This document shows positions 1 through 59,403 of a stretch of 59,403 nucleotides of DNA, one piece after another. This stretch comes from Calothrix sp. CSU_2_0. Lineage in GTDB: Bacteria > Cyanobacteriota > Cyanobacteriia > Cyanobacteriales > Nostocaceae. Within the stretch, counting starts at the first letter, position 1, and every line of letters begins with the position of its first letter. The translations under genes and the position numbers were made by a program. Below the pieces are notes generated by a model. It searched no databases. It worked only from the letters and a program-made list of their open reading frames with translations, and was not told the DNA's origin. The stretch is from NCBI GenBank assembly GCA_012034595.1, contig JAAUPE010000025.1, positions 1 to 59,403 on the forward strand. Direction: 5' to 3'.

Positions 1-159
1 ATTGATTTGAAACTGCCAGCAAGTAGGCAAGACCAGATACGGGCGGAAAAAGTTGTTTCCATCCCCGTGAGGGGTAATTGATTTGAAACAAGAATTCTAT
101 TACTCAAATTATGATTTTATTTTTGTTTCCATCCCCGTGAGGGGTAATTGATTTGAAAC
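1..159 (-). CRISPR. Leader-proximal end of a CRISPR array (2 full repeats, 1 partial)
   Basis: Two identical 35-nt repeats lie at 55-89 and 125-159, with the last 13 nt of a third at 1-13. Spacers are 14-54 (41 nt) and 90-124 (35 nt). On the minus strand the repeat starts GTTTCAAATC, has a CCCC-TCAC-GGGG hairpin, and ends GGGGATGGAAAC. A hairpin followed by a GAAAC-ending 8-nt handle is typical of cyanobacterial type III repeats, so I read the array as minus-strand, in the same direction as cas1. On the plus strand the repeat also ends in GAAAC, so orientation is an inference. The array continues out of the window to the left. No effector genes (cas10, cas7, cas6) are present here. Confidence 0.93.
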
Positions 160-508
160 CCTACCCTTCTGAAAAGGTTACGCCGAGAGGTTTTCAAGGT
201 GTCATTTTAGCGGGGGGTCTAATTTACCTGTCAACAAATAAAACTTATTGACATTAGACACACCATACACCCTTGTCAAACCCATATATAGCAAGCAATT
301 AGCGGGGGTCAACGATAGAATAAGGGTTTCAGAAGTTGCTTTACCCCCGCTAAAAACTTACGTATGCATAGTCAAAACAAGAACTTTTGCTTTCAGACTG
401 AAACGTGAAGATTAAGTTTTCAAGGTTCTATTTCATTACTTAGAAGTGTAATGTAACACTCTAAATTTTTGGCAGCAGAAACAAGAAACTTAACATTAAT
501 TTTCATCA
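160..508 (-). promoter_or_regulatory. Probable CRISPR leader between cas1 and the array
   Basis: This AT-rich stretch of about 350 nt without a gene separates the 3' end of cas1 from the first repeat. It holds three related G/C blocks in an AT background: TTAGCGGGGGGTC near 206, TTAGCGGGGGTCAA near 299, and the inverse ACCCCCGCTAA near 344. The last two can pair as a long-range stem. Its place, downstream of cas1 and next to intact repeats, fits a leader for a minus-strand array. I saw no cas2-like coding potential here: the only short frame after the cas1 stop encodes about 29 residues unlike Cas2. Confidence 0.55.
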
Positions 509-1741
509 TTATCTCTCCCAAATCATCGCTCGATAAATTTCCACCTCACCCTGCAAACAAGAAATATACTCCCGAACCTGTAACTCGATCGCCCGACGAT
601 ATGCTACTTTTTGTCCAGAGTGAGGATGGGTAACTTCTGACTGTAACCTCTCTTCCCAATGCTTGAGAAATTTTTTGAGTGCGTGAGTCTGGAAATAAAC
701 CCCTCCACGTTCGTCTGGTAAAGTAAAATCATCAATTGTGAAAACTTCGGAATTGACTAAATAAACCACCAACGAATCAACCAAGCACGCTCTCCATTCT
801 TCCATTAAATCGGAAACTAATGCTGGATGATTATCACGAGGAACATGCAAGTTACCAAAGTGCGTATGTAATCCCACCGCTTGAATAAAAGAATAAACGT
901 TTTGACTCAACAAGGTATAACCCAAACTGAGCATACTATTAATTGGGTCAGTCGGAGGACGTTTGGTACGTTTATCAAACTTAAACTCACCAGAAAATAG
1001 ACTTCCCAAAGCTTGAAAATAAACAGTTGCTGCTCTCCCTTCATAACCTCGCAACGCATCCATACTCTCAGCAAAAGGTAATTTGCTCATCAAAATTTCC
1101 AAGTCATCTGCGGCTTTTTTAATAATACTCACATCGGCATCTTTTGATTTGCGACGACGGTTTAATCGCATGAGTAAAATACGTGAGTTGTGCAACTTTG
1201 CTTTAACTATTGCTTCGGCTTGCTTTTTGGTAAAATCAACATTCTGACAACACTCCACCTGACGCATCAAATATTCGACTTTTGCTTCCCCTTCTACCTG
1301 CAATCTCCCGAAATATCTACCTTTCTGCGATAGATACATCACAGAAATTCGTCGTCGCAAAGCCATAGAAGCTGCACCATGCGATACATTACAGCAACCA
1401 AATAACACAACATTACTCACCCGGTTTACCGGAACCTTAATCCGTAATTCTCCTTGATAGTAAACAAGAAATTGTTGATTTTTTACACTCAAATAAGCAC
1501 CTTGGTCGGTAACATATAAAGTAGTCATAAAATCCTGCCAGTAATGGGAAATTGCGGCTCGTGGAAAATTAACAGGTTTATCGATACTGCAAGCTTTGGG
1601 AGGACGGGAAACGGGTTTTGCTGGTTTGGGTTTGCGGCGAAAATAGGGTGTACCTGAATCATTAATTACCCATTCCCCCTTGAGTACAGGTTCCGGTGGT
1701 GGAGGTGCATAAACCTTACCATTGGCAAATCGATACCCCAA
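509..1741 (-). CDS. cas1: Cas1 integrase, C-terminal part of a split RT-Cas1
   Basis: Cas1 integrates new spacers into CRISPR arrays. The Cas1 fold begins near residue 70 (FMTTLYVTDQGAYLSV) and covers the rest of the frame, with the Cas1-typical GYEGRAA helix, DPINSMLSLGYTLLSQ and the conserved HxDxx-equivalent VGLHTHFGNLH. Residues 1-70 are a basic, Pro-rich linker (YFRRKPKPAKPVSRPPK) and, before that, the tail of a reverse transcriptase (RT) reading GYRFANGKVY. The frame begins at a TTG, so this start is artificial: either it is translated as a fusion with the upstream RT, or Cas1 starts alone at the ATG at 1528 (residue 72). It lies in the same direction as the array. No cas2 follows, although Cas1 normally works as a Cas1-Cas2 complex. 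Confidence 0.93.
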   Translation of the reverse strand: MGYRFANGKVYAPPPPEPVLKGEWVINDSGTPYFRRKPKPAKPVSRPPKACSIDKPVNFPRAAISHYWQDFMTTLYVTDQGAYLSVKNQQFLVYYQGELRIKVPVNRVSNVVLFGCCNVSHGAASMALRRRISVMYLSQKGRYFGRLQVEGEAKVEYLMRQVECCQNVDFTKKQAEAIVKAKLHNSRILLMRLNRRRKSKDADVSIIKKAADDLEILMSKLPFAESMDALRGYEGRAATVYFQALGSLFSGEFKFDKRTKRPPTDPINSMLSLGYTLLSQNVYSFIQAVGLHTHFGNLHVPRDNHPALVSDLMEEWRACLVDSLVVYLVNSEVFTIDDFTLPDERGGVYFQTHALKKFLKHWEERLQSEVTHPHSGQKVAYRRAIELQVREYISCLQGEVEIYRAMIWER

Positions 1742-2529
1742 AAAGTAAACTCATCATCGGGAATATAAATCTGGGTTTTCTCAGGTTGTAGGGTTAAATA
1801 AACCTCTCCCAACCACGCAGTAATGCGATCTAAAATCCGATTCGCTTCATTCCAACTACTACATGCAATCACAAAATCATCACCATACCGCACCAAATTA
1901 ATATTGTTACTCAGACACTTGCGATCGAAACCAGTCAGGTATAAATTTGCCAAAGCACCAGACAAAGTACCACCTTGCAACACACCTTTACCTGAATTGA
2001 TAAATTGTCCAGCAACGATAATTCCAGAATTTAGATGTTGCTCAATTAACTGCAATACAACTGGTTCCAGATTTAATTGTTCCAAAGCAGTCAGTAATAA
2101 TGCCCAAGTAAGATTGTCAAAAAAGTTAGCAATATCAGTCTTGATAATCCACTTTGGTTGATACTGATAATATCGATATAAATGCTGTACAGCTTGCTGA
2201 ATATTGCGTCCAGGACGATATGCATAACTGCAATCGACAAACGTATCTTCTAAGGGAAAATACAACTCATCGAGCAACAAACGCTGTACAACTCTATCTC
2301 GCACAGTCGAAATACCAATTAATCTTTTACCACCATTTTTCTTGGGTACGTAAAAGCCCTTTGCGGGACTTGTAGCGTAGGTTTCTTGTTGTAAATGGCG
2401 TAGAATAATTGGTAATTGCTCATCAGCAGATGCTGCAAACCAATCAACAGTTATACCATCCACACCAGCAGTACGACTTCCCCCACGGACTTGCGCCCAT
2501 GCGAATGTAAGCTGTTCTAGAGTGAACAT
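1666..2529 (-). CDS. Reverse transcriptase domain of RT-Cas1 (frameshifted from Cas1)
   Basis: This is a group II intron-like RT domain of the kind fused to Cas1 in cyanobacterial type III systems, where it lets spacers be acquired from RNA. Visible motifs are SRTAGVDGIT (residues 18-27), VPKKNGGKRLIGI (61-73), the first catalytic Asp block TDIANFFD (131-138), GVLQGGTLSGALANLYL (182-198) and the active site YGDD (215-218). It has no Cas6 or HNH extension. After DDEFTF the frame runs into 16 unrelated residues and stops. A single extra base in the T5-G4 run at about 1736-1741 would restore FTFLGYRFANG and join it to cas1. The two frames overlap by 76 nt. Confidence 0.9.
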   Translation of the reverse strand: MFTLEQLTFAWAQVRGGSRTAGVDGITVDWFAASADEQLPIILRHLQQETYATSPAKGFYVPKKNGGKRLIGISTVRDRVVQRLLLDELYFPLEDTFVDCSYAYRPGRNIQQAVQHLYRYYQYQPKWIIKTDIANFFDNLTWALLLTALEQLNLEPVVLQLIEQHLNSGIIVAGQFINSGKGVLQGGTLSGALANLYLTGFDRKCLSNNINLVRYGDDFVIACSSWNEANRILDRITAWLGEVYLTLQPEKTQIYIPDDEFTFWGIDLPMVRFMHLHHRNLYSRGNG

Positions 2530-2895
2530 GAGTTAAATTTAAAGTTAAAAGTGACAAGATTGAAAATCAAGGGTTGAAAAGCAAAAGCCTGAAATACTAC
2601 ACATTCGCAGAATTAAGCGAAATTTACCTGTAAATCTGATTAAAAAGCGAAAAATGCACCTTTTAAGTGGTAGTGCAAAAATATTTATACTTTCCGAAAA
2701 TCTCAAACCCTCGTCATTGCGAGGAACGAAGCAATCGCAGTATATATTTAATTTTGCGTAACCACTTACTTGAACTTTTGCCTTTAACTTAATTTTTGCA
2801 GCTACATATCTGACTTCATGTATGACTTATTGACGCGAATATATGACTTCGTATATGAGTTAATTAGAAATATATCTTCTAACTTCTTCCCTGTT
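2530..2895. other. Intergenic region with a dispersed REP-like repeat
   Basis: I see no convincing gene here. The stretch CGTCATTGCGAGGAACGAAG at about 2713-2732 (running on to CAATCGCAG) is a dispersed REP-like repeat. A related piece in the opposite orientation sits at about 26528-26548. The rest is AT-rich and would hold the promoters of the divergent RT-cas1 and HTH-DUF4384 genes. Confidence 0.5.
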
Positions 2896-3638
2896 ATGGA
2901 GCGAACACTAGTTGCATCACTTGAAGGCATTAACTTGGCAAAAAAAGCCTTCAAGTCCAAAGAATGACTCAAACAGATTTTGCGATAGAAGTACAACTCG
3001 GTTACACAACAGTTAGTAACTTCTTTAACCAAAAACCAATATATCGCACGAATTTCCAGGAAATTTGTGTCTTTCTCCGTTTAGAATGGCAAGATATCGC
3101 AGCATCTCCAGAACCAGAAACTCCACAAATAACCCTTGTTGAAGAGCTTTGGAATAGAATTATACAGTTAGGTTCCCATAGCGAACAAATGGGATTAATA
3201 TTAGTCGAAGAAAAAACCCTTGGTTGGGGAAAAGATAAACCAAGTCGTTATGTAAAATCAGTACGTATAGGTAACTATATTCAATTTGAAGTAGATTTTC
3301 AAACTCCAGGATATTTATTACTCCTACAAAAAGACACAGCAGGAGAAATCTGGTGTTTTTGTCCCTCCTGCTTTGCACCCCAACAACACTTGGAGAATGG
3401 TAAAACAAGCTTACCGCAAGAAAATTCACCAATTGCCTCTTTCCCAATAGAAGGTGAACCTGGTCAAGAGCAGATTTTAGCAGTTGTGACAAAAGACTTA
3501 CCAACTTTAAACTGGCTACCTCAAGGCAGCGATGAACCCTTACAACTAGATGAAAATAGCTTGACAGAATTGATAGAATATGTAGGTAAATGTGAAGAAT
3601 ATCAGGTTCTATATACAGATTACACTGTGATCGATTAA
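2896..3638 (+). pseudogene. HTH (vWA/STAND-associated) - DUF4384 protein, frameshifted
   Basis: The downstream frame (2964-3638) holds a small HTH-like domain (TQTDFAIEVQLGYTTVSNFFNQKP ending EICVFLRLEWQDIA; about 45 residues) of the kind found at the N-terminus of cyanobacterial STAND and AAA-like proteins. A DUF4384 beta-domain follows (RIGNYIQFEVDFQTPGYLLLL to GQEQILAVVTKDLPTLNWL). The first helix is encoded in another frame from ATG 2896 (MERTLVASLEGINLAKKAFK), which stops at 2965-2967. Adding one G at about 2966 gives the family-like KSKEWTQTDFA and one continuous protein of about 247 residues. DUF4384 usually sits with caspase or STAND conflict proteins, which fits the AAA gene downstream. 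Translation from ATG 2964 alone would lack the first HTH helix. Confidence 0.7.
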
Positions 3639-4536
3639 TTTAAAATAGCGCCTAGTAGAGGCTGGCGGAAATGAAGCTACCATTACAGAAAGCTGAAAAG
3701 CCTAGAAAATCTTATTTCTTTCTTTTGCCTTTTGTCTTTTTACTTTTGCCTTGTTGTACTAGACTGTTACTCCCGACAATTTTAAATCATTTACCGGACA
3801 GCGAATCTGGGCAACCTTGGGTTCACAAACCTATGTAGTTGTCAACCGTCGGTTATTTCAGGAAGTTGGGATTCCGATTTCTGCGACAAACCCCTGTATT
3901 GGTGGGAAATGAACAATAATTCTTAAGTGCGATCGCGTTTTCTGATGGATTAAGATTGGAAGCTAGTGAAGTCAATTTCTTTGGTTAACTGATTTTCCCT
4001 ATTAGTCTATCAAGATAAAAATTACGGTTGTAAAGACGTAGCAATGCTACGTCTCTACAGGGTTGTGGATGTATACATAACCGTCAAAATAAAATTGACA
4101 GACTACTATGTCAAATCCATCGCCATTTTTAGCCAATGGCAAAACTCGACACGAATCTAATTTGATGAAAATCTAAAATGCGATATCTGCGATGAGCTTC
4201 GCTAACGACCAAGCGCGTACCAAGCTAATCAGCAACCTAACAAGTTTAGCGATCGCTTTGATAGCTTTCTCAACCAAGCTGCAAGTTAAGTGATGGAAAC
4301 AAGTTTTATAGTTTTGCAGCATACGGAGATAAACACAAGAAGGCGAGACTTTTTGCAAATCACCGGCTTTAAGTGTAAAGTTAGATACGTAATTGCTTGC
4401 GATCGCTAAATCTATTCCAGATTGAGCTACTTGAATTTGGTTGCTTTCTAAGGCTATTCATTTACTTGCTGTCTGTATTTGCATAAACTGTGCTGTGTCC
4501 TTAGCATTTATTCACAAAATTTAATTAAATATAATT
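3639..4536. other. Gene-poor region with a possible gene remnant and a palindrome
   Basis: There is no intact gene in this stretch of about 900 nt. Plus-strand 3778-3911 reads as an open C-terminal-looking peptide (SFTGQRIWATLGSQTYVVVN onward, ending CIGGK) without a start; it is possibly a remnant of a secreted protein that I cannot name. 3718-3752 is a low-complexity TTTTGCCTTTTG-type run. 4029-4059 is a dispersed palindrome (entered separately). The short minus-strand frame at 4173-4358 is Leu/Lys/Ala-rich and matches no family I recognise. Confidence 0.45.
4029..4059. repeat. Dispersed palindrome, GTAGAGACG family
   Basis: TGTAAAGACGTAGC - AAT - GCTACGTCTCTACA forms a near-perfect 14-bp hairpin. 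It belongs to the same family as the 30-nt perfect palindrome inside the methylase gene at 29125-29154, with a different centre. Confidence 0.75.
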
Positions 4537-5913
4537 ATGAACTTTGAAGAAAGTTTATCAATCTTAGACACAGCTATTTTCGATAAAATAAATAGACATT
4601 TGAAGGATATAGAAGTAATTATTCTAGAAGGTTCGTGGCATAGTTTGAGCTATGAAGAAATTGCTAACAAAGAAGGTTATGCAGCTAATTATTTACGGCA
4701 AGATGTTGGTTTCAAGCTATGGAAATTCTTGTCGGAAGTATTAGAGGAAGAGGTCAATAAAACTAACTTTCGTGCAGCAGTCGGACGCTTAGTCAATCGT
4801 CATCAAGTGATAGCAAGTTGTAACGAAAAAAAGACTATTTCATTAGAAACAAGTCTATCAGATTTTCCACAGGTAAAAGATTTTAACACGAATAAACCAA
4901 TACTAGAATATCCGGAAGGCTCTGTACCTATCAACTCGTTATTTTATCTCCAAAGGCAAATCGACATTCGCTGTTATGACAAAATTCTTCACCCAGGCGC
5001 TCTAATTCGGATTAAGGCTCCCCATCAAATGGGTAAAACTTCTTTATGCGATCGCATTCTTGCCTACTCCAAGCAAAAGGGTTACAGTACAGTTCGTGTC
5101 AACTTGCTACAAGCTGAAGCAACTATTTTTAGTAGTTTGGATAAATTTTTGCGTTGGTTTTGTGCTTGTATTAGCCACAAATTAAAATTATCGACTTTTT
5201 CCCATGAATATTGGGATGAATGTCGGGGCAGTATTATTAACTGCACAACATATTTGGAAGAAAATATTCTAACAACTATCGATCATAGTTTAGTTTTGGC
5301 ATTAGATGAGGTCGATATAGTTTTTCAATATCCCGAAATTTCTCAAGGTTTTTTCGCAATGCTACGTAGTTGGCATGAAGAAGCAAAAACTATTGATATT
5401 TGGGAAAATTTACGGCTAGTAGTTGTTAATTCGACTGAAAATTATGGGTCATTAGATATAAATCAATCGCCTTTTAATATCGGTTTGGTTGCCGAATTAG
5501 ACGAATTTACTCCAGAAGAAATAGAGGAATTAGCCCAACGTCATAATTACGGTTGTAATTCAAATCAATTACAACAATTAATATATTTAATTGGAGGTCA
5601 TCCATATTTAACTCGATTGGCACTCTATCACATGGCTTTGGAGGACACAACCATAGATAAACTATTACAGGATGCTCCCACAAATGCCGGAATATACGAA
5701 GCTTATTTACGACGAATTCTGAAAAATATTTTATTGAATGAAAAATTAACTACAGGATTTATGAAAGTAGTTAATGCTGACGAACCTGTTGCGATCGAAA
5801 CAATACAGGCATACCAACTATACAGCATGGGACTTATTAAGAGAGTTGGCGATAAATTAGTCCCACGCTGTCAGCTATATCGAAGATATTTTCGAGAACA
5901 CTTAAATAAATAG
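4537..5913 (+). CDS. AAA-like domain NTPase with vWA-MoxR-associated N-terminal HTH
   Basis: Residues 1-90 form the N-terminal HTH found in vWA-MoxR-associated proteins (ILEGSWHSLSYEEIANKEGY, then AANYLRQDVGFKLWKFLSE). Residues about 125-450 are an AAA-like ATPase of the AAA_35 type: the inter-domain signature VPINSLFYLQRQIDIRCYDK, P-loop IKAPHQMGKTSL (about residue 163), Walker B LVLALDEVD (about 251), and the family-typical INQSPFNIGL, GGHPYLTRLALYHM and LYSMGLIKR. There are no WD40 repeats or membrane segments. In cyanobacteria this architecture is linked to STAND-like signalling and conflict systems. It starts at ATG 4537 after an AT-rich promoter region and has no close downstream partner on the same strand. 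Confidence 0.88.
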   Translation: MNFEESLSILDTAIFDKINRHLKDIEVIILEGSWHSLSYEEIANKEGYAANYLRQDVGFKLWKFLSEVLEEEVNKTNFRAAVGRLVNRHQVIASCNEKKTISLETSLSDFPQVKDFNTNKPILEYPEGSVPINSLFYLQRQIDIRCYDKILHPGALIRIKAPHQMGKTSLCDRILAYSKQKGYSTVRVNLLQAEATIFSSLDKFLRWFCACISHKLKLSTFSHEYWDECRGSIINCTTYLEENILTTIDHSLVLALDEVDIVFQYPEISQGFFAMLRSWHEEAKTIDIWENLRLVVVNSTENYGSLDINQSPFNIGLVAELDEFTPEEIEELAQRHNYGCNSNQLQQLIYLIGGHPYLTRLALYHMALEDTTIDKLLQDAPTNAGIYEAYLRRILKNILLNEKLTTGFMKVVNADEPVAIETIQAYQLYSMGLIKRVGDKLVPRCQLYRRYFREHLNK

Positions 5914-5953
5914 CAGCAATAATATAATTATTTCTACTATCCTTTCAATATAT

Positions 5954-6460
5954 CTATCTGATATTAATTAACTGATAATCACCTTCAATTTTAATTTTAG
6001 AAGTATAGTTAGCAGTTGCACCTTGAGGTAAAGTTAACATCAAAATCACTGGTGTTGATTGGGCAAACTTGATTTTTTTGACCTGACGACCAGGTATACC
6101 AGGAGTAGCACCAGCCAGAAGTTGGGAAAATTCATTTCCATCTTGATCTTGAACACTAACTGTTGAAACTACTCCATTCCCATTTGTAGAACCAGCATCA
6201 ATATCAAGGGTAAGCTTTAATTCCCCAGATTTTGCGATGAAATAGTAAAAATATGTTTTTGCTTCGCTTTTTAAACCAGTTACAGAGATTATATTAGTGC
6301 TTAAGGTTGTTGGTGCATCTCTATTTGTAGATTGTGCATTTGCTCGTGTGATTTGGGAAGTAACGAGAATTGTAGTAGCAACCATGATGCTAAGAAATAT
6401 TCCAACTGAAGATGAAAATTTGAAGTTAGTTTGATGCTGGCGTAATTTCATCAAGGACAT
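5954..6460 (-). CDS. Small secreted protein of unknown function
   Basis: The protein has 168 residues. A signal peptide covers roughly residues 1-43 (hydrophobic SVGIFLSIMVATTILVTSQI, cleavage after RANA/Q). The mature part is Ser/Thr/Gly-rich with a pre-peptidase-like beta pattern (YFYYFIAKSGELKLTLDIDA and VILMLTLPQGATANYTSKIK), which resembles a bacterial pre-peptidase C-terminal fold, but I cannot assign it. The start region (MSLMKLR) and its leader, ATATCGGAGATAT, resemble those of the next gene (7118). It is the last of four same-direction genes. Confidence 0.75.
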   Translation of the reverse strand: MSLMKLRQHQTNFKFSSSVGIFLSIMVATTILVTSQITRANAQSTNRDAPTTLSTNIISVTGLKSEAKTYFYYFIAKSGELKLTLDIDAGSTNGNGVVSTVSVQDQDGNEFSQLLAGATPGIPGRQVKKIKFAQSTPVILMLTLPQGATANYTSKIKIEGDYQLINIR

Positions 6461-6555
6461 GGGATATCTCCGATATTTTTTAGTAATGATTATTTGTTGA
6501 TAATACGAGTGAATGTATTATCTATCAATTTGGGGTCAATCCCTTTGTGTTGACT

Positions 6556-6610
6556 TATATGATTGATTTTTTGGTTTTATGCAGTGCATCCTGATTATTC
6601 ATCCAAAAGC
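6556..6610 (-). promoter_or_regulatory. Upstream region duplicated in front of two secreted-protein genes (copy 1)
   Basis: A block containing TATATGATTGATTTTTTG, then ATGCAG, CATCCTGAT and CAAAAG, lies upstream of the 6460 gene. It recurs at 7170-7225 upstream of the 7118 gene, at a similar distance from the start. Both genes also share the CGGAGATAT leader. This points to a duplicated promoter or 5' UTR with unrelated coding parts. Confidence 0.6.
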
Positions 6611-6632
6611 TGGCTTACCCTAACTTGCTCAA

Positions 6633-7118
6633 TTATCGAGGAGGAGCGGGGAGAGTAAATACTTGTATGTCAATATTATTAGGAAATGGGTTACTTACTG
6701 CTTGAGTACCTCTGACTCTATTAGCTTGAGCACTAATTTGAAAAGTCCTTGCTCCGTAAGCTCCTATTTTGGGAAGATAACGAAATGCTAAAGTATAACT
6801 ACAACCTTCACTCAGATTATTCCCTGTAGCTAAAACTTCTCTACCTAAAGTTTTCTCTTTAGGAATATTAAATCTACCTGGTTCAGGTTTAGTAGGAATA
6901 AACTCTTTCATAGTTACACTAATTTGATTACAAGGAATATCCTCATCTGTAGCATCTCCTTTAATTATATTTCCAGTAATTTCAGTATTGGGTACTGGTT
7001 GTATCTGGATATTTTCAACAAATGGTTTCGCATTCGCTATGGTTGTAAAGGTAGCCAGCAAGCTACATGTTAAAGTTGCGATCGAGGCTTGTGAAATTAA
7101 TACTTTCATCCAGGACAT
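6633..7118 (-). CDS. Small secreted protein of unknown function
   Basis: The protein has 161 residues. A signal peptide (MSWMKVLISQASIATLTCSL to TTIANA/KP, about 30 residues) is followed by a beta-rich mature domain with two Cys (DIPCNQISVTM and EGCSYTLAFRYLP) that could form a disulfide. I do not recognise the family. The leader and upstream region are near-copies of those of the 6460 gene. The protein likely goes to the periplasm or outside the cell. Confidence 0.72.
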   Translation of the reverse strand: MSWMKVLISQASIATLTCSLLATFTTIANAKPFVENIQIQPVPNTEITGNIIKGDATDEDIPCNQISVTMKEFIPTKPEPGRFNIPKEKTLGREVLATGNNLSEGCSYTLAFRYLPKIGAYGARTFQISAQANRVRGTQAVSNPFPNNIDIQVFTLPAPPR

Positions 7119-7169
7119 GATAATATCTCCGATATTTTGTGGGGGTAATGATTTGTGCTTTGTGTTGAG

Positions 7170-7225
7170 TTATATGATTGATTTTTTGTTTGTATGCAGG
7201 ACATCCTGATTTTTTATACAAAAGT
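7170..7225 (-). promoter_or_regulatory. Upstream region duplicated in front of two secreted-protein genes (copy 2)
   Basis: This is the second copy of the block at 6556-6610: TATATGATTGATTTTTTG, then ATGCAGGACATCCTGAT and a CAAAAG end. It precedes the 7118 gene by about 50-100 nt. Confidence 0.6.
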
Positions 7226-7309
7226 TTTACCAATTAGCTCGTGCCTATCCAATGAGATTAGATAGAGCAAGTCCTCCAGCTGCAACATTATTGTGAAAGT
7301 ATTAGAAAC

Positions 7310-7344
7310 CTAACAAAAGCTTAGTGCTGCTGGGCTTTTGTTAG
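7310..7344 (-). terminator. Hairpin, likely terminator of the 7351-7884 gene
   Basis: CTAACAAAAGC (7310-7320) and GCTTTTGTTAG (7334-7344) form a perfect 11-bp stem with a 13-nt loop, 6 nt past the stop codon of the minus-strand gene. The U-tract is weak (GGTTTCT follows), so it may act as an mRNA-end stabiliser instead. Confidence 0.6.
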
Positions 7345-7350
7345 ACACCA

Positions 7351-7884
7351 TCATTGGCATTGACTTGCAGGAAAAACATATCCTTCAACTCTGGCAAAAG
7401 TGTACCCTGCTTCTTTCGCACTTGCAGCACCTTCACTGGTTGCAGTGGTGAAATTATCCCCTCTTTGGGCACTCCAATATAGATTTAGAGGAACTGTTCC
7501 CGGTTGCTGCTGACGAAAAACATATCCTTCAACTCTGGCAAAAGTGTATCCTGCTTCTTTAGCGCTTCTAACACCTACATTGGTTGCAGTGGTGAAATTA
7601 TCCCCTCTTTGGGCACTCCAATATAGATTTAGAGGAACTGTTCCTGGCTTTTGCTTGCGAAAAACACATGCTTCAGTTCGTGCATAACCGTAGCCAGCTT
7701 CTTCTGCACTATTTTTACCCTCTAAAGTAGCAGTTACAAAATTGTCTTCTCTCTGAGAACTCCAGTACAGTTCTAGTGGCACTAAAGGTTGAGTTTCCTG
7801 TGCTTTTACGCTTGCAGTCAAGCTAGTAAGTGAAGTAATAATTGCGATCGCTGCTATACTTGCACGACATAAGTTAAATTTCAT
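7351..7884 (-). CDS. Secreted three-repeat protein, DUF5648-like
   Basis: A signal peptide (residues 1-28, ending SVKA/QE) precedes three tandem 48-residue repeats of the form VPLNLYWSAQRGDNF..T, AKEAGYTFARVEGYVF. This matches the DUF5648/beta-trefoil-like pattern in which each repeat carries a YW...NF(T)TA and a GY.F...YVF block, as seen in secreted or cell-wall lectin-like proteins. Repeats 2 and 3 are almost identical at DNA level with a period of 144 nt, so they come from a recent in-frame duplication. Repeat 1 is more diverged and has an extra Cys (TEACVF). A role in extracellular binding is inference. Confidence 0.8.
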   Translation of the reverse strand: MKFNLCRASIAAIAIITSLTSLTASVKAQETQPLVPLELYWSSQREDNFVTATLEGKNSAEEAGYGYARTEACVFRKQKPGTVPLNLYWSAQRGDNFTTATNVGVRSAKEAGYTFARVEGYVFRQQQPGTVPLNLYWSAQRGDNFTTATSEGAASAKEAGYTFARVEGYVFPASQCQ

Positions 7885-7954
7885 AATTTCTCCGATTTAC
7901 TGTTTGTCTAAGTTGGGATTTCTAGTTTTTAAATGCTTTGAGAAGATGTTCTAA

Positions 7955-8275
7955 TTACTCAATTTCTCCAACAACCATAAAATTGCACAAAAATTCTAGG
8001 TCGCTCTCATCGCCAATCTGAATGTTTTGAGCTATAAATGTGACCAAAGAAAAGCTCTCCACATCCTGGTAATCAATGTTCCAAAGTGCAAAAATTGTTC
8101 CAGAACCTTGCTTACTGTGAACAGTGGCAGTGACAACAGGTTCACTGATAAATCTCGGTAATCTAATCTGTGCTTGACGAACGTGTTTAGCACTTTCTAG
8201 GAGAACCATCTTAGTTGTTCCAGATAAAGAAACGGTGTTTCCCATCTGGATAATATATTGATAGTCGTAGGTCAT
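7955..8275 (-). CDS. Small beta-rich protein, possible lectin-like domain
   Basis: The protein has 106 residues and no signal peptide. The pattern RFISEPVVTATVHSKQGSGT, then IDYQDVESFSLVTFIAQNI, ending FLCNFMVVGEI resembles the H-type lectin / phage fibre fold (buried F..P.V.. strand and a closing aromatic strand), but the match is only by pattern. It is the first of four same-direction minus-strand genes. Confidence 0.55.
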   Translation of the reverse strand: MTYDYQYIIQMGNTVSLSGTTKMVLLESAKHVRQAQIRLPRFISEPVVTATVHSKQGSGTIFALWNIDYQDVESFSLVTFIAQNIQIGDESDLEFLCNFMVVGEIE

Positions 8276-8570
8276 ATATACTTCTGGTTCTACTTAGGTA
8301 GTGTGGGTTTAATTACGTCAAGGTATTGTCAGTGCGACATCAAACTCATCGCTAATTAAGATTATGTTCTTTAGCTTTAAGACTGTAAATACATATATAA
8401 TCAGTATTATCACTGAATAAAAATTATCGAAAAAATAATCGTGTCAGTAAATGTCAGGAAAAGTCAGATATTCTCAAAAAAGGAGAGTTTCTGGACTAAA
8501 TATTGTAAGTTGAGGTTATCAAATGTATTTGTATTCCAAGAATTAACAATAAATATATATTGAAAGTCAC
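8276..8570. other. Intergenic region between divergent genes
   Basis: About 295 nt of AT-rich sequence lie between the divergent 8275 (minus) and 8571 (plus) genes and presumably hold both promoters. I see no repeat or RNA gene. Confidence 0.4.
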
Positions 8571-11500
8571 ATGACATCTTTCAACTATTACAAATTAGGA
8601 GGTAGCCTTGAGTATCAGCATCCAACTTATGTGGTGCGGCAAGCTGATGGTGAACTCTATGAAGCGTTGAAAAATGGGGATTTATGCTACGTCTTAAACT
8701 CGCGGCAAATGGGAAAGTCGAGCTTGCGAGTACATATTATGAAACAATTTAAGGAACGGAGGATAAAATGCGCTTCAGTTGATTTAACTCGAATTGGTAG
8801 CCACGTTACTCCCGTTGAATGGTATGGTGGGTTTGTTTCCGAGTTATTACGGGGTTTTGGTTTATCGAAAAAAGTGAATTTTGGAACTTGGTGGAGAGAA
8901 CACGAATTTTTACCACCAAAGCAACGATTGAGTGAATTTATTGATGATGTCTTATTAACGCAGTTTTCTGAGAAAATTATTATTTTTATCGATGAAGTTG
9001 ATAGTATTTTAAATATCAGTTTTAAAGATGATTTTTTTGCTTTTATCCGAGCTTGTTACAATCAACGTGCCGATAATCCAGAATATCAACGTCTAACTTT
9101 TTGCTTGTTGGGGGTAGCGACTCCCTCGGATTTAATTACCGATAAAAACCGTACACCCTTCAATATTGGTCGAGCGATCGCACTCACTGGCTTTAAATTA
9201 AATGAAGTTGAAGTTTTAGGTAGAGGTTTGGCAGGGATAGTTGCTCGACCAAGGATAATCCTCGAAGAAGTTTTATACTGGACTGGAGGACAGCCATTTT
9301 TAACCCAGAAACTTTGTCAATTGATTTGTATTTCTTCAGATTTATTCCCAGAGGGGCAAGAACGGGAATATGTGGAAAGATTGGTACAAACACAAATTAT
9401 CCAAAATTGGGAAGCACAAGACGAACCAGAGCATTTACGAACTATCCGCGATCGCTTAACTCGAATTTCCGAGAATCAAGCTGGAAGATTGTTGGGACTA
9501 TATCAACAAATTTTACAAGCTGGAGAAATACCCGCTACCGATAGTCCCGAACAAACCCAATTACGTTTAACTGGATTAGTTGTCAAACAGACAGATAAAC
9601 TGCAAGTATACAATCGCATCTATGCAGAAATATTTAACCTCGCTTGGGTTGATCGAGCATTAGCAAATATTCGTCCCTATAACCAAGCTTTAAACGCTTG
9701 GGTGAATTCTAATTTTACCGATGAGTCGCGTTTGCTGCGAGGACAAAGTTTACAAGATGCGCGAAACTGGTCAGCAGATAAAGGTTTGAGTGATTTGGAT
9801 CGAAGATTTTTAGATGCGAGTCAGGAATTAGAAAAGCGGGATATCCAGCGAAAGTTACAAGTAGAAGCGGAAGCAACGCAAATATTATCTCAAGCCAACG
9901 ATGTTTTATCTGTTGCCAATCATAAAGCTAAACGCAGAATTCAGATTGGAGGTGGGGTGTTAGGATTCGTAGTAATTATAGCAATATTTGTAGGAATTTG
10001 GGCAAATAAAATGCTCCAGGAAATACAACTAGAGAAGACAAAATCCTTGAGTATTTCTGCAAATGCCTTATTAAATTCAGATCGACAACTTGAGGCTTTA
10101 GTTGTCGCATTACGAGCAGCGAAGCAATTCAAATCATTAATTCATGTAGATACCAATACTCAAGAATCAGTTAGATTAGCATTGCAACGTACTATTTTCA
10201 AAATCAAAGAAAAAAATATTTTAGAGGGACATAATGATGCCGTCAGGAGTGTGGTTTTTAGTCCAGATGGTCAAATGATTGCTACTGCTAGTGAGGATAA
10301 TACGGTTAGGCTTTGGAACATTACTGGCAAAGAAATCCAAAAAATTACAGTCAAAAATCAAATTTTCCGTAATGTAATTTTTAGTTCGGATAGCAAAAAG
10401 GTTGCCGCGATCGACTCACAGAATAATGTCACGGTTTGGGATATTAAAGGACAAAAAATTGCTTCATTTGCAGGACAGAATGAAGAACAATTTATGAGTA
10501 GTATTTGCTTCAGTCCTGATGGTAAAATAATTGTTGCTCCCAGCCAAAAAAATACAGTCACGCTTTGGCATATTGATGGTAGAAAAATTAAAACTCTTAA
10601 TGGTCATAAAGAACCAGTTTGGGCTATTAGTTGCAGTCCCGATGGGACGAAAATAGTTACAGCAGATTTGAGCGGGATATTAATCATTTGGAACGCAGAT
10701 GGGCAACAAATCAAAACCTTTAAAGCTAGCGAGAAATCGATTTTTGGTGTTAGTTTTAGTCCAGATAGTAAAACTATTGCCACAGCAGCAGGAGACACTA
10801 CTGTTAAGCTGTGGAATTTGGATGGAAAAGAGATTATTCCCAAAGAACCTCGCAAACACGATAATTACGCAATTAGTGTCAGTTTTAGTCCTGATGGAGA
10901 AGCAATCGCTTCTACCAGCGCTGATAATACGATTAAATTATGGAGTATAGATGGTAGACAATTAAAAACCTTGAAAGGGCATAAATTTTCTGTTTTCAGT
11001 GCTAGCTTTAGCCCTGACAATCAAACGATAGCTTCTGCAAGTGGCGATAATACAGTTAAACTTTGGGATATTCACAATACAGAGCCTAAAACCTTAATTG
11101 AACACCGAGATTCTCTCTGGAGTGTAAGTGCAAGTCCCGATGGTAAAATTATCGCTTCTGCTGGAGACGATAATACAGTAAAACTTTGGAATATTGATGG
11201 TCAACTGATTAAATCGATCGATACCAATATTAATAACCAATGGAATCGGATTTGGACTCTCAAATTTAGCCTCGATGGGCAAACCATTGCAACAGCAAAT
11301 ACCGACAAAACTATTAGAATTTGGAATTTGAATGGTGAAAATATCAAAACTTTTACGGGACATCAAGACCAAGTAGTTGATATTAGTTATAGTCCAGATA
11401 ATCAAACTTTAGTTAGTGCTAGTTTTGATGGTACTATCAAACTTTGGAATCAAGACGGTCGAGAACTTAAAACTTTTGCCGGGAATGTAGGTAAAGTTCG

Positions 11501-12098
11501 TAGTGTTAACTTTAGTCCCAATAGTAAAATTATTGCCTCTGGTCATAATAATGGCACAATTCAACTTTGGAATTTACAAGGTCAAAATCTCAAAATTATT
11601 CAAGGACATATTAGCTATATTACAGATGTCAAGTTTAGTCCCGATAGTAAAATTATCGCTTCAGCGAGTCAAGATAAAACCATTAAACTTTGGAATTTAG
11701 ATGGACAATTACTTAAAACTCTCCCATCTTCCTCAGAAACGACACAAATGAAACTTCGTGCTAAAAATGGTCACATAGCCCAAGTTACCAAAATCAGCTT
11801 TAGTCCTGACGGTAAAATTATAGCTTCAGCCAGTGCTGATGGCACAATCCGACTTTGGCAAGTAACAGATGGGAAAGAAATTAGAACCATCGAGGCAGAG
11901 GGATATCCGATCTGGAATCTAATTTTTAGTCGAGATGGTCAAAAAATTATTTCCGTTGATGATAGAGGATTTGTGGAGCTTTGGCAAGCCGAAATTCCAG
12001 ATTTAGAAAGGTTAAGAATCAGAGGTTGCAGTTGGTTAGCAGACTATCTTCAAAATAGTTCCTATGTAGATGAATCCGAACGAAATATTTGCAAATAA
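8571..12098 (+). CDS. Membrane-anchored AAA-like NTPase with WD40 propellers
   Basis: Residues about 10-400 are an AAA-like (AAA_35) STAND-type ATPase: GGSLEYQHPTYVVRQAD start signature, P-loop VLNSRQMGKSSL (about residue 46), Walker B IIFIDEVDS (about 139), RTPFNIGRAI, and GGQPFLTQKLCQ. A basic coiled stretch leads to one TM helix (about 464-485, GGGVLGFVVIIAIFVGIWAN). Residues about 545-1140 hold about 14 WD40 repeats (H..V..VSFSPDG, IASAS.DNTVKLWN), enough for two propellers. The C-terminus (LRIRGCSWLADYL..N, SERNICK) is the usual cap of this family. The repeats are highly similar to each other. The family is abundant in filamentous cyanobacteria; a signalling or conflict-sensor role is inferred. 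Confidence 0.9.
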   Translation: MTSFNYYKLGGSLEYQHPTYVVRQADGELYEALKNGDLCYVLNSRQMGKSSLRVHIMKQFKERRIKCASVDLTRIGSHVTPVEWYGGFVSELLRGFGLSKKVNFGTWWREHEFLPPKQRLSEFIDDVLLTQFSEKIIIFIDEVDSILNISFKDDFFAFIRACYNQRADNPEYQRLTFCLLGVATPSDLITDKNRTPFNIGRAIALTGFKLNEVEVLGRGLAGIVARPRIILEEVLYWTGGQPFLTQKLCQLICISSDLFPEGQEREYVERLVQTQIIQNWEAQDEPEHLRTIRDRLTRISENQAGRLLGLYQQILQAGEIPATDSPEQTQLRLTGLVVKQTDKLQVYNRIYAEIFNLAWVDRALANIRPYNQALNAWVNSNFTDESRLLRGQSLQDARNWSADKGLSDLDRRFLDASQELEKRDIQRKLQVEAEATQILSQANDVLSVANHKAKRRIQIGGGVLGFVVIIAIFVGIWANKMLQEIQLEKTKSLSISANALLNSDRQLEALVVALRAAKQFKSLIHVDTNTQESVRLALQRTIFKIKEKNILEGHNDAVRSVVFSPDGQMIATASEDNTVRLWNITGKEIQKITVKNQIFRNVIFSSDSKKVAAIDSQNNVTVWDIKGQKIASFAGQNEEQFMSSICFSPDGKIIVAPSQKNTVTLWHIDGRKIKTLNGHKEPVWAISCSPDGTKIVTADLSGILIIWNADGQQIKTFKASEKSIFGVSFSPDSKTIATAAGDTTVKLWNLDGKEIIPKEPRKHDNYAISVSFSPDGEAIASTSADNTIKLWSIDGRQLKTLKGHKFSVFSASFSPDNQTIASASGDNTVKLWDIHNTEPKTLIEHRDSLWSVSASPDGKIIASAGDDNTVKLWNIDGQLIKSIDTNINNQWNRIWTLKFSLDGQTIATANTDKTIRIWNLNGENIKTFTGHQDQVVDISYSPDNQTLVSASFDGTIKLWNQDGRELKTFAGNVGKVRSVNFSPNSKIIASGHNNGTIQLWNLQGQNLKIIQGHISYITDVKFSPDSKIIASASQDKTIKLWNLDGQLLKTLPSSSETTQMKLRAKNGHIAQVTKISFSPDGKIIASASADGTIRLWQVTDGKEIRTIEAEGYPIWNLIFSRDGQKIISVDDRGFVELWQAEIPDLERLRIRGCSWLADYLQNSSYVDESERNICK

Positions 12099-12125
12099 AT
12101 ACTAAATAAAAACCAAGAATAACTT

Positions 12126-13292
12126 ATGGAACGTCGTGAATTTTTAACTTTGGCTGGAGTTGCTTATGCTACAAATTTATTATCCCCCTTTGAGGCTATT
12201 GCTAAACCATTCAATCCCCAAAAACTGATTCGTCGCAATACTTTTTATACAAAAGGTAAGTTCTTATACGACTCTCTAGGAAACAAAATTATTTTACGAG
12301 GAATTAATCTACCCTTACTAGATGATTGGAATTTTCCTCAAACCGATAAACTCACAGAATTAGCCAAGACGGGAGCTAACGCTGTTAGAATTCAATGGTA
12401 CAAGAATTATGGTCAAGCCGATCGCCCTAATTATTCAATTGCAGATTTGGATAAATTTCTGACTAAATGTAAAGCCAACCGTATCATTCCAATTGTATTT
12501 CTGGGAGATTTGACCTGTAAATCCGATGTAAATTTACTAAATAGCGAGTTAATTCCCTGGTGGACATCCCAACCCGTTTTGAGCGTACTTAAGAAACATC
12601 AAAAGTATCTCATTATTAACCTTGCTAACGAATTGGGTGTTTATCGTTGGTCAAATAATCCCACAACTGCATTAAACTCATTTAAAGATGCTTACAAAAA
12701 TGCGATCGCCAAAATTCGCCAACACTTACAAGTTCCCATTATGATTGATGCACCCGATTGTGGTATGTCAATTGAGGTGTTTACAAAAATTGGCAAGGAA
12801 TTAACTAATAGCGATCGCGATCGTAATCTTCTATTTAGCGGTCATGCTTATTGGGCTGGTTATAATGGTATCCCACACCTCAAAACCGCGATCGATGCTA
12901 ATTTACCGATAGTTTTCGGTGAAATTGCCAATAAACAAGATGAAAACATTAATAATTCAACTTCATACTGCTATTACGACCTTGATGGTGCTGGTAAAAA
13001 CCATGCTCCCCAAAATAATTTTACCTATCAAAAATTGTTGCCGATTTTAAAACAGCAGCAAATCGGTTGGTTTGCTTGGAGTTGGTGGAAGGATAGATGT
13101 ACAGAGCGACAGATGGCAGAAAACGGGGATTTCTCAAACCTGACACCCTACGGAGAAGATATTGTGAATAATTCTGTTTATGGTTTGAAAATGACAGCAA
13201 AGAAATCGAATGCTGTTGGTAATTTTGCCAGCAGCTTAAATTTTGCGGCTAACGCCTATTGGTGTGTGAAATCCGTAAAATCAGGAATTTAA
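12126..13292 (+). CDS. Glycoside hydrolase family 5-like protein, Tat-exported
   Basis: The protein has 388 residues. The N-terminus ERREFLTLAGVAYAT is a twin-arginine signal. The (beta/alpha)8 features of GH5 are present: ILRGINLPLL, GANAVRIQWY, the acid/base Asn-Glu pair in LIINLANELGVYRW (about residue 175), FSGHAYW, and the nucleophile-like Glu in IVFGEIAN (about 270), then GWFAWSWW. It probably cleaves or binds a beta-glucan outside the cytoplasm. It starts 28 nt after the AAA-WD40 gene, so the two could be co-transcribed, an odd pairing. Confidence 0.85.
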   Translation: MERREFLTLAGVAYATNLLSPFEAIAKPFNPQKLIRRNTFYTKGKFLYDSLGNKIILRGINLPLLDDWNFPQTDKLTELAKTGANAVRIQWYKNYGQADRPNYSIADLDKFLTKCKANRIIPIVFLGDLTCKSDVNLLNSELIPWWTSQPVLSVLKKHQKYLIINLANELGVYRWSNNPTTALNSFKDAYKNAIAKIRQHLQVPIMIDAPDCGMSIEVFTKIGKELTNSDRDRNLLFSGHAYWAGYNGIPHLKTAIDANLPIVFGEIANKQDENINNSTSYCYYDLDGAGKNHAPQNNFTYQKLLPILKQQQIGWFAWSWWKDRCTERQMAENGDFSNLTPYGEDIVNNSVYGLKMTAKKSNAVGNFASSLNFAANAYWCVKSVKSGI

Positions 13293-13295
13293 AAC

Positions 13296-13658
13296 ATGAA
13301 AACTCCACAACAAATAACAACCGAACTCAATCAATTTACTGGTTCAATGAATCTCTACAAACACTGGCTCGGTTTGAAATATACAGACGGAATCAAATAC
13401 TTAGCTTCGGAAACAAGCAGCTATTGGTTATTGGATGCTATTTTCTCCCATCAAACAAAACAATTCCTCTCCAATCAAAATTTACGGGAGTTTCAAATCT
13501 GGCATTTACGAGTTGAAAATAATTCCGGTATTTTGGTTTGCGAATGGGATACAAACCAAGAAGTTTTACGCCAAGAAATCGAATACACGTATTTTCCACT
13601 AAGCCATATCAAACTTTACTTGGTAGAAACAATTCTCATGCTCCCAAGTGAATACTAA
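13296..13658 (+). CDS. DUF6876 family protein
   Basis: The protein has 120 residues and matches the DUF6876 pattern along its full length: ELNQFTGSMNLYKHWLGLKYTDGIKYLA, YWLLDAIFSHQ, REFQIWHLRV, QEIEYTYFPLSHIKLYLVE, ending LPSEY. The family is small, function unknown, and often found on plasmids and mobile elements. It starts 3 nt after the GH5 stop and opens a run of small plus-strand genes ending at the 15425 terminator. Confidence 0.85.
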   Translation: MKTPQQITTELNQFTGSMNLYKHWLGLKYTDGIKYLASETSSYWLLDAIFSHQTKQFLSNQNLREFQIWHLRVENNSGILVCEWDTNQEVLRQEIEYTYFPLSHIKLYLVETILMLPSEY

Positions 13659-13693
13659 CATGCATCAAATTTGTAGATAAAGGGAAAATAATC

Positions 13694-13939
13694 ATGGTGC
13701 AAGCAATTAGCAAAGAGCAAACATTTGTCAGCAATCTTGAACAATTTGTGACCAAAGCTGATAAGTTCATCACAACCTACTATTCAGGTTTTAGCGAAGA
13801 AAATCAAGTTAGAGAAATTGTGCAAGAACTGCAAAGTTTGGTATCGAATACCGACTTACAGCAGTTGGAGATAGATTACCAGGATTATTGCGAACACGCA
13901 GATTTATTAGCAGATTGCGATGATAATGCGTGGTTTTAA
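13694..13939 (+). CDS. Small acidic hypothetical protein
   Basis: The protein has 81 residues and is acidic, with two predicted helices (FVTKADKFITTYYSGF and VREIVQELQSLVS) and an Asp-rich tail (ADLLADCDDNAWF). I do not recognise it. The start at ATG 13694 has an upstream AAGGGAAAA ribosome-binding site. It is part of the small-gene run between DUF6876 and recD2. Confidence 0.65.
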   Translation: MVQAISKEQTFVSNLEQFVTKADKFITTYYSGFSEENQVREIVQELQSLVSNTDLQQLEIDYQDYCEHADLLADCDDNAWF

Positions 13940-13988
13940 GAAGGCTAACGCCAATAGGTAAATGAAGGATTTAAGAGGTATTTAAATC

Positions 13989-14378
13989 ATGGCTGCACGT
14001 AAATCATCAGTGACTAATTTTCAGGCAATAGGTGATTCTGTATTAGGCAATTATGCCGTTAGCGATTACTCCGAGCGAGTATATACCAAAGCTTACTATT
14101 CCATCCGCTCTCTGTGTGGATTAGTGGCAAAGCGCACCCTTAAAGATACCTTTAGTTGGGACGAATTCAAGGAACGGTTTACCAATGATTTCGGTAAGGT
14201 TGAAGAAAAGCGATTTTCCCTTGAACAATTGCTCGAATATGCTAACCGTAAATTTGGCAAAACATTGGAAGACTTGTTAATCCAACATCAAATTTCCTGG
14301 CAGCGCAGACAAGAATATGCCGAGCGCAACAGTATAGAACATCAAGCAGAAGTAATGGCAGAAAATACCCATTACTAA
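13989..14378 (+). CDS. Hypothetical plasmid protein
   Basis: The protein has 129 residues and is basic and mostly helical (DTFSWDEFKERFTNDFGKVE, RFSLEQLLEYANRKFGKTLE, ISWQRRQEYAERNSIEHQAE). I do not recognise the family. It starts 49 nt after the previous gene with a GAGG site upstream and belongs to the same putative operon. Confidence 0.65.
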   Translation: MAARKSSVTNFQAIGDSVLGNYAVSDYSERVYTKAYYSIRSLCGLVAKRTLKDTFSWDEFKERFTNDFGKVEEKRFSLEQLLEYANRKFGKTLEDLLIQHQISWQRRQEYAERNSIEHQAEVMAENTHY

Positions 14379-14406
14379 TTCCAGAATAATAATTCCTAGA
14401 TTCAAA

Positions 14407-14438
14407 TTCTCCAGTGACGAATCGTTGCTGGAGGAATT
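14407..14438 (+). terminator. Stem-loop after 14378
   Basis: CTCCAG and CTGGAG pair around a 13-nt loop and are followed by GAATTTTA. This is a weak intrinsic terminator or processing site inside the small-gene run. Confidence 0.4.
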
Positions 14439-14460
14439 TTATTAAAAGAGAGTGAAAATT

Positions 14461-14745
14461 ATGGCTCTTGTTTTGAGTGAACCACAATTTCAAGTATTAA
14501 CACATAGAGAAACAGGACAGAAAACCGGGAGAATATATTTCCCTGCTTTGTTTTTAGCTGAGTTTCATAAAAATGTTAATCAATGGTTACAGCAACGGGA
14601 CATAGTTTTTGATGAGACAGATGTAAAGCGATATGAAGATGGCTCGTTTCGATTATATTTCAAAACTTATGATGAGTTAGAACGAGTATATTTTCGATTA
14701 ATATTAATGACAGAAAAATCCTGCTCACAAAACAGTCGATATTAA
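14461..14745 (+). CDS. Hypothetical plasmid protein
   Basis: About 94 residues from ATG 14461. I prefer this start to the GTG 9 nt upstream because GAGAGTG lies at ribosome-binding distance. The sequence alternates strands and helices (EPQFQVLTHRETGQKTGRIY, FPALFLAEFHKNVNQWLQQR, DGSFRLYFKTYDELERVYFR). The family is unknown. Confidence 0.62.
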   Translation: MALVLSEPQFQVLTHRETGQKTGRIYFPALFLAEFHKNVNQWLQQRDIVFDETDVKRYEDGSFRLYFKTYDELERVYFRLILMTEKSCSQNSRY

Positions 14746-14773
14746 CAATTAAATATTATGAAGAGACATCAAA

Positions 14774-15079
14774 ATGATTGTTCGAGTCAAAACAATAAAA
14801 GGTGTTACGTTTGAGTACGGAGAAAACGAAACCCAAAGATATTGGGAACACATTACTAACGAGAAAACCTATTTATTACTACAACCCAAATTAATGCCGA
14901 CTTATTGGGCAATTATCCAACTTGATTCCAACGGTAATTGCAAGCCTCTTAATTGTGCAGTAGTAGATAAAGATGGAAATATAATTCAACAAGACCCACT
15001 TTACAGCCATCATGAATTAACAGTTGAAGATTGGTTGGAAAAACTTGCTAATTATATCCAATCCACTGCTTGTAATTAG
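14774..15079 (+). CDS. Hypothetical plasmid protein
   Basis: The protein has 101 residues, beginning with a beta strand (MIVRVKTIKGVTFEY) and ending in a helix (ELTVEDWLEKLANYIQ). I do not recognise the family. It is in the same direction as, and closely spaced with, its neighbours. Confidence 0.62.
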   Translation: MIVRVKTIKGVTFEYGENETQRYWEHITNEKTYLLLQPKLMPTYWAIIQLDSNGNCKPLNCAVVDKDGNIIQQDPLYSHHELTVEDWLEKLANYIQSTACN

Positions 15080-15149
15080 TTTAGCCATCATGGTCGATAA
15101 ACACTGCTAAACCAGTTGATTTAATCTTAATATCAGGATGAGTTTTTCG

Positions 15150-15413
15150 ATGAAATCAAGATATCAAAACTTTCTTTGCGATAATCGCTATACCACCATA
15201 TCCATTCCCCAATTTCAAGCAATTTTCCCACAACTACCGGAACGAGAAACTATCAAACATACCCTCATTGGTTCGACTAAAGCTGTAACAGCAACCATTC
15301 GAGTTTTACACCAACTCGGATATGCGGATATATGGGATTGGAGTCCTTTGGTACCAACTGATAATCCTGGGGAAGTTATGAGTATATTAGTACGTGCAAT
15401 CGCTATTCAATAA
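15150..15413 (+). CDS. Small hypothetical protein, last of the run before recD2
   Basis: The frame opens at ATG 15138, but AGGATGAG lies at good spacing before ATG 15150, giving 87 residues. It reads as a compact domain (YTTISIPQFQAIFPQLPERE, VTATIRVLHQLGYADIWDWS, NPGEVMSILVRAIAIQ). The family is unknown. A clear terminator follows the stop by 12 nt. Confidence 0.6.
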   Translation: MKSRYQNFLCDNRYTTISIPQFQAIFPQLPERETIKHTLIGSTKAVTATIRVLHQLGYADIWDWSPLVPTDNPGEVMSILVRAIAIQ

Positions 15414-15424
15414 CAGGCAATAAG

Positions 15425-15450
15425 ATACTCCTTTTGAGGAGTATTTTTTT
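15425..15450 (+). terminator. Rho-independent terminator
   Basis: ATACTCC (15425-15431) and GGAGTAT (15438-15444) form a 7-bp stem with a TTTTGA loop, followed by a run of T to 15450. It closes the 13296-15413 small-gene run, so recD2 has its own promoter. Confidence 0.85.
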
Positions 15451-15564
15451 CTGAATAAGGAAATCTGAATGCATGTATAGTACAATTTTACTAAATGATT
15501 TTCACAAAATACCTCCACAACAGCAAGTATCAAGTATAATATTTTCGCCATCCTCTAAAAAGTA

Positions 15565-17829
15565 ATGTCCAGCGCGTACCAAGTCAACCAGCAACCAGAT
15601 AATGCCACGCCCAAACAAGAGTCAATTACGGGGGTGGTAGAACGTTTGACTTTCCATTCCGAGGAATCTGGTTACACGATCGCACGCTTACAACGCCCCA
15701 AAGTATCAGAATTAACTACGATTACTGGTAGCTTCGCAGGCATTCAACCAGGACAAACTCTCCAACTTAACGGTTTTTGGCGGGAACATCCCCAATATGG
15801 ATTGCAATTCCAGGTTGTAAATTACAAGGAAACCAAACCAGCTACAATTACGGGTATCGAAAAGTATTTAGGTAGCGGTTTAATCAAAGGAGTTGGTCCC
15901 GTTACAGCCAAACGCATTGTCGCCCATTTCGGAATTGAAACCCTTGATATCATTGAAAATCAGATCGATCGCTTGCATGAAGTCAATGGCATCGCCAGAA
16001 AACGAATCACGATGATAAAGAAGGCATGGGAAACTCAAAAAGCTATCAAAGAAGTGATGGTATTTTTGCAATCTCATGGCGTTTCCACTATCTATGCAGT
16101 CAAAATCTATAAAAATTATGGGGATAAATCTATCGGAATTGTCACAACTAATCCCTATCAATTAGCTACAGATATTTATGGAATTGGATTTCTCACTGCT
16201 GATAAAATTGCTCGTAACTTAGGTGTACCAACCGATTCCGAATTTCGTTATCGTGCAGGGATTACCCATATAATAAATGACGCATCGGAAGACGGACATT
16301 GCTATTTACCACAACCAGAATTAATTGAGGAAGTTTCCAAATGCCTCAAAACCGATGACCATCAACCAACAGAAGATGCGATCGCAACAATTATCAAAAA
16401 CATGTCCCTTGCGGATGAGCTAATTCGAGAAAGCTCTCCTGAACAAATATTACTTTGTTACAACCCCGCATTCTTTAACACTGAGAACAATTTAGCATTA
16501 CTAATCGCCCAGCGTTTAAGAAATCCCATCAATCCAGATATGGAACGAGTTCGCACCTGGCTTGCACGTTTTACCGAAAGCAGAAAAGTTGAACTTTCAC
16601 CGCAGCAGCAACAAGCTGTGGAGATGGCAGCTTATTCACGGGTATTAATACTTACTGGTGGTCCAGGAACAGGGAAAACGTTTAGTGTGCGTACTATTGT
16701 CGGATTGTGGAAAGCAATGGGTAAATCGTTGGCGAAGCCTCTCGGAACGAGAATCGCACTCGCAGCACCAACGGGAAGAGCAGCGCAACGATTAACCGAG
16801 ATGACGGGATTGGAAGCAAAAACCGTGCATCGTTTGCTGGAGTTTGACCCCAAGAATATGGGGTTTAAGAGGGATATGAAAAACCCCCTGCCACAGAAAG
16901 CGATTATCATCGATGAGGCGAGTATGTTGGATTTATTCTTGGCATACAGTTTAATCAAAGCTGTACCTGAAGATGGTCAAATTCTGTTTGTTGGAGATAT
17001 CGACCAATTACCTTCGGTTGGTCCAGGTAAGGTTTTGGGAGATTTGATTAATTCGAGCAAAGTACCAGTTATCAGATTAACGCAGATATTTCGCCAAGCC
17101 CAAACAAGTGCAATTATTCGGAGCGCTCACCAAATTAACCTTGGGCAATATCCAAATATCGAACCAATTTCCGAGACTCCTCAATCTGATTGTTTGTGGC
17201 ATGGTGGTGGGCAACAACCGGAACATGGTGTCCAAGCAATTAGCGAGTTGATTGCAGATTTTATTCCCAAGCTTGGTTTTAATCCTGTAGCTGACGTACA
17301 AGTGTTATCCCCAATGACACGGGGATTGGTGGGTACACGCAACCTCAATAACGTGTTGCAGCAGTTGATTAATCCCCCAAGTCCTCAAAAGCTAGAAGTT
17401 ACAAGAGGTGGGACTGTTTTTCGGGTTGGAGACAGAGTGATTCAACTCACCAATGATTACAACCGTGAGGTCTTCAACGGTGATGTGGGATTTATTACCA
17501 ACATTGACACGGAGGAACAGGAAGTAATCGTACAATATCAAGAACGGGATGTTACCTATGACTACGCAGATTTGAATGAACTTGGTTTAGCTTGGAGCGT
17601 TACTATCCATAAATCCCAAGGTTCGGAATATCCAGTGGTAATTATGCCGATATACACCCAACACTACATGTTACTATCACGTAACTTGATTTATACAGGG
17701 TTAACTCGTGCGAAAAAATTGGCGATAATTGTTGGTTCTAAAAAGGCAATTGGTATGGCTGTAAGGTCAGTAAATCAGAAGGAACGGTACACCCAATTGC
17801 AGAACAGATTGGTTAGTATTTTGTCATGA
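15565..17829 (+). CDS. recD2: RecD2-type ATP-dependent DNA helicase
   Basis: The protein has 754 residues, the usual length of RecD2/RecD-TraA SF1B 5'-3' helicases. The N-terminal OB part (ITGVVERLTFHSEESGYTIA) and tandem helix-hairpin-helix motifs (LIKGVGPVTAKRIVAHFG, VNGIARKRITMIKKAW, IYGIGFLTADKIA) precede the motor: Walker A LTGGPGTGKTFS (about 363), Walker B IIIDEASMLD (about 449), GDIDQLPSVGPG, QIFRQA, and C-terminal WSVTIHKSQGSEYP (about 677) and YTGLTRAKK. A short insertion, SLAKPLGT, sits between motifs I and Ia and comes from a dispersed DNA repeat (16724-16752). On plasmids RecD2-like helicases help repair or maintenance. Confidence 0.93.
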   Translation: MSSAYQVNQQPDNATPKQESITGVVERLTFHSEESGYTIARLQRPKVSELTTITGSFAGIQPGQTLQLNGFWREHPQYGLQFQVVNYKETKPATITGIEKYLGSGLIKGVGPVTAKRIVAHFGIETLDIIENQIDRLHEVNGIARKRITMIKKAWETQKAIKEVMVFLQSHGVSTIYAVKIYKNYGDKSIGIVTTNPYQLATDIYGIGFLTADKIARNLGVPTDSEFRYRAGITHIINDASEDGHCYLPQPELIEEVSKCLKTDDHQPTEDAIATIIKNMSLADELIRESSPEQILLCYNPAFFNTENNLALLIAQRLRNPINPDMERVRTWLARFTESRKVELSPQQQQAVEMAAYSRVLILTGGPGTGKTFSVRTIVGLWKAMGKSLAKPLGTRIALAAPTGRAAQRLTEMTGLEAKTVHRLLEFDPKNMGFKRDMKNPLPQKAIIIDEASMLDLFLAYSLIKAVPEDGQILFVGDIDQLPSVGPGKVLGDLINSSKVPVIRLTQIFRQAQTSAIIRSAHQINLGQYPNIEPISETPQSDCLWHGGGQQPEHGVQAISELIADFIPKLGFNPVADVQVLSPMTRGLVGTRNLNNVLQQLINPPSPQKLEVTRGGTVFRVGDRVIQLTNDYNREVFNGDVGFITNIDTEEQEVIVQYQERDVTYDYADLNELGLAWSVTIHKSQGSEYPVVIMPIYTQHYMLLSRNLIYTGLTRAKKLAIIVGSKKAIGMAVRSVNQKERYTQLQNRLVSILS
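16724..16752 (+). repeat. Dispersed repeat translated inside recD2
   Basis: The stretch with TTGGCGAAGCCTCTCGGAAC encodes SLAKPLGT between GLWKAMGK and RIALAAPTGR. RecD2 proteins normally run straight from one to the other. The DNA matches a common cyanobacterial dispersed repeat type (GGCGAAGCCTCTCG). Confidence 0.6.
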
Positions 17830-17898
17830 ATCTTGGCGATACCCTTGGCAGTTGAATGAAATCACGGGGTTCCAGACAAGGGTATCGCACTTTCTTCC

Positions 17899-19871
17899 CT
17901 ACAAACCATCCAGCACGCTTAATTTACCCACCCAATCTTCATCATGTCGCAGAGTTAAGACTTGATAATCGGTGTTGTATTTGAGATCATCACGCTCAAT
18001 TTTATCCTGCTTTTTTTCTCTGAACTATCATGAACCGAACCATCGCAGAAAATAGCAATTTTATCTTCTTTGTAGAGAAAATCTGGCTTACAGTTAGCCT
18101 CTGGAATTAATTCCTGTGCTGCATCTGGTAATTTATAGCCGTGTTGATAAATCTCCCCCAACGCAAGCCTTTCAAAATCAGAATTAGGGTCTGTTTGTTC
18201 AAGTAACTTTTGATACTGTTGGTTGCGAGATGCTTCTTCAACTTCATTGACAATGCTACTTTCGACTAATTCCTCCAGCCAAGGTTTTACTAAATGGCGA
18301 TTTATTAAAGGGTGGTCGAATTGATTGCGGTAAGATAGCAAACATTCATAGCAAGCTTGAACACAATTATTTAATGGTTCTTTAAAATGGCAAATATCTA
18401 ACGCTGCATCGGCAATTTTTTGGAAAGCATCGGGTTGTTCGAGTAATTGAGAAAGTACTCCCGCACCTCCTTCTGCTGCTTCCCAAAATAGTAAATATTT
18501 GCCTTGTCCCAGTCGTTCGGAATCGAGTTCATCGGGTTCTAGTTTGTAGACTGCTTGAATTGCTGTTTCTAGTACATACTGCAAAGTAGTAATTAAACCT
18601 TCGCTGTCATCACCTTCGATACCAATGGGTTCTATAATTAGAATATTGCTGGTATCTTCCACTAAAATATGGACTTCAGTGTGAATATTTTCCGGTGATT
18701 GATTATTGGTATTATCTCCCCACTCTCCAGTTTTAATATCCAGTTTAAACCCCCGTTCATCTCGGTTTTTCTTCAAGCCGCGATTGATTCGCCATAAATG
18801 TGCTGTCGGGCTGTAGGTTAAACGTAGGAAAGGTTGTCCGCTTGAGGTGTGAACGATCGCGGTTTTGCGTTTTTGGTCACTGTAACGGTAGTGGGTGGTG
18901 ATATTGTAACCATATTTGAGGCGTTCTTCTTCGTCGCAGGTAATGCGATCGCGTCTTTGGGTAATTGCGGTTTCCATTGGCAACAATCGGCTAATTTTGG
19001 CGATATTGCCGTTGGTGTCGGGTTTGATTTGCACACCGCAATTTTCGCAGATATCCCGGTCATCGCTGGGATGGAAATAACCGCAGTTAAAGCAAACGCT
19101 AACTCGGTTATATTGGTTTTCGATACCACCGACGGCGATTTTGGTTTTTGTCACCATGAATTTACTACCTTCGTAGTAAACGATGTTATTGGGGGCAAAT
19201 TCCCGCAAAGCGACACTACGGGGACGGGAAATAAATTCACCACTGTCGGGACTGGTGCGGATATAGGCACGAACGGGAAGACGGGGGAAGTTAAAGCCTG
19301 GTAAAAATCCTTCGGCGGCAAAGTAGCGGTAGGGGTAAAATTCAAATTGAGTTTGATTTTTAGTTTGTAAGTTACCGACGAGTAAATCGATTTGGCGTTG
19401 GGCTTCCTTTTGTTCTGCGTCGGCTTTGTCCCGTTCTTCCTGGGTGCTATTTCCCCGTGCAGAGCGATCGATAATTAACCGTGATTTTTCTAGTTGGCTG
19501 ACTCCATCACTATAAAGTTTTCGCCAGCGATCGCAAGCTCGATCAAATGCTGCGATCGCATGATCTAGGGTGAATTTTAACCAGTCTGGGGAATACCAGG
19601 ATACTTTTTTCAGGTCATCGGTACAAAATTTATCTTCCAGAATTGATTGAATTGCTTCTAAACATTCATCTAGCTGATGCTGTGTCAAGGTTAGCTGGGT
19701 GCGAATGCTCCCTTTAAGGGGATAACCTTCCACTTCCAAGTCAAGAATTTGGTTCATTGATTCGCCAAACTGCATCCCAGTACGTGCTAACCAAACTGAA
19801 TAGATGTGTGATTTAATTAAATCCTGGTTGGCAAGTTCGAGTTTAGGTGCAGCAACAACCCCCGCTACCAT
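17899..19871 (-). pseudogene. DUF1998 / nuclease C-terminal part of a YprA-family helicase (split, second frameshift near the end)
   Basis: The open frame 17955-19871 starts MVAGVVAAPKLELANQDLIK, which normally continues directly from the helicase encoded upstream. It contains the DUF1998 zinc region: CFNCGYFHPSDDRDICENCG (about residue 243) and CVQACYECLLSYRNQFDHPL (about 507). A C-terminal nuclease-like domain follows with PDFLYKEDKIAIFCDGSVHD, a VSR/PD-(D/E)XK-type core. At the A7 run (plus 18011-18017) the frame is lost. In the neighbouring frame the expected ending (QDKIERDDLKYNTDYQVLTL, HDEDW, LSVLDGL) is intact to a TAG at 17899. One missing base explains it. The helicase TAG and this ATG overlap (ATGGTAG), so coupled translation as two chains is possible. 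Confidence 0.8.
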
Positions 19872-22800
19872 TGATTTTGGCGTTTGAAAAAATACTGATC
19901 GTGACCGCTACCAATAGAGGCGTAGGTAAATACTAATGCTTCCTGTCCGCTTCTCCCTGCACGTCCGCTCCGTTGGGCATAATTGGCGGGACTGGGGGGA
20001 ACGTTACGCATATGAACGACGCTGAGGTCGGAAATATCGATACCTAGTTCCATTGTGGGAGAGCAAAATAATGCAGCAAGTTTACCGTTACGAAAATCAT
20101 CTTCCCGCTCTTGCCTATCCTTACTGCTCACTTGTCCCGTATGTTCTCGTCCTTCCATCGATTTGATGCTGTGGGCATTATTTTGATAGAAGTTTTGGAA
20201 AAAGCTATTGATGGGAATATCAGTATTTTCATCCCCTTGTAAACGTTTCGATGTCAGGGGGTCTGCGGGTATTTGTTGAAGTTGGGAAGCTATCCAAGCT
20301 AGGGCATTTATTTTTAATTGTACTCCCTGGGGTTGCTCGGATAAGTAACCTGCGTCTTTCAATACGCCAATTAAGGCTGCAATTAATTCGTTGTATTGTT
20401 CCTCAGTTAAAGGTTGCAGCAACCAATCCCAAGCGGAGGAACGCAAAAATCTCCCGATTTTACTTCTGGCTGTGAGTTTAATGATGCTGAATTTATTGTA
20501 TTTGTAATTTTTACTATCAGTAGTTGCCCACTTGGCACTATGTAGATATTCATATCTCTCGACTTTCCAAGGTTCTTTGAGAGCTTGGGTAACTTCTCTG
20601 CGTAACTGTTCGATACCTTCTGGTTGTAAAATCTCCGCATCAATAGCTAGTTCCTTCCGCAATTGATCGAGAAATATTTTTGCTGCGTTGTAGCGATCGC
20701 TCGGTGTGGCTTGGAGTAAAATCGGATGACGATATTTTTGCCAGATTTTATCATTTTGACAAACCTCCTCCAGTTCCATATATTTCATTGTCAGCAAACC
20801 ACACTGTTCTAAATTTGGCTGGACAATTCTCCAACCCCGTCGCAAGTCTTCATAGAGACGATATTCGATTAAATCTCGAAAGGCATTTTCGTTATTGCGT
20901 TTCCCAATTCCCACCTCCGCAGGTGTAGAAGCATAATCTAGTTGCGACAAACCCATATATTGCACCACCGTGATTGCAAGTTGTTTGTGGGTTAATTCTT
21001 GGTTTTCTTGAATAGCACGGTTTAAAGCAGCACGGAGAAAACTCGTTTGCACAAAATCGTTAAAATGTCCCGCTTGCAGAGATGCATCCTGACGGTTATC
21101 GGTAAAGCTCAGGATTTTTGCGGCTTTGGCTTTCTCTCCGGTATATACTTGTTTGAGACGGTTAACGGTGGAAAGGCTGAGTAAAGTTGTTGCCGTACTT
21201 CTGCCTTCGCTACTCAAGCGCGATAGTTTCGCAAATTCCTTTTTGTTGCCATCATGCACCACACCGCAATTTAAACAAGTGCGGAAAGGTTTGGGAATAA
21301 ACCAGCATGGTGTACCTTCCAAGGGGGAAGTGGAAACTTTACCGTTACCCAGAACATAGATTTTGCGGGGGATAAATCTCTCATATTTTTTCTGTACTAC
21401 CCTTCCCAACTTCTTAGTTTCCCGGAACCAACTATCGGGAAGTCGTTCTTCGTCATTATAATCCCAAAGTCCAGTTTCATCGAGGCTGAGATAACCATCC
21501 TGGACATTCTCATCATCGTCGGGTACTTCCAACATCGTCGGTAGTTGGGGGACTACAGTATAGTTATTGGCATCATAACGCACCACATAATAATCGTGTC
21601 CGCATTCCCGGCAAAACACCAAGGGAAATAGCAAGCGGTTATTAGTTGTCGAATATTGTCCATCTAGGGTCAAAGTTCGCACATCATGGGGTTCGATAGT
21701 TGCGTAAACACTACCCCCTTGGGAAACAAACTGGTGTAAACGAAACGCTAACCCTTTGGTTTTACTTCCCCACAGAAACATCTGTTTGAGAATATTTAGG
21801 GATTGTTCGTAGTTGCGCTTTAGCGCATCCGGATCGAGGAGCGCTGAAGCGCAACTACGAGCCAATTTTTCTGCACCTTCTTCTAAGGTTATTGGTTGAC
21901 GACGTAGATAATCTCCTCCTACTTGCCCTTCTAAGCCAAAATTCATCTCAATCCAAGCAGCAAGGGGATGGTTCTGAAACTCCTCTAAAGTCTGCTGTAA
22001 TTCTGGAGGTAAACCCTTTTCTAAACATTCCCGCAAGTCTTCAATAGTAGGTTGGGGACGTTGTATGGAAGGTTCTAAGGTTTCATCAATGACATTATTA
22101 ACCGGAATTTCCACCCCAAACAGCTTACTTGCAACTTCTGCGACTACTTGACGACGTTCCTGACGAGTACCTTTTGAAGACATGGTTGCACTCGTACCAA
22201 TACAAAGTAATTCGTAATTTGATTTTTGGCTGCGTTGACGGAGTTTGCGAATCAAAATCGAAACATCTGCACCTTGTCTTCCTCGATAGGTGTGTAATTC
22301 GTCGAGTACCAGAAACTTGAGATGGGAAGAACTGACTAATACATTCTCATGCGATCGCGTTAGCATTAGCTCCAGCATCACATAATTGGTCAGCAATATC
22401 TGCGGTGGATTATTTTGAATTTGGGTTTTTTGTTCTAAGCTTTCCTGCCCGGTATATTTTTCGACACGGATATGAGTATTGGGGACATTATCGAGGAATT
22501 TTCGCAGTTCTTGTTCCTGGGAATTAATTAAAGCGTTCATGGGATAAACCAGAATCGCTCTCACACCTTGAATATCCGGGTTGTGGAGTAAATCGTTAAT
22601 AATCGGGACAACGTAAGTTAAACTTTTACCCGAACCCGTTCCTGTAGTGACTACATAGGGTTGTTGTTTTCGAGCAGTTTCAAAGGCTTGTTTTTGGTGA
22701 TAGTGGAAAGTAAAAGGTTTTCCCTCTTTGGTGCAAAAATACTTTTCGCTATCTTGATGGAGAATATTTTGCTTGACTAATTCCCTGACAGTTGCACCTG

Positions 22801-23299
22801 CTTTATATTTGGGATTTAATTGTACTAAAGGGTCAGTCCAAAGTTGTCCTTTATCTAATTCTTTATCAACAAATTCTTTTACTTTTTGGTTGCGAATTTT
22901 CAGAAAACTTTCGATATATTGACGATAATCACCGATTACTTCGTTACGAAATCGGAAAATATCGAGGTAATTCGTATTTTGGAGTGTTTCGGAAGCGATC
23001 GCTCCACCATCCCTAATTTTTGTGTTTTCTGGTGTGCGTCCCGATCGCCTATCGATGTAATCTGATAATTGTAGGGCAAAAGTGTCGCTCAAGGTCGTGG
23101 AATCGATAACTTCTGCGATTTGCATAAAATCCCAATCCTGGGGAATATTGGCAAATAATAAATCTAAAAATTCCAGTGTCACAGTGTCAACACCAGAACA
23201 ATCAACTAAAGCCAATCCCTGCCCTATTAATGCACTAATGGAAGTAATGGCAGTTTCTGGTTGTTGTAATAATTCTTGTAATTTAACTGGAATTTTCAT
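19865..23299 (-). CDS. YprA-family DEAD/DEAH helicase (DISARM/Druantia/ARMADA-related), N-terminal part
   Basis: This SF2 helicase has Walker A VVTTGTGSGKSLTYVVP (about residue 216), the DELH box LVLDELHTYRGRQGADVSIL (about 335), motif III GTSATM (about 369), motifs V/VI SPTMELGIDISDLSVVHMRN and NYAQRSGRAGRSG (about 1090-1120), and inserted zinc-binding pairs FCRECGHDYY and TCLNCGVVH. This is the YprA/MrfA-like layout at the centre of DISARM (DrmA-B), Druantia (DruE) and ARMADA defence. It ends KRQNQW-stop. One missing A (CAATGG for CAAATGG, 19870-19873) separates it from the DUF1998 part, and the intact protein would be about 1,800 residues. A repeat-derived peptide (ASALLDPDALKRNYEQS) is inserted near residues 480-500. 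It is last in the minus-strand island. Confidence 0.88.
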   Translation of the reverse strand: MKIPVKLQELLQQPETAITSISALIGQGLALVDCSGVDTVTLEFLDLLFANIPQDWDFMQIAEVIDSTTLSDTFALQLSDYIDRRSGRTPENTKIRDGGAIASETLQNTNYLDIFRFRNEVIGDYRQYIESFLKIRNQKVKEFVDKELDKGQLWTDPLVQLNPKYKAGATVRELVKQNILHQDSEKYFCTKEGKPFTFHYHQKQAFETARKQQPYVVTTGTGSGKSLTYVVPIINDLLHNPDIQGVRAILVYPMNALINSQEQELRKFLDNVPNTHIRVEKYTGQESLEQKTQIQNNPPQILLTNYVMLELMLTRSHENVLVSSSHLKFLVLDELHTYRGRQGADVSILIRKLRQRSQKSNYELLCIGTSATMSSKGTRQERRQVVAEVASKLFGVEIPVNNVIDETLEPSIQRPQPTIEDLRECLEKGLPPELQQTLEEFQNHPLAAWIEMNFGLEGQVGGDYLRRQPITLEEGAEKLARSCASALLDPDALKRNYEQSLNILKQMFLWGSKTKGLAFRLHQFVSQGGSVYATIEPHDVRTLTLDGQYSTTNNRLLFPLVFCRECGHDYYVVRYDANNYTVVPQLPTMLEVPDDDENVQDGYLSLDETGLWDYNDEERLPDSWFRETKKLGRVVQKKYERFIPRKIYVLGNGKVSTSPLEGTPCWFIPKPFRTCLNCGVVHDGNKKEFAKLSRLSSEGRSTATTLLSLSTVNRLKQVYTGEKAKAAKILSFTDNRQDASLQAGHFNDFVQTSFLRAALNRAIQENQELTHKQLAITVVQYMGLSQLDYASTPAEVGIGKRNNENAFRDLIEYRLYEDLRRGWRIVQPNLEQCGLLTMKYMELEEVCQNDKIWQKYRHPILLQATPSDRYNAAKIFLDQLRKELAIDAEILQPEGIEQLRREVTQALKEPWKVERYEYLHSAKWATTDSKNYKYNKFSIIKLTARSKIGRFLRSSAWDWLLQPLTEEQYNELIAALIGVLKDAGYLSEQPQGVQLKINALAWIASQLQQIPADPLTSKRLQGDENTDIPINSFFQNFYQNNAHSIKSMEGREHTGQVSSKDRQEREDDFRNGKLAALFCSPTMELGIDISDLSVVHMRNVPPSPANYAQRSGRAGRSGQEALVFTYASIGSGHDQYFFKRQNQW
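21807..21860. repeat. Dispersed palindrome in frame inside the YprA helicase
   Basis: The arms TCGTAGTTGCGC (21807) and GCGCAACTACGA (ending 21860) are perfect inverses flanking two smaller GCGC hairpins. The insert is read in frame as part of the helicase. Related copies lie at 28369-28422 and 32799-32895. Confidence 0.8.
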
Positions 23300-23354
23300 A
23301 GTAATAAGAATGAATAACTAAAAATTACGAACTATGTAGCTTGCTTCCGCGTAG

Positions 23355-23436
23355 CGGAATTACGAATTACGAATTACGAATTACGAATTACGAATTACGA
23401 ATTACGAATTACGAATTACGAATTACGAATTACGAA
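23355..23436. repeat. STRR: tandem heptanucleotide repeat
   Basis: About 11 uninterrupted copies of the 7-mer AATTACG (read GAATTAC) lie between the YprA gene and the UvrD gene. A related TTACGAACTATG start and a CTTCCGCGTAGCGG hairpin precede it at 23336-23354. This is the short tandemly repeated repetitive class known in filamentous cyanobacteria. The same 7-mer array is found three times in frame inside the methylase gene. Confidence 0.92.
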
Positions 23437-24555
23437 TTATATTGAGAGCCAATTTTCTCTTTTCAGAGAATCAATAAATTCAGAAGGATTGGATTGGGAA
23501 GCGCACACCATTAATGCACGCATTGCACGGGAACAGCCAACGTAAAATAATCGCCTTTGTTCGTTAATTGTAGCGATAATTTCTTCTGGCTGTAAGTTTT
23601 GATTGATACAAGGGATGTTATCCCGTTCTAATCCGACAATCACCACAAAAGGAAATTCCAATCCTTTCGCAGAATGGAGGGTTAAAACTTTGATATGGTG
23701 GGCTTTCAGGTCTATGTTTTTACCAGTCACAAACTCGGCTTTCAGACCTAATTGAGTTAATTCTTCTGCGTAGATTTTCCCCGCGTAGCTTGTTGTGCAT
23801 AATACTGCACCTCCGTGGAGGGGAAGACGGAATTTTTGTGCGGAACGAATAAAAAATTCGCGGATTTTTTTAATTTCTTCATCGCAACTATCAACTAATA
23901 ATAGAGTCGGTAAATCACCCTGGTGGGGTGAAGGTTCTTGATGGAGAGATTCCCTGTCCCCTGCTTCCGTATCTGCAAGGATGTCAGTACAAGCATTGAT
24001 GATTTGTGGTGTATTGCGGTAGTTGCGTTTGAGGACTAGAGTTCGTCCCGTAAATTTAAGTTCGCTGTGGATTTGTTTCCAACTAAAACCCCTTTGATAG
24101 AGCGATTGGGACGCATCCGCAGTAAAATACACCCCGTTTAAATCATTAGTGAGGGTGAGTAAAAACCTTAATGCGACTGGTGATAAATCCTGTGCTTCGT
24201 CGATAATAATTGCTTGGTAGGGTTTGGTGCTACTCTCTAAAGCCAATGTTAAAGCTTGCGATCGCAATTGTTCCCAAGTAGTCAGTCCATTTTTTGCCAT
24301 TAAAGCTATCCAGGTTTGATAAATTAACCAAATCGCTTCGCGGATATTGCTTTTTAGAGGTGTTCCCCTTCCCTGTCGTGGTGTTTGGATATATGTTTCG
24401 AGGGAGGAAATTCCCCAAGCTTGAATTACGGTTTGGATTTCCTGAAGCAGGTAATTTACACCCAATTTTTCTAGGGTTTGAGCGATGACTCGACTTTCAA
24501 ATACGTTTTTGCTGGGAATTTTAGTTTGGGAAATCGCTGCTTGGAGATATTTCAA
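23437..24555 (-). pseudogene. UvrD-like helicase, C-terminal part (separated by a 16-bp duplication)
   Basis: This frame carries the rest of a UvrD/Rep-type SF1A motor: Walker B AIIIDEAQDLSPVALRFLL, TADASQSLYQRGFSW, LKRNYRNTPQIINA, VLTLHSAKGLEFPFVVIVGL and RRLFYVGCSRAMRALMV. It lacks Walker A, which is in the upstream frame (24587-25555). The true reading runs through KPKFVGEQDCLKYLQ before the first ATG. A tandem 16-bp duplication at 24584-24613 shifts the frame between the halves; removing one copy restores YIQKYKKPKFVGEQD. The catalytic machinery is therefore split and the product probably dead unless suppressed. Confidence 0.85.
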
Positions 24556-24583
24556 GCAATCTTGTTCACCGACAAATTTAGGT

Positions 24584-24613
24584 TTTTTATATTTTTGTAT
24601 TTTTATATTTTTG
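24584..24613. repeat. 16-bp tandem duplication that breaks the RelE-UvrD gene
   Basis: The unit TTTTTATATTTTTGTA (24584-24599) is followed by a second copy at 24600-24613 (14 matching bases). Sixteen is not a multiple of three, so the duplication gives a frameshift and an immediate stop at 24587. Confidence 0.88.
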
Positions 24614-25555
24614 GATGTAGAAGGAATAAATTAGCGAATCAACCGTACTAACTTCAACTCCCAATGTTTCTGGTGCTTGTCCTAATAGTTGGGTTAGCAG
24701 TTGTTGGGAATAGGTGACTAAAGCGTTGGTGTAGGTTGTAAATAAAATCGCACTGCAACCACTATCCACCAGCTTTTTAACTCGATATAGTGCCAGGGTT
24801 GATTTTCCCGTACCTGGACCACCTTTGACAAGTACCGCACCATGACGACGAAAATCTAGTAATTTTTCCTGCTCTGGATCGAGTTTTAATAAAAAGGCTG
24901 TAATATCACCTGTAAAGAATTTATCTAAATCCTCCACATCTGCGAGTAAATATTCCGGTTGTTCTGCGATTTCTTCAATAGGACGGGGATAGAGATTATC
25001 GAGAATCCGAGCAATTAATCGATCGGGAATTGGTAATTCTAAAATTGCCTCTGAATTTTCAACTTTGAGGATATCCTGCCAATATTCTGATGGAATTCTC
25101 CATTGTTGCAAAAGGGAAGGATTGAATTTGAGCGGAAGTGGGGTAGTTAGGAAGGAATTGGATAGTTGGGGTTGGGAATCATTGATATTTTTTGAAGTAT
25201 TTTCTAGGGGAGGAATAATCGGAATACTAAGAATTTCTTCCCCAATTATCATTTCATCCGGTGGTGGGGATGGAATATCAAATTGGGGAATTTCGGTTTC
25301 ATAGGTTCTTTCGTCTCGTTTGCGAACGCTGAGAAGTTTTACCCAACCCTGTCCGAAGCTATAAATAACCCGGTAATCAGCGATGCGGATGCGATAGATA
25401 TTATCTTGATATCCTTTGAGCTTTTTCGCGTTACCTTGTGCAGAAATTGGGTCTTTTTCCAGAATTTTTATGACTTTGGTAACTTTTTTACTAATACTTT
25501 GGGGTAAATTTAGGAGTTCGTTTAGAAATGTATCTGTTACTGATAGTGTCCACAT
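24587..25555 (-). pseudogene. RelE-like domain fused to UvrD helicase, N-terminal part
   Basis: Residues 1-80 are a RelE/ParE-superfamily fold (FLNELLNLPQSISKKVTKVI, LKGYQDNIYRIRIADYRVIY, VKLLSVRKRDE). A Pro-rich linker (about 90-150) leads to a UvrD-type helicase start with LLDFRRHGAVLVKGGPGTGK (Walker A near residue 245) and AILFTTYTNALVTYSQQLL. The remaining motifs are in the next frame (23437-24555). The fusion of a toxin-like fold to a UvrD motor is known as a cyanobacterial architecture; what the RelE part does is unknown. It sits between the YprA helicase and the HNH/methylase genes, in the same direction as the island. Confidence 0.85.
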
Positions 25556-25777
25556 TGGTTTAATTTATAATTTGCGATCGCATTAGTATAATTTTTTTGG
25601 GAAAATATATTTTTGTATTTGATATAAATGATATAAACCTCATCAATCACGAAAAGTGGAGTTTTGTCAGGTGTTAGTTTTGTTACAGGTCTCGACGACG
25701 AACAATTGAGTTAAATACGCGAAAGTGCGTGCAACTGCTAAAATAAAGACAAATTACAGCAGCATTGCAGTAAACCT

Positions 25778-26014
25778 ATGACCAGCGTAGTAATCAAGCC
25801 TTCATCTTGGCTAACAGAGGGAATTCGGGTTGAGAGAGTCAACAATCTCAACCTTTTCAAGTTCACAGAGGAACTAGGGTTACGTATGCAAGAACTTCTT
25901 GATAAGAAAAAAGCCGACTTATTAACACCAGAAGAAGCTGCTGAATTAGAAGCTATAGGAGAATTAGACACCATATTTAGTTACATAAACGCGATAAATG
26001 TATCACAGTCGTGA
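25778..26014 (+). CDS. Small protein upstream of HNH nuclease, possibly antitoxin-like
   Basis: The protein has 78 residues: a short strand region (SVVIKPSSWLTEGIRVERVN) then a helical, acidic half (LGLRMQELLDKKKADLLTPE, EAAELEAIGELDTIF). Its stop overlaps the GTG of the HNH gene by 4 nt (GTGA), so the two are translationally coupled. The EELGLRMQELL..KKA.LLTPEE pattern is common in small cyanobacterial partners of nucleases and toxins. An antitoxin or regulatory role is a guess. Confidence 0.72.
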   Translation: MTSVVIKPSSWLTEGIRVERVNNLNLFKFTEELGLRMQELLDKKKADLLTPEEAAELEAIGELDTIFSYINAINVSQS

Positions 26015-26460
26015 CAATTTCTAATAGTAGCCAGGAACTTGTACGCAAGCGTGCTGAATATCGGTGTGAGTATTGCCGTTATCCAGAATTTCTTAGTACG
26101 TCTCCTCTCACAATTGACCATATTAATCCACAATCATTAGGTGGTTCGGATGATACTGATAATTTGGCATTAGCTTGTCGTCGCTGCAATGAACGTCATT
26201 ATAATTTCACTGTTGGTACTGACCCAGAAACTCAACAAGAAGTAGCATTATTTAATCCTCGCTGCCAAAAATGGGCTGACAATTTTATCTGGTCAGAAGA
26301 TGCTACGAAGATTATTGGTGTAACACCTATTGGTCGTGCAACTTGCAATCGTTTCGATTTAAATGATGAACGTCGCACTGACAATTTTATCCAAAAGTCT
26401 CGACGTTTTTGGGTCAAAGGTGGTTTTCACCCTCCTGATGAAGACCCACGTATTTCGTAA
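26011..26460 (+). CDS. HNH endonuclease
   Basis: The protein has 149 residues and starts at GTG 26011. The HNH core is CEYCRYPEFLSTSPLTIDHI, NPQSLGGSDDTDNLALACRR, CN; two zinc pairs (CEYC and CRRCN) frame the catalytic DH. The C-terminal part (QKWADNFIWSEDATKIIGVT, IGRATCNRFDLNDERR) is the usual tail of this small cyanobacterial HNH family. It is the only plus-strand gene inside the minus-strand defence island and converges on the methylase, so it may be a passenger or a nuclease component. Confidence 0.88.
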   Translation: MTISNSSQELVRKRAEYRCEYCRYPEFLSTSPLTIDHINPQSLGGSDDTDNLALACRRCNERHYNFTVGTDPETQQEVALFNPRCQKWADNFIWSEDATKIIGVTPIGRATCNRFDLNDERRTDNFIQKSRRFWVKGGFHPPDEDPRIS

Positions 26461-26564
26461 ATAAATTATTTTTAATCACCTCCTTTCAAATATTTTATCG
26501 AGAGCATCCCACTTTTTACTGATTCCGTCGTTCGTCCTCGCAATGACATACAAAAAATTATAAA

Positions 26565-29500
26565 TTACCTCCTTCCAAACATTTTATCCCAGGATTCTAG
26601 GACTAATCTTTGCGTGCGATATTCGCCAAATTGTTTAATTTCATTATTCTTTAATACCCGGAATGTTTCGCTGGGAAAATCTGCCCCGTACACGTCCGCA
26701 GGGTCGAGGATATATCGCAATTCATCGCGGGTGAGTCCGTAAAGTTTGGCGTAATATGCGTCTAATTCTGCTCTTAATATAGCCCGTCGGTTGCTGTTCC
26801 AAATAAATGGGGGTAATTCATAATTCGTAGTTCGTAATTCGTAATTATTGATTTCTGGATTGATGTTGTTAGCTTTTTGGTTACTTTGCCATTGTTTAAT
26901 GATTAAATTATGCATTTTATTATCTGAATCTTTCCATATGTCTTTTGCGAAGGGTTGCATATCCCATGCGGTGTAGACTAGTTCTAAGACGCGAGGGGCG
27001 ATAAAATCGATGTCTTCTTGGGTGTAGGATTCGGGAGGGAGGACAGGGAGTTGTCGCATTGTGAAATATTTAAGATGCGCTCCCCCTACTTTTTGTCTTG
27101 CAAAATAATCGAACACTATGCTATTTAAATTAGCAAGTAAACTCAATATTAACTTTGCATTATCTACTTGCGGTAGCATTAAAAGAATTGTATCTGCACA
27201 AGCTACTTTAGGAAGTATAGTAGCGATAACTGTTCGTTCACTAGCTGAACCTGTAATATCTCTCCAGCCAAGTAGCCAATTTTTATTCCATTTGTTTTCT
27301 AAAGCATTATTTAAATTATTTATTTCTATCCAGTAACGAGATAAATTCGTAAGGTAAGGGTCTTGTTTTAGTTTTTCTGTGGTTTGAGGTAACGTTGCTT
27401 CGTTAATATTTGCCTGTGTCGCTCCTTCATATGTTGCAAAACGATGATTAAATTGGTGAAACATTTTTGCCTCGTAAAGTGGAGTTAAACCATTATCTGT
27501 TTTGTTTTTAAATAAACCGCTATCATTAGCCATATCAAACATACGAGTAAATGAAACACTCCAAGGATTACAACCTGTTTTCTCATTATCTAAAACAGGG
27601 ACATGACGATAAATTTTTCTATTTAATTCAGCATCTACACCAGTACGGAATATAGGACAGTTAGGTTGGTTAGGATTGAATAATTCAAAGTCTGTTTTTT
27701 CTAAGATTATTTGTTTTTTGGATTCGGTGGCTTCTTTTACTGTGAGAGATAGCCATGTAAAGTTAATATTTTTAAACTTAGTTCCTTTTCCACCAACTAC
27801 AAAAATACAAAATGTTATATAGTCTTTAATTCCACTAAATATCATTTTTGAGTTCTTAAAACCTGTTAAGCTTTTTAATTGAAGTTGCTCAACAACATGA
27901 AAGAAAAATTTGGATGTATTTAAATCTGTAGCAATACCTGTAGGTAAAATTACTGCTGCTAGACCATGACTCGAAATAATATTTATGCTAGTTTCAGCAA
28001 ACACAGCATAAGTATTAATATCCCCTTTCGCTGTCAACGGAAATCTAGTTGAATCCCGAATAAACTTACCTTGAGCTTCAGCATCATGTTTCGCTTCTTT
28101 AAATTCTTGTGCTAACTGAGGATTTATCTTTGCTAATTCCTTAATCAACTTCTCCCGTGCAGCTTTATTTGCAGCATTCGCAATTTCCGCACTCCGAGAA
28201 GCGAAAAATTCCTTTTCTTGTAACTTAATCCGTTCCCAAGGAGGATTCCCCAACACGCAATCAAAACCACCTTGCTCAAATACTTCAGGAAACTCCAAAC
28301 ACCAATGGAAAAACCGCTTTTCTTCCGCTAACTTATTCGCAGCATCGACAATATTTTGTATTGATTGTTCGTAGTTGCGCTTTAGCGCTTCCGGATCAAG
28401 ATGCGCTGAAGCGCTACTACGAGCGTTACTACGAAGCAATCTTGTTAACGCTGCACTTGTGGGTAACAATTGCAAATTTTCCTCAGTCAAACTCATAAAA
28501 AACGCCGCAGTCCACAAATTACAAGCGGAAAAATCTCTCCACCAACCGGGATTTTTGTCTTGATTGCGACTTTGTTTATATCTTGCTTGCTTTTCTCTCA
28601 CTTCCTGGGGTGTGGTTTCGGCTATTTCTCCCAATTCCCGCGCATTTTCGATATATTCGGTGCGTTCGGTTTCTAAACTATCAAATATCGATAATTGTCC
28701 TTGATTTTCCCGTTCCTTCTTATTCCGCTTTTTCAACTGCGTCGATAAAGTCTTATCATCCCCCGTCACAGCTTGATATGCTTTATCGGGTATTCCCTCT
28801 TGTAAAACATCCAAATCCAACACACCCACAAGGGAATTCCCACATTTAATTCTATGATCTAAAAAATTCAATGGCATTCCGCTATAAAAACCTTCAATCC
28901 ATAGCGCTACTTTACATAAATCAACTGCTAAGGGGTTTAAATCCACCCCATAAATACAATTTTGAATCACATCACGAATCGCTAGATTTAAAGGTTCCTT
29001 TCCTGGTTCAGTTTCCCCCGTGCGAACCCGTGCTAATTCTTTACCGATGCGACGCGCTGCTGCTAACAAGAAATGTCCCGAACCACAAGCCGGATCGACT
29101 ATTTTTAGGGATAATAATGCATTTTGTAGAGACGCGAAATTTCGCGTCTCTACATTTTTTTCGTGGGCTGATTTTAGCTTTTCTTGGATTACTGGTTCTA
29201 GGGCAGTTTTAATTAATTGCTGTACCAGTTGGGGAGGGGTGTAAAATGAACCTGTAGTTTTGCGATCGCTTCCATAAACTAACACAAATTCATATATTCC
29301 TTGACTCGCCCTTACTTGGGGATGAAAATCAAGTAAACTTTCATAGACACTACCTAATTCTTCAACGTCTAGACTTGCGTAATTAACCCGTCGCAAGCCA
29401 TTTTTATCAACATACAAAGATAAATGTTTAATTGCTTGCAGCAAATCATAATTATCAATGGCACAATTATCAATATCGGGTAAAGTATTACTACCAAATA

Positions 29501-30677
29501 AATCCCCATTCAACGGAGACAAACCTAATACTTGTCCGCGCCAATTTTCATCAAATAATTTGAAAGTAACACACAAACCCCGCCATAAATCTTGAAAACC
29601 TTCCCGTCGATAACTCGGTTTTTCTGCTAATCGTCGCAACCGTTCCACACTATAATATTCCCGATAAATTCGCCCTTTCTCAACATCCTCCCCAATTAAT
29701 AATAACTCCCGCGCTTCTGCCACCATTAAAAATAGCAACCGATAAATTAAACGCAATAACTGACGGTATAATTCGTAATTCGTAAGTCGTAAGTCGTAAT
29801 TGGGAATTAATCCTAATTTTTGGCGTAAATGCTCGTTATGGGGATGTTGAATAAAGCCATTACCAAAAATTCGTAATGCTTCTTCCACTCCATCCCGCAA
29901 TTTATCCCGTACCCGTCCACCTTGTTGCAGGGTTTCTTGATGGTAAAATTCCAACAAACATTTATCAGCATCATCCACATCTTCCGGGAGACGGGAGCGA
30001 TGAAACAGCCGATAAAATATGCCAAATTCGGCAAAGTTTTCACCATTGAGAATTTGTTCTAAATCAAATTCAACATAGGATAATCGTGTCATCAACGAAG
30101 AATCACGCAACAATCGCCAACGATAACCATTTGTAGTAATTGCCCATAAATGTTCGGTTTTATTTAAATATTCCTGTACCAAACCATGCGCTGATAATCT
30201 CGGTGTTCCGCTAGGGGGACGTTGGTCTAATTTCAAACGACAACCAACAATATGAATGGGGGGATAATTTGTAATTCGTAAGTCGTAATTCGTAATTGCA
30301 TCTTTTGAGGTTAAAGCGCGGTGGGAAATTGCATAGATTTGTCCGTCTACTTCTTCAGCTTGACGAGTCAAAACAGGTTTATAACCGAGACTTTCTAACA
30401 ACGAAACAGCCCATTCACGGGTAATTGTGGTTGCGGTGTCATCTTCCTGAAGTCGTGCTAATTTGCGTTGAAATGCAGCCCAATAAGCTTTAGCATCACC
30501 CCAAGCTGTAGCAATTTCATCGGCTAATTTATCGGTTTTGGCTAATCCAAAATCCTCTGATTGTTGCCCCTTAATACTACCAGTTGATAATAAAGAAGTG
30601 ATATCAGCAGCTAGTATATTTCCTTCGATTTGAATAGCAGTAATAGTATTAGTAGCTTGCATAATTTTTATTTTCAC
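26565..30677 (-). CDS. Class I N6-adenine DNA methylase, Eco57I/DrmMI-like
   Basis: The protein has 1370 residues. Motif X/F region GSFYTPPQLVQQLIKTAL (about 477), SAM motif I VDPACGSGHFLLAAARR (about 525) and catalytic motif IV VLGNPPWERIK (about 812) mark a gamma-type adenine methylase, with large N- and C-terminal specificity-like regions. Together with the DrmD-type ATPase just upstream it resembles DISARM class 1 DrmMI, or a PglX/Eco57I-type enzyme in a related system. It would mark self DNA. The protein is inflated by translated repeats: three STRR arrays read as NYELRTTNYEL-like peptides, one hairpin read as VETRNFASL, and one palindrome read as SSASAHLDPEALKRNYEQS. The start may be M6 (MQATNTITAIQIEGN). 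Confidence 0.87.
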   Translation of the reverse strand: MKIKIMQATNTITAIQIEGNILAADITSLLSTGSIKGQQSEDFGLAKTDKLADEIATAWGDAKAYWAAFQRKLARLQEDDTATTITREWAVSLLESLGYKPVLTRQAEEVDGQIYAISHRALTSKDAITNYDLRITNYPPIHIVGCRLKLDQRPPSGTPRLSAHGLVQEYLNKTEHLWAITTNGYRWRLLRDSSLMTRLSYVEFDLEQILNGENFAEFGIFYRLFHRSRLPEDVDDADKCLLEFYHQETLQQGGRVRDKLRDGVEEALRIFGNGFIQHPHNEHLRQKLGLIPNYDLRLTNYELYRQLLRLIYRLLFLMVAEARELLLIGEDVEKGRIYREYYSVERLRRLAEKPSYRREGFQDLWRGLCVTFKLFDENWRGQVLGLSPLNGDLFGSNTLPDIDNCAIDNYDLLQAIKHLSLYVDKNGLRRVNYASLDVEELGSVYESLLDFHPQVRASQGIYEFVLVYGSDRKTTGSFYTPPQLVQQLIKTALEPVIQEKLKSAHEKNVETRNFASLQNALLSLKIVDPACGSGHFLLAAARRIGKELARVRTGETEPGKEPLNLAIRDVIQNCIYGVDLNPLAVDLCKVALWIEGFYSGMPLNFLDHRIKCGNSLVGVLDLDVLQEGIPDKAYQAVTGDDKTLSTQLKKRNKKERENQGQLSIFDSLETERTEYIENARELGEIAETTPQEVREKQARYKQSRNQDKNPGWWRDFSACNLWTAAFFMSLTEENLQLLPTSAALTRLLRSNARSSASAHLDPEALKRNYEQSIQNIVDAANKLAEEKRFFHWCLEFPEVFEQGGFDCVLGNPPWERIKLQEKEFFASRSAEIANAANKAAREKLIKELAKINPQLAQEFKEAKHDAEAQGKFIRDSTRFPLTAKGDINTYAVFAETSINIISSHGLAAVILPTGIATDLNTSKFFFHVVEQLQLKSLTGFKNSKMIFSGIKDYITFCIFVVGGKGTKFKNINFTWLSLTVKEATESKKQIILEKTDFELFNPNQPNCPIFRTGVDAELNRKIYRHVPVLDNEKTGCNPWSVSFTRMFDMANDSGLFKNKTDNGLTPLYEAKMFHQFNHRFATYEGATQANINEATLPQTTEKLKQDPYLTNLSRYWIEINNLNNALENKWNKNWLLGWRDITGSASERTVIATILPKVACADTILLMLPQVDNAKLILSLLANLNSIVFDYFARQKVGGAHLKYFTMRQLPVLPPESYTQEDIDFIAPRVLELVYTAWDMQPFAKDIWKDSDNKMHNLIIKQWQSNQKANNINPEINNYELRTTNYELPPFIWNSNRRAILRAELDAYYAKLYGLTRDELRYILDPADVYGADFPSETFRVLKNNEIKQFGEYRTQRLVLESWDKMFGRR
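26814..26847. repeat. STRR heptamers translated in the methylase (copy 1)
   Basis: Degenerate tandem GTAATTC/GTAGTTC heptamers are read on the minus strand as NNYELRTTNYELPP. Three heptamers make 21 nt or 7 codons, so the array keeps frame. Confidence 0.85.
28369..28422. repeat. Dispersed palindrome translated in the methylase
   Basis: TCGTAGTTGCGC with GCGCTACTACGA and inner GCGC hairpins, read as part of ASAHLDPEALKRNYEQS. It is followed by a second partial arm (GCGTTACTACGAAG). It is closely related to the copy in the YprA helicase gene (21807-21860), which gives almost the same peptide. Confidence 0.82.
29125..29154. repeat. Perfect 30-nt palindrome translated in the methylase
   Basis: TGTAGAGACGCGAAA and its exact inverse TTTCGCGTCTCTACA form a 15-bp perfect stem, read on the minus strand as VETRNFASL. 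The repeat family is widespread in filamentous cyanobacteria and another member is at 4029-4059. Confidence 0.88.
29767..29800. repeat. STRR heptamers translated in the methylase (copy 2)
   Basis: Tandem ATTCGTA/AGTCGTA heptamers are read on the minus strand as PNYDLRLTNYELY. Confidence 0.85.
30264..30299. repeat. STRR heptamers translated in the methylase (copy 3)
   Basis: Tandem GTAATTC/GTAAGTC heptamers are read on the minus strand as AITNYDLRITNYPP. Confidence 0.85.
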
Positions 30678-30679
30678 CC

Positions 30680-31278
30680 TTAATCTCTAATTGAGCTTGC
30701 TAAGATTCCTAAGATTTTCTTGATATCGCTTAAATAGTATTCATCCAAATCAATCGTGACAATATCAGATTGCAATTTTAAAAAACGCCAGTTTGTACCC
30801 GATGTGACTGTTCCATAAATAGTAGACATATCATTACCTTCCCTTTCATTAAAAATTCTCGCTGCCAACATTTCTGCAACACATTGTCCTAAACCACCAT
30901 TAATATTTTCTTTCTTTGCCTCAACAATGATAATTACAGGAGCCGTTAAGATAAATAATTCTGGCGAACGACTAATAATAAAATCGCAATTGCATTTAAA
31001 CCACGTTCATTGTCAACACTAAAATCAATTCCTGAAAATAAAGAAATTTGATTATTTTGCTGTTTCCTCACCTCAATTAGAATTGGAGAAATAATCATTT
31101 CGGAACGAGCTTTTTCTGTATTACTAGCAGTTGCTAAAGGAATATTTTGCTCGATAGTTTGTGTGAGTAAATTACTCGGTTCAACCTCATGAATATCCGA
31201 ATACATGCGGTAATTATCAGTAATTTTTAATCCAAACTCTTTGATAACTTTAGCTAAAGTAAAATCGCTGTAAGACAT
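30680..31278 (-). pseudogene. PD-(D/E)XK-like small protein of the defence island, frameshifted
   Basis: The N-terminal frame (30946-31278) runs from MSYSDFTLAKVIKEFGLKIT to DFSVDNERGLN and then leaves frame. The next frame, open to 30680, encodes NCDFIISRSPELFILTAPVI, IIVEAKKENINGGLGQCVAE and MLAARIFNEREGNDMSTIYG. Joined, they make a cyanobacterial protein of about 200 residues whose core (CDF.I, then VEAKK, then GLGQC) looks like a PD-(D/E)XK fold with D and ExK active-site residues. One missing G near plus 30992 explains the break, which lies just before the putative active site. It sits 4 nt after the DrmD-type gene and 2 nt before the methylase start, so it is part of the same operon. 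Confidence 0.78.
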
Positions 31279-31282
31279 AGTA

Positions 31283-34252
31283 TTACCCCCTGCGTTTTCC
31301 AGGTTGGAGAATGTATACTCCTAGAATATCGAGAGGTAGCTGTGGTTTAACAATAATTTGTCCTTCCTTGGTGATGGTGCGAACTCGTTTGTGGCTTTGG
31401 GAAAGTTTATGCGATCGCTCTATGGCAAATTTCTCTAAATCACCCTCTAACTCGCCAATATCTTCTAGCAATTCCCCGATTTCTTCTTGCTTGATAACTT
31501 TGGGAGTATCGCTAACTGGTAAGGATTTTTGTAACAACTCGTTGGCTATTTCCGGTTCTAACCACTTTGGCTGCGATGGAGAACCTGTAAACCCAATGAC
31601 AGCGCACTCTTCCGCTAATAATGTTGAGCCAGCGCGTTGCTGTTTGGAGCTTTTTGCTTCTAATAGATGACGCAACCTCACCAATAACAACGTCGTCCGC
31701 TTCTCCACAGCATCCGTGACGGTGTAACCACATCTTGCAGCAACGGGATTATCTTGGTTTACCAACGCATCCTCAAGGATATGACGCGCTAATCCCTCCA
31801 CTAATGGGTGATTGCGTCCGATATATTCCACCCCAGACGGTGCGGGATGGGTGAAAGTCAGCAATAACGGTTTTTCTCCGACAGCAGATTTTAGGAAGTT
31901 GGGAATTGAAGGTAATAGCCATTTTCCTTTTTTCTTATCGATGAGAGAACAATTTATGCGATCGCAAGCTGATTTGACGAACCTTTCCACATCTTCTTGG
32001 GAACCTAAAATTTGGTCAGAATCCATCAATTCCTGCTGTACTTCCTCCGGTTTAATACTGCGCTGTGCAAACCGAGTGCGACTGATTTTTTCTCTCTCGA
32101 CAGCTTTATCCCAACTGCTATGTACCAACTCCACCGCAGATTCTTCCCCATCGAGTAAATCTAACAACGATAGCTGTACCACATCTGTAGCTTTATCAAA
32201 CAGCGATTTAAATACCGCTTCCGAAACATTCGTACTATCCATTGGTACAGGAACAGTAATCCCCAAAGTCTTGTGAATCTGTACAGCTTTCCGCACCAAC
32301 ACATCCATCACCGCACCATCAACAGGATTATCTTGTCCTAAGAGTAAAAAAGTTTTTACCTTTTCTGCGGGTTGTCCATATCTATCTACACGACCTTCCC
32401 GTTGCTCTAAACGGTTGGGGTTCCAGGGTAAATCGTAGTGGAGGACAGCATTAAAGTGGGATTGGAGGTTAACACCTTCACTTAAACAATCAGTCGCAAC
32501 TAATATCCTTTGTGGATAGGATTTTAATTCCTCCAGACGAATTTCTCGCTCGTCTTCCGACTGTTCCCCAGTAATAGCAATTACTCTAACTTCGCCCTTC
32601 TTTTTCTCCAATTTTTGCCGCAGTGCTTCAGCCACATAATTAGCCGTTGCAATGTAACGACACCAGAGAATTGGATTGTGACCATCCTGAAGCAAAGATT
32701 CCACCGTCTCAATACAAGCTTGCAACTTAGAATCCTTTTTACCTTGTAAAGCCTCAGCAGCTTTGACAAACTCCCGAAACTTCCGCTCGTAATTTCGTTC
32801 GTAGTTGCGCTTAAGCGCTCTTTCCTCTTCTGGAAGATTGCGATCGCTTTCGGGATTGCAACTACCAATCTCAAGATGCGCTAAAGCGCTACTACAAACA
32901 TCTACAACTTGTTCCCGTTCGGTTGGATCGTAAACGTAGGAACTCATTAACTCATCGTCGATCGCCGCGACATCTTCCCCACTACCACCCCCAGATTTCT
33001 TGCTTAAAGTAGCGATCGCAGCTGCTGGTGAAGACATCACGCAACGAATCAACGCCAAAGCCGACCAATATCTACCCCGACGTTGGGCATAACTCATTTC
33101 GCTAGTAGTAGTTTTTACTAACCCCCGCGCAAAGTCATAAACATCCTCAAATAAACTTTTATACTCCTTCGAGAGTTTATAGGGCATTTCCGCCGATTCC
33201 CGCTCTGGGAAAGGCGTTTCATTCCCTAACCACAACTTGACATCAGCCCGTCGTCGCTGGATAAAGTGTTGGGCTAGGGTTTTACGCTGCTCCTCGGTGA
33301 GAAAATCCAAGGACAATTCCCCAAACTCTGGTTTCAATAAACCTAACAACGATAAAAATGCCTCTTCAATCCCACTGTGGGGAGTTGCGGTAAGTAAAAG
33401 TATATTTCTATCGGCTTTTGCAGCGATTTCTTGGATTAATTGATGACGCTGTTGCTGTGACGTACTCTTATTATTTCCACTAGCACAGGTGTGAGCTTCG
33501 TCTACAATCACCAAATCTGGGCAGTGAGTAATAAAACTTGCCTTTCTCCGCTCGGCTTTGGCGTAGTCCAAACTGACGATAATATGGCGGTAGTAACTAA
33601 AAATATGCTCGTCCCCCGGCACTACACGCTCCAGCTTAGAGGCTGTTCCAGAGCGAATTACCACCGCATCGATATGAAACTTCTCCCTCAATTCCTGCTG
33701 CCACTGGTCGCATAAATGGGGTGGACACAAAACAGCAATTCGCTTCACCTCACCCCGGTCTAAAAATTCACGGGCAATTAATCCAGCCTCAATAGTTTTA
33801 CCGATGCCAACATCGTCTGCAATTAGTAACCGCAGCGTTTCCAACCGCAATGCCATTAACAACGGCACTAATTGATAGGGACGGGGACGCAGCGACAACC
33901 TTCCCAAACAGCGAAAAGGTCCCGCACCGCTTCGCAATAACAATCGCGCTGCATCCATTAATACATTTGCTGCGGCATGGTCTTTAACTTGATTCGCCGA
34001 TGGTAAAGGAAAACTTGCTTCGGCGATCGCCTCCAGATTAGTCTCCAATAAATGTCGGTAAATGCCAGTGATTTCGTCCTCATTCCCAGATAAAGAGCGC
34101 AATCGCACCACTTCTAAGTTTTCGGAAGGCAAAACTACCCATTGGCGATCGCGGCAACGCACAATGGAACCTGGTTGTATCTGTTGTTGAGCCAGTGCGT
34201 TGCGGGGGTTGCCCCCGTTGTAGCAACTGGCGTTGTCAAGGGTATCTGTCAT
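31283..34252 (-). CDS. drmD: DrmD-type SNF2 helicase/ATPase
   Basis: The protein has 989 residues. A short N-terminal domain (QPGSIVRCRDRQWVVLPSEN, YRHLLETNLEAI) is followed by a Swi2/Snf2 motor: Walker A IADDVGIGKTIEAG (146-159), DEAH box LVIVDEAHTCA (247-257), LLLTATPHSGIEEAFLSLLG, and C-lobe ATDCLSEGVNLQSHF with WNPNRLEQREGRVDRYGQ. The order and the long C-terminal part match the DISARM class 1 protein DrmD. Repeat-derived peptides are present near the N-terminus (ASCYNGGNPRNALAQ) and mid-protein (ALKRNYERNYERK). It heads the run DrmD, PD-(D/E)XK, methylase, which looks like one transcription unit. Confidence 0.87.
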   Translation of the reverse strand: MTDTLDNASCYNGGNPRNALAQQQIQPGSIVRCRDRQWVVLPSENLEVVRLRSLSGNEDEITGIYRHLLETNLEAIAEASFPLPSANQVKDHAAANVLMDAARLLLRSGAGPFRCLGRLSLRPRPYQLVPLLMALRLETLRLLIADDVGIGKTIEAGLIAREFLDRGEVKRIAVLCPPHLCDQWQQELREKFHIDAVVIRSGTASKLERVVPGDEHIFSYYRHIIVSLDYAKAERRKASFITHCPDLVIVDEAHTCASGNNKSTSQQQRHQLIQEIAAKADRNILLLTATPHSGIEEAFLSLLGLLKPEFGELSLDFLTEEQRKTLAQHFIQRRRADVKLWLGNETPFPERESAEMPYKLSKEYKSLFEDVYDFARGLVKTTTSEMSYAQRRGRYWSALALIRCVMSSPAAAIATLSKKSGGGSGEDVAAIDDELMSSYVYDPTEREQVVDVCSSALAHLEIGSCNPESDRNLPEEERALKRNYERNYERKFREFVKAAEALQGKKDSKLQACIETVESLLQDGHNPILWCRYIATANYVAEALRQKLEKKKGEVRVIAITGEQSEDEREIRLEELKSYPQRILVATDCLSEGVNLQSHFNAVLHYDLPWNPNRLEQREGRVDRYGQPAEKVKTFLLLGQDNPVDGAVMDVLVRKAVQIHKTLGITVPVPMDSTNVSEAVFKSLFDKATDVVQLSLLDLLDGEESAVELVHSSWDKAVEREKISRTRFAQRSIKPEEVQQELMDSDQILGSQEDVERFVKSACDRINCSLIDKKKGKWLLPSIPNFLKSAVGEKPLLLTFTHPAPSGVEYIGRNHPLVEGLARHILEDALVNQDNPVAARCGYTVTDAVEKRTTLLLVRLRHLLEAKSSKQQRAGSTLLAEECAVIGFTGSPSQPKWLEPEIANELLQKSLPVSDTPKVIKQEEIGELLEDIGELEGDLEKFAIERSHKLSQSHKRVRTITKEGQIIVKPQLPLDILGVYILQPGKRRG
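32799..32895. repeat. Expanded dispersed palindrome translated in the DrmD-type gene
   Basis: The left arm TCGTAGTTGCGCTTAAGCGC (from 32799) and the right arm ATGCGCTAAAGCGCTACTAC (ending about 32895) belong to the 21807/28369 family. Here about 45 nt separate the arms, and the outer arm is duplicated (TCGTAATTTCG before it). It is read in frame as ALKRNYERNYERK and neighbours. Confidence 0.72.
34191..34231. repeat. Dispersed palindrome at the 5' end of the DrmD-type gene
   Basis: GCCAGTGCGTTGCGGGGGT and its imperfect inverse CCCCCGTTGTAGCAACTGGC form a long hairpin inside codons 8-22. A very similar element is at 49575-49615 in the replication gene. Confidence 0.82.
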
Positions 34253-34634
34253 GGGTGCATAAAAAAGCAGCCCAAAGCGGCAGAATAACCATAATGTTCT
34301 CTACCTCACTCTCAGCTACAGTGAAATTACTTAAGTGTTTTTAGGTTTTAACATAATTTCATAATAACTGCCAGTTCACCCGCTAACTTCAAAGATTAAT
34401 AGTCGTGATTTTTTCAAGTAAAATTAGTGATGAAAATCACTGATATTGTTCAATTTATAAAATGTTTTATTTGTATATTTTTGCTTCGTCGAGATAATTA
34501 CGATCGATAGTTACTTGCAATATTTTTGTACTACCAATTAGAACAATAGTACCAAAAAATAAGATTACCTGAAGTTCAAGAACTTTTAAAGGTGATTACC
34601 AACGAAGATTAGCCTTGTTTTATTCCACTAAAGT
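34253..34634. other. AT-rich intergenic region upstream of the DrmD-type gene
   Basis: About 380 nt with no gene that I can support. It would contain the promoter of the minus-strand defence operon. No clear repeat was seen. Confidence 0.4.
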
Positions 34635-35147
34635 TTAATCCCACCAATAGGAAATAACAATTGCATCGCGATCGCATTTTTTATCCTCTCCCCATAATGC
34701 TCCTTCAAACCGATATCTTAATTGCCGCTTGAGTCGAAAGCTATAATTTTCATCCGCACCATCGGTTACATCCACCGAATCTGCTCGCCATTTCTTCCCA
34801 AAATCTACTAGTTGAGATACCTTTGTATCTTGATTTTCCGTGAGGATATGTAGGGTATCTGCGGGATAGTTAACAAAGTGGATGATACTATCTTCTGGCA
34901 TCGGGCGATAGTTTGCCATTGCAAGTAATGTATCAATTACACCACCAAAACTCAAACCATTTTCATCTGGAGCAAAAATTGGTTTTGTAAACAAAAAGCT
35001 ACACCACAATTCTGGATGTTGGGAAAGGTCGGTAATTACTCTGTCGCCATAAAAATTATTGAATTGACGCTGCCAAACCAAGGCTGCAAATAGTTCTTGG
35101 GGAGAATAGGATTGAGCAATTTCTTGAATTTTGCTTAAGTCCAACAT
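34635..35147 (-). CDS. Hypothetical protein near the defence island
   Basis: The protein has 170 residues and is soluble (MLDLSKIQEIAQSYSPQELF, LVWQRQFNNFYGDRVITDLS, PADTLHILTENQDTKVSQLV, LKRQLRYRFEGALWGEDKKC, ending VISYWWD). It is well conserved in look, but I do not recognise the family. It is in the same direction as the DrmD-type gene, with a gap of about 380 nt. Confidence 0.7.
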   Translation of the reverse strand: MLDLSKIQEIAQSYSPQELFAALVWQRQFNNFYGDRVITDLSQHPELWCSFLFTKPIFAPDENGLSFGGVIDTLLAMANYRPMPEDSIIHFVNYPADTLHILTENQDTKVSQLVDFGKKWRADSVDVTDGADENYSFRLKRQLRYRFEGALWGEDKKCDRDAIVISYWWD

Positions 35148-35875
35148 GGTTTCATACCAGTTTCAAAGGCAATTTTGGAGATTTGGTATAATGATGTGCC
35201 AATCTCAGAATCTTAAAGTAAGTTTCGCTGTTGAAAACCACATCGATTTATCTTTATCAATCAGAGAAATTATCAACTCGAATATCCCTCCAAATATCGG
35301 AAATTTGCCACCCTGAGTTACCAATTGATTGAACTATAGGGTTATCCCGCGCTGGAATATAGTTAGATTCTGTATTTTCTATAATTACTTGTTTTTGCTC
35401 CTCCCTCACCTCTGGGATATCCTTGAGTATCCGGTTGAATATTTTGTTCTTCATCTTCTATTTTCTTGATTTTAAGCAGAAGTTGCTGTTCCGATTTTTT
35501 GATTAGTGTCATATCTCAATTTTAAAATAGGGATAAGATTTAACTTGTTGTATATCTGCAAAAACACAGATTTACCATCTTACATTCTAATGTTTAAACA
35601 TCACACACTTTAAAAAAAGTTAATATTTCTAATCCCAAGTATTAGATAAAAATATCACAGACCAAAACAACAACTACATCAACAGTACCAGATGACAGTT
35701 AGGTGGAAATATCAAGGTGGAAATATCAAGGTGGAAATTTCCCAAATCATCGATAACTGCTGCCAGTTTTATAACTTTCATTTTTTCAGCAGACCCTAGA
35801 TAAATGTTTTATGGTTTGTTAATAATGTCTAAAATCGAGCGTGATTACTTGGCGAAACTATGAGAGATATTACTT
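35148..35875. other. Poorly coding region with a small minus-strand frame and a tandem repeat
   Basis: The region holds a short minus-strand frame (35257-35454, KNKIFNRILKDIPEVREEQK onward). It overlaps another frame from ATG 35509 (MTLIKKSEQQLLLKIKKIED), so a broken or very small gene is possible but unproven. A 14-bp tandem repeat lies at 35702-35739. I see nothing else. Confidence 0.4.
35702..35739. repeat. 14-bp tandem repeat
   Basis: The unit GGTGGAAATATCAA is repeated about 2.7 times in a non-coding stretch upstream (minus strand) of the 35147 gene. Confidence 0.85.
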
Positions 35876-36481
35876 TCAACCCCACACCCGACGCAAATTC
35901 AACACAAAACCAGGTAACACCCCCTCACCTGACAACTCAGAGGGATTGTCCAACACTTCCACCTCTACACCTGGTCGATAAATTTCTACTTGTCGCTGCT
36001 GCGGATTGAGTAACCAACCAAGAGAAGCACCATTCTCAATATATTCTCTCATCTTCTGTTGCAATGACTCCAACCGATCTGAGCTAGACCTTAACTCAAC
36101 AACAAAATCGGGGCAAATATTAGCAAAAGTTCCTTTTTGTTCAGTCGTCAGCCCATCCCAGCGTGCTTTGCTAACCCAAGAAGCATCGGGGGAACGAGTA
36201 GCACCATTGGGTAAAATGAAACCCGTAGAAGAATCAAAAGCTTCACCCAAATTTTCATTTTCTTCGTACCAGCGATCTAGTTGTCCAGTGAGACTGCGGT
36301 TACGCTTCCCAGTTTCCCAACCAGTTGGTGGGTTCACGATTAATTCTCCTTGTGCGGTTCTTTCCAGTTTCAAATCTCGGTTTACTGCTGCTAAAGCTGC
36401 AAACTGTGCTTGGGTAACACCCAACCCAATGGATGATGGTAACTCCATCGACAGGGTGGGATTCTCTGAATTGTTGACCAT
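35876..36481 (-). CDS. Uma2 family (PD-(D/E)XK) putative endonuclease
   Basis: The protein has 201 residues and a full-length match to the Uma2/DUF820 pattern: GLGVTQAQFAALAAVNRDLK, LERTAQGELIVNPPTGWETG, FDSSTGFILPNGATRSPDAS, CPDFVVELRSSSDRLESLQQ, KMREYIENGASLGWLLNPQQ. The catalytic-type residues (PDAS, then ExxS after PDFVVE) are present. These proteins are extremely common in cyanobacteria and their role is uncertain. It is a stand-alone gene here. Confidence 0.92.
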   Translation of the reverse strand: MVNNSENPTLSMELPSSIGLGVTQAQFAALAAVNRDLKLERTAQGELIVNPPTGWETGKRNRSLTGQLDRWYEENENLGEAFDSSTGFILPNGATRSPDASWVSKARWDGLTTEQKGTFANICPDFVVELRSSSDRLESLQQKMREYIENGASLGWLLNPQQRQVEIYRPGVEVEVLDNPSELSGEGVLPGFVLNLRRVWG

Positions 36482-36684
36482 CTTGACCTCTTGTAAAATA
36501 GGGCTTAGAGAAAAGATGCTTACCCTATTTACTGAATATATTCTACCAGTTTACAAACTTCTAAGCGATCGCATCTTTGCTTTTCACTATTTGGTAGTGC
36601 GATACTCTTTCAGAGTCGCTCCGCGATCGCGCTAAATATTTCACTTCGATATATTGTTAATACAGGGTTCCAGTATAAAAGCAG

Positions 36685-37596
36685 TCACTCGGTTTTTTGT
36701 TCGCGTTTACGTTTTTCAATTTCTACTATTGGTAATAGTAACGTTTCTTCTATTTCTGCTCGTAATTGCTCGCTGAGCTTGCAACCACTATTAAGACATT
36801 TTACTAATATTTTATTTGCATCATAATATACCTGAATCAGTTTTTTCTGTTCGGAAGAAAGTTGCAAATTATGACCGAAATTACGAGTTTCAACCATTAG
36901 ATTTTGCAATTTGTCAACTATCTTTTTGCATGTTAATTCTTTTGAACATTCCTTAAATTCTTGTTGTAATAGCTTTAATTTATTACCAATCTCTGAGTTA
37001 AAATTGGTTGCATCATCTATATAATCATGAAATAAATCTAAACAAACCTCCAGATTATCGCCAAAACGATAAGCCTCAACAAGCATTTGTGTAAAGCCGA
37101 TATCGAAAACAAGTTCAATATTCCTATAAGAATGGCGTGTACGTCCAATTTCTATTGCTAATACTAGTCCTGTAACTAATTCTTGATCTATTTCATAAGC
37201 TAGTAAAAAAGACTGTTCTATTCCAGCATTTATGATATCAATATCTGTTGCACAATTAACAAAACGAGTCATGTCTAAATAAAGCGCTCGTATCGCGGTA
37301 GGATGATACCAGCGAGGGATTTTAAGAGATAAATATTTTTTGCTAATAATAGTTAATAAATATTGTATTGTTTTATCATCGGCGACTAAAAAATGAATAT
37401 ATTCACTCATTTCTATTATTAGTTTAGTACGATCTAATTCTTCCCTAAAAGACAATACACTCAATAAAAGTACTTCTTGCCATTGTCGTTTGCTAACATA
37501 GGAAGCTAAGGTTTTTAAATCTTTATTTACAAGAAAAAATATTGATACCAAATACTCTTGAAAGGTCAAATGAGAGAACGACCAAATACCATGCGA
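36685..37596 (-). pseudogene. C-terminal helical part of the NACHT protein (after an in-frame TGA)
   Basis: The sequence continues in the same frame directly after the TGA at 37597-37599: SHGIWSFSHLTFQEYLVSIF and onward, the standard NACHT end signature (xWxFSHLTFQEYL). About 290 residues of alpha-helical NCH2-type C-terminal domain follow, to a Lys/Glu-rich tail. No start codon of its own is convincing before ATG 37569. It contains VETRNFGHNLQL, perhaps another trace of the VETRNF repeat. It is best read as the tail of one protein with 37597-39141. Confidence 0.82.
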
Positions 37597-39141
37597 TCAC
37601 TCAATCAATAACCCATGCTGCGCTTCTATTTCTCGCAACACAACTTCTGCATCCTCATTGGAAATATGCAAATACTCCGCAATATATCCCTGTATCTCAC
37701 CTTGCTCGAATAAAATATATTGCTCCTGCTCAAACTTAGTTTTTGCGATATAACTCAGCAGTTTTTTTCTTTCTGTTAAAGTTAGTCGCTGATAAATTTC
37801 ACTAACAGAATCTCGCCTAATTCCTCTTTTATCGTCCCATTTGTCTAACAATAAATCGATTCCTCGTTCGTATAAATCCGAGCGCTTCGCAGGTAAATCC
37901 TGTAAATCATTAAATACCCAACAAGTCAAGCTTAATAAAATTGGAGTTACGGCTAATTCTCCTGTTTGTTTATTTTCTAGTAATCTCAATTTTTCAAGAA
38001 ATCTTTGCGTCAACTCCATTGCTTGCTGTTGTGTCTCAGCCAATGACGCAAACCAGTTTCTCGCAAATTGTTCGACTTGCTGCGGGTTAAAATCAGCAAC
38101 TTCGACATAATCAAATCCTGGTAATGTGTACTCGCTGGTTTGGGCTCGACAAGTGATTATCAGATGGCTTTTATAATATTTTCTAGAAAATTCAAGTATA
38201 TGGTCTTGGATTTTTCGCCGGAACTGACTGGGTATTTCATCCAATCCATCCACGAAAAGTACAACTTTTCCTTGCTGTAGAATTTCCTTAGTTTGATTGA
38301 TATCTGCTAGCCTAAATTCCTCGTGGATATAGTTTAATAAGTTAAACTCGCTGATATTGGTGATAAACCTTAATTCAATTAAAACGGGAATGCGATCGCC
38401 TAAAAATTCCCCTTTACAATTCGCTACTGCTAAATGTCGTAAAAATGTGGTTTTCCCCGAACCGGGTTTTCCCAATACCATCAATCTTGAGTGTTGTGTT
38501 GCTGCATCAAAACCAGGCGATCGCTTATTCCTTTTATTTAACCCCAAGCGATCGAAGTCATTTCGCAGATTTGCATCTTTTAGCAAACCGGGGATAGTTG
38601 CATTAGAATCGCTGGTGGAATTTTGCAAGACGTAAACATCAACGTAAAGTAAATCTACATCGATTTGCTGGCGATTCAATAATTGAATTTTACTGTACAG
38701 GTTTTGAATTTTTTCGCAACAATGCGATTGCACTCGTTGAACTATTACATCAACCGCATTCTCTTCCCTCAATCGGTCTTTTTTTTTTAGATTTGGGTCA
38801 TCAGAATCTTCCTGCGGTGCTATCTGATTTATTTGGTTCACGCTGGCAAGAATGTTTATATTACCGCCAACGTTGACGTTGCCACCAAAAATATTTTGAC
38901 TGACATTAGGACGATTATCTTGCGTTGAAGCCTTGAGTTGACTGGAAGAATTATCAGTTTTGCTACTAGTTCCATATTTCAACTCGATGTGATACCTGGG
39001 TACGGGATTATTTTTGTCACCCCAACGCGCATCCGCAGCCCAAGCACCATCCGCTTTTTCCTTCTTCCGCGTCTCCACCGTCATCACCCCGCTTTCTGGA
39101 TCGAGGGTGAGCAAATTATATTGTAATGGTATACCCGTCAC
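37597..39141 (-). pseudogene. NACHT NTPase part of a metallophosphatase-NACHT STAND protein
   Basis: The first 60 residues (VTGIPLQYNLLTLDPESGVM, TVETRKKEKADGAWAADARW) normally complete the metallophosphatase domain upstream, not a new protein. A low-complexity linker (NIFGGNVNVGGNINI) leads to the NACHT domain: Walker A LMVLGKPGSGKTTFLRHL (220-237), Walker B VVLFVDGLDEIPSQFR (about 297), ITCRAQT, TPILLSLTCWVF and DLYERGIDLLLDKWD. The frame ends LLIE-TGA; CGA would restore the expected Arg before SHGIWSFSHLTFQEY. NACHT STAND proteins are antiphage sensors in bacteria. The start codon is a GTG lying immediately after the TAG of the phosphatase frame, in the same frame. Confidence 0.85.
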
Positions 39142-39987
39142 CTATTCTCTTGCAGGTGCGCCAAAAGTTCCAGCTGCAATAATCCGCAGTCCCCATCGGG
39201 GGTCATAGCGAAAATGTTCGTCCTTGGCTTCGTGGATATGTCCGTGGATACCAAGCTGGAAGCCGTTAACTGCTAATTGTTCTAGAAATGCAACATTTTT
39301 CATCGACTCGGAACTATTAACTGGATGGTGCCAAATGGCAATTTTCAGCCAGTCATCGTAGTTGTCTGCAAAAAGTTGGTCGATAGCGTTTGCGATCGCA
39401 TCGGCATTTATGCTAGCTCTATCTTTGTGTTCGTGGTCGATTTCCCAACAGGAATTTAGCCCTAAAAACAGGATTTTATCTTGGGGACAGGGATAGAGGA
39501 TGGCTTGCTCGTTATATGCTTGGGGATAGGGTTGGTTGTAGATTTTTTTGTAAAAGCGATCACTAAAATAATCGAACCGTTTTTTATATTCTTCTTCATC
39601 GCGGATTAGCGCTCCCGCATCACCTGCACCAATGTACTTACCTTCGGGTAGGGGATTGGGGAGTTTACGCTTGGGAACGAAATCATAAGCTGCTTCTGAT
39701 AATTCCCAGTTTAGATCGTGGTTTCCTGGAACGAGGACGATACGATTGGGGTCGAGTCCGTAACGTTTTACAAGTTTATCCACCAGTTCAAAGGCTGCTT
39801 CGTACTCCTCTTCGGTCGAGCGGTTGGCGATATCCCCGGAAATGACCAAATAATTAAGCTGCTTGACGTTGAGGTTTTGGGTGAGGTCGGTGGCAAGTTG
39901 GGTAAAGTAGCGTTTTGCTTGGGCTGTAGTTCCCAGGTGGATGTCGGAAAGGTGGAGGATGCGGATTTTTTGCTCTGTGTCTGTCAT
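39142..39987 (-). CDS. Metallophosphatase (calcineurin-like) N-terminal domain of the NACHT protein
   Basis: The frame has 281 residues with all five metal-binding blocks: LHLSDIHLG (10-18), ISGDIANRS (about 49), VPGNHDLNW (about 86), IWHHPVN (about 219) and GIHGHIHEA (about 246). It ends FGAPARE-TAG. The next codon, in frame, continues VTGIPLQYNLL, as metallophosphatase-NACHT fusions do, and CAG (Gln) would restore REQVTGIPLQ. It could still be made alone as a phosphodiesterase/nuclease-like effector separate from its sensor. Confidence 0.87.
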   Translation of the reverse strand: MTDTEQKIRILHLSDIHLGTTAQAKRYFTQLATDLTQNLNVKQLNYLVISGDIANRSTEEEYEAAFELVDKLVKRYGLDPNRIVLVPGNHDLNWELSEAAYDFVPKRKLPNPLPEGKYIGAGDAGALIRDEEEYKKRFDYFSDRFYKKIYNQPYPQAYNEQAILYPCPQDKILFLGLNSCWEIDHEHKDRASINADAIANAIDQLFADNYDDWLKIAIWHHPVNSSESMKNVAFLEQLAVNGFQLGIHGHIHEAKDEHFRYDPRWGLRIIAAGTFGAPARE

Positions 39988-40218
39988 GTATAATTTCTTT
40001 TCCTTGGCAGAGTGTTTTGGTTTTCTGGGTATGTGTTTACTATTGCTGGTAGCTCCGGTTATTTTTCAACATACCTCCACTTTCTCCGATACTTTTCCTA
40101 CCTTGTAGGTATTAATATATAGTGATTCTTCTGGTGTTTCAGAGTACTTTAGATTACTTTAGATTACTTTTATGTTTACTTAACTATTGTCCCTAAAATC
40201 ACCCACTTTCACCGCAAC

Positions 40219-40724
40219 TCACTTACCCAACTGAGGCGCGATCGCAGCCATAATTAACAAAAACCCAATCTCCAAAACATAACTAATAAACACACTGGGA
40301 TTGAGTAAACCATCCCACACATAACCATTCCGCTTCGGTGCTGTTGCACGTTTTAGCACCCGCGACCAACCGCCAAAAATCGCAGGACTCCGCATACCCG
40401 ATTGTGCAAAGATAGATTCAATTTCCACTATACGCGGATAAAAACCGCGCTGAAAGTGTTTCCACTGGCTTTCCAGTATCCAGAAAAACAAAGGAATTAC
40501 ACAACCCACCAGCGCGATCGCCCTACCACTCACACCCGCTTTTTTCTCCAGCATCAGTGACAAAACTGCTCCTGTACCCGCAATTCCCAAGGCTTTGATT
40601 GCCCATATTTGTTTGTTGTAGTCCTCAATCGTATTCTGTATAAAAAATATTCTTGCTTCAGTAGTTCTAATTCAAAAATATCGAAGGATTGGGGATCTTG
40701 GCTCGGTGGTTGTGGATTTGACAT
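40219..40724 (-). pseudogene. Two-TM membrane protein, frameshifted
   Basis: The open frame 40219-40590 encodes two hydrophobic helices (MGIAGTGAVLSLMLEKKAGV with ALVGCVIPLFFWIL, and SYVLEIGFLLIMAAI) around a basic amphipathic region (QWKHFQRGFYPRIVEIESIF). Upstream, ATG 40724 opens MSNPQPPSQDPQSFDIFELE, LLKQEY and then shifts frame at a T6 run (plus 40642-40647). One more T gives EYFFIQNTIEDYNKQIWAIK, ALGIAGTG. The layout (short cytosolic helix, two TMs, cytosolic loop) resembles SLATT-like pore proteins linked to conflict systems, but I am not sure of the family. Confidence 0.6.
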
Positions 40725-41095
40725 ATAAAGCAGAAAGTGATAATTGTTTAATGTAGAAATTAGAACATTATTTCATAACAAATTTTAAAAGCTAGTACTG
40801 ATTACATTTATTTTTATGAAAAATTACTACTTACGTATTGAATGGCAAGAAATAATATTTAGCATGTGCAAGCTTCTAAATAAGTTGTATTAAGAGAATA
40901 TCTTGGATTGGTACTGTGCTGTTTAGATGTAGTACAGATGACTTTATTACTAGGTTATAATTATAACCAAAATTGTACTGAAAATTCGTAAAACATAATT
41001 TTGGAGTTGTAGCTAAGGAAATATGCATACGGTGATGACGTGATTGTGTAACAGAAGCAATTCGTCAGGTATTTATGGAATAAGGAACTTAACTA
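40725..41095. other. Intergenic region between divergent units
   Basis: About 370 AT-rich nt between the minus-strand membrane protein and the plus-strand ternary system. It probably holds the promoter of the latter. No RNA gene or repeat was recognised. Confidence 0.4.
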
Positions 41096-42136
41096 ATGCC
41101 TTCGGTTCAACAACTATACGAGCAGCGCAAGCTACTAGAAACACTTATCGATTTATTAAACCGAAAAATCCTCAGCTTCAGAACTTCAAGGGTGACAACA
41201 ATTGATCCTGGTATGCTTGCAAGCATCGATATACTAATTGAACAAAATATTGAAGAGCGAGAACAGGCAAAGAAAGATTTAGCGGAAATTGATAAAGCCA
41301 TAGCTTCTCAAGGCGATCGCAGTCATTTGCAAGCATCGGAAAGTTCCAGTCAGCTTGCGATTACAGACCACTTATATAATGCGCTACTGAATTTGGACTA
41401 TCAGAAACAATCTATTTCGTTCCGACAATTTATTCAACAAAGACAAACCGCAGCCTTTCTTATACAAGGTTCTCGACACTATGGGCAACGCTGGTTGTTA
41501 AACCGACTAGCACAGAAAGCATGTAATCTTATTACTGACAAAATAGTCCTTTTTCCTCTCAAACGAGTAGCTCGTAGCAATGATATCAGTAGCCTATGGC
41601 GCGAACTTGCCGAACGTGTAGGTTTAGAACGAAAAGATTTATCACTATCAGGAATTGATGTTGCTGACTATGTGCATAACTGGTTACGAACCCAGAATGT
41701 TATTCTTATTTTCCATGATGTAGAGCATATGCCTTCAGAATATTTACCCAAACTAATTGAACAATTTTGGCAACCGCTAGTACAAGCAGCTACAAATTCT
41801 CCTAATCATTCGCAATTATTGATGTTTTTAGTTGACTATACCGGACGTATGTGTAATCAGAATATTGATGTAACGGAAACTTATAACGTAAGTTGGAATC
41901 CTCAAAATCCAATAAAATTACCGATGTTAAATAAATTTACAGATACTGTACTTAATGGTTGGCTTGTCAATGCGGTTGATGCTCTACCCCTTGAACTTAT
42001 TAATGAAACGGATAACACAGTTCAGAGTATTTTAAAAAATAGTGAAGATGGTACACCAGAGTATGTTTTTGACGAAATTTGTAGTTTATGCGATCGCGAC
42101 TGGGAGGAGGAGACAAAAAAATGGTTGAAATTATAA
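41096..42136 (+). CDS. iSTAND (inactive STAND) component of a vWA-MoxR ternary conflict system
   Basis: Residues 1-75 form a helical coiled effector-associated-like domain (QLYEQRKLLETLIDLLNRKI, EQNIEEREQAKKDLAEIDKA). Residues about 95-335 match the inactive STAND domain: LNLDYQKQSISFRQFIQQRQ, TAAFLIQGSRHYGQRWLLNR, where the P-loop Lys is lost, ILIFHDVEHM at the Walker B place, then FDEICSLCDRDWEEE. iSTAND proteins are thought to act as a scaffold or adaptor with MoxR ATPase and vWA partners, which follow here. The stop overlaps the next ATG by 16 nt. Confidence 0.82.
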   Translation: MPSVQQLYEQRKLLETLIDLLNRKILSFRTSRVTTIDPGMLASIDILIEQNIEEREQAKKDLAEIDKAIASQGDRSHLQASESSSQLAITDHLYNALLNLDYQKQSISFRQFIQQRQTAAFLIQGSRHYGQRWLLNRLAQKACNLITDKIVLFPLKRVARSNDISSLWRELAERVGLERKDLSLSGIDVADYVHNWLRTQNVILIFHDVEHMPSEYLPKLIEQFWQPLVQAATNSPNHSQLLMFLVDYTGRMCNQNIDVTETYNVSWNPQNPIKLPMLNKFTDTVLNGWLVNAVDALPLELINETDNTVQSILKNSEDGTPEYVFDEICSLCDRDWEEETKKWLKL

Positions 42137-42282
42137 CCAAAGAGCCAAAACAGCCCCTGGAATACAAAGGTAAAGTCCAACCCAAGCCAGGAGAAAAGCA
42201 AAACGGACATTTACTGTACCCCTACTCTAACTTTAGCAACAGGAATAATAGTTTCGTTAGCAAATTCTTGGATGAAAAATAG
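42121..42282 (+). pseudogene. N-terminal remnant of a MoxR-type AAA ATPase
   Basis: The frame of about 53 residues begins MVEIITKEPKQPLEYKGKVQ, PKPGEKQNGHLLYPY. This resembles the start of MoxR ATPases in ternary systems (Y.GK.QP..GE, D.G..YPY) just before the AAA core, but the AAA core is absent. After YPY the sequence matches, in another frame, the membrane segment of a WD40 protein (PTLTLATGIIVSLANSW). So a deletion fused the moxR 5' end to the middle of a WD40 gene, with the junction near 42215-42230. The ATPase of the system is therefore missing from this locus. Confidence 0.6.
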
Positions 42283-43435
42283 GTGTCCCAACTTCACAAG
42301 TCAGCCTATTGAATATGCTGTAGTCGATAAGAAATATAACTATAACATTACTACCTGTAAAGATAACGATCGCGATCGCCTAAAAATCACATACTTGGAA
42401 AAACCCGACTGGTTGCAATTTAAAGATAACGGAAATGGGACGGCAACCCTGAGTGGTACACCAAAATTTAGTCATTATGGGAAAGTCAGTTTGTGGAATA
42501 CTTCTGGTAAATTCTTAGCAACTTTTTCACAGGAAGGACGAATTGGAAATATGGGCTTTAGCCCAGATGGAAAAAAGTTGGCAACTGTTTTATCTAATTC
42601 AAGCGAAGTATTTGTAAGTAAACCTCCGTACAGAATTCAGATATCAGATATTTCTTCGCAAAAATTATTCAAAAAATTTGAATATCCGGCTCGCATTAAA
42701 AATATTTATTTTAGTCCTGATGGTCAGTATATTGTCGCTACTTTAGGAGATGGAACTGTCAGGATAAGGGATGTTTCAGGAAAGCAAAAATTAGTAACTC
42801 TACGTCATAAGGGAGAAATTACGAGTGTTAGTTTTAGCTCAGATAGTCAACGTATCGCAACTGCTTCTGGTGATGGTACAGCCCGTTTGTGGAATTTCAA
42901 AGGAATTCAGCAAGCGATTTTATGGCATGAGGGTCGAGTCAAAGCTATTAGTTTTAGCCCAAATGAACAATATTTAGCAACTGACTCAGATGACGGAAAG
43001 TCAAGTTTATGGGATATTTATGCGAAAAAACGGCTTAGTACATTTCCAAGTCACGGGTATTCACGTGCTATTTTTTTTACAAACGACGGAAAGCACTTAG
43101 TTAACACCTCTGATGAACATACTGTCAGTATATGGGATATTTTTTCTGGAGAGCAGATAGTAAAATACAATCACCCTAAGACAGTTGGAAGCTTCATCTT
43201 AAGTCCTGATGGTAAATACTTAATTTCCACTGAATATGATGATAAAACGACATATAATTACAAAAAAATTCGCTTGTGGGAAATTTCTGGCAAGCTAGTA
43301 AATGAAGTAGACTTGCAGAAATTGGAGACAAAACAACCAACTAGTATCGATTATGTTGCTTTGAATCCAAATGGAAAAAGAAAAATCAAACAGAATCAGA
43401 AAGCACAACTAATTCACAATTTCCTCCCAATGTAA
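42272..43435 (+). pseudogene. Truncated TM - putative Ig domain - WD40 protein
   Basis: The frame reads back before its first ATG into a TM-like helix (TLTLATGIIVSLANSWMKNR). A cadherin/Ig-like domain (YNYNITTCKDNDRDRLKITY, WLQFKDNGNGTATLSGTPK) and about six WD40-like repeats follow (GNMGFSPDGKKLATVL, TSVSFSSDSQRIATASGDGT, ARLWNF). The N-terminal NTPase expected in this family is gone, removed with the moxR body. Its end (NGKRKIKQNQ...) overlaps the vWA gene. Adding one A in the A5 run at about 43376-43380 would fuse it in frame to the vWA protein through a Ser/Thr/Asn linker. Confidence 0.7.
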
Positions 43436-43455
43436 CCAGCCAATTAGAAGATGAA

Positions 43456-44181
43456 ATGCAAGTTGCCAAAGCTGTGCGGCAGAATGTTCGCAAAGAAACT
43501 GATTCTTATCTCAGCCCTTTCAGCACAAGCAATGAGTATTTCCCGGTTACACGTCGGCAAATGAAACAAAGCTGGCGTTATTTGCGTAGATTTGTCAGAG
43601 AAGGAATACCAAGCGAACTCGATATCGATGCTACTGTTCGAGAAATTTCGCGGCAAGGTATATTGCTGAAACCTATATTTGTACCGCGACGGGTAAACCG
43701 AACCGAGTTGATAATACTTATTGACCAAGATGGCTCAATGGTTCCATATCATGCATTATCGCGTCGTTTGGGGGAAACTGCCTTGCAAGGAGGTCGTTTG
43801 GGTAAATCAAGTATTTACTATTTTCACAACTGCCCCAGTCAATATCTCTACAACGACCCAAACCATCAAAAAGCTAGACCAATTCGAGATATTTTCGCAC
43901 AAGTAAACTCAAAAAATACAAAAGTATTAATTATTAGTGATGCAGGTGCAGCCCGTGGTGCATTGAATCCCGAACGGGTTGAAATAACTGCCGCATTTCT
44001 AAACTACCTCAGCCAGAAAGTACGTTACATTACTTGGCTAAACCCTTTGCCGAGTTCACGCTGGTATGGTACAAGTGCTGGCGAAATAGCTAATTTAGTG
44101 CCGATGTTTGAATTTAATCGTAGAGGTTTAGATGCAGCAATTGGAGTATTACGCGGACAGTTGATATTAGTTAATACTTAA
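43456..44181 (+). CDS. von Willebrand A-type protein of the ternary conflict system
   Basis: The annotated ATG gives 241 residues, but the open frame extends back to about 43340 without a good start. The block FSTSNEYFPVTRRQMKQSWR, YLRRFVREGIPSELDIDATV is the hallmark lead-in of ternary-system vWA proteins. The vWA core has LIILIDQDGSMVPYHALSRR (MIDAS-like D..GS), YYFHNCP, LIISDAGAARGA and YITWLNPLPSSRWYGTSAGE. It normally works with a MoxR ATPase, here only a remnant. It is followed after 10 nt by the 945-residue third component. Confidence 0.87.
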   Translation: MQVAKAVRQNVRKETDSYLSPFSTSNEYFPVTRRQMKQSWRYLRRFVREGIPSELDIDATVREISRQGILLKPIFVPRRVNRTELIILIDQDGSMVPYHALSRRLGETALQGGRLGKSSIYYFHNCPSQYLYNDPNHQKARPIRDIFAQVNSKNTKVLIISDAGAARGALNPERVEITAAFLNYLSQKVRYITWLNPLPSSRWYGTSAGEIANLVPMFEFNRRGLDAAIGVLRGQLILVNT

Positions 44182-44191
44182 ATGGGGTGTT

Positions 44192-47029
44192 ATGAGGAAC
44201 AATGTCGCGATTCGACGTATAAATTCATTTGAAAAACGTTTTGGGAAACCACATCTATACTTGGCTTACCATGCAGCTTTTCCGCTAGCACTAACACCCG
44301 AACTTCTATACCGTCTGTGGGCATATTTTCAGCAAGATATTGACGGTCAAGTTATGAATATTCCTTGGGAAGCTGTCGGTGATATCTTGCTTTCTAATTT
44401 ATGCGAAGAAGTTGGACGCGAGCTTTACGAAATGAATGTAGAAGTACGCAGCGAACTACTACGAAGATTAAAACGAGACCCAAAATTCGGTAAAACAAGA
44501 ATTATTAAACTCTCGGATTTTCTGCTTGAATATGTTAAGCAACAACTTAACAGCGATGATATCGATATTCGAGACTTTGCCAAAGTTCAACAATGGACAG
44601 CCTTGGCATATACCCAACCAAGCGAAGTTGCCCGTCAAATAGCCCAAAATTTTGAGCGACTCCAAATAGCTGCTTCCACCCAAACAGCAACTGATGAAGC
44701 CGAATTTATTCGCATGGCTTCGTTGCTAGAAACATTTGCCGAACCTTTAGCCGATGCAAAACTAGAGCCATTATTAGTTTATGCTCGCGGAATGGCAAGC
44801 TTTGCTCGTGGTGATTTAGATGATGCTGCGAAACAGTTGAGTAAAGTTGCAGAAAATGGAAAAGTTCAGATAGCTGGTGTTGATTTGGCAATTCCTGAAT
44901 CTGTTAAAGAAAACTTGGATAGTTCCAGCATTCCGAAAGGTCAAAATTTTAGCGGTCAAAAGTTACGAGGAAAATCATTTAAAGGTCAAGATTTAACAGG
45001 TGCAGATTTTAGTTATACAGATATTCGTAGTACAGATTTTTCCGATGCTAAACTTGTTGGTGCGGATTTCAGCCATGCTGTGATGGGATTACAACGTCGC
45101 TGGGCAATCGTATTAATGCTGTGTTCGTTTCTACTATCCGCATTAGCAAGTGTTAGCTCTTCTCTAATCGGTTATTTTTTAGGAGGTTCTACTTCTAATT
45201 ATCAAATATCGGAATTACCAAGTAATAGCTTTGGGATGAATTATTTTATTTTAGCAACATTTTTATTAAATTTGATAGTATTTATTACTGCATATTTAGT
45301 AAATATTCGTCAGGGAAGAAGAGCAATATTAAAAGCTATAATTTCATTGCTTATTTTAGCTCCTGCATCCGTAGCTCTAGCACCTTTAATTATTGCTGTT
45401 ATAGAAGGAAAGACTTCATTATTTTCCAGTAGTGGTAGCACCAACGTAATAGCTTTTGTTAGTGCTTGTATTAGCTGCATTATACTTGCTAGTATATGTT
45501 TTTTGACTCTTCGTAAAGGTATTGGAGTATTTTGGGGTACTGCTGCACTAGCTGCCACTGGGACTTTCGACTACGGATTGAGTGCATTAATGGGCTTATC
45601 TAGTTCATCAAATACTCAGGTGGCAGCAGAAATATATACTTTTTGGATAGCTTTGCTTGCCGTAGTTTTAGTTGTAGTACTAACATTAACTATCTTTGCG
45701 ACTCGAAATATCAAGCGACGTTTAACACTGTTAATTGGCACTGGTTTAGCCATTACTTTGGCTGGATTTTTATATATAGGTCAAACTTTGGGTGGGTCTA
45801 GCACAGTCTTAAATATATCTTTCAGCGCGATCGCATTAATCACCACATTAGCATCAGCTTGGTTTGCGGCTAGAACCAAAACCTTAAAGCAAGCCTTGAT
45901 TGTTACCGTTGGTTTTACTGTATTTGTTTTATTAACTACATGTGGATTTCTCTTTTTGCGAGGTATTCCATCTAGTGATGTGTTTGCTTTCCTATTTATA
46001 ACTGCTGTTTTTGCCATAGTGGGAAGTGCAGTTTCAAGTCTATCTGGGGTAGCTGCTTTACGTAGCTCCATAATAGCTACTGTTGCTATATATATTACCT
46101 GGGCTTTACTTCTAGCTTCAATCGCTTCAAGAGAAAAGTTTTTGCCCACAGTTTGGGCTGATAGTTTGACAGGTGCATTCAGTGTAATTTTGCTCGTGCC
46201 TTTGACTTGGGCAATGATTATAATTATGGCAATTGCGATCGCATTTGCTTGGGTTGAGGCTCAAAATTTTGGAATTGCGATCGTTTGGTCTATAGTCATT
46301 GCTAGTTGTTTTGCAGTGATTTTGGCTTTGAGCTTCTACATTTATAATAGCTCTAATTTCATTTCATTAATTACAGGTCTTGTAGCTGTATTTATTTCAG
46401 TAATTGGGCAAGCTATTTGCATAGCTTGGTTAGCTCTAACTCAAAGAGAAACAAAGTTTGCTTTTATAAGAAATTTTGCAATTTCTTTTGCTGCGATGGG
46501 TGGTACAAGCTTTCGCGGTGCTGATTTAACCAAAGCTAATTTTACTCAAGCAATTCTTAAAAGTGCTGATTTTAGACAAGCAAACCTTACACACACATTT
46601 TGGCACAAAGCTAAAAAACTCAATTATGCATGTGTTGAAAATAGTTATCTTCAATACCCTCAAGTGCAGCAATTAGTGGTTACAAGAGAAGGACAAAACC
46701 AAAATTTTGACTCCTTGAATTTACAAGGCATCAACTTGCGCGAAGCAAATCTCACAGATGCAAGTTTTATTGGTACAGACTTAAGCCAAGCAAACTTACG
46801 GGGAACTGATTTATCGCGAGCAAAACTAATAGATATTAATTTAAAAGCGGCAGATTTGACAGGTGCTTGTCTGACAAGTGCTTATATCCAAAACTTGAAA
46901 ATAGCAGATATAAGTAAGTTAGATGTTATCAGTTGCCAGCATTTTTATAGACGTTTAGCAACGAAAGATAATCCTAATCCTTATCGGCAACACAGTATTT
47001 TTTACCATTTTTCGCCTGCAACCAAGTAG
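44192..47029 (+). CDS. Ternary-system third component: helical/TPR-like head, pentapeptide repeats, multi-TM
   Basis: The head (residues 1-245) is the conserved protein that follows vWA in these loci: RRINSFEKRFGKPHLYLAYH, AAFPLALTPELLYRLWAYFQ, NIPWEAVGDILLSNLCEEVG, SDDIDIRDFAKVQQWTALAY. It is followed by MASLLETFAEPLADAK and a TPR-like helix pair. Pentapeptide repeats (LRGKSFKGQDLTGADFSYTD) come next, then about 12 hydrophobic helices (residues about 305-760), then a second pentapeptide block (FRGADLTKANFTQAILKSAD; LREANLTDASFIGTDLSQAN). The output is probably at the membrane. The 3' end overlaps the convergent beta-lactamase gene by 56 nt. Confidence 0.87.
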   Translation: MRNNVAIRRINSFEKRFGKPHLYLAYHAAFPLALTPELLYRLWAYFQQDIDGQVMNIPWEAVGDILLSNLCEEVGRELYEMNVEVRSELLRRLKRDPKFGKTRIIKLSDFLLEYVKQQLNSDDIDIRDFAKVQQWTALAYTQPSEVARQIAQNFERLQIAASTQTATDEAEFIRMASLLETFAEPLADAKLEPLLVYARGMASFARGDLDDAAKQLSKVAENGKVQIAGVDLAIPESVKENLDSSSIPKGQNFSGQKLRGKSFKGQDLTGADFSYTDIRSTDFSDAKLVGADFSHAVMGLQRRWAIVLMLCSFLLSALASVSSSLIGYFLGGSTSNYQISELPSNSFGMNYFILATFLLNLIVFITAYLVNIRQGRRAILKAIISLLILAPASVALAPLIIAVIEGKTSLFSSSGSTNVIAFVSACISCIILASICFLTLRKGIGVFWGTAALAATGTFDYGLSALMGLSSSSNTQVAAEIYTFWIALLAVVLVVVLTLTIFATRNIKRRLTLLIGTGLAITLAGFLYIGQTLGGSSTVLNISFSAIALITTLASAWFAARTKTLKQALIVTVGFTVFVLLTTCGFLFLRGIPSSDVFAFLFITAVFAIVGSAVSSLSGVAALRSSIIATVAIYITWALLLASIASREKFLPTVWADSLTGAFSVILLVPLTWAMIIIMAIAIAFAWVEAQNFGIAIVWSIVIASCFAVILALSFYIYNSSNFISLITGLVAVFISVIGQAICIAWLALTQRETKFAFIRNFAISFAAMGGTSFRGADLTKANFTQAILKSADFRQANLTHTFWHKAKKLNYACVENSYLQYPQVQQLVVTREGQNQNFDSLNLQGINLREANLTDASFIGTDLSQANLRGTDLSRAKLIDINLKAADLTGACLTSAYIQNLKIADISKLDVISCQHFYRRLATKDNPNPYRQHSIFYHFSPATK

Positions 47030-48185
47030 TCAAATTTATAACACCAGGTTCGGAACCACCTTTGAATGCCACCTTTTGCCAATATGAAGGATTTGCAACA
47101 CCAGGATTAATACTCATGACTTGCAAGTCGGCAACTTCTTCCATTAATCCGCAAAGTTCGGAAGCTGTAAAAAACCATTCCACATCAAGGGCAACTGGAT
47201 TAACTCCCTCAAAATCACTTACATTGGGAAGCGGTTTTTTCGTTAACTCTTTCAATATTGCCCGACGTTGAGCTTCATTACTTGTTTGGTAACGCTTGAG
47301 TAAATCTCGATTTTCTTTTCCTTTCAAAACAAACAATTCACGGGTAGTTAAAAAGGGACGGTTACGCGGAGATATCGACTCAATTTTCTGTCGTCCAATT
47401 AAGTTAATTAAAGTATCTGTTGCTGTATTGTCGCTGATGGAAATCATCAAAGCAGCCAACGTTTGTACTGTTAAGTATGAGCCATCAGCCCATGTCTGTA
47501 ACATTCCCGATGGTAAACTTTTATTCTGCGATCGCAACTGCACCACATCCTTCCAACTTCGCTTCTTCGATGCAATTTCCGATTTCAATGCTTTGAGTAC
47601 AGCTAATTTGAAGGCTGAACCAACTGCCAAGGGTACTTGGGGATTTAATTCAGCTTTTGTTGCTTTGCCTTCCCTGACTAAAACACTAACCTTACCGGGT
47701 AAAGCCTTAAATTGAGTAATTGCTTCTTCTAAGCTAGCGACTTTGGCTTGGAGTGACTGGAACAACAACCCAGAAATCTGTCCTTTGGGATTGAGAACTA
47801 TTCTAGCTGGAACGGAGCCTTGAGTGAAAACAACCAAGTAATCTCGATCGCTTTTCTGTATAGTTTGATAGCTTCCCAGTTGAGTCTTTACGTCTGTAAT
47901 TATCTTCCGTACCTGTTCGATGGGAACTTGAGCTAAAAATTCCGGTGCAAACCATTCAGTCTGTATTTGTTCGCTGGTAAATAATCTTTCCAAAGCGGCT
48001 TTGGGAGTCATTGATGTCGCTGGGGTGGGAATTTCAGCTTTGATTTGTTGTTGATGCCTAACATCTGCTACTGCTAAGGAATGGGGAAACAGCAAGCTGG
48101 TTGTTAGCAAAGTCGCCAAGAAAAAACTGATATTATGTTGATACATGAGAAATTTTGAGTTGGCTGACATTAACAATTCTCTCAC
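46974..48185 (-). CDS. Class A beta-lactamase-like serine hydrolase, C-terminally truncated
   Basis: A signal peptide (hydrophobic FFLATLLTTSLLFPHSLAVA, start probably at M7 or M14) precedes a serine hydrolase with the SxxK motif SAFKLAVLK, SDNTATDTLINLIG (SDN-like) and the third box KGGSEPGVINL. It resembles the cyanobacterial beta-lactamase/penicillin-binding-like family with an N-terminal cystatin-like domain (FTQGSVPARIVLNPKGQISG). Homologues run on after KKYCVA for about 30 residues; here VADKD-stop ends it early, inside the 3' end of the convergent 44192-47029 gene. An antibiotic-resistance role is not implied. Confidence 0.83.
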   Translation of the reverse strand: MRELLMSANSKFLMYQHNISFFLATLLTTSLLFPHSLAVADVRHQQQIKAEIPTPATSMTPKAALERLFTSEQIQTEWFAPEFLAQVPIEQVRKIITDVKTQLGSYQTIQKSDRDYLVVFTQGSVPARIVLNPKGQISGLLFQSLQAKVASLEEAITQFKALPGKVSVLVREGKATKAELNPQVPLAVGSAFKLAVLKALKSEIASKKRSWKDVVQLRSQNKSLPSGMLQTWADGSYLTVQTLAALMISISDNTATDTLINLIGRQKIESISPRNRPFLTTRELFVLKGKENRDLLKRYQTSNEAQRRAILKELTKKPLPNVSDFEGVNPVALDVEWFFTASELCGLMEEVADLQVMSINPGVANPSYWQKVAFKGGSEPGVINLTTWLQAKNGKKYCVADKD

Positions 48186-48408
48186 TGGTTGTTATCTTCG
48201 GGACGATCGCATATTGCTTAAGGCAACCGTTTCTTGCTCGTTAATAAATGCTACAAGTAGAAACCAAGCACCTATCGAGGTAATCCATCTTCATTGCACC
48301 CAAATTCCCGCGATTTCCTTGCTTGCCAAAATATTCAACCCACCTCCTGGATAATTGGGAAATTACCTGTAGTTTGCGTCCAAATTATTTAGTTCATAAA
48401 TACTATAT
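48186..48408. other. Short intergenic region
   Basis: About 220 nt between two same-strand genes. I saw no convincing gene or terminator hairpin. Confidence 0.35.
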
Positions 48409-51408
48409 TTATTGCTGGTGGACACCAACAACACGATTTTGCCATGCCGCAAAAACGGAGTCCCGCTCATCTTTCGGTTCAACAAACTGGTACATCCTTT
48501 CCCGGTTTTCCCTACTCCCCATCCTGCCAACGTAGGATAACTTCAAACCTAGCTTACTCAGCAGTTTCTGGATAATAGCGATCGCACTCATCCCCTCCGA
48601 AATAGTAACTCCCAGATAGTCGCGAATAGTGTATCGATGTTGCACCGTCAAAGCCTTCAACTTTTGCAACTCCACATCGGAACCACGAAACATTATCCCT
48701 GGCGTAAGAAAATAACTAATATTGAGTTTTTCCAATATCAATACCGCAGGCAATAATTGTCCCTTGTTAAAATCTGGCTTCCAAATGGCACTTTCACCTT
48801 CTTCGATTTGTGATTTAGCCCTCTTAGAATCACGAGAGACAAGATTTTCCCGTCCCAAGGTCAAAAAGTAATGTAACCGCAATTGAGGATAGTAACCGTC
48901 ATCATCTTTCTCAACAAGCGCAGGTGTAACATCAATCCCATAACGCTCTTTTAATGACGCTTTCCGTTCTTGATGTCGTTCGGTTTTAGTTTTAGCTTTT
49001 TTATCTTGAAGTTTCTTAAATTCAGAATCAGAGATGGTTGGAGAGTTTGCGATCGCCTGACATTCTTCCACATATAATTCCTGCGAAGCTGCTTTTACGG
49101 AATCACAAACACCCTGACTTTCTTCTTCCCCAACATCATCTGCATCAATCACCCGATAACCGTCTTCAACCAAACCTTGCAGCACGAACTCTCGATAGCA
49201 CCGCATTTGAGCATTAATGACACAAGCTCGTTTAGCCCAAGTTTGTAGTGATTCGGGTTGAAAATTCTCATCGATACTGTAATCAGCATTATCAGCTTGG
49301 GACAACAACGCAATATTTGTTCTCGTGACAGCATGTTGACTTGCCAAAAGTGAACCCATCGATGTAGAACCATTTCCCACAAAGCCCATACCACAAGCTT
49401 TCACCCAGATGTGACGGTCAACAGTCTCTCGCAATCTCGCCAACATCTGCCGCACAGAATTTGCCGATTGAACTCCCTGAAATATCCCCCAAACTGCGGA
49501 AAAATGACCCTTGATGTCAATTGATACCCCAGTTTCTAAACTTGGTGAAGCAATAACCAAATCGTATTTTGTGAGCCAGCGCGTTGCGGGGGTTCCCCCC
49601 GTTGTAGCGACTGGCGAACCCGTAAGGGTGAGAATTTCATTGAGATGGGCAATGCAACCAAAAGCAGGATGTGATGGATCAGAAACAGACTCGCTATCGA
49701 TTCTCAAAATCCTCAAATCTGGGAATTTACGACGAAATCTCTGTTCTAAAGCCTGAGTTCCCCATTTAGATTTCGCTTTTTGAGCAGAGCAGCACAGTAA
49801 ATGATGTCCTCCTTCGAGAATTGCTCTATCCAATGCAGCAATTAAATCCTTGGGATTAGTACCTTCATAGCTGTAGCAGTTTCCAGGTTGAGGCTGGTAA
49901 TTATTCAGAATTGCAAACGGCTTAACTTTAATTTCCCCAGCCAAAGACAGCAAATAATCCACATCACAATCAGATACATCAGCGCTTGCCAGATAAATCT
50001 TTCCTTGAGGACTACTCAACACATTTTGAATCAGCAACTTGAGGTTTTTGAGGACAGAAACTCGACGTTTTGCTACTTCTGTTCCAGAGTTAAGAAGATG
50101 CCAGAAAACTTGGTCACACTCATCGATGATTACGGTATTGTTGTACCAATCATTAGGATTAAATCTGGCTTGACTTTGTTGGTGGAGAGAATCTATGCAA
50201 ACTCCATAACCAAGCAAGTCTCCTGTTCCGGAATCTTTGACTTCGGTTACATAGTTCACTCCAAAGCGGTTACACAATGCTTCTCCAAGTTGAATTCGGT
50301 GAGTAATAATTAACACTCTCCGATTTTGCTCGTGTGCCTTCGCAACTTCACCAGTTAACCACTCCGTTTTACCAGTTCCTTTTGCTGATTTCAGAACAAT
50401 AAGCTTTTCAGTGTCTGGGATTTGGATTTGTCCAAGATATTTTTGGTCGAGTGAAATTGTAGGTTGATAAGTCAGCAAAGTAAAAAGTTTGACTTGCCAC
50501 ATATCCAAGGTTTCAGATTTATCGTAAAGTTCATCAAATGAATCTTGACCTTGGGCAACAACAAAATCATCAACTCCTTTCTCTGGTCCCGGTAAATCAA
50601 TAACCTGAACCTTGCATTTCTCGATAGAAAGCAATTTCCCCATACGTTTAATCGCAGTTCTGACATGCTGCACTGTTTCGGTTTTTTTGTCACGATCGAA
50701 GCAAATGTCAATCCGTCTATCTTCAGTCGCAAAATGCTTTAAATCTGGGACAAGATTGGGTTTCCCGATGATATTGCCGAATTCGTCTTTGGGAGTACGG
50801 TAGCCAGAATTAACTCCAGGAATAGCAATTGCTGCATAGCCAATAGTCAACAAACAAGCCGCTTTCTTAACACCTTCGACAATTACCACTGGCACATTTC
50901 GCCGCCAAACCCAATGCCAAAAGCCCTGTGGATTTTCCAAATCTTCGCATGGGATATCGATTCCGGAGTATCTTGAAACAAGCCTCCAAGTTTTTAGTGG
51001 CACTTGCAAGAAAAATGCTCGCGTTGGCTCCTTATAGGGATGTTCATACTTAATATGCTTGTGTATTTTGTTCCTATCACGTCTAGGTCTGTCGGGTTTA
51101 AAACAACCCCACATCATGGGATTGTAGTCATCGAGCGGGTCAATTCCGTTACACCACCATCCTCCGTGTTCAATATGGCGATATTTTGTTAAATCACCAT
51201 CACGTAAGCGTCCATCGTTACGGCGTGATATTTTGGGGCTGTAAATCAAATACTCGTAAGGTGTTCTGCCTTCGAGAGATTTGACATTAAGATTTATGAT
51301 TTCTTCGTCAACCCCACTCGATAACCACTCTTGCCAATGTTGATGCTGGAAATTGGTGTGTAAAATATCGATACCACCGAAGATGGTCGCCAAGGGCATC
51401 GCGTTCAT
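48409..51408 (-). CDS. Plasmid replication protein, CyRepA1 family
   Basis: About 999 residues. I choose ATG 51408 because GGAG lies at good spacing; the frame also opens from a TTG at 51420. The N-terminal part has a DUF3854/TOPRIM-like segment (VPVVIVEGVKKAACLLTIGY, AAIAIPGVNSGYR, IDICFDRDKK). The central part is a helicase-like ATPase: Walker A LKSAKGTGKTEWL (about 345), IITHRIQLGEALCNRF, Walker B VIIDECDQVFWHL, VIASPSLETGVSIDIKGHFS, GVQSANSVRQMLARLR. This is the layout of the main replication initiator on many cyanobacterial plasmids. A dispersed palindrome (49575-49615) adds the peptide SPVATTGGTPATRWLTK. It is the best evidence that the window is plasmid DNA. Confidence 0.92.
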   Translation of the reverse strand: MNAMPLATIFGGIDILHTNFQHQHWQEWLSSGVDEEIINLNVKSLEGRTPYEYLIYSPKISRRNDGRLRDGDLTKYRHIEHGGWWCNGIDPLDDYNPMMWGCFKPDRPRRDRNKIHKHIKYEHPYKEPTRAFFLQVPLKTWRLVSRYSGIDIPCEDLENPQGFWHWVWRRNVPVVIVEGVKKAACLLTIGYAAIAIPGVNSGYRTPKDEFGNIIGKPNLVPDLKHFATEDRRIDICFDRDKKTETVQHVRTAIKRMGKLLSIEKCKVQVIDLPGPEKGVDDFVVAQGQDSFDELYDKSETLDMWQVKLFTLLTYQPTISLDQKYLGQIQIPDTEKLIVLKSAKGTGKTEWLTGEVAKAHEQNRRVLIITHRIQLGEALCNRFGVNYVTEVKDSGTGDLLGYGVCIDSLHQQSQARFNPNDWYNNTVIIDECDQVFWHLLNSGTEVAKRRVSVLKNLKLLIQNVLSSPQGKIYLASADVSDCDVDYLLSLAGEIKVKPFAILNNYQPQPGNCYSYEGTNPKDLIAALDRAILEGGHHLLCCSAQKAKSKWGTQALEQRFRRKFPDLRILRIDSESVSDPSHPAFGCIAHLNEILTLTGSPVATTGGTPATRWLTKYDLVIASPSLETGVSIDIKGHFSAVWGIFQGVQSANSVRQMLARLRETVDRHIWVKACGMGFVGNGSTSMGSLLASQHAVTRTNIALLSQADNADYSIDENFQPESLQTWAKRACVINAQMRCYREFVLQGLVEDGYRVIDADDVGEEESQGVCDSVKAASQELYVEECQAIANSPTISDSEFKKLQDKKAKTKTERHQERKASLKERYGIDVTPALVEKDDDGYYPQLRLHYFLTLGRENLVSRDSKRAKSQIEEGESAIWKPDFNKGQLLPAVLILEKLNISYFLTPGIMFRGSDVELQKLKALTVQHRYTIRDYLGVTISEGMSAIAIIQKLLSKLGLKLSYVGRMGSRENRERMYQFVEPKDERDSVFAAWQNRVVGVHQQ
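49575..49615. repeat. Dispersed palindrome translated inside the replication gene
   Basis: GCCAGCGCGTTGCGGGGGT and CCCCCGTTGTAGCGACTGGC form a long hairpin read in frame. It is the same family as 34191-34231 (three or four differences over 41 nt). Confidence 0.85.
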
Positions 51409-51485
51409 AGGAGACTCCAAGTTTTAGCCGCATGAAAATTCGCCAGCAAACTTACAAATGCTGCACTTCACAAGCTGTATCAAAG

Positions 51486-51665
51486 TTAGGACTTACGCAC
51501 TGTACAAACGAATTATCTTGTGTATTAACGTAAATACGTTGTTTCAGGCTTTTACAAACCCACTTTGTTAATTGCGATCGCTTGGTGGGAAACCGAAAAA
51601 TCAAGGTCAAAGGGCTGAAAACCATACCCCCTATTTTGATTTTTCTGTCAATGCGTAAGTCCTAA
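51486..51665. mobile_element. MITE-like element 1 (IS630-type ends)
   Basis: Perfect 14-bp inverted ends TTAGGACTTACGCA (51486-51499) and TGCGTAAGTCCTAA (51652-51665) enclose about 180 nt with no coding capacity. An inner near-palindrome, AACGTAAATACGTT, lies at 51527-51540. The AGGACTTACGCA terminus is common in cyanobacterial non-autonomous elements, and the TA at the edge fits a mariner/IS630-type target. Confidence 0.8.
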
Positions 51666-51668
51666 AAG

Positions 51669-51802
51669 TAGCCCTTTCAAGGTGGTCAAATTTGGAACGA
51701 AAATTGGTTATTTCAAACTTCAAAAAGCCCAAAATTTGAGTGAATAACTCAGGATGATATTACTGAAACAACGCATCTCTGTTAGTCACCTTGAAAGGGC
51801 TA
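51669..51802. mobile_element. MITE-like element 2 with 16-bp TIR and direct repeats
   Basis: TAGCCCTTTCAAGGTG (51669-51684) and CACCTTGAAAGGGCTA (51787-51802) are perfect 16-bp inverted repeats around about 100 nt. The element is flanked by the 11-bp direct repeat AGTCCTAAAAG (51658-51668 and 51802-51812), which looks like a target duplication. The left copy covers the right end of element 1, so element 2 inserted next to or into it later. Confidence 0.85.
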
Positions 51803-52436
51803 GTCCTAAAAGTTATTTTTTAAAAAATTTACTAGTTATTTCTATTTGCTCTCTGCCCAAAATCGCTGCAATACGTGTTGCTTGCTGATTTCGAGTTGCT
51901 TTTTATCTGACTATCTTACCTATCTGTCGCGCCAGCATCTATTTTGCTTCGTATCTCGAACCATTCTTTAACTATTGAATGGCTTAATGCAAGCGAGTGT
52001 GAGCATTGCTTGCACCATTAATAGCTGTTTGTGCGGGTCTGCCATTACCTAAAAACCCTGTTTATAATTTGCAATGGAAATTATCAGTAAATCACAAATT
52101 TTTTCATAAGCCTTGTCGGAAGCTGATTTGGGATTTTCAAGTCAATATGAATGAAATATCTGTACAACAAGCTTTTAAAGTAAAAATAGAACTTATATTC
52201 GCTTTATGTAAGACTAATAACTTTGCTTGAAACCCTCATTATTCCGTTAACTTATAAAAGTTTTCGATTTACTGATTACATTATTTGGCTGCAATCAAAA
52301 CTGCCTTAACTGCTATAGATATGAATTGGAATTGAGAACTGACTGTCCTGGTTCTTCTCCCTTACTTTTAGTATTTTGTTGTCGATCATTGTAACGCGAT
52401 GAAATGCATTGCGTTACTAAAACAGTAATAAAATTT

Positions 52437-52474
52437 AACCCGCCTTGTCAGTTGACGGAGGCGGGTTTTCTTTC
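52437..52474 (+). terminator. Intrinsic terminator-like hairpin
   Basis: AACCCGCC and GGCGGGTT pair (8 bp) around a 14-nt loop, followed by TTCTTTC. The orientation is plus, although no plus-strand gene clearly ends here, so it may belong to an RNA or to a lost gene in the origin region. Confidence 0.65.
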
Positions 52475-52499
52475 ATGATTTGTAAGATGCGATCGCGTT

Positions 52500-52535
52500 G
52501 CAGCCTGAGAGATTGATTTTCCTCTCTCAGGCTAC
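52500..52535 (-). terminator. Stem-loop at the 3' end of the RHH gene
   Basis: AGCCTGAGAG and CTCTCAGGCT form a 10-bp stem overlapping the end of the minus-strand ribbon-helix-helix gene. No strong U-tract follows. Confidence 0.6.
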
Positions 52536-52784
52536 TGATTTTTTTGCCATTTCTTGCTGCTGCTTCTCTAATAACTCTAGTCTCTGCCCTTGAAGCGAAA
52601 GCATTTCATACACTTTCTCAAGATTTGGTTTTTCTGATTTCTGGTTTCCTTGTCGCTTCACAAAATCCGCAACTATTTCGTTAAGCAACTGAGATGGTCT
52701 TACCCCTCTATTGTTGGCTATCTTTTCTATTTCTTCTTTTATTTCGCTACTAGTACGAAAGTTTATTTGTGTTTCAAGCTTCAT
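52527..52784 (-). CDS. Ribbon-helix-helix (CopG/Arc-like) DNA-binding protein
   Basis: About 85 residues from ATG 52784 (MKLETQINFRTSSEIKEEIE), which I prefer to the start 17 codons upstream. The beta strand LETQINFRTS, helix EIKEEIEKIANNRG and helix RPSQLLNEIVADFVKRQG give the RHH fold. A basic, Gln/Glu-rich coil follows (EMLSLQGQRLELLEKQQQEM). It is probably a plasmid copy-control or partition regulator, placed between the replication region and the divergent 52982 gene. Confidence 0.82.
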   Translation of the reverse strand: MKLETQINFRTSSEIKEEIEKIANNRGVRPSQLLNEIVADFVKRQGNQKSEKPNLEKVYEMLSLQGQRLELLEKQQQEMAKKSVA

Positions 52785-52981
52785 ATTCCTCGATGTTTTG
52801 CGTTGCAATGGTTCTACTGAATTATAATTCCTCATCCTATAAAAGAAAAATTATGCGTTGCAAATCTTGCTTTTGCGACGCAAATGAATTACACTGTATT
52901 TATGAAAACAAACCAAAAAGCGATCGCACTTGTTTGGTAGACGGAGCGATCGCCCTTTGAACCTTTGCAGGAGTCTATATT

Positions 52982-53680
52982 ATGACGCATCTAATCAATG
53001 CACAGCAAGCACAAGCTGAAATACAAAGCCAAATTGTAGAACAGACACAAATTTTAGCAAAAAAAGAAATCAGGGCTGTAGAAATATCATTTTACGACCA
53101 TGAAATATATGCTGGAAACGATCTAATAGCCAGCATCACTCACGATACCGATGATTTTGCAACCCAACCCTGGGTAGTAATGGTAAATGATGTCGAAATT
53201 CATCGAAGTAACACTTGGGCAAAGTCTTACAACTACATCAGATGGCACTACACACAAAAAACGCTACCCCAACAGCAACAACAGGTAGAAGAAACTACTG
53301 GCAATGAAATAATGGCGCAAATCGCCACAGAATGCGAAAAGTTTGAGTTCGATATCTTTGATGACGGTATTTACTACAATGACGCAAAACTTGGGGAAGT
53401 TGGTTGCACAGATGGGAATTGGTGGGTAGTTAGAGTCTCGTGTCCATCAAAGATAAAAATACCATGTGATTCTGTACTTGGTGCTGTTTGGTTCTTATGG
53501 ATACTTTTAGCCTCAGCAGATAAGGATGCGAAACGTACTTCTTTTGTAGATGCACAAAGCGAAATTTCCCATAGAGAAGCCTTACTCGATAAGTCATGTG
53601 ATGAATTGACAACTATTGAATGGGAAGAACTCAAAAAGTATAAGCCGCTCCCAGAAAATATGGTGTTGTTGACAGCATAA
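52982..53680 (+). CDS. Hypothetical plasmid protein with an internal duplication
   Basis: The protein has 232 residues. Two related segments of about 50 residues are visible: AVEISFYDHEIYAGNDLIAS, WVVMVNDVEIHRSNTWAKSY and EFDIFDDGIYYNDAKLGEVG, WWVVRVSCPSKIKIPCDSVL. They share an xxxFDdxIYxND..LG / WVV.V pattern, so it is a tandem domain protein. The family is unknown; similar small plasmid proteins exist in cyanobacteria. It starts at ATG 52982 after a GCAGGAG ribosome site. Confidence 0.7.
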   Translation: MTHLINAQQAQAEIQSQIVEQTQILAKKEIRAVEISFYDHEIYAGNDLIASITHDTDDFATQPWVVMVNDVEIHRSNTWAKSYNYIRWHYTQKTLPQQQQQVEETTGNEIMAQIATECEKFEFDIFDDGIYYNDAKLGEVGCTDGNWWVVRVSCPSKIKIPCDSVLGAVWFLWILLASADKDAKRTSFVDAQSEISHREALLDKSCDELTTIEWEELKKYKPLPENMVLLTA

Positions 53681-53711
53681 GACAAAAAAAGGTGGGTCTT
53701 ACCGAAAAGGC

Positions 53712-53741
53712 AGAGGGCAGGAGGAATGATTCCTGCCCTCT
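53712..53741 (+). terminator. Strong hairpin after the 52982 gene
   Basis: AGAGGGCAGGA and TCCTGCCCTCT form a perfect 11-bp stem with an 8-nt loop, about 30 nt past the stop at 53680. No U-tract follows, so it may be a dispersed hairpin acting as an mRNA end. Confidence 0.65.
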
Positions 53742-53907
53742 AGTAAGGGTATAAAGCAAAGCTCCCTCTAAATCCACGATTTGGTCGCTTCCAATTGGGA
53801 GGGGTCACAATCCCGTTCTAATTTGCTCATAAATGCCTTCTGCCTCCTGCCTTTTTGAACGCCCACCGTCTCTATTGAAACCAAGAATTTTTCTTCAGGA
53901 ATGAAGC

Positions 53908-54177
53908 ATGAAAATCACCACAGTCTCAATATCATACAGTCGGAAATTTAATCTTGGGGCATATGAATCACTCGATTTAGGCTGTTCTCTTTGGGCGCAA
54001 TTAGAAGAGGAAGAAGATGCTGACGGAGTAGTCCAATATCTTTATCACCAAGCAAAAGCATCTGTAAAAAATGCAGCAATACCTGTACTTAAAGCTTCGG
54101 GATATCAGACAAATAAAGTCAACTCTCACAAACAATCTGTAGATACATCTATTAAAGAGAATTCGGAGGAATTTTAA
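53908..54177 (+). CDS. Small hypothetical plasmid protein
   Basis: The protein has 89 residues: ITTVSISYSRKFNLGAYESL, DLGCSLWAQLEEEEDADGVV, QYLYHQAKASVKNAAIPVL. This pattern (T.v.v.y.RK.N.g.ye.l....W) is a small conserved family in filamentous cyanobacteria and their plasmids, function unknown. Its stop overlaps the next ATG (ATGA at 54177), so the two are coupled. Confidence 0.75.
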   Translation: MKITTVSISYSRKFNLGAYESLDLGCSLWAQLEEEEDADGVVQYLYHQAKASVKNAAIPVLKASGYQTNKVNSHKQSVDTSIKENSEEF

Positions 54178-54374
54178 TGATTACTGAAATAAAGTTAGGA
54201 CTTTGCAATCCCCCTGAACCGATTTATTTATATGTCAAAAATGGGGAATTGAGCGGCGAATCGTACTTGTGGTACAACTACAACATCAACAACGAGAAAA
54301 CGATTCCAGTACAGCAAAGAGGGTTAACTGGATATTTACAAAATCTACGATTGATAAGTAAAGAATTCAAAGGC
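54177..54374 (+). CDS. Plasmid protein interrupted by a group II intron: exon 1
   Basis: 66 codons (MITEIKLGLCNPPEPIYLYV to ISKEFKG) precede GTGCG at 54375, the canonical group II intron start. Without splicing the frame runs 5 codons into the intron and stops at 54395. The natural continuation is the frame at 58989-59264 (STKDNIKLDIFVAADEIYII), downstream of the intron. Together they make one plasmid protein of about 155 residues and unknown function. Under the simplest splice sites the reading frame is off by one base (see findings). Confidence 0.75.
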
Positions 54375-54908
54375 GTGCGATTCGTTGGTTCGTAAATCAC
54401 GGTAATCAGCCCGTACATAACGAACCCAGCTAGCAATGGCTGAACTCTTAGATAGATAGAGGTGTAAATCCTCTCCGCGAGATTCAAGCGTGACTCCTTA
54501 TCTGCCCACACTGAGTAAACTCGATTTTTACAGAGTGAAGCTGGGAACAGGGTGCAATCAGACTTCTGTTATGGGAAGACACTGGCGCTAATGGGGAGTT
54601 CCTACGGTGAAACAGAGCCTAGAAAAGTAACCTAAATTCGAGCAGGACATAAGCTAAACCTGACTTTATCAGAGCCAAAACCCGCAGCACCTCCTTTAGT
54701 AGCTGCATGAATCTAGGGTTTCTGATGGTTAAATTGGCTACACCTAATGGAACACAACAATCTTTTAAGGGAACGAATAAAAACGAGTCAAGAGTCATGG
54801 GTAAGTCGATGCTCATGTAGGTATGACGAGATGCGGAACTCTCTTGATTCGGGTAGGATGTGGCGTAATTGCTACAAGGTATTCAGAAAACACTTAATGG
54901 AGCAGAGT

Positions 54909-55613
54909 ATGATTAGACACAGCTATGAAGCTAGTGAATCTTGGAAGACTTTACCCTGGAAAAAATTCCGGCGTGATTTATTCCGCCTACAAAAGAGAGT
55001 GTTCAAAGCAGTTCAAGCAGGAAACAAGCGGAAGGCTATGTTTTTGCAAAGGCTTATTCTGAAGTCTTCCTCGGCTAGATTTTTGGCAATTCGTCAAGTA
55101 ACTCAGCTAAATGCGGGTAAGAAAACAGCAGGTATTGATGGAATCAAATCCCTCGACTTCGCAGGACGCTTCGATTTAGAAGATTTACTGAGAAAGTCTA
55201 GTGGAAATTGGAAACATCAAGGACTACGCGAAATCCCAATCCCCAAAAAGGATGGAACTACTAGTAGGATGCTGAAAATTCCCACTATTGCAGACAGAGC
55301 TTGGCAGTGTCTAGCAAAATATGCAATAGAACCAGCACATGAAGCAACTTTCCATGCTCACAGTTACGGTTTTAGACCCGGACGCTCGGCACATGATGCC
55401 CAGAAGCTTCTATTCTTAAACCTATGTTCAACTAGAGACGGAATCAATAAACGAGTTATAGAACTCGACATTGAAAAATGCTTCGATAGGATTTCCCACA
55501 CCACCATTATGGATAACCTAATTGCCCCTAGAGGTATAAAAATAGGTATATTCCGATGCCTAAAAGCTGGTACAAGCCCAGAATTCTCAGAGCAAGGAAC
55601 ACCTCAAGGTGGC
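54909..55613 (+). pseudogene. Outer intron maturase (RT), 5' part, interrupted by the inner intron
   Basis: From ATG 54909 the frame reads MIRHSYEASESWKTLPWKKF, the RVT N-terminal domain of intron maturases. KKTAGIDGIKSL, IPIPKKDGTTSRMLKIPTIA, SYGFRPGRSAHDAQ and the first catalytic Asp VIELDIEKCFDRI follow. It ends at GTPQGG, where the inner intron enters; the catalytic YADD is encoded about 2.5 kb downstream (58170). The frame extends upstream to 54747, but that part is intron RNA rather than protein-like. Confidence 0.85.
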
Positions 55614-55617
55614 GTGG

Positions 55618-58027
55618 GTGCGCTGCGAGGCGCATGGTGGTATTGCTTAGGTCAATTGTAAAAGGAGGTAATTTATTAGACCTATAAAAGCTGGTTGCTC
55701 ACCCCAGAGCGCCAAGGCTGAGTCGGCAGGCGGGGGACAATGAGTAATAACCCGTTTGAAGCCCGATGAACAAGGGGCAAAATGCTGACACTCTGTTACA
55801 GCACAAGGCTCCGAGCCTGAATTTGACTATGGCTACGCAAGAAACCCTTGCTTGAAGCGCCCACACCTTGGACGTACTGCTAAACAACAGAGATGGTACG
55901 AGATATCAGGTAAATCAACTTTCGACGCGGGTGATGAAAAGGTCTTTCTACTGGGACTGAACCGCTCTAATTATAGGGGTATAAATTATCGGCTGATATC
56001 GGGGACACTAGGTCTGTGTCTTACGGGCGTAAAGAGGGAGCCTAAAGTCAAATACAGTACATACCACTATGTGAACGTAGGAAGCATGATGGTTGGTCTC
56101 ACGGAGACTGGGCTAACTGCGGCTAATGTAACCATCATGTGGCAGAGCCGTCGTAGTAGTCCGAGCCAGGAAATAGCCTGGTACATGGCGAAGGACGGCA
56201 GTCATTGCTTCATGAGCGTCAAGGGAAAGTAGAGAGGACTAAAATGTATGTCCGATATTATCAAAACCCAACGTAGCCTAGCCACGAAGGCGAAGCATAA
56301 TCCTCAACACCAGTTCGACCATTTATATCGGCTAATTTGCCGAGAAGATTGGATACATGCTGCCTTAAAATCTGTCCTTTCAAATAAAGGGGCAAAAACT
56401 GCGGGAATTGATGGCGTAACTAAAAAGGAACTTGCATCAATTACAGCAAAAGCTGAGTTTGTAAGCGAGTTACAATCCGAACTGCGTTCTAAGCAGTTTA
56501 AACCAAAACCAGTACGCCGTGTTTATATTCCCAAAGCCAACGGTAAGCGTCGTCCATTGGGTATTGCAACTCTCAAAGACCGTGTAGTACAAATGCTACT
56601 GAAGATGGCGCTGGAACCAATATGGGAAAGTGTGTTTCTTAACTGCTCGAACGGTTTTAGACCAGGACGCAGAACACAGGACTGCATTGCCTTAATGGAC
56701 AGTTACATCAACAAACGCAGTAAATACTTCTGGGTTATTGAGGGGGATATCAAAGGAGCATTTGACAATATTCACCATGAGATTTTATTAAAACTCGTGG
56801 CTGAAAAAGTTGCAGACAAGCGTCTCCTAAAATTAATCGGACAGTTCTTAAAAGCGGGAATGATGCAAGGTTCTTTGTTTCAACGTACAGATATTGGTAC
56901 GCCACAAGGAGCCATTTGCTCACCATTATTGGCGAATATTTATTTACACCAACTAGATATGTATTGGTGGAATAAATATGGTAGCCTCGACCGCAAACAA
57001 AAAGAAAAACGCCGAACACAACGACTGGGAAACTGTGCTTTGATACGCTATGCCGATGATTGGCTACTATTAACTAATGGTGGAAAGGCAGAAGCATTGC
57101 GGTTACGTGATGAGTTTCAAACCTTCTTAAAAGAAGAACTAAAATTAGAACTCAACATTGAGAAGACACGAGTTACCCACGTTAACAATGGTTTTGATTT
57201 TCTTGGTTTCCACGTCCGACGCTACGTTAGCGGTCATGATAAACCAAAATTATTGGTTACACCAACACAAGAAGCCAAAGAACGTCTAAAAGCCAAAATT
57301 AAGGAGATGACCAAGCGAAAATGGTTTAAGGATTCCCCTCTGCTTAAGTTTACTGCTATAAATGCAGTATTACGGGGTTGGATTGGTTATTACTGTCATT
57401 GTAATGCAAAGGAAACGGCTAAAAACCTAGATTTCTGGGTTAACGAACGCATATTTCTTTGGTTGCAAAAACGACATCGCCTACCACCAAGCAAAATTAT
57501 TGAGACGTATAAAATGCGTCAGGTTCATAAAACTGGACAAAGATATAATTTGGGAATTAGGAACGGGGACGACTATTTGTACCTGTACCGAATGAGTGAT
57601 AAACCGATTACTAAGTATCGGTCGCGCTCCATACCGAACCCATATTTGTCAGGTGAGGAGTCTACAACACTAACAACTCCTGAAGTAGCAATACCAGAAT
57701 ATATCTGGCTTGGTAATGCCGAAAATGATGAATGGCGAGAATTGAAAGAGGAAATAGTAGCGGAACGCGGAGCTAAATGTGCTGTTTGCGGATGCACCGA
57801 AGGACTCGATTTGCATCATATTAAAGCACGTCGAGTTGGCGGTACTGATGACAAAGAGAACTTACAGTTGCTCTGTAGAAGCTGTCATGCTCAAACGTCT
57901 TCGTTTGGTGACCACGGTAGGTTGCAATGATGGAAAGCGAAGTGACGGGAAACTGTCACGCTTCGTTTGGAGAGAGGGATAGAGAAACACGCAAATCGAA
58001 AGGTTTGAAGGTGCGCTCCGTCCCTAC
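55618..58027 (+). mobile_element. Group II intron (inner), inserted in the outer maturase gene
   Basis: The boundaries are approximate. The 5' end is GTGCGCTGCGAGG near 55618 (or GTGGG at 55614). The structured region 55618-56240 has no real gene. The maturase is at 56248-57930. Domain V is the hairpin at 57933-57964 (GAAAGCG, GTGAC, GAAA, GTCAC, GCTTC) immediately after the maturase stop. Domain VI ends CCCTAC at 58027. It interrupts the outer RT exactly after the conserved TPQGG motif, a frequent group II intron target inside RT genes. Confidence 0.82.
56248..57930 (+). CDS. ltrA: Group II intron maturase (RT-X-HNH), intact
   Basis: The protein has 560 residues and is complete: RVT_N-like start, KTAGIDGVTK, RVYIPKANGKRRPLGIATLK, NGFRPGRRTQDC, IEGDIKGAFDNIHH, IGTPQGAICSPLLANIYL, active site IRYADDWLLL, FDFLGFHVRRY. 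The maturase X domain follows (FTAINAVLRGWIGYYCHCNA), then a C-terminal HNH endonuclease (CAVCGCTEGLDLHHIKARRV, GGTDDKENLQLLCRSCH). It would splice and mobilise the inner intron. It may also be the only intact maturase here, because the outer one is broken. Confidence 0.95.
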   Translation: MSDIIKTQRSLATKAKHNPQHQFDHLYRLICREDWIHAALKSVLSNKGAKTAGIDGVTKKELASITAKAEFVSELQSELRSKQFKPKPVRRVYIPKANGKRRPLGIATLKDRVVQMLLKMALEPIWESVFLNCSNGFRPGRRTQDCIALMDSYINKRSKYFWVIEGDIKGAFDNIHHEILLKLVAEKVADKRLLKLIGQFLKAGMMQGSLFQRTDIGTPQGAICSPLLANIYLHQLDMYWWNKYGSLDRKQKEKRRTQRLGNCALIRYADDWLLLTNGGKAEALRLRDEFQTFLKEELKLELNIEKTRVTHVNNGFDFLGFHVRRYVSGHDKPKLLVTPTQEAKERLKAKIKEMTKRKWFKDSPLLKFTAINAVLRGWIGYYCHCNAKETAKNLDFWVNERIFLWLQKRHRLPPSKIIETYKMRQVHKTGQRYNLGIRNGDDYLYLYRMSDKPITKYRSRSIPNPYLSGEESTTLTTPEVAIPEYIWLGNAENDEWRELKEEIVAERGAKCAVCGCTEGLDLHHIKARRVGGTDDKENLQLLCRSCHAQTSSFGDHGRLQ

Positions 58028-58911
58028 TCTATTGAGTCCACTTTTAGCCAATATCGCTCTTAATGGGATTGAAAGTATTCACAGATACCACGTAGCATAT
58101 AAACGCGGTGGAAAAATCACTGACAAAACCAAGGAAAAAGAGATTATTGAGCCATCAATTCGCTATGCGGACGACATGGTAATAATACTTAGACCTGAAG
58201 ACGATGCAGAGGAGATACTTGAAGAAATAGGGCAGTTTCTAGCAACGCGAGGGATGAAGGTAAGCGCTAAGAAGACAAAAGTGACCACTGCGACAGATGG
58301 GTTTGACTTCCTTGGCTGGCACTTCAAAGTGCAAAGCAACGGAAAATTTAAAAGTACTCCCTCAGTGGACAACTTCAAAAAGTTTCGTCAGAAGGTAAAA
58401 GCTATCGTTAATTGCTCGAATTATGGTTCTGAGGTAAAGGCTCAAAAGCTAGCACCAATAGTTAGAGGATGGAGAAAATACCACAGGTTCTGTGATATGA
58501 GGGGGTCAAGGTTCTCACTTTGGTTTCTAAACCACAGAACATTCAAGGTATTCAACAAGGAAACGAAGAATGACCGCTACTCTAGCAGAAAGCTAGTTGA
58601 TAAGGCATTCCCAGCGATACCTTACTCCGAGTCTAGGCATGTCATGGTCAAAGGAAATAAATCGCCTTATAGACGATGACTTAAACTACTGGAGCCAACG
58701 TAATAGTAAATTATACGACGGTGACACCTCTAAAGCTCTTAATAAGCAAAACCATACATGTGGTCATTGTGGCATGAAATTTACAAGTGATGAACGAGTA
58801 AACTTACACCACATTGATGGGAATCATGATAACCGGAAAGTCAAAAATCTTCTCGCTATTCACGAATCCTGTCATGACTATTTACACATGGGCAAAAAGG
58901 TAAATCCTTAA
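58028..58911 (+). pseudogene. Outer intron maturase, 3' part (RT-X, then HNH out of frame)
   Basis: It resumes with LLSPLLANIALNGIE, carries the catalytic SIRYADDMVIIL, DGFDFLGWHFKVQ and the X domain (LAPIVRGWRKYHRFCDMRGS), and stops at 58679 after GNKSPYRR. The HNH part (DDDLNYWSQRNSKLYDGDTS, CGHCGMKFTSDERVNLHHID, GNHDNRKVKNLLAIHESCHD) continues in another frame to 58911. Removing one base near 58670-58672 (or adding two) joins them as SPYDDDLNYW. So this maturase is interrupted by an intron and also frameshifted before its endonuclease domain. Confidence 0.82.
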
Positions 58912-58988
58912 GAATATCGGGAGCTGGGTGCATAGAAATAGGCACGCCCAGTTCTAACTGAGAGGTGCGGAGGATAATACCTCCCATC

Positions 58989-59264
58989 GACTCAACCAAA
59001 GACAATATCAAACTAGATATTTTTGTTGCTGCCGACGAAATTTATATTATCAGAACTGGCATCGAAACGAACTTTGCCAAAACATTTTTATTAGCAGTAT
59101 CGCAGGTTAAAGACTTCTCCAAACCTTTAATTATTGCTGCTACACCTGGTGAAGAAAATGTGGTTTTTTGTCGGCTTTATGATGCTGCAACTAAAATTCG
59201 GATTCGTAGTGAATGGAATCGAGATGCTGACTGGGCTGGAATAATTAGCAATGTTCAAATCTAA
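58989..59264 (+). CDS. Plasmid protein interrupted by a group II intron: exon 2
   Basis: The frame (STKDNIKLDIFVAADEIYII, RTGIETNFAKTFLLAVSQVK, DFSKPLIIAATPGEENVVFC, ending DADWAGIISNVQI) is the expected C-terminal part of the protein begun at 54177. The GTG start at 58965 lies in intron domain VI and is artificial. Function is unknown. It may be translated only after intron splicing. Confidence 0.75.
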   Translation, partial: DSTKDNIKLDIFVAADEIYIIRTGIETNFAKTFLLAVSQVKDFSKPLIIAATPGEENVVFCRLYDAATKIRIRSEWNRDADWAGIISNVQI

Positions 59265-59403
59265 ATTTAGTTGCTTCTACCAGAAGAGGTTTCTTTGCCA
59301 CAACACCAAACTCAGGTCAAATCAATCTGTAGTTTTTCCAGTATTAAGAACCCAATCAAGATGTACGTAGGGCTTGCTGAAAAAAGTCGTATTTAAGGCA
59401 GAC
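59265..59403. other. Window end; possible IS terminus
   Basis: No gene is visible. The last bases contain TAGGGCTTGCTGAAAAAAGT at 59367-59386, which resembles inverted-repeat ends of cyanobacterial insertion sequences. The element itself would lie outside the window. Confidence 0.35.

Follow-up and report, generated by a model that had tools for sequence, protein, structure and literature searches.

Which defence system occupies the minus strand at 17955-34252 of the window, the 59,403-nt stretch of Calothrix sp. CSU_2_0 DNA (contig JAAUPE010000025.1) analysed here, and whether its neighbouring genes belong to one system at all, are the questions raised by this locus. A sequence-only reading had described a DISARM- or ARMADA-like island with an unusual gene set and left open whether it was an ARMADA-type locus or a new variant. 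The ORF list and profile searches reveal a defence locus with four core genes, of which two are broken, together with passenger genes (Table 1). The locus is assigned here to type I ARMADA, with a RelE-GajB gene directly before the YprA-family helicase gene, so that the order is ArmA, ArmB, a variable slot, ArmD and ArmC (A-B-slot-D-C); unless its breaks are sequence errors, the copy is probably inactive as a result of recent damage. A probability of about 0.87 is given to this reading.

Table 1. Core genes and passengers of the locus, with positions in the window
Feature	Position	Strand	Basis
ArmA, SNF2/RapA (BrxHII-like) ATPase, 989 aa, open frame	31283-34252	-	Pfam SNF2-rel_dom and Helicase_C
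Broken PD-(D/E)XK-like gene, piece 1, 110 aa	30946-31278	-	PADLOC PDLC01472, positions 2-51 of 146
Broken PD-(D/E)XK-like gene, piece 2	30680-30871	-	PADLOC PDLC01472, positions 85-139 of 146
ArmB, Eco57I/PglX-like adenine methyltransferase, 1370 aa, open frame	26565-30677	-	Pfam Eco57I, N6_Mtase
HNH nuclease gene, slot passenger	26011-26460	+	Pfam HNH
78-aa ORF paired with the HNH gene	25778-26014	+	Same pair in L046
ArmD fragment 1, RelE domain and start of GajB/UvrD-like helicase	24587-25555	-	Pfam UvrD N-terminus, weak YoeB/ParE
ArmD fragment 2, remaining GajB/UvrD-like helicase, other frame	23437-24555	-	Pfam UvrD_C, PADLOC GajB
ArmC fragment 1, YprA-family helicase core	19865-23299	-	Pfam DEAD and Helicase_C
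ArmC fragment 2, C-terminal module, MZB/DUF1998 and start of Vsr-like nuclease domain	17955-19871	-	Pfam MZB, frame comparison

The gene set proposed from the sequence alone is recovered in large part. An SNF2 ATPase, an Eco57I methylase, RelE and UvrD sequence, and a YprA-family helicase with MZB/DUF1998 all lie on the minus strand, and the HNH gene is indeed on the opposite strand inside the locus; two of the core genes, however, are frame-broken. Both parts of the proposed RelE-UvrD fusion are present, but they occupy two ORFs with a frame change between them. Likewise, the single chain proposed for helicase, DUF1998 and nuclease exists in relatives, and is already known for ARMADA from the main text of Bell et al. 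(PMC12458937), but the window copy is divided between two frames. Identity to locus L032, from a genome of the same genus (G002), reaches 90% for ArmA, 74.5% for ArmB and 94% for ArmD fragment 1, and ArmC fragment 1 is 92-94% identical to the open copy of that genome. A profile (A2) that includes ArmD fragment 1 matches solved RelE toxins, the best named one with E 1.1e-6. The C-terminal domain of ArmC gives weak matches: among 14 rows of relatives, at E up to 1, DUF559 was found in 13, MTES_1575 in 11 and Vsr in 4, with best E values of 4.7e-6, 8.6e-7 and 0.067, respectively, and a PDB profile search gave at best a weak E of 0.01, to a helicase.

A search of the same genome found no second close copy of ArmC or ArmD, and weaker YprA-like matches on other contigs. 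One of the YprA-like proteins, at 17868-20885 of contig C132 (L002, L004), lies inside a 1,930-aa frame and is 39-42% identical in the matched stretches. The locus also carries repeats. Heptamer-type repeats (GAATTAC) lie between ArmC and ArmD at 23301-23453, and the open frame of ArmB contains short-repeat insertions similar to them. A palindromic repeat is found within the open frames of ArmC (21801-21862), ArmB (28363-28424) and ArmA (32800-32896). Its 19-base arm, with at most one mismatch, has four matches in the 7.4 Mb genome, all at this locus, and 271 in relative G041, with any match in 22 of 60 relatives; the repeat may be a mark of foreign operon origin.

ARMADA was described in 2025 in a preprint (Bell et al., PMC12458937). 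According to its main text, type I loci are ordered C-A-B or, in many archaea and cyanobacteria, A-B-C, whereas type II loci, among them that of E. coli ATCC 8739, are ordered A-B-C and almost always followed by a RelE-GajB protein, ArmD. In both types the YprA protein is described as one chain ending in a Vsr-type nuclease. The loci collected for the present comparison follow this pattern: E. coli ATCC 8739 (L146) and four further type II loci are all A-B-C-D, ArmC comes first in the Deinococcus, Nocardioides, Roseomonas, Hydrogenimonas and Chlorohelix (C-A-B) loci, and the Thermus and Haloquadratum loci are A-B-C. The Calothrix locus shares with type I the BrxHII-like SNF2 protein (ArmA) and PglX-like methylase (ArmB) in the same cluster, the YprA helicase with DUF1998, the position of A and B before C as stated for many cyanobacteria, and the placement of ArmC in the tree. 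A C-terminal Vsr-type nuclease on ArmC is a candidate further resemblance, with weak profile matches in relatives and a tail that is out of frame in the window.

This placement comes from a tree of 36 rows made by a quick method with SH-aLRT support only and rooted on two DruE rows with flagged long branches. The 92-94% identical L032 protein stood in for the window fragments, together with 11 other window-type rows; type I labels were taken from gene order and similarity and not from the type I reference protein of Bell et al. One starred group, beside Chlorohelix, contains the 12 window-type rows and lies within 26 type I and window-type rows, while the five type II rows form a separate starred group and three rows of a divergent lineage, termed lineage X, a third. 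The phylogeny that the sequence-only reading had called for thus groups window-type ArmC with type I rows and apart from type II, and gene content, the tree position of the relatives and the neighbouring genes together uphold its proposal of an ARMADA-type locus.

The locus differs from type I as described in three respects: RelE-GajB stands directly before ArmC, although the main text of Bell et al. gives RelE-GajB for type II only; a variable slot follows ArmB; and the window copy is broken. Type II shares the same four kinds of protein, but membership in it was rejected, since the order here is A-B-D-C rather than A-B-C-D, ArmC falls in another starred group, and ArmD belongs to a different family, with L146 ArmD 23.5% identical to a window-type ArmD and the compared pairs at 22-24%. 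A word search of the main text of Bell et al., with the supplementary tables outside its range, found RelE twice, both times for type II, and RelE-GajB neither in type I ARMADA nor before drmA. None of the titles or opening abstract lines in the literature listings refers to RelE-GajB in connection with type I ARMADA or with DISARM. ARMADA I itself is known; what appears new, as far as this word search of the main text shows, is RelE-GajB directly before type I ArmC, and before drmA.

Other named systems share parts of this gene set. The SNF2 ATPase had been called DrmD and, with an adenine methylase, taken to indicate class 1 DISARM. The labels of ArmA conflict in PADLOC, where the best match, contrary to the ARMADA assignment, is DpdE at 673 bits, against 326 bits for DrmD; in NCBIfam, DrmD scores 365.6 bits against a cut-off of 610 and DpdE 219 against 500, so neither curated name applies. 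That the locus is a variant of class 1 DISARM is very improbable. An SNF2 protein and an adenine methylase are present, with PADLOC scores of 326 bits for DrmD and 280 bits for DrmMI, but in a cyanobacterial DISARM locus (L161) the DrmMI score is 1,826 bits and DrmA and DrmB are separate, and no PLD nuclease was found among the locus proteins by Pfam. A DrmA/DrmB pair was also missing: among the PADLOC families listed for the locus proteins (25 of 46 in the case of the first ArmC fragment), DrmA matches were weak and DrmB was absent. DISARM class 1 membership was rejected on the DrmD cut-off, and the two chains of ArmC are a break of a one-chain protein and not such a pair. The RelE-UvrD protein, proposed as a replacement for drmC, corresponds here to ArmD, but RelE-GajB does adjoin DISARM genes elsewhere. 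In cyanobacterial DISARM class 1 loci of this kind (L161 and others), a RelE-GajB about 37% identical lies directly upstream of the YprA-family gene, with a methylase further upstream where the sequence extends; these loci differ in having DrmA and DrmB as separate genes and a DrmMI from another methylase group.

Dpd membership was rejected on the DpdE cut-off, and no dpd biosynthesis gene was found among the ten proteins scanned. Druantia shares the YprA-family helicase, and the first ArmC fragment scores 274.5 bits on PADLOC DruE3, but DruE is separate in the tree (on long branches), and ArmA and ArmB are present here instead of Druantia proteins. With DruE apart in the tree and no partner protein among the ten proteins scanned, this membership was rejected as well.

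How far the arrangement is conserved was assessed in a sample of 388 genomes of the window's class; with a threshold of E 1e-60, ArmC matches were found in 49 of them and RelE-GajB matches in 48. Forty-one window-type loci were examined, the window included; a degenerate locus (L047), loci of other or divergent lineages (L048, L103-L111) and plasmid loci (L157, L158) stand outside this count. In 32 of the 41 loci, ArmB was seen ahead of ArmC on one and the same strand (31 by script, and L044, with its displaced ArmC fragment, by hand), and the other nine have less than 6 kb of upstream DNA. ArmD is directly upstream of ArmC in 19 of 41, with gaps of 15-205 bp between matches. Plasmid pPg_03 of Pseudanabaena galeata CCNP1313 (L144) is an example of an A-B-D-C locus whose genes are open. 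Where both ArmB and ArmC are seen, 16 loci have ArmD, three have all or part of another module, X298/X235 (L033, L044, L046), and 13 have neither; among the nine with short upstream DNA, the corresponding numbers are three, one and five. ArmD is therefore optional, being missing from 16 of the 32 loci with ArmB and ArmC seen.

The stretch behind ArmB is a variable slot. Pfam identifies XisH, XisI, TumE and ParA/ParB-like genes there in other loci, annotation adds genes for PIN, Rpn and Uma2 proteins, and some ORFs resemble transposases by eye. At the place of ArmD, L033 (9617-11217) and L080 (74-1686) carry the two-gene X298/X235 module, with proteins of 298 aa and about 240 aa, and L044 (10222-10956) only its second gene. 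Neither protein has a Pfam or NCBIfam match, and PDB profile searches stayed at chance level (E no better than 0.27); for X235, PADLOC gives a single weak match, to PRTase_III-A (E 8.9e-4). In the window, the plus-strand 78-aa ORF, which has no PADLOC match, and the HNH gene sit between the methylase and RelE-UvrD genes. A 93% identical HNH gene occupies the same slot of the same-genus locus L046, and it occurs in these two of the 41 loci only; the HNH gene was therefore rejected as a core gene.

A small PD-(D/E)XK protein between the SNF2 and methylase genes had been regarded as an unrecognised core member. Its two ORFs match separate parts of one PADLOC model, which indicates one gene in two pieces. 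At E 1e-3, tblastn matched neither piece in any of the 40 other window-type loci or of 15 further ARMADA loci, two of the latter duplicating records that were in the count before. Broken here and absent from 55 other loci, the protein was rejected as a core component. The survey of cyanobacterial genomes proposed for it confirms that the core gene set recurs, but the pairing with the small PD-(D/E)XK protein was not found in the 40 other loci. As the window shows, a fragment of a damaged passenger gene can pass for a small new core gene.

These counts also bear on the possibility that the neighbours form a chance defence island and not one system, an outcome that had been named beforehand as a refutation. 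A slot filled with unrelated genes (toxin-antitoxin, XisH/XisI, ParA/ParB-like, HNH) and the absence of ArmD from half of the loci where this is visible would fit such an island. Set against this, all 32 loci with sufficient upstream DNA have ArmB ahead of ArmC on one strand, and in 38 of 49 loci, with six more cut off, the gene that directly follows RelE-GajB is of the YprA family. A chance assembly is thus hardly credible for ArmA, ArmB, ArmC and ArmD, and is accepted for the PD-(D/E)XK and HNH genes.

The state of this particular copy follows from its alignment with L032. In ArmD there is one single-base frame change, between the two fragments. ArmC has two, the second within the C-terminal nuclease-like domain, so that the tail of ArmC in the window runs out of the relatives' frame inside that domain; a third single-base difference, at the edge of the aligned stretch, was left out of the break count. 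The gaps in the ArmA and ArmB alignments cancel out, and both frames are open. ArmC is a single frame of at least 1,680 aa in 35 of 40 other window-type loci, a share that is inflated because the regions fetched (34) were mainly those with long or full-length ArmC matches. In G002, ArmA, ArmB and ArmC are open in the same order, and ArmC is one frame of 1,822 aa. Relative to this genome, dN/dS is 0.13 for ArmA and 0.29 for ArmB; the ArmD pieces have values of 0.27 and 0.11, those of ArmC 0.09 and 0.12. These low values show selection on either side of the breaks and are compatible with very recent breaks, with read errors or with function of the split chains.

The same-genus relatives are themselves altered in the slot. 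ArmD of G002 has lost its 5' end, with no start codon between the upstream stop and the RelE domain. In G001 (locus L046) no ArmD was seen, and pieces of another slot module accompany the shared HNH gene. ORFs just upstream of ArmD in G002 resemble an IS630-type transposase by eye. In G034, an ORF at 14757-16057 of L041, likewise resembling a transposase by eye, lies inside ArmC, which makes this another damaged ARMADA copy.

The frame breaks in ArmD and ArmC thus suggest that the window copy is probably inactive, and recently so, unless they are errors of assembly or sequencing. In the latter case the window would carry a working A-B-D-C ARMADA locus. This is a serious possibility, if not the expected one: the breaks are single-base frame changes, the broken pieces have dN/dS values (0.09-0.27) like those of the open ArmA and ArmB (0.13 and 0.29), the assembly consists of 306 contigs, and other genes in the window may be broken too, for example those for Cas1 and reverse transcriptase, whose ORFs overlap in different frames. 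Against it, ArmA, ArmB and many further long ORFs of the window are open, and the lost 5' end of ArmD in G002 and the slot module in pieces in G001 indicate that decay of the slot is not confined to the window. It is also conceivable, though unlikely, that ArmC works here as two chains, one with the helicase core and the other forming the C-terminal canopy, as in DrmA and DrmB of DISARM. At the junction of helicase core and C-terminal module, the second ORF starts, with an ATG, within the last bases of the first (19865-19871), and such a separation is sporadic outside DISARM according to the main text of Bell et al. (PMC12458937). The tail of this protein, however, also leaves the relatives' frame in the nuclease-like domain, ArmD is broken as well, and one chain of at least 1,680 aa is found in 35 of the 40 other loci, a sample made mainly of full-length matches.

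Other features of the window lie outside the locus. At 509-2529 and 55-159, ORFs for Cas1 and reverse transcriptase overlap in different frames beside CRISPR repeats and represent either two genes or a broken RT-Cas1 fusion. At 37597-39987, NACHT and metallophosphoesterase genes adjoin and match different parts of the PADLOC candidate PDC-S60. Group II intron pieces at 54747-58996 comprise two matches to Rfam intron families together with reverse transcriptase ORFs, of which one is partial.

The pairing of RelE-GajB with a YprA-family gene extends beyond ARMADA. In total, 49 cyanobacterial RelE-GajB loci were obtained from 51 rows, the two window fragments being counted as one, as were two G216 copies. 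A YprA-family gene follows directly on the same strand in 38 of these: 17 with window-type ArmC (ARMADA I), two of lineage X and 19 with DISARM drmA. Of the rest, six reach the end of the available DNA within 1,500 bp, and five extend further but show no such gene there. Matches are 9-205 bp apart in window-type loci and overlap by a few bases in lineage X, and the start of the drmA match lies 330-1,469 bp away in the DISARM loci (L159-L163, L169, L170, L172, L177-L184, L186, L187, L191). In the available DNA of these 19 loci, tblastn detected DrmB in 16 and DrmMI in nine; PADLOC profiles, applied to two of them, identified DrmMI (1,826 bits), DrmA and DrmB in L161, and DrmA and DrmB in L169. 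Near RelE-GajB, two of the 19 loci (L169, 2387-7462; L178) encode a protein of 1,692 aa that combines DpdF-like with GajB-like helicase parts.

In a tree with 37 RelE-GajB proteins and its root on the type II rows, the five type II proteins form a starred branch of their own (23.5% identity to a window-type protein), and eight DISARM proteins form a starred group with one locus cut by a contig end (36.9%). The three lineage-X proteins (58.9%) fall among the window-type ones, although the forks there are moderate, with 88/83 at best for the join; this position suggests exchange between systems. Lineage X itself, represented by L048, L111, L152 (the same as record L168) and L197, comes from Pseudanabaena, two other cyanobacteria and Chloroploca. 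Its order is A-B-D-C in L111 and L152, where A was seen, and the Chloroploca contig shows, among the matches listed, a methylase, RelE-GajB and lineage-X ArmC in that order.

Outside these groups, a profile scan of named genomes, which is no census, returned mostly other UvrD helicases among the matches listed. In the DISARM loci of Planotetraspora and Actinomadura (L236, L237), a type II-like RelE-GajB starts 85 and 180 bp behind the DrmB match, again among the matches listed. In Deinococcus sp. NW-56, RelE-GajB (L151, 13980-16001; 33.8% identity) is found in a BREX locus, between brxC and a methylase gene. It is tentatively proposed, at somewhat less than even odds, that RelE-GajB and the YprA helicase form a portable two-gene effector unit, with RelE-GajB directly upstream of the YprA gene, that has joined at least three SNF2-methylase front ends in cyanobacteria (ARMADA I, the divergent ARMADA-like lineage X and DISARM) by exchange between systems and not by descent within type II ARMADA.

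The proposed mechanism draws on the type II system in E. coli and on knowledge of the individual domains. According to the main text of Bell et al. (PMC12458937), the four-gene type II ARMADA tested in E. coli protects directly and non-abortively, and mutants of the ArmD Walker B and ArmB SAM motifs lose activity only in part. By analogy, ArmB of intact relatives would methylate host DNA as self. ArmA, a putative translocase, and ArmC, with its helicase, canopy module and Vsr-like nuclease, would engage unmarked or replicating phage DNA, then unwind and cut it. ArmD may move along the exposed single strand with its GajB-like motor and in this way carry its RelE domain, an RNase, close enough to the engaged DNA to reach phage transcripts there. 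In type I loci, ArmD probably strengthens or widens defence and is not essential, because 16 of the 32 loci do without it.

The core gene set recurs in many cyanobacteria, and the natural type I loci with and without ArmD offer a direct test of what RelE-GajB contributes. If the portable unit is real, type I loci could gain or lose RelE-GajB, and an RNase-bearing motor would be a general partner of YprA defence helicases. If the pairing is functional, several YprA-based systems, among them DISARM, would share RelE-GajB as an interchangeable component, and it would be a misleading marker for classifying them.
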